Source: Caldifarciminota bacterium
GTDB taxonomy: Bacteria > Hydrothermota > Tepidihabitantia > SM23-42
Direction: 5' to 3'
Assembly (NCBI GenBank): GCA_020343595.1
Contig: CP070802.1
Location: 1,077,431-1,109,870 of the forward strand
Length of the DNA: 32,440 bases
Every line of letters starts with the position of its first letter. Position 1 is the first letter of the stretch. The translations under genes were made by a program, and so were the position numbers. This document shows positions 1 to 32,440 of the stretch, in pieces. Under the pieces are notes generated by a model that was not told where the DNA came from, ran no database searches, and was given only the letters and a program-made list of their open reading frames with translations.

Positions 1-47
1 TCAAGTTCGGGAAAATCAAGTTTTTTCGTGACTTTCTTGAAAACCAT
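1..47 (-). CDS. ileS: 5' end of a gene resembling isoleucyl-tRNA synthetase (partial, runs off the left edge)
   Basis: Only 15 codons are visible, reading MVFKKVTKKLDFPEL from an ATG at 47-45. This resembles the usual N-terminus of bacterial isoleucyl-tRNA synthetases (MFKKV..KLDFP.LE), which charge tRNA-Ile in the cytoplasm. The identification rests on that short match alone. That a gene begins here is better supported: a near-perfect promoter (-35 at 81-76, -10 at 59-54) places its expected transcription start on the A of this ATG, so the mRNA would be leaderless. No Shine-Dalgarno sequence is present. Confidence 0.5.
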   Translation of the reverse strand, partial: MVFKKVTKKLDFPEL

Positions 48-53
48 GTGTGT

Positions 54-81
54 ATTATAGCGTTTTTTTGCCTTTTGTCAA
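54..81 (-). promoter_or_regulatory. Leaderless promoter of the left-edge gene
   Basis: On the minus strand the order is TTGACA (81-76), 16 bp, TATAAT (59-54), ACACAC, ATG (47-45). Both hexamers match the sigma-70 consensus exactly. The six bases between the -10 box and ATG put +1 on the start codon. The same arrangement recurs at rfbD, mglB and the Wzz-like gene. Confidence 0.85.
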
Positions 82-143
82 CAAATCCGCTTATTTTTTG
101 GGATATTCCGTACTACACCCGGATTTTACTACTATGGAATTAC

Positions 144-593
144 TCAGTATTCTGCGTAGTAGACTTTGTACATATCATCAGTCTTTATGAGCCTTGCCTG
201 CACTGTACGCGGCTTCACTATGCCGCCAAAGGCCAGTACCCGCTCGCCTTCATACCTGGCAAGGACTCTTAAGCCCAGACTGCAGCGGCCAAAGATAGTA
301 TTATCAGCCGTGGTAGAGTCTACCCACACCTTCAAGCCCCTCATCTGTACATTAATCGAGTCGACTTCGGCGAAAAAACGACCCAGAGCGTCGATGAGCT
401 GATCACGGGTCAGATCATTATTATCCCCGTATTGAATATCAAGATAGGCACTGACAATCGCAATCGATTTATGTTCTACTACGTTCTTGAGGTCATTTAT
501 GTCGTTTTTCATTCGTCTTTCTTCAGTCGGGTAGAAGAGCCAGATTATGACCACAAAGATGATAACCAGTGGTACTATCAATAATTTCTTCAT
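144..593 (-). CDS. Small membrane-anchored protein, possibly NTF2/SnoaL-like fold
   Basis: 149 residues. A hydrophobic segment at about residues 3-21 follows two lysines and looks like an uncleaved signal anchor; the remaining 125 or so residues are soluble and probably periplasmic. The pattern of an N-terminal helical stretch followed by strands ending in a K-x-Y-Y-like tail loosely resembles NTF2-like domains, but no motif proves it. The ATG overlaps the TGA of the upstream CcdA fusion gene (ATGA, 590-593), so the two are translationally coupled and probably co-transcribed. Function unknown; the coupling suggests a role linked to envelope thiol chemistry, which is inference only. Confidence 0.6.
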   Translation of the reverse strand: MKKLLIVPLVIIFVVIIWLFYPTEERRMKNDINDLKNVVEHKSIAIVSAYLDIQYGDNNDLTRDQLIDALGRFFAEVDSINVQMRGLKVWVDSTTADNTIFGRCSLGLRVLARYEGERVLAFGGIVKPRTVQARLIKTDDMYKVYYAEY

Positions 594-2026
594 GCTGACA
601 GAACTAGAAGAATGCCAAGCGCAAGAAATAGTAATGCAGTCAGGAGTTTTATGACGGAAATCCTTGAACTCAAAGCTTTGGTGATGCGCTGCGTCGTGAA
701 GATGATTGCCATGAGTGCGAAGAGTATCAATGGAACGACAAACATAATATTATACAGCACCAGGGATAGAATCGGCCTTATCTGCCATCCTGCTTTCGAA
801 ATCATGAACGTGATGGTAGGTAAATATATCTGCCCGGTACAGCCGAATTCGAGAAAGGAAATGAACAGCCCGGCCACGAACGAACCGAGAATAATGCCGC
901 CAGTTGCAGTTTTCTCCTTGATGTCACGGTGGATTCGTTGTTTAATACCCAGAGGTAGTTGCAGGATCATTTTTTCGAGCTGTCCTCTTCTTGCATAGAA
1001 ATAATCACGCAGGCTCAATATGCCGAGCACAAAGGCGATTATGCCGAAGCACAGAAAAATGATCTTCGCGATAAAGTCGTAGCCAGCCAGATACTTCAAA
1101 AGACTATAGGCACCGACGCCGATAAGAAAATAAGCGATGAATACCGCGCTGATAAAGGAAACCGCCATGAGCACGATGTCCCGGCGCCTGCGGCCAAGGA
1201 AAAGCAGATAACTCACGAAGAAGATAATCGTTGCGAAGGCGCATGGATTTACGCCATCGAGCAACCCGGCAATAGCAATGCCCAAAATTGAAAACTGGCC
1301 AAATCGTCCCAGGATACCACGCTCGGCGTCCTGTAATACAGTATCAACAGCAGCGTCGCTGAGTTCTTCATATTTCTCGAACAATCGATAAAGACTCTCA
1401 GATGTTATATTCTCCCTGAGCAAATAGCCCTTGCCGACTATGACAACGGGGACGAGCAACCTCTCGTCCTCGGGAATACCAACCGCCGCAGATAGCGCCT
1501 CGAGTATTATCTTATTGGTATCAGAAAGCACATCATGTCTTGAAATATGAATGTTCTTGTAGGTATCTTCCAAACTGCTGAACAGCGCTTCAAGACGCGC
1601 ACATTCACGGCACCTGGGTTGGTAGAAATAGAGAACCTCGATCTCGCCTTCGATCGTCGGAAAAGTATCGTCTTTCTCTATCTCTTTCACCACCGCAGGC
1701 TTTGATCTGGGAAATGCTTTGAGTACGACTTCGAGCCTTGCATACAAACTCTCCGGACCATAAAATACCGTGTCCCCGACAAAAATAACCGGTAAATCAT
1801 CACCATACGTATTCCTTTCCTTCTCCTTCTCTTCAAGCAATTTATAATTCGCCAGTATGTCTATATCAAACTTCTTCAGGCTGAATACATACTTTTTCTG
1901 GAGATTCGGAATGTCAACCAGAAGATTGTCCATGCAGTGACCGCAAGAAGGGCGGTAGAAGAAATGCATAACCGAACCACTGTTCGATTGACTGCTGATA
2001 ATTAGGGCAAAAAGGATCGAAATCAT
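590..2026 (-). CDS. Thioredoxin-thioredoxin-CcdA fusion (DsbD-like thiol-electron transporter)
   Basis: 478 residues. A short hydrophobic N-terminus (1-11) is followed by a thioredoxin-like domain with SCGHC at 27-31, a second thioredoxin-like domain with CREC at 139-142, and from about residue 245 a polytopic membrane domain of the CcdA/DsbD type. The conserved membrane cysteines lie in NPCAF (260-264) and FGCTGQ (394-399). The family passes electrons from cytoplasmic thioredoxin across the inner membrane to extracytoplasmic acceptors. Here two extracytoplasmic redox domains precede the membrane domain, unlike the E. coli DsbD order (beta domain, membrane, thioredoxin). No clear Shine-Dalgarno or own promoter is visible; it lies 79 nt after tRNA-Lys on the same strand and may be read through from that promoter. 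Confidence 0.85.
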   Translation of the reverse strand: MISILFALIISSQSNSGSVMHFFYRPSCGHCMDNLLVDIPNLQKKYVFSLKKFDIDILANYKLLEEKEKERNTYGDDLPVIFVGDTVFYGPESLYARLEVVLKAFPRSKPAVVKEIEKDDTFPTIEGEIEVLYFYQPRCRECARLEALFSSLEDTYKNIHISRHDVLSDTNKIILEALSAAVGIPEDERLLVPVVIVGKGYLLRENITSESLYRLFEKYEELSDAAVDTVLQDAERGILGRFGQFSILGIAIAGLLDGVNPCAFATIIFFVSYLLFLGRRRRDIVLMAVSFISAVFIAYFLIGVGAYSLLKYLAGYDFIAKIIFLCFGIIAFVLGILSLRDYFYARRGQLEKMILQLPLGIKQRIHRDIKEKTATGGIILGSFVAGLFISFLEFGCTGQIYLPTITFMISKAGWQIRPILSLVLYNIMFVVPLILFALMAIIFTTQRITKALSSRISVIKLLTALLFLALGILLVLSA

Positions 2027-2105
2027 GGCGCTGTGGGAAAATTATCATTTGTACAATAAGAAACTGGGATGATAGTACACGGGTGCTGAGTTATCATAAT
2101 CAAAA

Positions 2106-2178
2106 TGGGTCGTGCAGGATTCGAACCTGCGGCCACCGGATTAAAAATCCGATGCTCTGCCAACTGAGCTAACGACCC
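2106..2178 (-). tRNA. tRNA-Lys (anticodon TTT)
   Basis: Read on the minus strand from 2178 it forms a complete cloverleaf: acceptor GGGTCGT/ACGACCC, D arm GCTC...GAGC, anticodon stem TCGGA/TCCGG around loop TTTTTAA (anticodon TTT), and T arm GCAGG-TTCGAAT-CCTGC. The discriminator base is A at 2106. CCA is not encoded; TTTTG follows. A consensus promoter ends only 7 bp before the mature 5' end. Confidence 0.97.
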
Positions 2179-2185
2179 GCATTTC

Positions 2186-2213
2186 ATTATAGCGAATACG
2201 GACCAAGTGTCAA
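2186..2213 (-). promoter_or_regulatory. Promoter of tRNA-Lys with little or no 5' leader
   Basis: TTGACA (2213-2208), 16 bp, TATAAT (2191-2186), then GAAATGC and the first base of the mature tRNA (G at 2178). Transcription should begin on that G or one base before it, so the primary transcript would need almost no 5' trimming. Confidence 0.85.
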
Positions 2214-2370
2214 TAATAAGGACGTTAATTTCGCTGTTCTCGTTCAAACAACGATACTTAATGCTTGATTCTTGATACTGGATAAGACACCCGTTCATTT
2301 CCCCGAGGCTCCGGTTCACCGTTTCAGCATTATGATGTTCTCAACTTCGGTCGAACAATAATCGACACCA

Positions 2371-2404
2371 TACTTTTCGAGCGAACAGGGCGGGTCGAGA
2401 AGTA
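2371..2404. repeat. Inverted repeat (TACTTTTCGA / TCGAGAAGTA)
   Basis: Arms at 2371-2380 and 2395-2404 pair at 9 of 10 positions around a 14-nt loop. A shorter relative, CTTCGAGCGAGTCGAGAAG, occurs at 2590-2608, so this looks like one of several dispersed palindromic elements in the interval. Confidence 0.5.
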
Positions 2405-2410
2405 TCAGCC

Positions 2411-2430
2411 CTAATTCTGTCTAATTCTGT
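2411..2430. repeat. Tandem duplication of a 10-mer
   Basis: The 10-mer CTAATTCTGT occurs twice in direct tandem (2411-2420 and 2421-2430), at the junction between two repeat elements. Confidence 0.6.
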
Positions 2431-2436
2431 GATGCG

Positions 2437-2470
2437 GAGATTGCTTCGTCGCTACACTCCTCGCAATGAC
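2437..2470. repeat. Dispersed GAGATTGCTTCGTC...TCGCAATGAC repeat, copy 1
   Basis: Starts GAGATTGCTTCGTC and ends TCGCAATGAC with a 10-nt centre. The reverse complement begins GTCATTGCGAGGAG, a non-coding repeat pattern I recall from many unrelated bacterial genomes. A second copy with the same 14-nt and 10-nt arms and a different centre lies at 2633-2670. Confidence 0.7.
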
Positions 2471-2545
2471 AGGTGCATATGTAGCTTCTCCCGGTCTCTG
2501 TTTCGCAGCAAAGTGTGTCTTCAGGAGCGAAGCGCCATGAGCGTC

Positions 2546-2579
2546 AAGGGGACAGGCACCTCATGGAGCCAGTCCCCTT
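2546..2579. repeat. Hairpin element AAGGGGAC...GTCCCCTT
   Basis: Arms at 2546-2560 and 2565-2579 match at 13 of 15 positions around the loop TCAT. I recall elements of the form GGGGACAGGCACC...GGAGCCAGTCCCC from many environmental genomes, some near REP-associated transposases; no transposase is present here. The stem is not followed by a T-run on the plus strand beyond TTT, so I do not call it a terminator. Confidence 0.65.
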
Positions 2580-2589
2580 TCCCGTTACT

Positions 2590-2608
2590 CTTCGAGCGAG
2601 TCGAGAAG
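2590..2608. repeat. Short imperfect palindrome CTTCGAGCGAGTCGAGAAG
   Basis: A compact imperfect palindrome related to the inverted repeat at 2371-2404, lacking that copy's central insertion. Confidence 0.45.
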
Positions 2609-2632
2609 CACCACTGCTAATACTTTAATACT

Positions 2633-2670
2633 GAGATTGCTTCGTCCACCTATGGTTGACTCGCAATGAC
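2633..2670. repeat. Dispersed GAGATTGCTTCGTC...TCGCAATGAC repeat, copy 2
   Basis: Same 14-nt left and 10-nt right arms as the copy at 2437-2470, but with a 14-nt centre of unrelated sequence. It ends 26 bp from the rfbB stop codon. Confidence 0.7.
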
Positions 2671-2696
2671 GGAACGCGTGCGGCGTAGTTGAGTCG

Positions 2697-3719
2697 TTAG
2701 GTTTCAGTAAGTCCCAGTGTTGAGTAGTACTTGCGGTAAAAACTGCGGTAGGCACCGGTCTGGGTGTTTTTCAACCACTCACCATTCTTCCGGTACCATC
2801 TCATAGTCTTTTCAAAACCGGATTGAAAAGACACACACGGCTGCCAGCCCAGCTGCCTTTTTATCTTCGAAATCGACAGAGCATACCGACGGTCGTGACC
2901 AGGCCGATCTTTTACATGCTCTATCAGCGCTAGTGGTTTACCTAGAGTCTTCAATATTTGCTTTATTATCTCAATGTTGGCTCGTTCATGCTGTCCGCCG
3001 ACATTGTATATCTCGCCAAGCTTGCCTTTTCTCACAACGAGATCGATAGCCCGGCAGTTATCTTCGACATATATCCAGTCCCTGACCTGCAGGCCATCGC
3101 CGTACACGGGGATCTTCTTACCATTCATCGCATTAAAGATGACGAGTGGTATGAATTTCTCAGGAAACTGGTAGGGTCCGTAGTTATTAGAAGACCGGGT
3201 GATCACCACTGGCAATCCATAGGTGCGGTAATACGCCATGACCAGACCATCGGCTGCCGCCTTGCTTGCAGAATATGGGCTCGAGGGGTTAAGAACAGAG
3301 TCCTCTCTAAACTTACCGCGTGCAATCGAACCATAGACCTCGTCGGTCGATATCTGAACGAACCTCGTTACGCCATAGTGAAGCGCACAGTTCAACAACA
3401 CGCCAACGCCGAGGAAATTTGTCTTAAGAAACGCATCGGGCGAGGTGATGCTGCGGTCAACGTGACTCTCTGCCGCGAAATTGATGACTGCATCGGGTCT
3501 GAATCTTTTGAACACTTTTCTCATCTGCGTGGCATTTGTTATATCTGCTTTAACAAACCCATAATTTCGGTTTTTCTCAAGACCGCTGAGGTTTTCAAGA
3601 TTACCTGCATAGGTCAGCTTATCGATATTTAGTATCTCGTGGCGTGGATATTTTTTTACGAAGAACCTGATGAAATTGGACCCGATAAACCCGCATCCAC
3701 CCGTTATGAGAACTCTCAT
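2697..3719 (-). CDS. rfbB: dTDP-glucose 4,6-dehydratase
   Basis: 340 residues, the normal length. It converts dTDP-D-glucose to dTDP-4-keto-6-deoxyglucose with bound NAD, the second step of dTDP-L-rhamnose synthesis in the cytoplasm. Visible features are the Rossmann motif GGCGFIG at 7-13, NFAAESHVDRS at 80-90, the catalytic TDEVYG at 125-130 and YSASK at 149-153, and the C-terminal substrate segments NNYGPYQFPEK and YNVGG. It is the last gene of the minus-strand rfb block, 27 nt after the RmlC-like gene, and ends at repeat-rich DNA. Confidence 0.97.
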   Translation of the reverse strand: MRVLITGGCGFIGSNFIRFFVKKYPRHEILNIDKLTYAGNLENLSGLEKNRNYGFVKADITNATQMRKVFKRFRPDAVINFAAESHVDRSITSPDAFLKTNFLGVGVLLNCALHYGVTRFVQISTDEVYGSIARGKFREDSVLNPSSPYSASKAAADGLVMAYYRTYGLPVVITRSSNNYGPYQFPEKFIPLVIFNAMNGKKIPVYGDGLQVRDWIYVEDNCRAIDLVVRKGKLGEIYNVGGQHERANIEIIKQILKTLGKPLALIEHVKDRPGHDRRYALSISKIKRQLGWQPCVSFQSGFEKTMRWYRKNGEWLKNTQTGAYRSFYRKYYSTLGLTET

Positions 3720-3746
3720 TGCTGGATTTCTGAACAGATAAAGATT

Positions 3747-4220
3747 CTAACCATCCTTACGGGACCAGTCGTAAGGAATGTCTGAATCGTGGGCAGGTTT
3801 ACGGTACTCATCGGGTTTGTCATAAGCATAAGGTTCTGTTACGATATTTACGATCATCGCTTCGCTACTGCTGATGCATTTGAAACCATGCCACACATAT
3901 TTCGGTATGTGTATGAGAATGTGATTATGCTCGCCGACAAAGAATTCTTTGAGTACTCCGCGGGTCGGGCTATCTTTGCGGTCATCATACAACACGATCT
4001 TTGCCATACCACACAGGACGGTCATGTTGTCATCCTGAAGTTTGTGGCAGTGCCATGCTTTGACAACACCCGGATACGCAGTAGTAACATAAACCTGGCC
4101 GAATTGTGAGAATTCTTTGTCATCGGCGCGGAGTATTTCCATCAACCGGCCACGCTCATCCGGGATCAACTTCAGGCTTCTGACCGAAACCCCGGAGATC
4201 AATTTTTCATTAGCCATCAT
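3747..4220 (-). CDS. rfbC: RmlC-like dTDP-4-dehydrorhamnose 3,5-epimerase family cupin
   Basis: 157 residues, shorter than typical RmlC (about 180). It shows the family's DERGRLMEI near the start, a histidine segment KAWHCHKLQ at 54-62 in the place of the usual RGLHYQ, IPKYVWHGF at 105-113, and a closing DSDIPYDW that matches the E.GI.WND end of RmlC. Its place between rfbA and rfbB supports the 3,5-epimerase step. The divergent active-site segment leaves open a related isomerase acting on another dTDP-4-keto sugar. Two adjacent ATGs are possible starts; AGGAG lies 3 nt before the first (4220) and 6 nt before the second (4217), which may be the real one. Confidence 0.8.
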   Translation of the reverse strand: MMANEKLISGVSVRSLKLIPDERGRLMEILRADDKEFSQFGQVYVTTAYPGVVKAWHCHKLQDDNMTVLCGMAKIVLYDDRKDSPTRGVLKEFFVGEHNHILIHIPKYVWHGFKCISSSEAMIVNIVTEPYAYDKPDEYRKPAHDSDIPYDWSRKDG

Positions 4221-4229
4221 TTGCTCCTA

Positions 4230-5297
4230 TCACTTGATTATCTGAACGTAACTTTGATCACCGAGTATGAATTTATGGGTCCTGGGTGATTCATTTATCT
4301 GGTTTATGACGACATTTCTACCGAGTATAGAGCGGTCGATTCGGTTCTCCAGATTGCGAATCGTTGCACCATCCATTATCACGCTGCATTCTACCTCGGA
4401 ATTCTCAATCGTCACATTCGCACCGATCGAAGAAAATGGACCGACGTACGCCTTTGAGAGTCTTGAATTCTGTCCAATTATTGCCGGTCCCCGGATTATA
4501 CTCTTTTCAATGACAGCGCCCTTTTCTACCACAACGTGTCCGTTCAACGTTGAATCAACTACTTCACCTTTATTATCTGGTTTGATATCCTGCAGGATAA
4601 GCAGGTTGGCTTCTATAATGTCCTCGGGTTTGCCGGTATCCTTCCACCAGCCTTTCACGGTTTGGGATTCCACCCGGTAACCGTTGTCCAGTAGCCATTG
4701 TATTGCATCGGTTATCTCTAATTCGTTGCGCCAAGAAGGTTTTATATGCTCGATCGCCTTATGGATCTCATTGTCAAAGAGATAAATGCCGACCAGCGCG
4801 AGATTGGAAGGTGGTTCTTTCGGCTTCTCGACCAACTTCTTTACATTTCCCTTGCCATCGACCTCGGCAACCCCAAACTCCTGGGGATTATCAACTTCGG
4901 TAAGAAGGATCAATGCATTGGGATGATTCTCTTTGAACTGTTTCACAAGTTCATCCAGACTATCCTTCAGTATATTATCACCCAGATACATCATGAATGG
5001 CTCGTTACCCAGGAATTCGCGAGCGACCTTAATAGCATGAGCAAGGCCAAGAGGAGATTCTTGCGGGATATACTCAATGTTGATATTCCAATTCGCTCCA
5101 TCGCCCACAACGCTCATCACTTCATCTCTGGTATCGCCTACAACTATTCCGATATCCTTAATACCGACTCGCACCAGTGATTCAATTCCATAAAAGATGA
5201 TAGGTTTGTTAGCTATGGGAATGAGCTGCTTAGCGCCTGTATAGGTCAACGGTCTCAAACGTGTGCCAAAACCGCCAGAGAGTATCAATCCTTTCAT
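4230..5297 (-). CDS. rfbA: Glucose-1-phosphate thymidylyltransferase, long form
   Basis: 355 residues. It joins glucose-1-phosphate and dTTP to give dTDP-glucose, the first committed step to dTDP-rhamnose. The nucleotidyltransferase signature GGFGTRLRPLT is at 8-18 with the substrate segment ANKPI at 29-33. A C-terminal left-handed beta-helix (about 245-350, with isoleucine/valine-spaced hexapeptide turns) marks it as the long RmlA type found in archaea and various bacteria, not the 290-residue enterobacterial type. It has its own promoter in the 34-nt gap after rfbD, with a predicted leader of only about 4 nt and no Shine-Dalgarno. Confidence 0.95.
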   Translation of the reverse strand: MKGLILSGGFGTRLRPLTYTGAKQLIPIANKPIIFYGIESLVRVGIKDIGIVVGDTRDEVMSVVGDGANWNINIEYIPQESPLGLAHAIKVAREFLGNEPFMMYLGDNILKDSLDELVKQFKENHPNALILLTEVDNPQEFGVAEVDGKGNVKKLVEKPKEPPSNLALVGIYLFDNEIHKAIEHIKPSWRNELEITDAIQWLLDNGYRVESQTVKGWWKDTGKPEDIIEANLLILQDIKPDNKGEVVDSTLNGHVVVEKGAVIEKSIIRGPAIIGQNSRLSKAYVGPFSSIGANVTIENSEVECSVIMDGATIRNLENRIDRSILGRNVVINQINESPRTHKFILGDQSYVQIIK

Positions 5298-5307
5298 TGT
5301 TGAGTGA

Positions 5308-5335
5308 ATTATAGCAATAACTGACCAAAAATCAA
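5308..5335 (-). promoter_or_regulatory. Internal promoter of rfbA
   Basis: TTGATT (5335-5330), 16 bp, TATAAT (5313-5308), then 10 nt to the ATG of rfbA. The -35 box overlaps the TGA stop of rfbD (5334-5332). The expected start lies about 4 nt before the ATG, giving a nearly leaderless message for rfbA-rfbC-rfbB. Confidence 0.7.
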
Positions 5336-6183
5336 GGTTTTCGAAGCAGGCTCTTGATGAAATCAGTCAGCGCTTCTTCCCATGATTTCATCTGACATGA
5401 GAACAGAAATTCGTAGTTATGCGATGCCAGCGGCGAGAAGCGAGGCCGTTTTGCCAGCAAGTTCAACTCTTCGATCTTGACCGCTCTGATTGTGGTTTTG
5501 AATCTCATTATCTTCTTGGCGCGCAAGACAAAATCCAGCCATGAAGCAATGCCTTTGTTCACGATATGATATACCCCGTAATTTTCAGACTTGATCAACC
5601 GCAGGATTGCATCTGCCAGGTGGTCAATATAAGTCAAAGAAGCGAACTGATCACAGATGACATCGATCGATCCAGGTTTCTTGTCACTGGCAAGAAACTT
5701 TGATATGAACGTCTTGGAATTTTGGCCAAACAACCACGAAGTACGCGCAATGAAGTAGCGCTCGCAGATATCTTTGATATAGCGCTCACCCAAGAGTTTT
5801 GTCCGACCGTATTCACTGATGGGGTGCGGCATGCTGTATTCTGAGTAAGGCTCCTCACTATTTCCGTCAAAGATAAAATTAGTACTTGTATAGAGCATCT
5901 TGGCTCCAATCTTATTGGCGATAATGGCCAAACCCATAGTACTCAGCGCATTTACCTGCAAGGCAAGATTCTGCTCCTGCTCGCAAGTATCGACGTTGCT
6001 TACTGCGGCAAAGTGAAGTATGGCATCCGGACGGTAATCAAGTAATACTTTGTTGGTCGCCCTGAAATCGGTTATATCGAGCTGCTTGATATCGGTTGCC
6101 AGGAATTTGATCTTTTCTTTACGCAGCAGGCGCGTCATCTCCGTGCCCAGGGCTCCTTCCGCACCACTGACGAATACTTTCAT
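5332..6183 (-). CDS. rfbD: dTDP-4-dehydrorhamnose reductase
   Basis: 283 residues from the ATG at 6183. It is an NAD(P)H-dependent short-chain reductase for the last step to dTDP-L-rhamnose. It shows the cofactor loop GAEGALG at 7-13, HFAAVSNVDTCE at about 57-68, TSTNFIFDG at 99-107 and the catalytic YGRTK at 125-129, as expected for RfbD. A GTG two codons upstream is in frame, but the promoter puts the transcription start on the A of the ATG, so the GTG would not be in the message. First gene of the rfb block, divergent from asnA. Confidence 0.93.
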   Translation of the reverse strand: MKVFVSGAEGALGTEMTRLLRKEKIKFLATDIKQLDITDFRATNKVLLDYRPDAILHFAAVSNVDTCEQEQNLALQVNALSTMGLAIIANKIGAKMLYTSTNFIFDGNSEEPYSEYSMPHPISEYGRTKLLGERYIKDICERYFIARTSWLFGQNSKTFISKFLASDKKPGSIDVICDQFASLTYIDHLADAILRLIKSENYGVYHIVNKGIASWLDFVLRAKKIMRFKTTIRAVKIEELNLLAKRPRFSPLASHNYEFLFSCQMKSWEEALTDFIKSLLRKP

Positions 6184-6189
6184 CAGCAC

Positions 6190-6217
6190 ATTATAGCCTT
6201 ACCCATACGGATGTCAA
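6190..6217 (-). promoter_or_regulatory. Leaderless promoter of rfbD
   Basis: TTGACA (6217-6212), 16 bp, TATAAT (6195-6190), GTGCTG, ATG (6183). Both hexamers are perfect. Only 13 bp separate this -35 box from the -35 box of the divergent asnA promoter. Confidence 0.88.
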
Positions 6218-6230
6218 TCAATTGTTCTCC

Positions 6231-6258
6231 TTGACTTTTATCACAATCTGGAGATAAT
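6231..6258 (+). promoter_or_regulatory. Promoter of asnA
   Basis: TTGACT (6231-6236), 16 bp, GATAAT (6253-6258). Expected start near 6265, leaving a leader of about 111 nt, the longest predicted in this window. Confidence 0.75.
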
Positions 6259-6264
6259 AGCTCC

Positions 6265-6375
6265 GATAGTGGTTTCCTTTGAGAATCCGTTGGTTCCACA
6301 AAATCTCAGATTCTTTGGGACTATTTTTTTCTCTGGACGAAAGAAGAATCTCGAAAATTAAGAAGGAGGAAGATA
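6265..6375 (+). promoter_or_regulatory. asnA leader with possible alternative hairpins
   Basis: AGAATC (6282-6287) can pair with GATTCT (6309-6314), with an outer ATAGT/ACTAT pairing (6266-6270 with 6320-6324), and is followed by seven T at 6324-6330, resembling an intrinsic terminator. AGATTCTT (6308-6315) can instead pair perfectly with AAGAATCT (6344-6351), which excludes the first hairpin. This looks like a possible attenuator. A strong ribosome site AAGGAGG (6363-6369) lies 6 nt before the ATG. The leader is too short and lacks the motifs for a standard T-box. The fold is inferred by eye. Confidence 0.35.
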
Positions 6376-7512
6376 ATGGCTGACAAGGCAGATAAAAAAG
6401 CAGATCTGGCCGGCCCTGGTGTTAGCACCTATGAAGAGGTGGAGAAAATCCTGCCAAACGATTACGAACCCTTATTGCCGCCGCTGGAGCGCATGAATGC
6501 GCTGTACGCAATAAAGGATTACATCGAGAAGAACATGTGCAAGGAGTTGAATCTCAATATGGTACAAGTCCCCTTGATAGTTACGGTCGAGAGCGGTGTC
6601 AATGACATGCTCGACCGGGATGGCTCAAGGACACCGATCGAGTTCAATTGTGGCTTGGGGCTGGACAAACCAATAAGGGCATCAATTGTCCAGGCGGCAA
6701 CCAAATGGAAGCGGCCGGCGCTCAGACAATTCGGCTGTAAGGTTGGAGAGGGCATCAATACTGATATGAGAGCAGTGCGCAAGGATTACTTTCTTGATCA
6801 CGACCACAGCAGTTACGTCGATCAATGGGACTGGGAACGCGTCATGACCATGGAAGAGCGCAATCTTGACTTCCTTAAGGATATTGTTAAGAAGATATGG
6901 AAGGTGATCTATGGTGCCAACAAATTCGCCCAAGAGCAGTTCCCCAAATTAAAGACGACGAAATATCCTGAAATTCCAGAAGAACTGACTTTTATCCATG
7001 CCGAAGAGATCCTCGAGATGTTCCCGGATCTGCCGCGTAAGCAGCGGGAGACGGCGGTTCTTCAGAAATATCCGGCGATATTCATCATCGGCGTTGGCTA
7101 TCCACTCAAGGACGGATATCCCCATGAAATGCGTGCGGCAGATTACGACGATTGGATCACCGAAGTGAAACATAAGGACGGCAAGACAACCCACGGGCTA
7201 AACGGAGACATTCTTGTTTGGAACCCGGTCACTAAACGCCGCCACGAGTTGACTTCCATGGGAATCCGGGTCACAAAGGAAACCCTCAAGTTACAGCTCG
7301 AGATGGCAGGGCAAATGGATTTTCTCAAACTACCGTATCATCAAGGGATCCTCAATGATCAGATACCGCTGAGCATTGGCGGTGGTATCGGGCAATCACG
7401 CACCTACATGTACATTTTGCGTGCCGCACACCTGGGCGAGGTCAGTGTTACGGTCTGGCCTAAGGTGCTGAAAGACATCTGTGCAAAACGCAACATTCAT
7501 GTGCTGGAATAG
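6376..7512 (+). CDS. asnA: Aspartate-ammonia ligase (asparagine synthetase A)
   Basis: 378 residues. AsnA makes asparagine from aspartate, ammonia and ATP in the cytoplasm and is related to class II aminoacyl-tRNA synthetases. Stretches nearly identical to E. coli AsnA are visible: ATKWKR, YVDQWDWERVM, RAADYDDW, LNGDILVWNPV, LTSMGIRV and the ATP-site motif SIGGGIGQSR near the end. It is about 48 residues longer than the E. coli enzyme, mainly at the N-terminus (a lysine/aspartate-rich start) and by small insertions. The start is fixed by AAGGAGG six bases upstream. It is a single-gene unit with its own promoter and terminator, divergent from rfbD. Confidence 0.95.
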   Translation: MADKADKKADLAGPGVSTYEEVEKILPNDYEPLLPPLERMNALYAIKDYIEKNMCKELNLNMVQVPLIVTVESGVNDMLDRDGSRTPIEFNCGLGLDKPIRASIVQAATKWKRPALRQFGCKVGEGINTDMRAVRKDYFLDHDHSSYVDQWDWERVMTMEERNLDFLKDIVKKIWKVIYGANKFAQEQFPKLKTTKYPEIPEELTFIHAEEILEMFPDLPRKQRETAVLQKYPAIFIIGVGYPLKDGYPHEMRAADYDDWITEVKHKDGKTTHGLNGDILVWNPVTKRRHELTSMGIRVTKETLKLQLEMAGQMDFLKLPYHQGILNDQIPLSIGGGIGQSRTYMYILRAAHLGEVSVTVWPKVLKDICAKRNIHVLE

Positions 7513-7530
7513 ACGGTGTTTTTGAATAAT

Positions 7531-7562
7531 AAAAAAGGGGTGCCTAAGGCACCCCTTTTTTT
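7531..7562. terminator. Bidirectional intrinsic terminator between asnA and the OmpA-like gene
   Basis: Perfect 8-bp GC-rich stem GGGGTGCC (7537-7544) / GGCACCCC (7548-7555) with loop TAA, flanked by six A on the left and seven T on the right. It can stop transcription from asnA (+) and from the convergent OmpA-like gene (-). Confidence 0.95.
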
Positions 7563-7574
7563 GTAGGCGAAGAG

Positions 7575-9437
7575 TTACTTCAGGATCACAAATTCAACAC
7601 GACGATTCTTTGCCCTGCCTTCAGGATTGTCATTGGAGGCCACTGGCTTTGATTCGCCGTAACCGCGGGCAACGAGACGATCCGCATTGATGTTGTGATT
7701 GAGTACCAGATATTGCTTGACCGATCCAGCCCGGTCGTTCGACAGCTTCAGATTATACGAATCACTTCCCTTACTGTCGGTATGACCCTGGACTTCGATC
7801 TTAGCATCCGGGTTGCCTTCGAAAACGACCTTTATCGTCTTCGCAGCACCATCGAGTACCGGATACGATTCTGGTTTTATATCGGACTTGGCGAATTCGA
7901 AATAGACCTCAGGTAGAACGATCTTGAATTCCTTCTTAACCAGAGCAGCCTCAATCTCGAGCGTCTTTGCCGCTACGATCTCGACGGTCCTCTCGTACGG
8001 TAGATAGGCTTTATCCTCTGCAATAATACCTATTTTGTAGGCACCAGGACCCAAAGTCTTTTCGATCCTACCGGTAACCATCTCAGGTGCCATTTCACCA
8101 ATCGTTACGTTGGCAGCAACGGGTTCTTTGGTCTCAATATCAATGATATTGACGATCAGATTACCCACTTTGGGAATTGATTTCAACGCGATGGTAATGG
8201 GTGTAACCTCACCGGCTTTTACAAGCAAGCTAACATCGTACGGTTCATAATCAGGAGCTGATGCTTTCAGATCATACGTACCCGGATCGAGGGTCATGAA
8301 GTTGAATTGCCCATCGACATCGCTATCCATTGACTTGAACAGAGCGCCATCCTGATAGAGACCAACATTGGCTACCAGGTTAGCACCTGTCTCGTCATCG
8401 AGGATCTTGCCTGCAATATCACCAAATACCGGTTCAGGCATGAAATCGGCAGTATAAGAAAAGCCGAAGATACCTGCCCATGGCGGCGCAACACCCCACC
8501 CGGTCGTGACGTTGAAGCTATCCGTCTGAGCCGTTGGAAAAGCGAGTTCATTCTCACCTTCCCAGGCACGGAAGTCAACTGCGAAATTAATGTGGAAGTT
8601 CTTGCTCGGGCGGAAGCTCAAACCTGGCGTGATATAGACCTGATTGGGTCCGAATAGTGAATCATCAAAGATGGTGAAGAACTGGTCTTTACCACTGAAA
8701 TCGATCGCGCTAAGTTCGACAAAGGGAATAATCCCTGGCGTGTGCAGACTTATGGCGGCGTTATAGATCGTGGCGTTATTCCTCATACCACCACCTTCGG
8801 CATTGCGGAAGACGTATCCCACATTCAGATCGAACTGGAAATTACCCGCTTTTGCCGTGAACAGACCGACACCACCGAAATCAACGGCATCACTTGAGAA
8901 ATATCTGTACAAACCACCTGGGTTCGTGTATGTCTCATTGAAGATCGGGTATTTTACAACTTCGTCAAACAAGCCGGTCGTGTCTCGGTCTGAGCCGGTC
9001 GGGATGGAAACAAAAGTGTATAAACCGTACTTGATCGTTTCCTGCCCGAAATTGAACTTCAACCCCACCTTCGTGTCACCAAAGCCGACGCTGGCACGAT
9101 TAGTATCCGTAGTCTGATAATCGATGCCCTCGGCATAGAGGATACTGGCGATATTGAACGAGAACCAGTCGGTCGGAGCATAACCGATGTTGAAACCAAA
9201 ATCACCTCCGCCATATGTGGCATCCAGGCCAAGCAGACTGGTCAATAACCCGTCATCGGGTGTGGTGGCGGTCCGGTCTTCTTTAAAACCTCTGAGATAG
9301 AAGCCGAACCCGAAAGTACCGGCGGAACCGTTGTCCGCCGAGATCGTGCGGAACAGCCCCATCGTACCTTCGTAGTTGGGCATTGCAAAGGCAAGCGATG
9401 CAATGGTGAGTAGCAATACATATTTTTTCATTTGCAT
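7575..9437 (-). CDS. OmpA-family outer-membrane protein with carboxypeptidase-regulatory-like repeats
   Basis: 620 residues. A signal peptide with cleavage near FAMP (about residue 18) is followed by roughly 310 residues of amphipathic, aromatic- and glycine-rich barrel-like sequence. Next come two beta-sandwich modules resembling carboxypeptidase regulatory domains (about 335-415 and 425-495), then an OmpA C-terminal peptidoglycan-binding domain (about 500-620) with VYFEFAKSDI, VQGHTDSKGS, LSNDRAGSVK and RAKNRRVEF. It should anchor the outer membrane to peptidoglycan. Two start codons are possible: ATG 9437 (4 nt from AGGAGG at 9447-9442) and ATG 9431 (10 nt from it), the latter giving the more typical MKKYVLLLTIASLAFA. 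Confidence 0.9.
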   Translation of the reverse strand: MQMKKYVLLLTIASLAFAMPNYEGTMGLFRTISADNGSAGTFGFGFYLRGFKEDRTATTPDDGLLTSLLGLDATYGGGDFGFNIGYAPTDWFSFNIASILYAEGIDYQTTDTNRASVGFGDTKVGLKFNFGQETIKYGLYTFVSIPTGSDRDTTGLFDEVVKYPIFNETYTNPGGLYRYFSSDAVDFGGVGLFTAKAGNFQFDLNVGYVFRNAEGGGMRNNATIYNAAISLHTPGIIPFVELSAIDFSGKDQFFTIFDDSLFGPNQVYITPGLSFRPSKNFHINFAVDFRAWEGENELAFPTAQTDSFNVTTGWGVAPPWAGIFGFSYTADFMPEPVFGDIAGKILDDETGANLVANVGLYQDGALFKSMDSDVDGQFNFMTLDPGTYDLKASAPDYEPYDVSLLVKAGEVTPITIALKSIPKVGNLIVNIIDIETKEPVAANVTIGEMAPEMVTGRIEKTLGPGAYKIGIIAEDKAYLPYERTVEIVAAKTLEIEAALVKKEFKIVLPEVYFEFAKSDIKPESYPVLDGAAKTIKVVFEGNPDAKIEVQGHTDSKGSDSYNLKLSNDRAGSVKQYLVLNHNINADRLVARGYGESKPVASNDNPEGRAKNRRVEFVILK

Positions 9438-9481
9438 AAAGCCTCCTTGTTGTTTGAGTAACTACTTTGCCTATGCATATT

Positions 9482-9509
9482 ATTGTATACAGATTCTGAA
9501 AAATGTCAA
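9482..9509 (-). promoter_or_regulatory. Promoter of the OmpA-like gene
   Basis: TTGACA (9509-9504), 16 bp, TACAAT (9487-9482). Expected start near 9475 gives a conventional leader of about 38 nt carrying AGGAGG. Confidence 0.8.
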
Positions 9510-9544
9510 TGGTAGCAGCGGGTTACGCCTGCGTTCTGTATAAA

Positions 9545-9628
9545 CTACAAACCACGAATCAACGCTTCCTTCTGGTCGGGATCGAAGACACAAAATGCAA
9601 AACCCAAGCATTCGGCCACCACGCGATC
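9545..9628 (-). pseudogene. Possible C-terminal remnant of a lost gene
   Basis: An 84-nt frame encodes 27 residues of good protein-like composition, including VVAECLGFAFC and FDPDQKEALIRGL before a TAG, but is closed upstream by an in-frame TAG (9631-9629) with no usable start. It follows arsR on the same strand and lies just after the second operator-like repeat (9676-9701), so it may be what is left of an ArsR-controlled gene after an internal deletion. I do not recognise the family. A 57-codon frame overlapping it in another phase looks less protein-like. Confidence 0.35.
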
Positions 9629-9675
9629 CTAAGAATTCATGATAGCGCATCTATCAACTGACGCTAAGCCAATCT

Positions 9676-9701
9676 ATCGTTTCGTCAATTGCTAAAATGA
9701 T
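9676..9701. repeat. Second copy of the arsR operator-like sequence
   Basis: Matches 10040-10065 at 24 of 26 bases, including an exact 18-mer GTCAATTGCTAAAATGAT (9684-9701). It begins 9 bp after the arsR stop codon on the arsR strand. It sits inside a wider inverted repeat ATCGTTT/AAACGAT. On the minus strand it contains TTGACG, a -35-like sequence, but the corresponding -10 (TAGCGT) is poor. Confidence 0.7.
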
Positions 9702-9710
9702 AAAACGATA

Positions 9711-10019
9711 TTATTTCTGATGCTCGATCACGTCGACCAATCGTTCAAGGACATCCATAACCTTAACGACGCGATTCGTCTTGATCCAGTATAGATGGCT
9801 ACGCCATTTCACCTCATACCTCACAAGGTCAAGATTTCTAAGAACCCGGAGAACCTGTGAAATGTTAGAGATGCTGACCCCCAAGAGACTGGCAAGCTCT
9901 TCCGGAGTCATCTTGCGATCCCGCAACAAAGTAAGAATCTCATAAGCGGTTGGGTTCCCAAGGGCACGGCATATCCTCGATGCGCGGTATCTGTGTTCCG
10001 GGATTATCTTCTTGGCCAT
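9711..10019 (-). CDS. ArsR-family winged-helix transcriptional repressor
   Basis: 102 residues from the ATG at 10019. The whole protein is one winged helix-turn-helix domain: ALGNPTAYEILTLL, then a recognition region MTPEELASLLGVSISNISQVLRVLRNLDLV and a wing with VKWRSHLYWI. ArsR repressors usually bind their own promoter and release on metal or thiol signals. No CxC-type metal site is seen, so the ligand cannot be named. An in-frame TTG lies two codons upstream, but the promoter puts transcription near the ATG. An inverted repeat lies between its -35 and -10 boxes, consistent with autoregulation, and the divergent secreted-protein gene may also be controlled. Confidence 0.88.
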   Translation of the reverse strand: MAKKIIPEHRYRASRICRALGNPTAYEILTLLRDRKMTPEELASLLGVSISNISQVLRVLRNLDLVRYEVKWRSHLYWIKTNRVVKVMDVLERLVDVIEHQK

Positions 10020-10024
10020 AGGCA

Positions 10025-10052
10025 ATTCTATATCATTTCATTGTTTTGTCAA
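10025..10052 (-). promoter_or_regulatory. Leaderless promoter of arsR
   Basis: TTGACA (10052-10047), 16 bp, TAGAAT (10030-10025), TGCCT, ATG (10019). The ATG begins 5 nt after the -10 box. Its -35 faces that of the divergent promoter at 10075 across 22 bp. Confidence 0.82.
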
Positions 10053-10065
10053 TTGCTAAAATGAT
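10032..10065. promoter_or_regulatory. Candidate ArsR operator
   Basis: On the minus strand ATCATTT (10065-10059) and AAATGAT (10038-10032) form an inverted repeat spanning the -35 box and spacer of the arsR promoter, with CAATTG and CAATG as further partly symmetric elements inside it. The 26-bp part at 10040-10065 is repeated just beyond the end of arsR (9676-9701). Position, symmetry and duplication all suit a repressor site. Confidence 0.55.
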
Positions 10066-10074
10066 GAGGGACCA

Positions 10075-10103
10075 TTGACATATGGCACATTGCCTCTTAT
10101 AAT
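10075..10103 (+). promoter_or_regulatory. Promoter of the secreted repeat protein
   Basis: TTGACA (10075-10080), 17 bp, TATAAT (10098-10103). Expected start near 10110, so the leader is about 10 nt and opens inside the ribosome site GGAGG (10109-10113). Confidence 0.82.
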
Positions 10104-10119
10104 GAATTGGAGGTACACC

Positions 10120-11526
10120 ATGTATATCTTACAGAGTATTGTTAAGTATTTTTCGGTTTTATTGATCTGTGGTGCTGTTTGCTTGCATGGCCAGGACATA
10201 TATTTTGTTGCAAACAGCGATTCACCCATAGCGACGGCATATAACAACAGTCATAAGATCGCGCCAAAGTACGAAGAGTATCAAAATGATACGGTCTACT
10301 TAGTTTTTCAGTCCTCTGACAGCATCTACTTTGTATGGACAGCAAATCAGGGGATTTCCTGGACAGCACCCATTCCGGTCTCTGAGGGCGCATTCCCGGC
10401 AATAGATATCTGCCCGTTAGGATTCCGTCACCTTGCCTGGCAATCTCCAAGTGGTGAAATCTACTATGACTGCCTTGATGACTGGAGCCCGCCTATCAAT
10501 GTCAGCAATTCATCAGAACAATCATCCCTACCCGACCTCGTTGTTGATTCAAACAACGTGAAACATATCGTGTGGGTGGAAAATATTTCCGGGAGAGATC
10601 AGATCTTCTACCGGACAGTGGCAAACGGAATGCTCGGAGATACTGCTTGCATCAGCGGCTTCGGATCAACCTTGGCAGTGTACAATCATCCAGGTATCAG
10701 CATATTCGCGCCAAACAACCGCATCTATGCGATCTGGGATTGCCTTGACTCTCTCTGCTACTCACCACATCAGATACATCTGAGGTATCTTGAGAACGAA
10801 ATCTGGTCTGCGCCAAGGGTATGGGCACATTACCTGCCCATGCGTCATCCATCAATCGATTACTCACACGGACAACCACAGGACACACTTTCCTTCGGAT
10901 ATGAAGACAGCACGACCGGCACCATGCAGGCGTCTTTTTACGGAGGGAATGGCGGAGGACATCCAACACAAGGATACTCAACATATCCAGTGGTCTCTAC
11001 TGTCGGGCCTACCTGGAGTTATCTGCTCTGGCAAGAAGATTCTGCTGGAACTTCATGTATATTCTACAGTCTTTACTACTCTTACAGTGGCTGGGTCCAC
11101 GGGGTATTGAACACACAGGAACCGGCGAGATTTCCAAATGTCTGCGGCGCCTACGCGGTATGGACGCAGGGGGATAGTGCTCCATACAGTATCTACTTTG
11201 CCGATTTCGGCTATCCAATTGGGATACAAGAAAACGTTACTGCATCACGGATAAATATCTTAACCAGGCCCAACCCATTTTCACAGAAAACAGACATCAG
11301 ATACCAGATAGCTGATAACTACAAAAATGTTCGGGTATCAATCTACGACGCTTCTGGCCGCTTAGTAAGGACTTTCAACGAACTGCCATCTGACATCGGC
11401 AATCCGTCATCAGTAATTTGGTTCGGTGATGATGATTCGGGTAAAGAATTACCGGCTGGAGTGTATCTTTGTTGTGTGAGCGCCGAAAATCAAACGGCAA
11501 TAAAGAATGTGATAAAGGCCGATTGA
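10120..11526 (+). CDS. Secreted beta-propeller-like protein with C-terminal sorting/FlgD-like domain
   Basis: 468 residues from the ATG at 10120, chosen because GGAGG lies 6 nt upstream; a TTG-started extension from 10075 would begin inside the promoter. A signal peptide (about 1-24, MYILQSIVKYFSVLLICG...) leads into repeats with the spacing of sialidase/BNR-type propellers (HLAWQSPSGEIYYD, HIVWVENISGRDQIFY, YLLWQEDSAGTSCIFY). The tail from about residue 380 (RPNPFS, VSIYDASGRLVRTF, LPAGVYLCCV) is the beta-sandwich used as a secretion or surface domain in many FCB-type bacteria. No enzymatic residues can be assigned. It stops 4 nt from the convergent OsmC gene. Confidence 0.8.
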   Translation: MYILQSIVKYFSVLLICGAVCLHGQDIYFVANSDSPIATAYNNSHKIAPKYEEYQNDTVYLVFQSSDSIYFVWTANQGISWTAPIPVSEGAFPAIDICPLGFRHLAWQSPSGEIYYDCLDDWSPPINVSNSSEQSSLPDLVVDSNNVKHIVWVENISGRDQIFYRTVANGMLGDTACISGFGSTLAVYNHPGISIFAPNNRIYAIWDCLDSLCYSPHQIHLRYLENEIWSAPRVWAHYLPMRHPSIDYSHGQPQDTLSFGYEDSTTGTMQASFYGGNGGGHPTQGYSTYPVVSTVGPTWSYLLWQEDSAGTSCIFYSLYYSYSGWVHGVLNTQEPARFPNVCGAYAVWTQGDSAPYSIYFADFGYPIGIQENVTASRINILTRPNPFSQKTDIRYQIADNYKNVRVSIYDASGRLVRTFNELPSDIGNPSSVIWFGDDDSGKELPAGVYLCCVSAENQTAIKNVIKAD

Positions 11527-11530
11527 GTTA

Positions 11531-11926
11531 CTAAATAATGAATTCCAGCTCCGGCTTGGAACTAAGCGTCGCCACGGCTGAGCAGTACTTATCGCGTGAC
11601 AATTCAAAAGATCTGAGTAGATCCTCCCTTTTATAAACACCTTCGCATTTGAACATCAGGGTTATCTTCGTATACTTGTGTGGATGGTTTTCTGCTCGCA
11701 CACCGCTTGCTTCAATTACAAAACTGGATATCTTACCGCCTTTTTTCTGGAGTATACCGACTATGTCCATACCCATACAACCCGCAAGCCCAACCAGAAA
11801 AAGTTGCAGAGGTCTGAAGCCCATGTCAGAGCCCCCAAATTCCTTTTCTGTATCGACAATGATCTTATGGCCATGTTGGTCTTCTGCCTCGAACCGCAAT
11901 CCTTCACACCATGACACTCTTACCAT
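11531..11926 (-). CDS. OsmC/Ohr-family peroxiredoxin-like protein
   Basis: 131 residues. The OsmC fold is shown by RPLQLFLVGLAGCMGMD with a cysteine at 50, and by the second cysteine in KYCSAVATL at 115. In characterised members these two cysteines reduce organic hydroperoxides. A lysine follows the first motif (ILQKKGGKI) as in YhfA/OsmC-like proteins. It is the last gene after trxA and the TlpA-like lipoprotein, 25 nt behind the latter, which fits a thiol/peroxide theme. The start is preceded by GAGGTG. Confidence 0.88.
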   Translation of the reverse strand: MVRVSWCEGLRFEAEDQHGHKIIVDTEKEFGGSDMGFRPLQLFLVGLAGCMGMDIVGILQKKGGKISSFVIEASGVRAENHPHKYTKITLMFKCEGVYKREDLLRSFELSRDKYCSAVATLSSKPELEFII

Positions 11927-11951
11927 ATTTCACCTCATCCTGCAGAGCACA

Positions 11952-12449
11952 CTACTCGTTAAGCAGTGAGTCCACAAGCGCATCGAATTGGGATTCAAGC
12001 TCCGGAGCAAAACCAACCTGGGTTTTTCTGATATTTCCTTTCTTGTCCACAAATATCGTCTTGGGGATCCCCTTGACACCGTAAGCTTTGGCAAGTTCAT
12101 CACTACCAACAAAAATAGGGTAGGGAATGTTCATCTGATTGTTGAAATTGACCAGAGCCTGCTCATCGTCCAAGCCAATGCCCAATATTGTGAAACCCCT
12201 TTCATGGTATTTCTCGTATAGTTGTACAAAAGTGGGGATACTATTTCGGCAGGGTGGACACCACGTTGCCCAAAAGTCAATGATCACGACCTGACCTTTG
12301 AGCGCTGACAACGTGTATTCTTCACCATTGAGCGAAACAAGCGTAAAATCGGTCAATTCGGCTTGCCCCGATTTTGATTTGTTCCCCGAACCACAGGCAA
12401 TTGCAAGAATTACCATAATTGACATTATCCTCAGCATTCTTTTAATCAC
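11952..12449 (-). CDS. TlpA/ResA-like thioredoxin lipoprotein
   Basis: 165 residues. The N-terminal hydrophobic segment ends in a lipobox (AIAC, Cys19), so it is probably a lipoprotein facing the periplasm. The thioredoxin-like domain follows with DFWATWCPPC (active site WCPPC at 63-67), the family's typical central insertion (GFTILGIGLDD), and KGIPKTIFVD containing the cis-proline. Such proteins reduce extracytoplasmic disulfides, for example in cytochrome c maturation. The CcdA fusion at 590-2026 would be a natural electron source, though it is not adjacent. It starts 9 nt after trxA. Confidence 0.92.
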   Translation of the reverse strand: MIKRMLRIMSIMVILAIACGSGNKSKSGQAELTDFTLVSLNGEEYTLSALKGQVVIIDFWATWCPPCRNSIPTFVQLYEKYHERGFTILGIGLDDEQALVNFNNQMNIPYPIFVGSDELAKAYGVKGIPKTIFVDKKGNIRKTQVGFAPELESQFDALVDSLLNE

Positions 12450-12458
12450 AAACCCCCC

Positions 12459-12782
12459 TTATTTCGTAATATATTTCTCTATCTTTTTTACTATCTGTTC
12501 CTTTGGCAATGCGCCGATGATCCTTTCAACCTCTTTACCTTTGTCGAAAATGATCATCGTCGGGATATTTTGAATAACATATTCATTCGCTATTTTGATC
12601 TCATTATCGACGTTTATCTTACCAATATTCAACTTGCCATCGTAATCTTTTGAAATTTCATCTAAAATGGGCGCAACCATTGAGCATGGTGGGCACCAAA
12701 TTGCCCAAAAATCAACCAGGTAAGGAAGGGTTGATTTGTCAACTTCCTGGTGGAAGTCATTGTCCGTAAGTTCCTTAACCAT
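12459..12782 (-). CDS. trxA: Thioredoxin
   Basis: 107 residues, standard thioredoxin length with no signal peptide, so cytoplasmic. It keeps LVDFWAIWCPPC with the active site at 29-33 and the cis-proline segment QNIPTMIIFDKG. The active site is WCPPC instead of the classical WCGPC, a change that normally makes the protein more reducing, as in TlpA/ResA proteins. AAGGAGG lies five bases before the ATG. It is followed after 9 nt by the TlpA-like gene and then by OsmC. No clear promoter was found in the 96 nt upstream, so it may be part of the long unit starting at mglB. Confidence 0.95.
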   Translation of the reverse strand: MVKELTDNDFHQEVDKSTLPYLVDFWAIWCPPCSMVAPILDEISKDYDGKLNIGKINVDNEIKIANEYVIQNIPTMIIFDKGKEVERIIGALPKEQIVKKIEKYITK

Positions 12783-12862
12783 ATAAACCTCCTTCTTTAG
12801 TTTAACAAGTGGTTTTCCGCATTTCTCTCGAGATTCGTATTGTTTCTCATCACTCGGATGAA

Positions 12863-12878
12863 TGTTTCACGTGAAACA
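12863..12878. promoter_or_regulatory. parS site (ParB/Spo0J binding site)
   Basis: TGTTTCACGTGAAACA is identical to the 16-bp bacterial parS consensus and sits within a 20-bp perfect palindrome (12861-12880). It lies directly against the stop codon of the barrel-like gene. ParB loads at such sites for chromosome segregation. Sites of this kind usually cluster near the replication origin, so this region is probably origin-proximal. No second copy, parA, parB or dnaA was seen in the window. Confidence 0.92.
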
Positions 12879-13550
12879 TTAGAAACTCTGCTCAAATCCC
12901 AGCTTTATCATGCGATTGAAGTGTTCATCGCCCAGGCTGTTTTCCAGTAAATCTCGCAATGCGAACTCAAAGAACATCTCACCATAGAACATCAAACGCA
13001 GTCCTACATTCAAATATCCACGGTCGTTATCCGTCGGATCATTCAAATTAGCAGCATAATCGACCAAGATGGCACCTGACGTGCCGAATTGAGCCATTAT
13101 TCCTCCAAATATATCAAAACCATCGTCCGACTCAAGGCAGTAATTGCAGCCAATACTTGGCACAATGGTCACACTTGAAGCCCCAAGGGTCTTTCCCAGC
13201 TGAGCGTACAACCCCTTTGATCTAATGTCATACCGTGTATCGTAGTCACCATATCCCTGATTATCAAAACCCAGTAAGAAACACGGATAATAAAGACCTT
13301 CTTCGATTGCCAGTATTCTTATCTGAACGCCGGGCTGATCATAGAACTCAGGATCACCGGCACCGATGAGATTCGAGGCGCCGTAACTGAGACCCACCCC
13401 GAATCTATCCCAGATCCCCACATTGAAAAACCCGAGAAGACCTCCACCAGGGCCAAAACGCATTTCAATATTGAAAACCCCATGCCATGGCTGCTGTGGA
13501 TAGGGCTGGTCAACGTAATACAGGCTGATGAGCATGAAGATTATTGCCAT
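12879..13550 (-). CDS. Predicted outer-membrane beta-barrel protein
   Basis: 223 residues. A short hydrophobic N-terminus (about 1-12) may be a signal peptide. The rest alternates hydrophobic and polar residues with many glycines and aromatics, and the final residue is phenylalanine (GFEQSF), typical of small outer-membrane barrels. It has no named motif. AGGAGG stands just before the ATG, and it begins 20 nt after dnaE, so it is probably co-transcribed with it. The function is unknown; alternatives are a secreted periplasmic protein of the same general build. Confidence 0.6.
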   Translation of the reverse strand: MAIIFMLISLYYVDQPYPQQPWHGVFNIEMRFGPGGGLLGFFNVGIWDRFGVGLSYGASNLIGAGDPEFYDQPGVQIRILAIEEGLYYPCFLLGFDNQGYGDYDTRYDIRSKGLYAQLGKTLGASSVTIVPSIGCNYCLESDDGFDIFGGIMAQFGTSGAILVDYAANLNDPTDNDRGYLNVGLRLMFYGEMFFEFALRDLLENSLGDEHFNRMIKLGFEQSF

Positions 13551-13570
13551 ACACCCTCCTCAATCACCAA

Positions 13571-16500
13571 TCATATCCTGCCATAGATCTTTATCCCCTC
13601 CTCTCCCAGAATATCCTTGATCCGGGTAAGAACATCAGAGTCAGGATTGATCTTCATTGTTCGCGACCTGAATTTCTTTGATTCCTTATCATTATTCACC
13701 TTGAACCAAACTTCACAACTCCCTTGATTGCCATTGATCAAATCACACAGTTGCTTCAGCATGCTGTCATCAACACCGTGCTCATTGAAGTTGATGAATA
13801 TTTTCTTATAGTACTTCTTTGCATCACATAGTGCCACTATTTCCTCTGCTCTGATACTCTTTCGGTCTTCCTCGCCGGATATCCTGCCTTTTATTATGAG
13901 CGGGTTATCGACCTTAAGCAAGGAGGAGAAACGTTCAAAGTAATCAGAGAAGACGAACACATCGATTGCACTCTCAAGATCGGCCAGGTTGACGATGGCA
14001 TAGTTCCGTCCATTCTTATCACGTTTTATCTTCTTCGAATTGAGAATACCACCAATCGCAATGACTTCACCGTTTTCCACATTACCCAGCTGGCTGATCG
14101 GTTTCAGGTTAAGTGCCGTTATTTCCTCCTGGTACTTTTCCAGAGGATGCTCGGTGAAGTAGAAACCGAATGCTTCCTTCTCGTAGATTCCCTTATCCTG
14201 GGCGGGTTTTTCCGCCACCTGCGGCTCAGTTGGCCCCATATCATCAAAGAGTCCGGCCTGTGTTCCCATATGATCCTTACTTTTTCCTGCCAGGCCCAGC
14301 AGTTTCTCAGTATCACTCTCGAATTCCCTGAAAGCACCAGCTTTGATCAAAGATTCGAGGGATTTCTTGTTCAAACCACGAGTACGCGCCTGAAAATCAA
14401 AGAACGATTTGAAACCACCCCGCTTTCTTTCATCTAAGATTATTTGAACAATTGGCCGACCTAGGTTTTTCAACGCACCCAGACCATATCTGATCCCGTT
14501 CTGTTCAAGCTTAAATTCGTAATCGCTCTGATTAATATCTGGCGGGTGGATCGGAACACCCATTCTCCTCGCTTCTCGTATCAATACCCACAAGCGGTTC
14601 GTATTGTTCATTTCGCTGTTCAATGACGCGTTCATGAACTCGAGAGGATGATGACATTTCAGATACGCAGTTTGGTTTGCCAGCGCCGCGTACGCCGCGG
14701 CATGAGACTTATTAAAGCCGTATCCGGCAAACGGCACGAGCTTCTTGAATATATCATTAGCGAGCTCTGCTTGAATACTGTTCTTTTCAGCACCGGCAAT
14801 GAATTTCTCCCGGTTATCAACCATAAGATCAGCTATCTTCTTACCCATTGCCCTTCTGAGCAGGTCGGCTTCGGCAAGAGAGAATCCAGCAATTCGGGAA
14901 GCGATCTGAATGACCTGTTCCTGGTAGACGATCATACCATAGGTTTCCTTGAGAATCGGTTCTAACCAGGGATGCATATATTCTATCTCGCTCGGTTTCT
15001 GCTTGTTCATGATCATCTGCTGGAGATTTACATTTGCCATCGGCCCTGGACGGTACAGTGCGATGACCGCGATGATATCCTCGAACCGTTCGGGTTGAAA
15101 ATTCCTCAAAATGTCCTTCATGCCCTGACTCTCCAACTGGAACACACCCACGGTTTCCGCACGCTTGAGCATATCATAGGTTTCTTTATCGTCGATCGGG
15201 ATATCTACGGCCTGGCGGCCGATCATTTTCAGGGTAGTGTCGATCACCGTAAGAGTTCTCAGCCCCAGGATATCCATCTTTATCACGCCAATGTCCTCAA
15301 GGGAGTTCTTTGCATATTGAGTCGATACTTCGCCGCGCTCCGGACTCTTGAACAGAGGGACATACTCAACGAGTTCTTTGGGCGTTATTACAACTCCGGC
15401 CGCATGAGTCGCAGGATGCCGGGCAAGTCCTTCCAATCTCCTCGCAATGTCAAACAACTCGCCGTATTCATCCTTTGACTTGATGAGTACATCCAGTTCC
15501 TTGATACTCGTGACGGCTTCATCAATACTCGAGTGGAAGGGGATGAGTTTCGCCAGCCGGTCTATTTCATTGTATGCGATCCCGAGTACCCGGCCGACAT
15601 CCCTGACCACCGCTCTTGCCTGCATCGTACCAAAGGTTATGACCTGCGTCACATTCTTCTCGCCATACCTTTCCTTGATGAAGTTGATTATTTCATCCCG
15701 CCTCGTATCGCCAAAATCCGCATCGACATCAGGCAAGCTTATTCTCTCGGGATTGAGGAACCGCTCGAAAATGAGATTATACTGAAGCGGATCGATGTCA
15801 GTAATACCGAGCGAATACAAAACCAGACTTCCGACTGCCGAGCCTCGGCCCGGACCGACCGGAATATCCTGCTTGCGCGCAAAATCGACGATCTCCCTAA
15901 CAATTAGAAAGTAACCAGACAACCCCATCTTCTTGATGATATTCAATTCATAATCAAGGCGGTCCTGCATGCCCTGGGTCGTCCTGGAGAACCGGTGATT
16001 AATGCCTTCTTTGGTTAAATACTTAAGATAGTCAAAATCAGTTTCGAAGTTTTTAGGTCTCGGGAAACTGGGTAGTTTCACATCTTTACCCGTTGTATCA
16101 ATGAGCAGGTTGCACCGTTCGGCGATCAGCGCCGTGTTCGATATTGCCTCAGGCAGATCGTCAAACAACGTCGCCATCTCCTGTGGTGACCTGAAGTAGA
16201 CCTGATGGCTTTCGAATTTCAGCCGCTCGCGGTCAGACAAGGTCTTTTTCGTTCCAATGCACAGCAGGACATCGTGCGCTTTGTAATCGTCACTATCGAG
16301 GTAGTGGCAATCATTCGTAGCGACGATCGGCACGTCGAATTCATGGGCGAGTTTTAGCAACTCACCATGAATCTTGGGCTCGGTTCGCATCCCCAAGCGC
16401 ATTATTTCGAGATGGAAATTTTCAGAACCTAATATGTCGATATAATCAGCCAAAGCCTTTCGCGCACCATCAAGGTCTCCCATGGCGATCCGATAGGGTA

Positions 16501-16930
16501 TCTCACCTTTCAGGCAACCAGAAAGCCCGATCAATCCCTTGCTGTGCTGAGAGAGTAATTCCTTGTCGATACGCGGTTTGTAGTAGAAACCCTCGAGAAA
16601 GGCAGCCGACGATAGTTTTATCAAATTCTTATAACCTGCCTCGTTCTCGCAGAGCAGGGTCAAATGGAACGAACTTTCAGGGACCCGCATATCCCGCGAC
16701 TGATCGAGTCTAGATCTTGGTGCGATATAGGTTTCTATCCCGATGATTGGTTTGATCCCCATCTTGCGGGCGCTTTTGTAGAATTCGATGGTACCGAACA
16801 TGTTACCATGGTCAGTAATCGCAAGTGCCGGCATCTCATACCTTGCGGCCCGCTCGTTCAGCCGGTCGATCTTCATCGCACCATCAAGCAGGGAATACTC
16901 GGTATGGTTATGCAGGTGTATGAATTTCAA
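13571..16930 (-). CDS. dnaE: DNA polymerase III alpha subunit
   Basis: 1119 residues, close to E. coli DnaE (1160). It is the replicative polymerase of the cell. An N-terminal PHP domain begins at once with FIHLHNHTEYSLLDGA and includes ITDHGN. The polymerase domain has GPGRGSAVGSLV and the catalytic aspartates in PDVDADFGD (about D400 and D402) and IKMDILGLRTL (about D552). MAYGFNKSHA-like and helix-hairpin-helix segments (KKSLESLIKAGAF) follow, and an OB-fold lies near 960-1040. The start appears to be TTG at 16930: the frame opens at a TAG only a few codons upstream with no ATG or GTG, and GAGG lies 10 nt before it. It sits between the zinc-ribbon gene (27 nt) and the barrel-like gene (20 nt). 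Confidence 0.97.
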   Translation of the reverse strand: MKFIHLHNHTEYSLLDGAMKIDRLNERAARYEMPALAITDHGNMFGTIEFYKSARKMGIKPIIGIETYIAPRSRLDQSRDMRVPESSFHLTLLCENEAGYKNLIKLSSAAFLEGFYYKPRIDKELLSQHSKGLIGLSGCLKGEIPYRIAMGDLDGARKALADYIDILGSENFHLEIMRLGMRTEPKIHGELLKLAHEFDVPIVATNDCHYLDSDDYKAHDVLLCIGTKKTLSDRERLKFESHQVYFRSPQEMATLFDDLPEAISNTALIAERCNLLIDTTGKDVKLPSFPRPKNFETDFDYLKYLTKEGINHRFSRTTQGMQDRLDYELNIIKKMGLSGYFLIVREIVDFARKQDIPVGPGRGSAVGSLVLYSLGITDIDPLQYNLIFERFLNPERISLPDVDADFGDTRRDEIINFIKERYGEKNVTQVITFGTMQARAVVRDVGRVLGIAYNEIDRLAKLIPFHSSIDEAVTSIKELDVLIKSKDEYGELFDIARRLEGLARHPATHAAGVVITPKELVEYVPLFKSPERGEVSTQYAKNSLEDIGVIKMDILGLRTLTVIDTTLKMIGRQAVDIPIDDKETYDMLKRAETVGVFQLESQGMKDILRNFQPERFEDIIAVIALYRPGPMANVNLQQMIMNKQKPSEIEYMHPWLEPILKETYGMIVYQEQVIQIASRIAGFSLAEADLLRRAMGKKIADLMVDNREKFIAGAEKNSIQAELANDIFKKLVPFAGYGFNKSHAAAYAALANQTAYLKCHHPLEFMNASLNSEMNNTNRLWVLIREARRMGVPIHPPDINQSDYEFKLEQNGIRYGLGALKNLGRPIVQIILDERKRGGFKSFFDFQARTRGLNKKSLESLIKAGAFREFESDTEKLLGLAGKSKDHMGTQAGLFDDMGPTEPQVAEKPAQDKGIYEKEAFGFYFTEHPLEKYQEEITALNLKPISQLGNVENGEVIAIGGILNSKKIKRDKNGRNYAIVNLADLESAIDVFVFSDYFERFSSLLKVDNPLIIKGRISGEEDRKSIRAEEIVALCDAKKYYKKIFINFNEHGVDDSMLKQLCDLINGNQGSCEVWFKVNNDKESKKFRSRTMKINPDSDVLTRIKDILGEEGIKIYGRI

Positions 16931-16957
16931 GAGACTTAATCCTCGTCCAGATTCACG

Positions 16958-17242
16958 CTAATTACCTTGTGCTGGGTCACCCAACGGCAAATTCAGTGGA
17001 TTCGCACAATATATCTCCTTACACCGCGGGCACAGGGTGAATTTATACTCCTTGAAGACCTCTTCGTTCAATAGTTCTTCAGGATATGACTTCACCTTTT
17101 CAAATTCCTCCTTGAGATCGATCTTATCTTTCTTAATATTGATCACTCCATCAAAGCCTGCGGATACTTTTATCAGAAGACTGTAATACAAATCACCTGG
17201 TCCGATTATGCGACGGCATTTGCTGCACACTTGCGACGACAC
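16958..17242 (-). CDS. Small zinc-ribbon-like protein
   Basis: 94 residues from a GTG at 17242; AGGA stands seven bases before it. An upstream TTG (17248) would leave only one base between AGGA and the start, so I prefer the GTG. Two CxxC pairs (CSKC near the start, CPRC near residue 73) with about 65 residues between them suggest a split zinc ribbon, and a charged helical stretch (KDKIDLKEEFEKVKSYPEELL) lies between them. It may bind zinc and perhaps nucleic acid or a partner protein, but no specific family is recognised. It sits tightly between mglA and dnaE in one run of genes. Confidence 0.7.
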   Translation of the reverse strand: MSSQVCSKCRRIIGPGDLYYSLLIKVSAGFDGVINIKKDKIDLKEEFEKVKSYPEELLNEEVFKEYKFTLCPRCKEIYCANPLNLPLGDPAQGN

Positions 17243-17276
17243 AATCAATTCCTAAACAATCCGGGGCTTGTGCATT

Positions 17277-17858
17277 CTAAGCCAATGTTTTGAGAACTTG
17301 CTTACAGATTTCCTTGAGGGTTTCAAAAACGCCAATACCTTGAGTGGCGACAGCTTCAAAGTAGCGATATTCATTTCTTGGGTTCAATATCCTCTGCAGC
17401 TCCTCGACCGAAGTAATGTTTGGCAAATCTCTCTTGTTGTACTGCATGACCAGCGGTACTCTTTCGAGCAAGAGATTATGGGCTCTTAGATTATCTTTCA
17501 GATTATCGAACGATTCGATGTTCTCATCAAAACGCTCGATCTGTGAATCCGCAACAAAGACAATACCATCCACACCCTTCAAGATGAGTTTACGAGAAGC
17601 ATTGTAGAAAACCTGGCCGGGTACCGTGTAAAGATGAAACCTCGTATTGAACCCCTTTATCGTACCGAGATCAACCGGGAGAAAGTCAAAGAACAACGTG
17701 CGATCGAGTTCTGTCGCCAGACTGATAAGTTTCCCCTTAATCGAAGGGTTCAATTTTGAATAAACGTACTTGATATTCGTCGTCTTACCACCCAACCCAG
17801 GGCCGTAGAAGACTATCTTTGAATTTATTTCCCTTGATGCATAGTTAATTAGTGCCAT
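17277..17858 (-). CDS. mglA: MglA-type Ras-like GTPase
   Basis: 193 residues, the usual size. It shows the P-loop GPGLGGKTT (19-27), the MglA-specific switch II region TVPGQ (78-82) in place of DTAGQ, and NKRD (141-144) for guanine recognition. MglA is a cytoplasmic switch that sets cell polarity in motile bacteria such as Myxococcus and also occurs in many non-gliding bacteria. The partner mglB lies 48 nt upstream. No Shine-Dalgarno is visible. A TAGAAT three bases before the ATG is too close to act like the other leaderless promoters here. Confidence 0.93.
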   Translation of the reverse strand: MALINYASREINSKIVFYGPGLGGKTTNIKYVYSKLNPSIKGKLISLATELDRTLFFDFLPVDLGTIKGFNTRFHLYTVPGQVFYNASRKLILKGVDGIVFVADSQIERFDENIESFDNLKDNLRAHNLLLERVPLVMQYNKRDLPNITSVEELQRILNPRNEYRYFEAVATQGIGVFETLKEICKQVLKTLA

Positions 17859-17906
17859 AGTATTCTAGTTAGCAAATTTCTCTATCGAACAGATCCCACA
17901 CCGCAG

Positions 17907-18401
17907 TTATATTCCGAAGAGCCGGTCAATTTCTTCTTCGGCCATCCTCGTGAAATCATCATCGATCTCCTTACTGGGCTCAGTCTCCTTCTCGACCTTA
18001 CTGAAAAGACCGTGGAAGGTCTTCTCCAGTTCGGAAACTGTACCCCTCGTCTTTACACGGACCAGACCGAGGGTTGTACGGTTATCGAAGATCACCGCAA
18101 GGATGATCCGACCCGCAACCAGGCTCACGTACAGATTTTCCTTTTCACCCTGGTGAAAGAGCGTGGAGAATTCTTTTTCACCAATAAGGATGGCAAGCTG
18201 GCTGGTCGCGGCAAAGTCGGCCGCCGAAAGCGTGGCGAACGATGACGTGTCCATCTTGCGGGTATCACCGGTTGAGGTGATCAGTTGACCCTCGCGATCG
18301 ATGAGCAATATCGTCTTGGCATGGGTGCCCTGCAGGAGTCGGTTGAGCGCGTCGTTGATCGACCAGAAGTCCTGCTCAAAGATATTTATTTGATCCTGCA
18401 T
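17907..18401 (-). CDS. mglB: MglB-like roadblock/LC7 GTPase-activating partner
   Basis: 164 residues. A roadblock/LC7 domain spans about residues 10-125, recognised from INDALNRLLQG, AKTILLIDREGQLITSTGD and the later strands LYVSLVAGRIILAVIFD. A charged C-terminal tail (KVEKETEPSKEIDDDFTRMAEEEIDRL) follows. MglB homodimers stimulate GTP hydrolysis by MglA and mark the opposite pole in Myxococcus. Its place directly before mglA supports the call. It is the first gene of a co-directional run reaching to 11531 and begins exactly at the predicted transcription start of a consensus promoter. Confidence 0.85.
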   Translation of the reverse strand: MQDQINIFEQDFWSINDALNRLLQGTHAKTILLIDREGQLITSTGDTRKMDTSSFATLSAADFAATSQLAILIGEKEFSTLFHQGEKENLYVSLVAGRIILAVIFDNRTTLGLVRVKTRGTVSELEKTFHGLFSKVEKETEPSKEIDDDFTRMAEEEIDRLFGI

Positions 18402-18407
18402 TGAGCT

Positions 18408-18435
18408 ATTATAAATAGGATTGCCATAAAGTCAA
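18408..18435 (-). promoter_or_regulatory. Leaderless promoter of mglB
   Basis: TTGACT (18435-18430), 16 bp, TATAAT (18413-18408), AGCTCA, ATG (18401). Same geometry as at rfbD and the Wzz-like gene. Expected +1 is the A of ATG. Confidence 0.88.
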
Positions 18436-18526
18436 GGGAATTCAAACCACCAACGCTCAGCCACCAATCATCACATTTTGTATAACAGTAATTGAGCCGT
18501 CCGCCGGATGGGATTCTTCGCAACAT

Positions 18527-19609
18527 TTACTGATTCCATTTGTTCACAGCACACATATTCTTTAAAATCGTCAACAGTTTAGGTGCATTTACAGCTAATG
18601 AATATTTTTCTTCAACTGTAGTGCGGCCCCTCGCACCAAATGTATCACGAATGCTTTTGTTCTCAATCAATCTGCTAAGTTTATGGTTCCAATCATTTGG
18701 AGATTTAGCTAAGTAGCCATTGTAGCCATCAACTATTATCTCGGCGTTGACACCTACTGACGATGCAATTACCGGTTTGCCAACGGCCATATACTGAATT
18801 ATCTTATAACCGCACTTTCCACGTGTCCACTTATTATCCGGCAACGGCATTATTCCTATATCAAAGCTATGTAGATCACTCAACTCTTCCATCAAAGACC
18901 ATTGTTTAAAAATCTTTGGCAGTCCTAAATCGAGATCTTCATTGGAAACAATTTTGATAGCAAACTCATATCTTTTCGAGAGATTAAGTAATACGTTCTT
19001 CAAACTTAACAGATAAGGAACTGTGCTTCTTGACCCTATCCAACCTACTACTAATTTCTGTGTACCAACATTGTCGTCACCCCGTGGTAGGTAGTAATTT
19101 GTGTCAATGCATGTGGGGATTATGTGAACATTACTATTAAAATCCTTTGCGAATGCCGCGAGATGCTCATTACCTACTATCACACAGCTCGAGACGCCAA
19201 GTATTGTCTTAACCTTAGCCGGATTTCTTAATAATGGTAAGAGTGATGGTTTCGTAGGATTCATAAGGTAAATCGCATCGTCGAAATCGTAAACAAGGGG
19301 CAACTTACTAGCTAGACGCCTCTCGACAACTGTGGTGAAGAAAGGAAAGGCCTCCCGATGCACAAATACCAAGTCATAATCCGAAGCCGATCTGAGATCG
19401 CGCACCCGTGAAGTGCACCCCTGAATTGTATGGCGTATTTTGTCTAAAACGTTACCTGCCGCATATAATATACCGTAAAACTCAGACGATACAAAACTAC
19501 TTGCTACACATTGCACACCATGTTCCGCCAAATAAGGGAAAAACTGAAATACACGCTGACGAGTGCTTGCAATCTCAACCGGGTATGGTATTACGAACAA
19601 CACCTTCAT
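18527..19609 (-). CDS. Glycosyltransferase, GT4-like
   Basis: 360 residues of GT-B type. The N-terminal half opens with MKVLFVIPYP and contains YDFDDAIYLM, common in this family. The C-terminal half has VVGWIGSRS for the nucleotide-sugar site and GKCGYKIIQYMAVGKPVIAS, followed by DGYNGYL, which is the usual donor-binding region of GT4 enzymes. It probably adds a sugar to the lipid-linked polysaccharide unit on the cytoplasmic side. Its ATG overlaps the TGA of the preceding GT2 gene (ATGA, 19606-19609), so translation is coupled. Donor and linkage cannot be told. Confidence 0.88.
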   Translation of the reverse strand: MKVLFVIPYPVEIASTRQRVFQFFPYLAEHGVQCVASSFVSSEFYGILYAAGNVLDKIRHTIQGCTSRVRDLRSASDYDLVFVHREAFPFFTTVVERRLASKLPLVYDFDDAIYLMNPTKPSLLPLLRNPAKVKTILGVSSCVIVGNEHLAAFAKDFNSNVHIIPTCIDTNYYLPRGDDNVGTQKLVVGWIGSRSTVPYLLSLKNVLLNLSKRYEFAIKIVSNEDLDLGLPKIFKQWSLMEELSDLHSFDIGIMPLPDNKWTRGKCGYKIIQYMAVGKPVIASSVGVNAEIIVDGYNGYLAKSPNDWNHKLSRLIENKSIRDTFGARGRTTVEEKYSLAVNAPKLLTILKNMCAVNKWNQ

Positions 19610-20556
19610 GATTCAGATAATCTACCCGTAGAAAACCCTATCAGCACACGAAGGTAGCCCTTTATGCGGAGTGTGCATTCCTTCCTCCTTTCTGGCCTCA
19701 ACAAACCCATCATAGAATAAACAACACATCGGTATACCATTTCGTACATAGTCAGCAAATAGATTACTACTTGCCGGATAAAACAATGGTGCTTTTTGAA
19801 GAAAAGAAATTTGCTTCTGTAAATGTGAAAAATCATTCTGGGCATATTTCTTGAAAAGCTTTTACCCGAAAAATGCACAACGTGTGCGCCAGGGACAAAC
19901 CAAATACCCCAACCTCTTTTTTTGATTCTATAGCACAGATCCACTTCTTCGTAATACATGTAGAATTGTTCGTCAAAGACAATTCCACTATCAAGGGCAT
20001 CCTTCCGCACGAGCAAGCATGCTCCTTGGGGCTGATCAATCTCACAGTCGTTTTCGTAGTCAGAGATACTGCTGAAACCGAAAATCGGATGATTGGGTAA
20101 ATATCTTGGAGCCCCCACTGCTTTTACGACTTCCTGCCATATCGTTGGAAATTTCCGGCACGATGCCTGATTCGAATGGCTTTCATCAACAAGCAATGGC
20201 GCAACAATTGCAACATTCGGATGTGAAGAAATGAAAAGGTAGAGGGTATTAAGTGCATCACCAAGGAGCTCAGTATCTGGATTCAACAAAAGAAAATATT
20301 CCCCTGCAGCAATTCTTGCCCCCTGGTTGTTTGCGGCGGCAAACCCAATATTCCTTCTATTCAGAATCAAGCGCACATCCTTGAATTTGCTGCGTAGCAT
20401 CTCTACGCTTCCGTCCCTGGAGTCATTGTCCACAACAATAACCTCTAACTTACCAACAAACGGACGTGCATAGATAGACGAAAGGCATATATTGACAAAA
20501 TCCCTTGTGTTGAAATTCACAATAATCACCGATAAATCAGCAATATTAGGTACCAT
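19606..20556 (-). CDS. Glycosyltransferase family 2, rhamnosyltransferase-like
   Basis: 316 residues. A GT-A fold opens with SVIIVNFNTRDF, then VIVVDNDSRDGSVEML, NRRNIGFAAANNQG and the DxD-type LLLNPDTELLGDAL. Later come QGACLLVRKDAL and YYEEVDLCYRIKKRGW, typical of WbbL-like rhamnosyltransferases. A hydrophobic C-terminal stretch (VVIYLLTMYEMVYRCVVYSMMGLL) suggests membrane association. Given the rfb genes in this window a dTDP-rhamnose donor is plausible, but that is inference. It overlaps the upstream gene by 11 nt. Confidence 0.9.
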   Translation of the reverse strand: MVPNIADLSVIIVNFNTRDFVNICLSSIYARPFVGKLEVIVVDNDSRDGSVEMLRSKFKDVRLILNRRNIGFAAANNQGARIAAGEYFLLLNPDTELLGDALNTLYLFISSHPNVAIVAPLLVDESHSNQASCRKFPTIWQEVVKAVGAPRYLPNHPIFGFSSISDYENDCEIDQPQGACLLVRKDALDSGIVFDEQFYMYYEEVDLCYRIKKRGWGIWFVPGAHVVHFSGKSFSRNMPRMIFHIYRSKFLFFKKHHCFIRQVVIYLLTMYEMVYRCVVYSMMGLLRPERRKECTLRIKGYLRVLIGFSTGRLSES

Positions 20557-21913
20557 TTAACACTTTCTCATAGAGTTGACTTATCTCAGCTGCATAGGTC
20601 CTAACACTCTTCCAGGGGTTCATCCTTCGTTGTAGATGTAATACTAACTTCGGTTCTTCAATAAACTTATTCATGGCCTTAGTAAGTGCCCCAGTGTTAC
20701 CTGGAGGAAAAAGGTATCCATTTCTTCCTTCTTTCAGCCATTCTGAGATACCTCCTATATTGCTCGCTATGACGGGAATCCGGGCATTAAGATATTCCAA
20801 GCCTACTATCCCAAAGATCTCCTCCCAAATTGAAGGCACGATTCCTACATCAATCTCCTCTAGCTTATCGTTTACTTCTTCCGGCACATAACTGCCACGG
20901 TACTCAATATTGAGTCCACAGTTGAGAAAAGGCCCCATTATGTTACGGTTACCGTCGCCATACACAAGCAACCTACACTTACCCTGGTCGAGATGGGAGA
21001 AGGCATCCAACAATACATTGATGCCCTTACGCGAGTGCAGCCTGCCACGATATCCAAAAGTAATAGGCAACTTTCCTGTATGATCGGGTTTTGCCGCTAT
21101 TTCTGAAAGGCCCTCGGCTGAGAGAGAAATGACATTTACTCTCCGCACGTCAATGCCATAACCGTGGATTAATTTACCGACACTCCTGGAAGTAGTATGA
21201 ATCGCACTACAACTATTCAACATATCAATAAAGTAATTACGGCGATTCAAATAAGCTTTTGCAGAAAAATCAACCGGTTTGCAATCGCTGTCTCGTCGTC
21301 GGCCCATGGCTTTTTTCAAACCACCGAGTCTCGATACAAGAGGGAAAAGATATTCATATGGTATTGACCCCTTCACCCTGTGCATAAATGGAATCCCGCC
21401 TGATTCATATCTTGATAAACAAATCAAGCACTTAGCCCCGTTGGCGATGTCCGAGCATAGTTCTTTGTCGTCAAACAACAAATCGCTCTTCGGACATAAA
21501 TCCCAGTAATTATGAAAAGTTTTCACTACAGGTATACCCCTTCGTCTGATCAGTGCGATAATCGATGCACACTGCATACGCATATCACTTATATGTACAA
21601 TATCAGGGCGTACACTATTCACAACCTTCTCAGTGAGGGTTTCAACAGCAACATCCGAACAATGGCTCTCTGGGTTGGTGCGATAGCAGTAAGGATCATA
21701 CAAATTCGGTGAATTGACTAATTCAATAGCGGTCAAACCTTCTATTTTTCTTGACCTTAGGTAAGGCTTATTCCTTAAATCATATCTACAAGCAGTGAAG
21801 TAGCTGAGTTGATGCCCCATTGCCTGGAGGTTTTTCATTAGGCCAATCTGATTTCTGACCATTCCGCCGCTCCAATACGGGCGATAGCCAAAGCTTATGT
21901 AGAGGATTCGCAT
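20546..21913 (-). CDS. Glycosyltransferase family 4
   Basis: 455 residues from the ATG at 21913 (MRILYISFGYRPYWSGG). An in-frame GTG seven codons earlier is possible, but the N-terminus from the ATG is the classical GT4 start. The acceptor half has a cysteine-rich segment (CSDIANGAKCLIC) after DLCPKSDL, seen in a subset of GT4 proteins. The donor half shows FGYRGRLHSRKGINVLLDAF, VPSIWEEIFGIVGLEYLNARIPVIAS and GGISEWLKEGRNGYLF, which include the E-x7-E motif. First gene of the minus-strand glycosyltransferase operon, with a predicted leader of about 70 nt and a weak ribosome site. Confidence 0.9.
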   Translation of the reverse strand: MRILYISFGYRPYWSGGMVRNQIGLMKNLQAMGHQLSYFTACRYDLRNKPYLRSRKIEGLTAIELVNSPNLYDPYCYRTNPESHCSDVAVETLTEKVVNSVRPDIVHISDMRMQCASIIALIRRRGIPVVKTFHNYWDLCPKSDLLFDDKELCSDIANGAKCLICLSRYESGGIPFMHRVKGSIPYEYLFPLVSRLGGLKKAMGRRRDSDCKPVDFSAKAYLNRRNYFIDMLNSCSAIHTTSRSVGKLIHGYGIDVRRVNVISLSAEGLSEIAAKPDHTGKLPITFGYRGRLHSRKGINVLLDAFSHLDQGKCRLLVYGDGNRNIMGPFLNCGLNIEYRGSYVPEEVNDKLEEIDVGIVPSIWEEIFGIVGLEYLNARIPVIASNIGGISEWLKEGRNGYLFPPGNTGALTKAMNKFIEEPKLVLHLQRRMNPWKSVRTYAAEISQLYEKVLNGT

Positions 21914-21990
21914 TCTTGTTCTCTCGCTCAGCACTCGCAGCCCCCGGTTACATTGAAGTAATCATCGCCGGAGCTTCGAGCACAGCATTT

Positions 21991-22018
21991 ATTATATCAA
22001 ACACAGTGATATAGTCAA
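21991..22018 (-). promoter_or_regulatory. Promoter of the minus-strand glycosyltransferase operon
   Basis: TTGACT (22018-22013), 16 bp, TATAAT (21996-21991). Unlike its divergent partner, this unit has a leader of roughly 70 nt. An ATG two bases after the -10 box lies upstream of any plausible +1 and leads only to a short frame. Confidence 0.82.
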
Positions 22019-22029
22019 TATTTTGTCCG

Positions 22030-22057
22030 TTGACTTACTTGTGTTTTTTATTATAAT
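22030..22057 (+). promoter_or_regulatory. Leaderless promoter of the wzz-wzy-wzx operon
   Basis: TTGACT (22030-22035), 16 bp, TATAAT (22052-22057), TACTCA, ATG (22064). Its -35 box is only 11 bp from the -35 box of the divergent glycosyltransferase promoter. Confidence 0.88.
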
Positions 22058-22063
22058 TACTCA

Positions 22064-23317
22064 ATGAAGAAAAATCAATTCTCCGAATACCTGCGTGTCA
22101 TAATTAAGTGGCGCAGATTCATTATCAGGAATGTATTCATCGTTGCGGTAATCGCGATCATAATCAGCCTGCTTCTGGTCAAGAAATACAGAGCGACGGC
22201 TACCGTATTGCCACCAAGCGCTGAACAGCAAACAATGCTGGGGCTGATGCCCGGATTGATGTCAGGAGGAGGTATACCGGGAGGTCTTTCCAGTATGCTC
22301 ACGGGTGTAGTTTCAGGATTTGCAACGCCATCTGATCTGTACGCTGCAATAATGCAGAGTAGCAGGATCATGCGCGTGCTAATCACGAAATACAACCTTA
22401 AAAAGGAGTTCAAGGCAAAAACAACGCACGACGCATTTTTGGCACTAGAAGATATCACACAAATCCAAGTTTCTCCGGAAGGTATAATATCGGTGAGTGT
22501 CACCTACAAAAACAAGCAGCTGGCAACCGATATGGCTAATTCTTACGTCGAAGAGCTTGACAAATTCAATCAAATGACTGCTATGACCGTCGGTAAGAAG
22601 TTTCGGATTTTCGTAGAGCAAAGATTGCTTGAAACTAGTGACTCTCTGAGAAAGGCAGAAGAAGAACTCAGGGATTTCCAAGAAGGACATCGTACGGTAG
22701 CGCTTGATACCGAGATGCAAGCGGCGATCGAAACAATAGCCCAGCTGAAAAGCCAAATAATCATGTATGAAGTTCAAAAGGGTGCTTGGTCTGCAGCAGG
22801 ACAGGTTGATAATCCTTACCTTGCCCAGATAAATCGCGAACTGAATGCACTCAAGAAACAACTGTCCAAGATGGAGTCGGGTACCCCGGCAGATGAAAAG
22901 CCCGGATTCGGCGCTGGATTCTCAGTCCCTCTGGAAAAATTACCTGAAGTAACCTTGGAGTTCGCTCGAAAGTACCGCGAGGTGAAAATTCAAGAAGCCA
23001 TATTTGAATTAATGACACAGCAGTATGAACAAGCTAAGATTATGGAGTTAAAAGACACTCCGACAATTCAGTTTCTCGATAGAGCCGGGGTGCCGGAAAA
23101 AAGGGTTTTTCCAAAGCGGGCACTGATAGTCGTAATAACGTTTATAATAAGCTTCATTGTCAACGTTTTTCTTGTTTTCTCACTTGAATATATAAATGAT
23201 ATTAAGGTAAATCCGAAGGCACATAAAACTGCAATTGATTTTACCGACAATTTGCATAGAGATTACCGAGACATTAAGTCCTTCATTAAAAAGACGCTGA
23301 GGTTCAAAAAACATTAA
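22064..23317 (+). CDS. Wzz-family polysaccharide chain-length determinant
   Basis: 417 residues. It has two membrane segments (about 22-44 and 346-370) around a long periplasmic, partly coiled-coil domain (about 175-330, e.g. LRKAEEELRDFQEG). Just before the second segment is a proline/arginine motif (AGVPEKRVFPKRA) usual for Wzz/PCP proteins. A glycine/methionine-rich loop follows the first segment. No kinase domain is attached, so it belongs to the PCP-1/3-like class that sets chain length together with a Wzy polymerase. Translation is predicted to begin at the mRNA's first base. Next gene 28 nt on. Confidence 0.9.
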   Translation: MKKNQFSEYLRVIIKWRRFIIRNVFIVAVIAIIISLLLVKKYRATATVLPPSAEQQTMLGLMPGLMSGGGIPGGLSSMLTGVVSGFATPSDLYAAIMQSSRIMRVLITKYNLKKEFKAKTTHDAFLALEDITQIQVSPEGIISVSVTYKNKQLATDMANSYVEELDKFNQMTAMTVGKKFRIFVEQRLLETSDSLRKAEEELRDFQEGHRTVALDTEMQAAIETIAQLKSQIIMYEVQKGAWSAAGQVDNPYLAQINRELNALKKQLSKMESGTPADEKPGFGAGFSVPLEKLPEVTLEFARKYREVKIQEAIFELMTQQYEQAKIMELKDTPTIQFLDRAGVPEKRVFPKRALIVVITFIISFIVNVFLVFSLEYINDIKVNPKAHKTAIDFTDNLHRDYRDIKSFIKKTLRFKKH

Positions 23318-23345
23318 CATTTCAAATCAGGCTGCTAACCAAAGC

Positions 23346-24737
23346 GTGATCAATATTCCAAAAAAATATGAATGGGCATTAACAACAGTCGGAATTGCGA
23401 TACCAATAATATTCCTCATTCTATATGCTAATGATCTTCTATTCCTGACCCTCGGCGCAATATTCCTGATCGCAATGTTACTTCTGACTGCTTTCTCGGT
23501 AGAAAGAGTATTTCTGTTACTTGCTTTTTATGTTGCGGCTTTTGAAGTAAGGGGATACCTTGTCTACTTTCCCGGAATGACAATCTGGTACTCATGGAAG
23601 ATATCATATCCATTATTTCTATTATTAATCGCTTACTGGGCAATTCATCTATTCAGAAGTCGCGAACGGTTTGTGTTTAATCAAATGGATAAAGCGGTCA
23701 TGGTTTTTCTTATAATTATGATGGCCGGAGCAATTCATGGCTTCCTACGAGGTTACGATAGAAAGCTCGTATTGTATGATTTCCTGCAGGCACCTTTTTT
23801 CCTTGGATACTTCATATTTGTCTACTCACCCTTAAAGGAAAAGGTACGCCTTTATTATGACTTCCTTCTTTTTACTGCGGTCTTTGTTGGCCTTCAGTTC
23901 ATCTATGCTGTAACACGTTTTCAAGCGGGCTTCTTTCTTACAAGAATCGTGTCGGAGCATATTCACATTGCACAATTTGCCATACCTTATGTTGTAGCGA
24001 CCCTTATATATTCAAAGAACACAATGCGTAAGGTTCTTTTTGCACCTGCACTTCCGATTCTACTGTTAGGGGTTGTTTTCTGCCAGCAGCGCTCACTCTA
24101 TGCTAGCGTTGGTCTTAGCATCGTGCTACTAATTGCCCTCTTTGTCTACTCAAAACGAGCATATATAAAAGCACATGCCGCTCAGACCACAAGGTATCTA
24201 ACAATAATAGCGATCTTCCTGGCCTTGGTTGTGATTGTCGCTCAAAGCTTCAGCCAGGGAAAATTCCTGAACACGATACTATCGAGATTATTCATATTCC
24301 TGAACATAGGTAGACTAAATCAAGACATATCATGGCAAATCAGATGGCTAGAAATAAACGATGCACTGCAAGATTTGAATAAATTCTGGCTATTCGGGCA
24401 GGGATTTGGTGCGTCCTTTATTACACGCTGCCGCTACATGTTGGCGATCGTGGTTGATCAATCCTATGTTTATATGATCTGGAAAACAGGTCTTGTGGGG
24501 CTCTTATCTCTCCTCGCAATGTACTACATGCTATTTAAACGTGGGCTATCGACCCTGTTAAAGAAAATCACTCCCGAGGAACGGATACAACTGCTCACTG
24601 CCATCATCAATACCGCGGGAATGATGCTGATAGCTTTTGCTAACGTAAGCATAGCACACTTCCGGCTTATGTTTGTCTGGGCAGGATTATTTGGCGCAAC
24701 TGAGGTTATTGCGCGCAGGTATGACAAAATACATTAA
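23346..24737 (+). CDS. O-antigen ligase/polymerase-like membrane protein (Wzy/WaaL)
   Basis: 463 residues with about ten to twelve hydrophobic segments and a larger polar loop near residues 310-355 (NIGRLNQDISWQIRWLEI...FGQGFGASF), the pattern of the Wzy_C/O-antigen ligase domain. Its position between Wzz-like and Wzx-like genes favours a polymerase, but the sequence alone cannot separate polymerase from ligase. It starts with GTG at 23346; no strong Shine-Dalgarno is seen. Its end overlaps the flippase start by 17 nt. Confidence 0.82.
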   Translation: MINIPKKYEWALTTVGIAIPIIFLILYANDLLFLTLGAIFLIAMLLLTAFSVERVFLLLAFYVAAFEVRGYLVYFPGMTIWYSWKISYPLFLLLIAYWAIHLFRSRERFVFNQMDKAVMVFLIIMMAGAIHGFLRGYDRKLVLYDFLQAPFFLGYFIFVYSPLKEKVRLYYDFLLFTAVFVGLQFIYAVTRFQAGFFLTRIVSEHIHIAQFAIPYVVATLIYSKNTMRKVLFAPALPILLLGVVFCQQRSLYASVGLSIVLLIALFVYSKRAYIKAHAAQTTRYLTIIAIFLALVVIVAQSFSQGKFLNTILSRLFIFLNIGRLNQDISWQIRWLEINDALQDLNKFWLFGQGFGASFITRCRYMLAIVVDQSYVYMIWKTGLVGLLSLLAMYYMLFKRGLSTLLKKITPEERIQLLTAIINTAGMMLIAFANVSIAHFRLMFVWAGLFGATEVIARRYDKIH

Positions 24738-26028
24738 AGGCGTAACGCTAACGTACGCAACACAAATTACGATCCTGGTAATGTCCTTCATCACAAGTGT
24801 CATCATCGTTAGGACTCTCGGCGCTTCAGGAAAAGGAGTAGTTGCTCTATTGCAGAACTATTTCCTGATACTTGTTGTCATTTTCATCCTCGGCATGAGC
24901 GAAGGTAACATCTATTTTCTTAGCAGTCGTAAATATAAACACAAAGAGGTTTTTGCTAATGTACTTGTACACACAATCTTAATATCGGCAATCTTCCTCG
25001 TGGCTTCGATCATATTTAAAGATTGGATCTTGAGTACCTTTCTGAGGAATATCAAAGCAGAGCATTATAACCTGGCTCTGTGGATATTCCCGGCGTTCTT
25101 TTTGTTCCTACATACAACAACAATGTTGTTAGGACACCACAATATCGTAGGGTTCAATGTGGTAACAACGGCAAGATTCACATTCATTATGGTTTTCATG
25201 GCTGTATTAATCCCAAAACTGCAAATAATTGGGGCGGTGATTGCTACCGTGGCCGGTTTTCTGCTTGCGGATATCATTGGGGTCATTTTGCTAACTCGAT
25301 ATGGGAGCCCTGCGATTGGAATTAATAAAGGCTTTGCGCGAAACGCTTTTATATTCGGCGCGAAGTCTGAAGTAGGTCTTATATTAGCCCAGCTTGACAG
25401 GAGATTTGATATTTTCATCATAAACCTGTTCCTTGCTCCTACGCAGGTTGGATTCTACGCAGTTGCAGTAGCTATAGCCGAGTTTCCATGGTATGTATCA
25501 AATGCAATTGCCACGGTGCTCTTTCCGGAGATAGCAGCAATGGACAAACAGAGAGCCTATCAATTCACATCCTACGTGTGCCGCAATACACTATTTATCG
25601 TTTTCATATTAAGTATCGTGCTATTCGTTGTTGGTGGCTTCATCCTGCAATTTGTTTTCGGCCCAGAATTCTCACAGTCGCTCAACCCCTTGCGTATTCT
25701 TATGCCGGGTATAGTCATTCTCAGTGTTAACAAAGTAATCTGCGCAGGTTTTTCTGGCACGGGGAGACCTGAGTATGGCACGCTAACAGCTGTTTTCTCC
25801 GCCGCAGCAACAATTACGCTTGATTTCATGCTAATACCGCGCATGGGCATCGAGGGAGCAGCAATTGCGTCCACGGTTGCCTATACTATCTCCGCAACAA
25901 CAGGAATTCTTCTCTTTAGTAGAACTGCGAATCTTCCACTAAAAGAGTTTTTGATCATTACCTCCGAAGATATTAAGCGATATCCAGAATTTTACAGAAA
26001 AGTGGTTGCGAGGTTCCGGAATGCGTAA
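24721..26028 (+). CDS. Wzx-like polysaccharide flippase (MOP superfamily)
   Basis: 435 residues from the ATG at 24721. An upstream TTG at 24673 would add 16 residues lying wholly inside the wzy-like gene and is unlikely. The protein has twelve to fourteen hydrophobic segments. It begins with the family's usual ITILVMSFITSVIIVRTLGASGKG and has NLFLAPTQVGFYAVAVAIAEF in the middle, as in RfbX/Wzx proteins. It should flip lipid-linked repeat units to the periplasmic face. It overlaps both neighbours. Confidence 0.92.
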   Translation: MTKYIKGVTLTYATQITILVMSFITSVIIVRTLGASGKGVVALLQNYFLILVVIFILGMSEGNIYFLSSRKYKHKEVFANVLVHTILISAIFLVASIIFKDWILSTFLRNIKAEHYNLALWIFPAFFLFLHTTTMLLGHHNIVGFNVVTTARFTFIMVFMAVLIPKLQIIGAVIATVAGFLLADIIGVILLTRYGSPAIGINKGFARNAFIFGAKSEVGLILAQLDRRFDIFIINLFLAPTQVGFYAVAVAIAEFPWYVSNAIATVLFPEIAAMDKQRAYQFTSYVCRNTLFIVFILSIVLFVVGGFILQFVFGPEFSQSLNPLRILMPGIVILSVNKVICAGFSGTGRPEYGTLTAVFSAAATITLDFMLIPRMGIEGAAIASTVAYTISATTGILLFSRTANLPLKEFLIITSEDIKRYPEFYRKVVARFRNA

Positions 26029-27064
26029 GAAATTACTGCTACTTTGTTCTGAGGGTTTTCCAGGGTCATTCAAAGTCATAACCAATTTGAAGGGCGTTCT
26101 GGATGGTATAGCGGACATTCATATACTGCCGATCGAACAGCTCTTCAGCTTGAAACCATCCATCCCTAATATCCGGATCAAGCGCCGCCTGCAAAAGATA
26201 CAAACAGAGCTGAGATGGATGGACATCAAAATGCTCGAGCGCTATGCTAATAATATACTATTTACGGCTTGGGGACCACCTTACGATGTCGTACTCAGCA
26301 AGCTCAATAGAATCGGCGTAACGCCATCTCTAATCATGTGCAGCACTCCGGGGCAGTCTGAATTATCTCGTCACGAACTCAAAGATTACCATAACCTTTT
26401 CAACTATTTCAGACAAGGCAAATTGAAATATTGGCTTCTTAACAAACGCCTCTATGACTCCCTTGCTGGCGTAACAGACCATGCCATCTACTTCCCCCAT
26501 ACCATCAACCTCGGACAATTCGCAAACGTGGCACCAACGGAATTATCTGGCATAAATGTGGATCTGTTCTGTACAACGAGACTGGGAAAGAATATCCTTA
26601 ACCAGGTTCTCGCTTTTAGGGTTAGTGGTGTTAACGGAACACTACATCTGAATTTCAAGAACGACCAACTCGGATCAATCATCAGTGACATCGGCGCAAA
26701 TGTCCTTTACCATAGATGGATACCTGAAGCAGAGTACTACAACCTTGTTGCTGCAATGGACTTGTCATTACAGGCTACCTTCACTGAGAGTTTCAATTAT
26801 GCGGTCGCCGAAAGGATGTGTTTGGGAATACCAGTAATCACGTCTTATGATATCTATCTTACCGCTTGCGATACCTTCCTCGCGAAATACTTATGCGTTC
26901 AAGCGCTTGACACACCATCGGAGATAGGACGTATGATAAAGAAAATCATCGGGGACGCCAAATTGAGAGCATCATTGGCAGAAAGATGTCACGCTGTTAT
27001 CAGGCGGATTGCAGAGAAAAACAACAAAGAGGCTGTCGACTTTATTGCTGGTTTTCTAGAATAA
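26021..27064 (+). CDS. Glycosyltransferase, divergent GT4-like
   Basis: 347 residues from ATG 26021, which overlaps the wzx-like stop (ATGCGTAA) and has GAGG seven bases upstream; the TTG at 26006 is a poorer choice. The N-terminal half is unlike common families. The C-terminal half has VLYHRWIPEAEYYNLVAAMD and TFTESFNYAVAERMCLGIPVI, the donor-side E-x7-E region of GT4 enzymes, and ends with the usual helical tail. It is the last gene of the plus-strand operon and its end overlaps the convergent GT2 gene by 23 nt. Confidence 0.8.
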   Translation: MRKKLLLLCSEGFPGSFKVITNLKGVLDGIADIHILPIEQLFSLKPSIPNIRIKRRLQKIQTELRWMDIKMLERYANNILFTAWGPPYDVVLSKLNRIGVTPSLIMCSTPGQSELSRHELKDYHNLFNYFRQGKLKYWLLNKRLYDSLAGVTDHAIYFPHTINLGQFANVAPTELSGINVDLFCTTRLGKNILNQVLAFRVSGVNGTLHLNFKNDQLGSIISDIGANVLYHRWIPEAEYYNLVAAMDLSLQATFTESFNYAVAERMCLGIPVITSYDIYLTACDTFLAKYLCVQALDTPSEIGRMIKKIIGDAKLRASLAERCHAVIRRIAEKNNKEAVDFIAGFLE

Positions 27065-27902
27065 TTCGTCGGGCTATATCGTTTTTTGCGCTCAGATTCC
27101 TGAGCAAGCCGATTCGATATTTCAAGAAAAAATGTTTAATGGCAAGCGCATGGCGTATTGAAACGAGCGTCCATGTTTTCTGTTTCGTCATCCGTCTGGG
27201 TGCATGCACAACGCATATTTCTGGCACATAATAAACTTGCCATCGCCTCATCCATAAACGTAAGCAGAAGTCGATATCCTCAGGACCGTAGAATATCTTA
27301 TCATCAAGTAAGCCAACGGCATCCAGGGCCTTCCGTCTTATGAACTGACAAGCGCCTATTACATAGTCGACGGGCGCCGCTGTTTTGTGATCCCAATCAC
27401 GCATCAGATGCGCATCAAGATGAAACTTGTTATGTGCATTGACGAGCTCAGGAAAGCGGTTCAGAGCAAATGACAACGGGGTGGGAAATCTTTTGCAACT
27501 GGGAATACGCCTTCCCGATTCATCTATGAGGCGAGGACCGCAAAGACCGACAGTGGGGTTCATGCTCAAGAATGCAATGAACTTCTCAATACTACCGGGC
27601 CCCAAATAAGCATCGTCATCGACTATTAAAAGAAAATCACCGCGGCTTGATCTTAATCCCTGATTTCTCGCTGGCGCGACACCCCTATTCCTTCCATTCC
27701 TTATCAATTTCGCACCGGGATGACTTTCCCTGATCATTTCTGCAGTACCGTCATTCGACCCATTGTCCACAATAACTAATTCCACGTCAAAATACGAGCT
27801 CTTTTTTAACGAAGATAAACACCTTTTCAACATTGCCTTTGCATTCCACGTAATCACAACTATCGAGACGAGTGGTTTAGAGGTTTTGGTGTAAGTTGAC
27901 AC
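27042..27902 (-). CDS. Glycosyltransferase family 2
   Basis: 286 residues from GTG 27902. GT-A motifs run SIVVITWNAKAMLKRCL, LVIVDNGSNDGTAEMI, RNRGVAPARNQGL, the metal-binding LLIVDDDAYLG, GACQFIRRKALDAVG and YGPEDIDFCLRLWMRRW. This is close to rhamnosyl-type and other O-antigen GT2 enzymes, and no C-terminal membrane segment is obvious. The GTG is supported by its place 5 nt after a TATAAT box with no Shine-Dalgarno. It forms a single-gene unit divergent from the glycosidase-like gene. Confidence 0.88.
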   Translation of the reverse strand: MSTYTKTSKPLVSIVVITWNAKAMLKRCLSSLKKSSYFDVELVIVDNGSNDGTAEMIRESHPGAKLIRNGRNRGVAPARNQGLRSSRGDFLLIVDDDAYLGPGSIEKFIAFLSMNPTVGLCGPRLIDESGRRIPSCKRFPTPLSFALNRFPELVNAHNKFHLDAHLMRDWDHKTAAPVDYVIGACQFIRRKALDAVGLLDDKIFYGPEDIDFCLRLWMRRWQVYYVPEICVVHAPRRMTKQKTWTLVSIRHALAIKHFFLKYRIGLLRNLSAKNDIARRIILENQQ

Positions 27903-27907
27903 GCGCC

Positions 27908-27935
27908 ATTATACCTCACCAACCTATCTTGTCAA
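27908..27935 (-). promoter_or_regulatory. Leaderless promoter of the GT2 gene
   Basis: TTGACA (27935-27930), 16 bp, TATAAT (27913-27908), GGCGC, GTG (27902). It shows the arrangement can also serve a GTG start. Confidence 0.85.
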
Positions 27936-27956
27936 TGCAATAATAGGGCGTGTTAC

Positions 27957-27985
27957 TTGACACCATGAACCAATGGAACTATACT
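27957..27985 (+). promoter_or_regulatory. Leaderless promoter of the glycosidase-like gene
   Basis: TTGACA (27957-27962), 17 bp, TATACT (27980-27985), GATTCA, ATG (27992). Together with the adjacent minus-strand promoter it forms a divergent pair with -35 boxes 21 bp apart. Confidence 0.78.
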
Positions 27986-27991
27986 GATTCA

Positions 27992-29974
27992 ATGTTGGCT
28001 TTCCTTATCATCCTGGCATCAACCAACTCAAATACTGTCATACTGAACGAGTCTGCCAGTATGTGGTATGTTTCTAATAACAATATGCAGATATTTGTTT
28101 CCAAGTCGGATTGTCGGATACGCAACATTCGTATTAATGGCATCCAGATACTTTCATCTCCGGTGACAATCAGCACCCCTGGTTTTCCAAGTTTCCCACA
28201 AAGAAAAATACGCGATATTTCACTGAACAACCGTTCTCCATACGAGATTACGATAAGTTGTACGGAGGATCTTCAGAACGCGCAGCGAATAGTCGAGTAC
28301 ACTCTTGATACCCTGAGGTTTACTATTGAAGTAAGTTTTGTGAAAACAACACCAGGAGAAACGGAATTGCGCATTGATTACCATCTCCCGGTCCTGGAAA
28401 ACATGCAATATGTCTTCTTCCCTAATGGTGATCAGCCCTTACCCACAAAAGCAGCAGACCGCAGACAACTGCTTTACCGCAAAGACATCGCGGTCCCATG
28501 TGTTTCTTCGTACAATAAGAAAACCAATTGCGGAATAACAATATTCTCACCGTTAGAAATCGACAAACCATGGCTTGCGTTTATAGTTGATAGAAGCAAC
28601 ATTGTAGTCTCAAACCGCCGATTAAGGTTAAGTAGTATGAATCGAGTCAACACTGCTATTACAATTGTGACGCACGGTGGAGACTGGCGACCAGGATTAG
28701 CTTACTTGCTCGCCAATTACCCTGACCATTTCTATCCAAAATCAAAACATGTGATAGAAGGAGAAGGTTGGTACTACCTAGCAGATGCTTTTGATGATGA
28801 TCACCAAATTCAGGAAGCTAGTGCTGCACATACATCCTGGACCGAAATACATGGGCACTTTCCCTTTTACGGCCTCTATGTACCTGAGGTCAAGGAATGG
28901 AGCATCATTTTCGATTCCGATAACTATGATCTCATTGACTGGGATAAAGGACTGGGGAGGAAGAAAAACAACGTAACACGAATGCGCCAAGCCATTGACA
29001 AATGGCATAAGCAGGGTATTCAAGTATATCTTTACTTCCAGTGCTTTGAAGCATGGTATCGATACGCTCTGCAATACTTCCAGCAAAGCATAGCCAAGGA
29101 CAAATATGGCAATCCTTTACCGGGATGGAAATATACTTTCCTGATGAACCCTGATCCTGAGTATGAATGGGGCAATCATATTGTGAACCAGATCGCTGAG
29201 TTACTCAGAGTTTATCAAAACGTGGACGGTATTTTTTATGACCGTATGGACTACTGGCATTATGACTTCGACCATGAAGACAACATTACTTTCGTAGACA
29301 ACAGATCTGCCTACACCCTCGCTCTTGCCCAAGAGAAAATAAACGGGAAGATATTTGACCTACTGCATCAAAATGGTAAGGGTATTTGGGGCAACGGACC
29401 CGCTTCAATTGAAGTCTGCAAGAATTTAGATGGCGTTATGGCAGAACGGTACAAGACAAATCTATTCAGGCTTCAATATTTGACCCTTGTTCGACCTTTT
29501 ATATTTCTTGCATACGATCGTGAACCACGAGATACTGAAGAGAAGCTAAAAAATGCATTGCTGTGCGGAGCATTCCCCTCAATCACCATGGGTACAGGTT
29601 TCTGCAAAAAACTTGACGAGAAATACCGACCTCTATTTGACTTAATAAGAAATCGTAAATGGGTGTTGCATGAAGATCCTATTAGTATTCCAGAGAACCT
29701 TCTTGGTAACATATATCAAACACCCGGCGGCGATTATGTCGTAATTCTTATTGACCCTAATGAATCACAGCTCTCTGCCACTAATATTTCCTATAATGTG
29801 GAAATAGCCGTGCGTGTTCCAAACATCGAGCAGATAAACTATGCCTATCTTCATTCCGCGGATTGGTCTGGTATAAGGTCTTTGAGTATAGATAAGCACA
29901 ATAATGCCATTTATATTACTTTACCTCAGCATACTACAGCATCAGTGGTGGTTCTATCGCAGAAGCAACGCTAG
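27992..29974 (+). CDS. Secreted glycoside-hydrolase-like protein
   Basis: 660 residues from ATG 27992. Longer readings from 27950 (GTG) or 27965 (ATG) would start within the promoter, while ATG 27992 lies 6 nt after the -10 box and begins directly with a short signal-peptide-like stretch, MLAFLIILASTNS. Residues to about 250 look like a beta-sandwich. From about 255 a TIM-barrel-like domain follows, with HKQGIQVYLYFQCFE, NVDGIFYDRMDYWHYDFD (probable catalytic aspartates) and ICGNGP-like strand ends; a small beta domain closes it (about 570-660). It resembles glycosidases with one acidic barrel site but I cannot name a family. In this locus it may trim or release the polysaccharide. Confidence 0.65.
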   Translation: MLAFLIILASTNSNTVILNESASMWYVSNNNMQIFVSKSDCRIRNIRINGIQILSSPVTISTPGFPSFPQRKIRDISLNNRSPYEITISCTEDLQNAQRIVEYTLDTLRFTIEVSFVKTTPGETELRIDYHLPVLENMQYVFFPNGDQPLPTKAADRRQLLYRKDIAVPCVSSYNKKTNCGITIFSPLEIDKPWLAFIVDRSNIVVSNRRLRLSSMNRVNTAITIVTHGGDWRPGLAYLLANYPDHFYPKSKHVIEGEGWYYLADAFDDDHQIQEASAAHTSWTEIHGHFPFYGLYVPEVKEWSIIFDSDNYDLIDWDKGLGRKKNNVTRMRQAIDKWHKQGIQVYLYFQCFEAWYRYALQYFQQSIAKDKYGNPLPGWKYTFLMNPDPEYEWGNHIVNQIAELLRVYQNVDGIFYDRMDYWHYDFDHEDNITFVDNRSAYTLALAQEKINGKIFDLLHQNGKGIWGNGPASIEVCKNLDGVMAERYKTNLFRLQYLTLVRPFIFLAYDREPRDTEEKLKNALLCGAFPSITMGTGFCKKLDEKYRPLFDLIRNRKWVLHEDPISIPENLLGNIYQTPGGDYVVILIDPNESQLSATNISYNVEIAVRVPNIEQINYAYLHSADWSGIRSLSIDKHNNAIYITLPQHTTASVVVLSQKQR

Positions 29975-30034
29975 TAATTATTCAGCTTTGATATAGGCAA
30001 CAGTCCGCCGGTCAAAACACCCTACCGTTTCCAA

Positions 30035-30050
30035 GCAGGTCTCGTCCTGC
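30035..30050. terminator. Weak hairpin between convergent genes
   Basis: GCAGG (30035-30039) and CCTGC (30046-30050) form a 5-bp stem with a 6-nt loop, followed on the plus strand by GTTTAAT. It could end transcription of the glycosidase-like gene, but the stem is short and the T-run poor. Confidence 0.3.
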
Positions 30051-30057
30051 GTTTAAT

Positions 30058-31914
30058 CTACTTAACCACCACCACCCTGTATTTCTCATCGTCTACTATA
30101 ACATGGTAGATACCGGCGCTGGAAGGCTGGTAATTAAGTTCCTCACCATGCGTCTGGTAGACCTGGCGACCGGTGATGTCATAGACCTTGATCATTCCGG
30201 GCACGCTTAGCTTCAGGTTTATTGCCCGGCCAATGGTCTGGATCTTCTGCACAAAGAGATCGCCTTTTACCACCAATTCATCGACTCCGGTTACCGTGTT
30301 CTGCTGTATGACCCAGGTCTCAGGGTCAACCGTTATGCCGGTCGGCTCATAGGGTAATAGATACTCAAAATGCTGGGGAGAGGAATTTATCGCCAGAGTT
30401 ATTATCGTATCGCCGCCCGAATAGTCGACCCCGATCGGCAACGGCATGTGGAAGACCGACGGCCCGATCGTCTGGTACTGGGTAACATCAAGGATCAACC
30501 GCCAGTTCGGCGCTTCATAGACTTTGCTCCACGTAATGTCGTAACGTGGAAACCCCATCCCGTATACCCACTCGTCGATGAACCAATCGTAGTTACCGCC
30601 CAGTAAGTTGTTCATCAAGGCATTCACGTCCTCGGTCGAGGAATTGCCGTAGGCAAATGAATCACGGTATGTATCCATGAAATTGAGCCAGGTAGCATCA
30701 TCGCCGCACAGATATCTGATCATATGCAGTACCCAGGAAGCTTTATAATAGGTGTGCGACCACGTGAACAACAGACTCGGCGGCGGGTCATACATGGAGT
30801 GCGGGTTGGACAATTCGGCACCAATATAGACATTACGGCGTAGCTTCATCGTGTCGATGAATGCCTGATGTCCCTGGATGCGTCCCAGGTAGAGCGCGTC
30901 GCTGTATGTGGCAAATCCCTCATTGAGCCAGGCATTTTCCCAGCCGAAACAGGTAACCATATCACCCCACCACATGTGCGCTAATTCATGAGCAAAGCCG
31001 AAATGATCCGGCGGATAACCGGTAAGCCAATTACGGTTGATCGTCGCCAGTGTCTGGTGCTCCATGCCGCCGTAGTAGAAGCCAGAAATGAAATCCATAC
31101 CGTAACGCTCAAACGGATATTCGCCGTACAAAGAATCGAAGAAGAACATCATGTCGTTCATCAAAGAAAATGCACTTGCTGTGTAGCTCGTGTCGAACGG
31201 CCAGACATAATAAAGCATTTCAATACTATCCGTGGGGGACGCGTGATACCAATCTGATATGGTCACATAGACACTCGCACCAAAATGAATCAGGTAGGGT
31301 GAAATCGGATACTCATGTTTCCAATGGTATGTGGAGTAGCCGCCCGAGGTCTGTTCTCCAAGGAATTCACCAGTGGCACATACCGTATATGAATCAGGTA
31401 CCGTAATATAGAATTCTACTCCGTAATCCGCCTTATCCCACATCCGATCATAGCACGGCATCCACATTCTCGTGCAATACGGGCAACCCAGGGTATAAGC
31501 CATCGGAAGATAGGATTGCACCCAGATATAACCCATCTGACCTGACGTCGTGCCGCTGTAGCCAACCATGACGTCAAACGAATCATTCAAGCCGGCGGGC
31601 TGGGGTAAATTGACAAAAAGAGTTTCATCTATGTGATTGTAGGTTGCGGCTAACCCATTGACCTTGACCGAATCAACGTTCAGCCCAAACAGGTGCATAT
31701 CTATGAACGTCAAGTTACTCTCGCTGCTACGTGCGGACATAGTTACCGCTCCTTCGAGATACCGTGATGTCATTGGGATGTCAAGGTCGATAAGGTAGTG
31801 CAACACATCATAGGAATGGGTGGACTCGGCCCTGACGACTTCCGGATGGCAGACGAACTTACATTCCCTTCCAAGAAACGAATTTGATAACAAAAACAAT
31901 GCTAATATCGTCAT
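30058..31914 (-). CDS. Secreted M1-family metallopeptidase with C-terminal sorting-type domain
   Basis: 618 residues. A signal peptide (about 1-17) precedes an M1 aminopeptidase-like beta domain and a gluzincin catalytic domain. The zinc site is HELAH (about 309-313) followed after 18 residues by the glutamate in NEGFATY, exactly the family spacing. The substrate-binding GAMEN motif appears as GGMEH. The usual large C-terminal helical domain is reduced. Instead the protein ends in a beta-sandwich tail (LSVPGMIKVYDITGRQVYQT, SSAGIYHVIV, YRVVVVK), related to that of the protein at 10120-11526 and probably used for secretion or surface anchoring. AAGGAGG stands before the ATG. Confidence 0.9.
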   Translation of the reverse strand: MTILALFLLSNSFLGRECKFVCHPEVVRAESTHSYDVLHYLIDLDIPMTSRYLEGAVTMSARSSESNLTFIDMHLFGLNVDSVKVNGLAATYNHIDETLFVNLPQPAGLNDSFDVMVGYSGTTSGQMGYIWVQSYLPMAYTLGCPYCTRMWMPCYDRMWDKADYGVEFYITVPDSYTVCATGEFLGEQTSGGYSTYHWKHEYPISPYLIHFGASVYVTISDWYHASPTDSIEMLYYVWPFDTSYTASAFSLMNDMMFFFDSLYGEYPFERYGMDFISGFYYGGMEHQTLATINRNWLTGYPPDHFGFAHELAHMWWGDMVTCFGWENAWLNEGFATYSDALYLGRIQGHQAFIDTMKLRRNVYIGAELSNPHSMYDPPPSLLFTWSHTYYKASWVLHMIRYLCGDDATWLNFMDTYRDSFAYGNSSTEDVNALMNNLLGGNYDWFIDEWVYGMGFPRYDITWSKVYEAPNWRLILDVTQYQTIGPSVFHMPLPIGVDYSGGDTIITLAINSSPQHFEYLLPYEPTGITVDPETWVIQQNTVTGVDELVVKGDLFVQKIQTIGRAINLKLSVPGMIKVYDITGRQVYQTHGEELNYQPSSAGIYHVIVDDEKYRVVVVK

Positions 31915-31931
31915 AACTCCTCCTTACAATG

Positions 31932-31959
31932 ATTATAGGGGGGAGGGGCATGATGTCAA
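31932..31959 (-). promoter_or_regulatory. Promoter of the M1 peptidase gene
   Basis: TTGACA (31959-31954), 16 bp of very C-rich spacer, TATAAT (31937-31932). Expected +1 near 31925 gives an 11-nt leader that begins with the ribosome site AAGGAGG. Confidence 0.88.
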
Positions 31960-32175
31960 TCATTAGAAAATGGTCCGACGTTAAACGGTTACGATACCCG
32001 TTTCGTTCACAAAGGTAACGTCCCACGGTATAAAATTGAAGGATAATGTCTACGGTTATTGGGTGTGGCTGCCTGTATGGTCATTTGTTGTTGTTCTACG
32101 GTTCGTAACCAAGTACCAAACCCAGTGACAATACTGGCTGCTACAACTTACAACTATGACTTAGTCCGAGAGTTA

Positions 32176-32440
32176 TCAGTGTGTCATAAGTATGAGTTCG
32201 CGCAGAACCTCGGCAGCAGTTGAGCCCGAGGCATAGGGTGAAGCAGCAAGCGGATTGTATTCTACAATATCCGCGCCGATGATCTTTTTACCGCGGAATA
32301 ACATGAGAGAATCGATTAGTTCCTGGTAATTTATACCACCCGGCTCAGGTGTCGACACCGCCGGCACGGCAGATGGATCGAGAACATCGATGTCGATCGA
32401 TATATAAATCGGTTCGCTAACCTTGTTGATAACTTGTGAC
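32176..32440 (-). CDS. Agmatinase/arginase-family ureohydrolase, C-terminal part
   Basis: The last 87 residues of a gene entering from the right edge; the frame is open to base 32440. The manganese-binding signature SIDIDVLDPSA is followed by PAVSTPEPGG, which together are diagnostic for the ureohydrolase family. The ending STAAEVLRELILMTH is also typical. STPEPGG is more common in agmatinases (SpeB, agmatine to putrescine and urea) than in arginases, but the substrate cannot be settled from this part. A GTG inside the gene (at 32365) is not the real start. Confidence 0.92.
   Translation of the reverse strand, partial: SQVINKVSEPIYISIDIDVLDPSAVPAVSTPEPGGINYQELIDSLMLFRGKKIIGADIVEYNPLAASPYASGSTAAEVLRELILMTH

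Follow-up and report, generated by a model that had tools for sequence, protein, structure and literature searches.

The locus raises two questions: whether the short palindrome between a thioredoxin gene and a barrel-like gene is the chromosomal centromere (parS) of this bacterium, and whether it marks the neighbourhood of the replication origin. We examined both in the window (the whole analysed stretch of 32,440 nucleotides), in the 2.37-Mb genome it belongs to, and in 60 relatives. The initial annotation had described a 16-mer identical to the bacterial parS consensus within a 20-bp perfect palindrome, and the sequence bears this out. The palindrome is AATGTTTCACGTGAAACATT, its symmetry being broken at the next outward pair (g at 12860, a at 12881), and its core, TGTTTCACGTGAAACA, matches the consensus TGTTNCACGTGAAACA at all 16 positions. 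The annotation had also held a chance exact match to be very unlikely; from base composition, the expected number of exact copies is 1.0e-5 for the window and 7.4e-4 for the whole genome. No second parS-like site with up to three mismatches was found in the whole window, while shuffled sequence averages 0.10 such sites.

A search for further copies, as had been proposed, returned one exact 16-mer genome-wide, and not copies scattered evenly along the chromosome. The imperfect matches elsewhere in the genome are one site with a single mismatch (810234) and one with two mismatches (493196). We considered the former as a second parS and rejected it, as it lies inside a small membrane-protein gene and is found at the same place in genome G004, which points to a coding coincidence. 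No other site with at most one mismatch occurs outside coding DNA in the genome. At the same threshold the site is present in 53 of the 61 genomes (our own and the 60 relatives), and a control with the reversed pattern matches one of them, G011.

The site occupies a fixed address in two families, f1 and its sister f2. In 21 genomes of these families the gene order, with minor gaps in a few, is Roadblock, MglA-like, small protein, dnaE, barrel gene, parS, trxA, tlpA and osmC (Table 1). The barrel gene adjoins parS in all 23 f1/f2 genomes that have the locus, including G013, where the site carries one mismatch, and G021. In the 21 genomes that were aligned, parS starts 0–6 bp past the barrel-gene stop codon, and 18 bases (A, the 16-mer and T) are invariant, while the flanks cannot be aligned outside the genus. 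Since the relatives were recruited by a search with the 16-mer, the invariance of the core is partly built in, the shared address is not. Four f1 genomes (G002, G011, G019 and G022) are without the site. Loss of parS was considered for them and rejected: the barrel gene is missing from them as well and they are only 53–79% complete, so that they do not demonstrate a loss.

Table 1. Position of parS and the genes of the conserved block in the window
Feature	Position	Strand	Remarks
OsmC-like protein	11531..11926	-	PF02566, E 1e-12; block member
TlpA/AhpC-TSA type thioredoxin-like protein	11952..12449	-	PF00578, E 4.8e-28; block member
Thioredoxin (trxA), on the other side of parS	12459..12782	-	PF00085, E 1.6e-28; conserved neighbour
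parS	12861..12880	.	palindrome with core at 12863-12878; sole exact copy in the genome; 18 bp invariant in 21 aligned genomes
Barrel gene, 223 aa	12879..13550	-	TAA stop directly abuts the parS core; no Pfam match
dnaE (DNA polymerase III alpha), 1119 aa	13571..16930	-	block member
Conserved 96-aa protein	16958..17248	-	no Pfam match; block member
MglA-like small GTPase	17277..17858	-	Pfam Arf, E 2.7e-7; block member
Roadblock/LC7 protein	17907..18401	-	PF03259, E 1.6e-11; block member

The product of the barrel gene looks, from its sequence, like a putative outer-membrane-type beta-barrel. DnaE is 84–92% identical to its four named closest relatives, which are metagenome-assembled genomes of candidate division WOR-3. 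The MglA-like GTPase and Roadblock pair (17277-18401), kept near dnaE and parS throughout the order, resembles cell-polarity modules. The conserved block is flanked by genes read from the sequence as dTDP-rhamnose synthesis genes (2697-6189) and by an exopolysaccharide/glycosyltransferase cluster (18527-30000). A tRNA-Lys(ttt) lies at 2106-2178 on the minus strand, and the 98-aa open reading frame that overlaps it (2023-2319) is probably no gene.

A parS sequence implies a ParAB segregation system, as the initial annotation had indicated, and a ParA–ParB operon is indeed present in the genome. There is one ParB-family match (TIGR00180, E 1.3e-51); parA (AAA_31, E 3.1e-60) lies directly upstream of parB, and the two reading frames overlap. 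All three ParB domains (N-terminal, helix-turn-helix and C-terminal dimerisation) are present, the sequence shows the motifs GERR and ENLQR, and the nearest solved structures are Spo0J/ParB proteins. R173 and G201 (Caulobacter numbering) are invariant in ParB proteins that bind parS, whereas Noc carries Q173 and R201 (Jalal and colleagues, PMC7383237). The protein described here reads R/A/T/G at positions 173/179/184/201, which places it in the parS-specific RXXG class, and both R and G are found in all eight ParB proteins of the class that could be read by motif search. Noc is paralogous to ParB and likewise has a 16-bp palindrome (NBS), related to parS. However, the NBS sequence differs from the site described here, and the single ParB-family match does not carry the Noc residues Q173/K179/K184/R201. 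SMC, above its family cut-off, and DnaA are also encoded in the genome. Judged by sequence, the ParABS-SMC machinery is complete. Just 3' of parB (L004:2450-2857, plus strand) lies a gene for a 135-aa protein that resembles the Roadblock/LC7 protein of the window by BLAST only, without a Pfam match. A link between parAB and Roadblock was considered and rejected: such a gene follows parB in six genomes of our own genus but not in other genera.

By analogy with the ParABS scheme established in other systems (PMC7333895, PMC8367383), ParB, which is encoded on another contig, would attach to the palindrome in dimeric form, take up CTP, close into a clamp and then slide over the adjoining dnaE/trx DNA. 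ParA would then pull the ParB–parS complex and so segregate the chromosome, and SMC would be loaded at parS.

The second question, that of the origin, depends on how far the assembly can be trusted. What is presented as one 2.37-Mb "contig" consists of separate contigs with runs of 100 N between them, and such runs were seen at many of the places sampled. The window extends exactly from one such run (1077331-1077430) to another (1109871-1109970), so that it is one whole real contig. The sampled skew changes sign many times across the genome, as expected of a scrambled order. Runs of 100 N also occur in the single-contig genomes G003, G005, G010 and G012, and gene order across their joins is unreliable. 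Because contigs were joined in this way, genome-wide skew and long-range distances are unusable in our own genome and in relatives built similarly. We therefore discarded the distance of about 0.8 Mb between parS and dnaA that the coordinates of our own genome (G000) would give (parS at 1.09, parB at 1.79 and dnaA at 1.91 Mb).

Real contigs of the relatives were used instead. In families f4, f6, f7 and f9, parS lies 1.5–7.5 kb from dnaA in all 24 genomes with both on the same contig; in two f4 genomes the two are on different contigs. Variant parS sequences beside dnaA were also seen in other families of the class (L086 in G037 and L101 in G029), with TGTTTCATGTGAAACA occurring twice in f7 and TGTTCCACGTGGAACA in f5. 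In the sister family f2 the distance grows to 24.7 and 26.4 kb, and one of its genomes (G025) has its cumulative skew minimum at dnaA, with parS 25 kb off. In family f1, no real contig carries the site together with parAB or dnaA; parS and dnaA are on separate ones in all ten genomes concerned. Beside dnaA, two f1 genomes, G004 and G015, show a skew minimum and a cluster of DnaA boxes, and in G015 there is no skew minimum at parS. The dnaA contig of G004 is 155 kb long and without parS, so that, counted from the contig ends, parS must lie about 57 kb or more from dnaA; the corresponding bound in G015 is at least about 47 kb. Contig C8 of G015 also shows a strong reversal of cumulative GC skew, with a maximum at 125 kb, 97 kb from parS, which may be a terminus or a local inversion. 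A dif-like site was looked for at this maximum and not found, and similar strand-balanced skew switches occur in other contigs too.

The expectation that this segment is probably near the origin is thus not supported. The window contains no dnaA, parA or parB, and the origins of the relatives are at dnaA, with parS 25–26 kb (f2) or at least about 47–57 kb (f1) away, which contradicts a position of parS immediately beside oriC. The proposed use of the site as an anchor for ordering contigs would be misleading if it were taken as a mark of oriC. Origin proximity in a broad sense is another matter: in Pseudomonas aeruginosa, parS is functional in a zone of about 650 kb around oriC (PMC5098823), so that an ordinary origin-domain site is the default expectation, and a position inside the working zone of model species (roughly 600 kb) is plausible here.

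We set the displacement against a DnaA tree. The displaced families f1 and f2 form one clade with 99/99 support, nested among families in which parS is linked to dnaA, so that one move suffices. The most economical account is therefore that, before the two families diverged, parS moved a single time from its place next to dnaA into the gap between the barrel gene and trxA, and was then kept there. Family f3 is the sister of f1 and f2 in the same tree and has parS and dnaA on different contigs, which leaves the exact node of the move unsure; it may be one node older than the f1/f2 split.

Taken together, we read the site as the single chromosomal parS, i.e., the centromere, belonging to a ParABS-SMC system of canonical type in a WOR-3 bacterium, relocated once and then fixed, and assign this reading a probability of about 0.93. 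A stronger version, in which the sole centromere of one WOR-3 order is permanently uncoupled from both oriC and parAB and lies far along the replichore or outside the origin domain, seems to us unlikely. If it were true, with the centromere locked beside dnaE and the MglA/Roadblock module, segregation would start at a non-origin locus.

The site might also be a genuine parS that is only a relic or a secondary copy, the working centromere being an unrecognised sequence near dnaA. A canonical parS is expected near oriC, yet oriC here is at dnaA, where there is no parS sequence, and this lends the idea some appeal. However, the genome offers no other candidate at one mismatch or fewer outside coding DNA, 18 bases have stayed invariant over two families while their flanks diverged fully, which argues for a maintained function, and ParB has retained its parS-type residues. 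We consider a relic very improbable. Still a little less credit is due to the proposal that the palindrome has nothing to do with ParB and serves trxA as an operator or the barrel gene as a terminator. A site conserved between a stop codon and trxA would suit such a role, but its core has the universal parS sequence, other families of the class carry this sequence in a quite different gene context (beside dnaA), and the spacing of the site to the trx start differs between species. Moreover, a terminator- or promoter-like site was looked for and none was found, and the ParB of this genome belongs by its residues to the parS-binding class. Chance occurrence can be set aside altogether, given the expectations of 1e-5 per window and 7e-4 per genome and, above all, the identical place of the site in 23 genomes.

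The centromere reading agrees with chromosomal parS/ParABS systems as known (PMC7022226, PMC7333895) in the 16-mer, the palindrome, the ParA–ParB operon, SMC and the presence of one to few copies. It differs from a typical chromosomal parS in lying away from oriC/dnaA and parAB, at an address between the barrel gene and trxA that is fixed throughout the order. Xanthomonas campestris (PMC7333895) likewise has one parS per chromosome; it belongs to a different phylum, and the distance from oriC in our sister family f2 is 25–26 kb. Displaced parS sites of P. aeruginosa and Caulobacter can function at distances of tens to hundreds of kb from oriC (PMC5098823, PMC5815017). There, however, the displacement was engineered, while in WOR-3 it is natural and extends across the lineage. 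Among the papers listed, our literature search returned no report of a natural, lineage-wide relocation of a single chromosomal parS, although a search of this kind is weak evidence of novelty. The element itself is canonical and ordinary; what is modestly new is that a single centromere has been displaced naturally and throughout a lineage.

For the biology of the group, the sequences suggest canonical ParABS with a single centromere in a candidate phylum of which no member has been cultured. In practical terms, parS is unfit as an origin marker in these genomes. The lineage provides a natural case in which a centromere moved once from oriC and kept one address over two families, and thereby bears on what fixes the position of parS.
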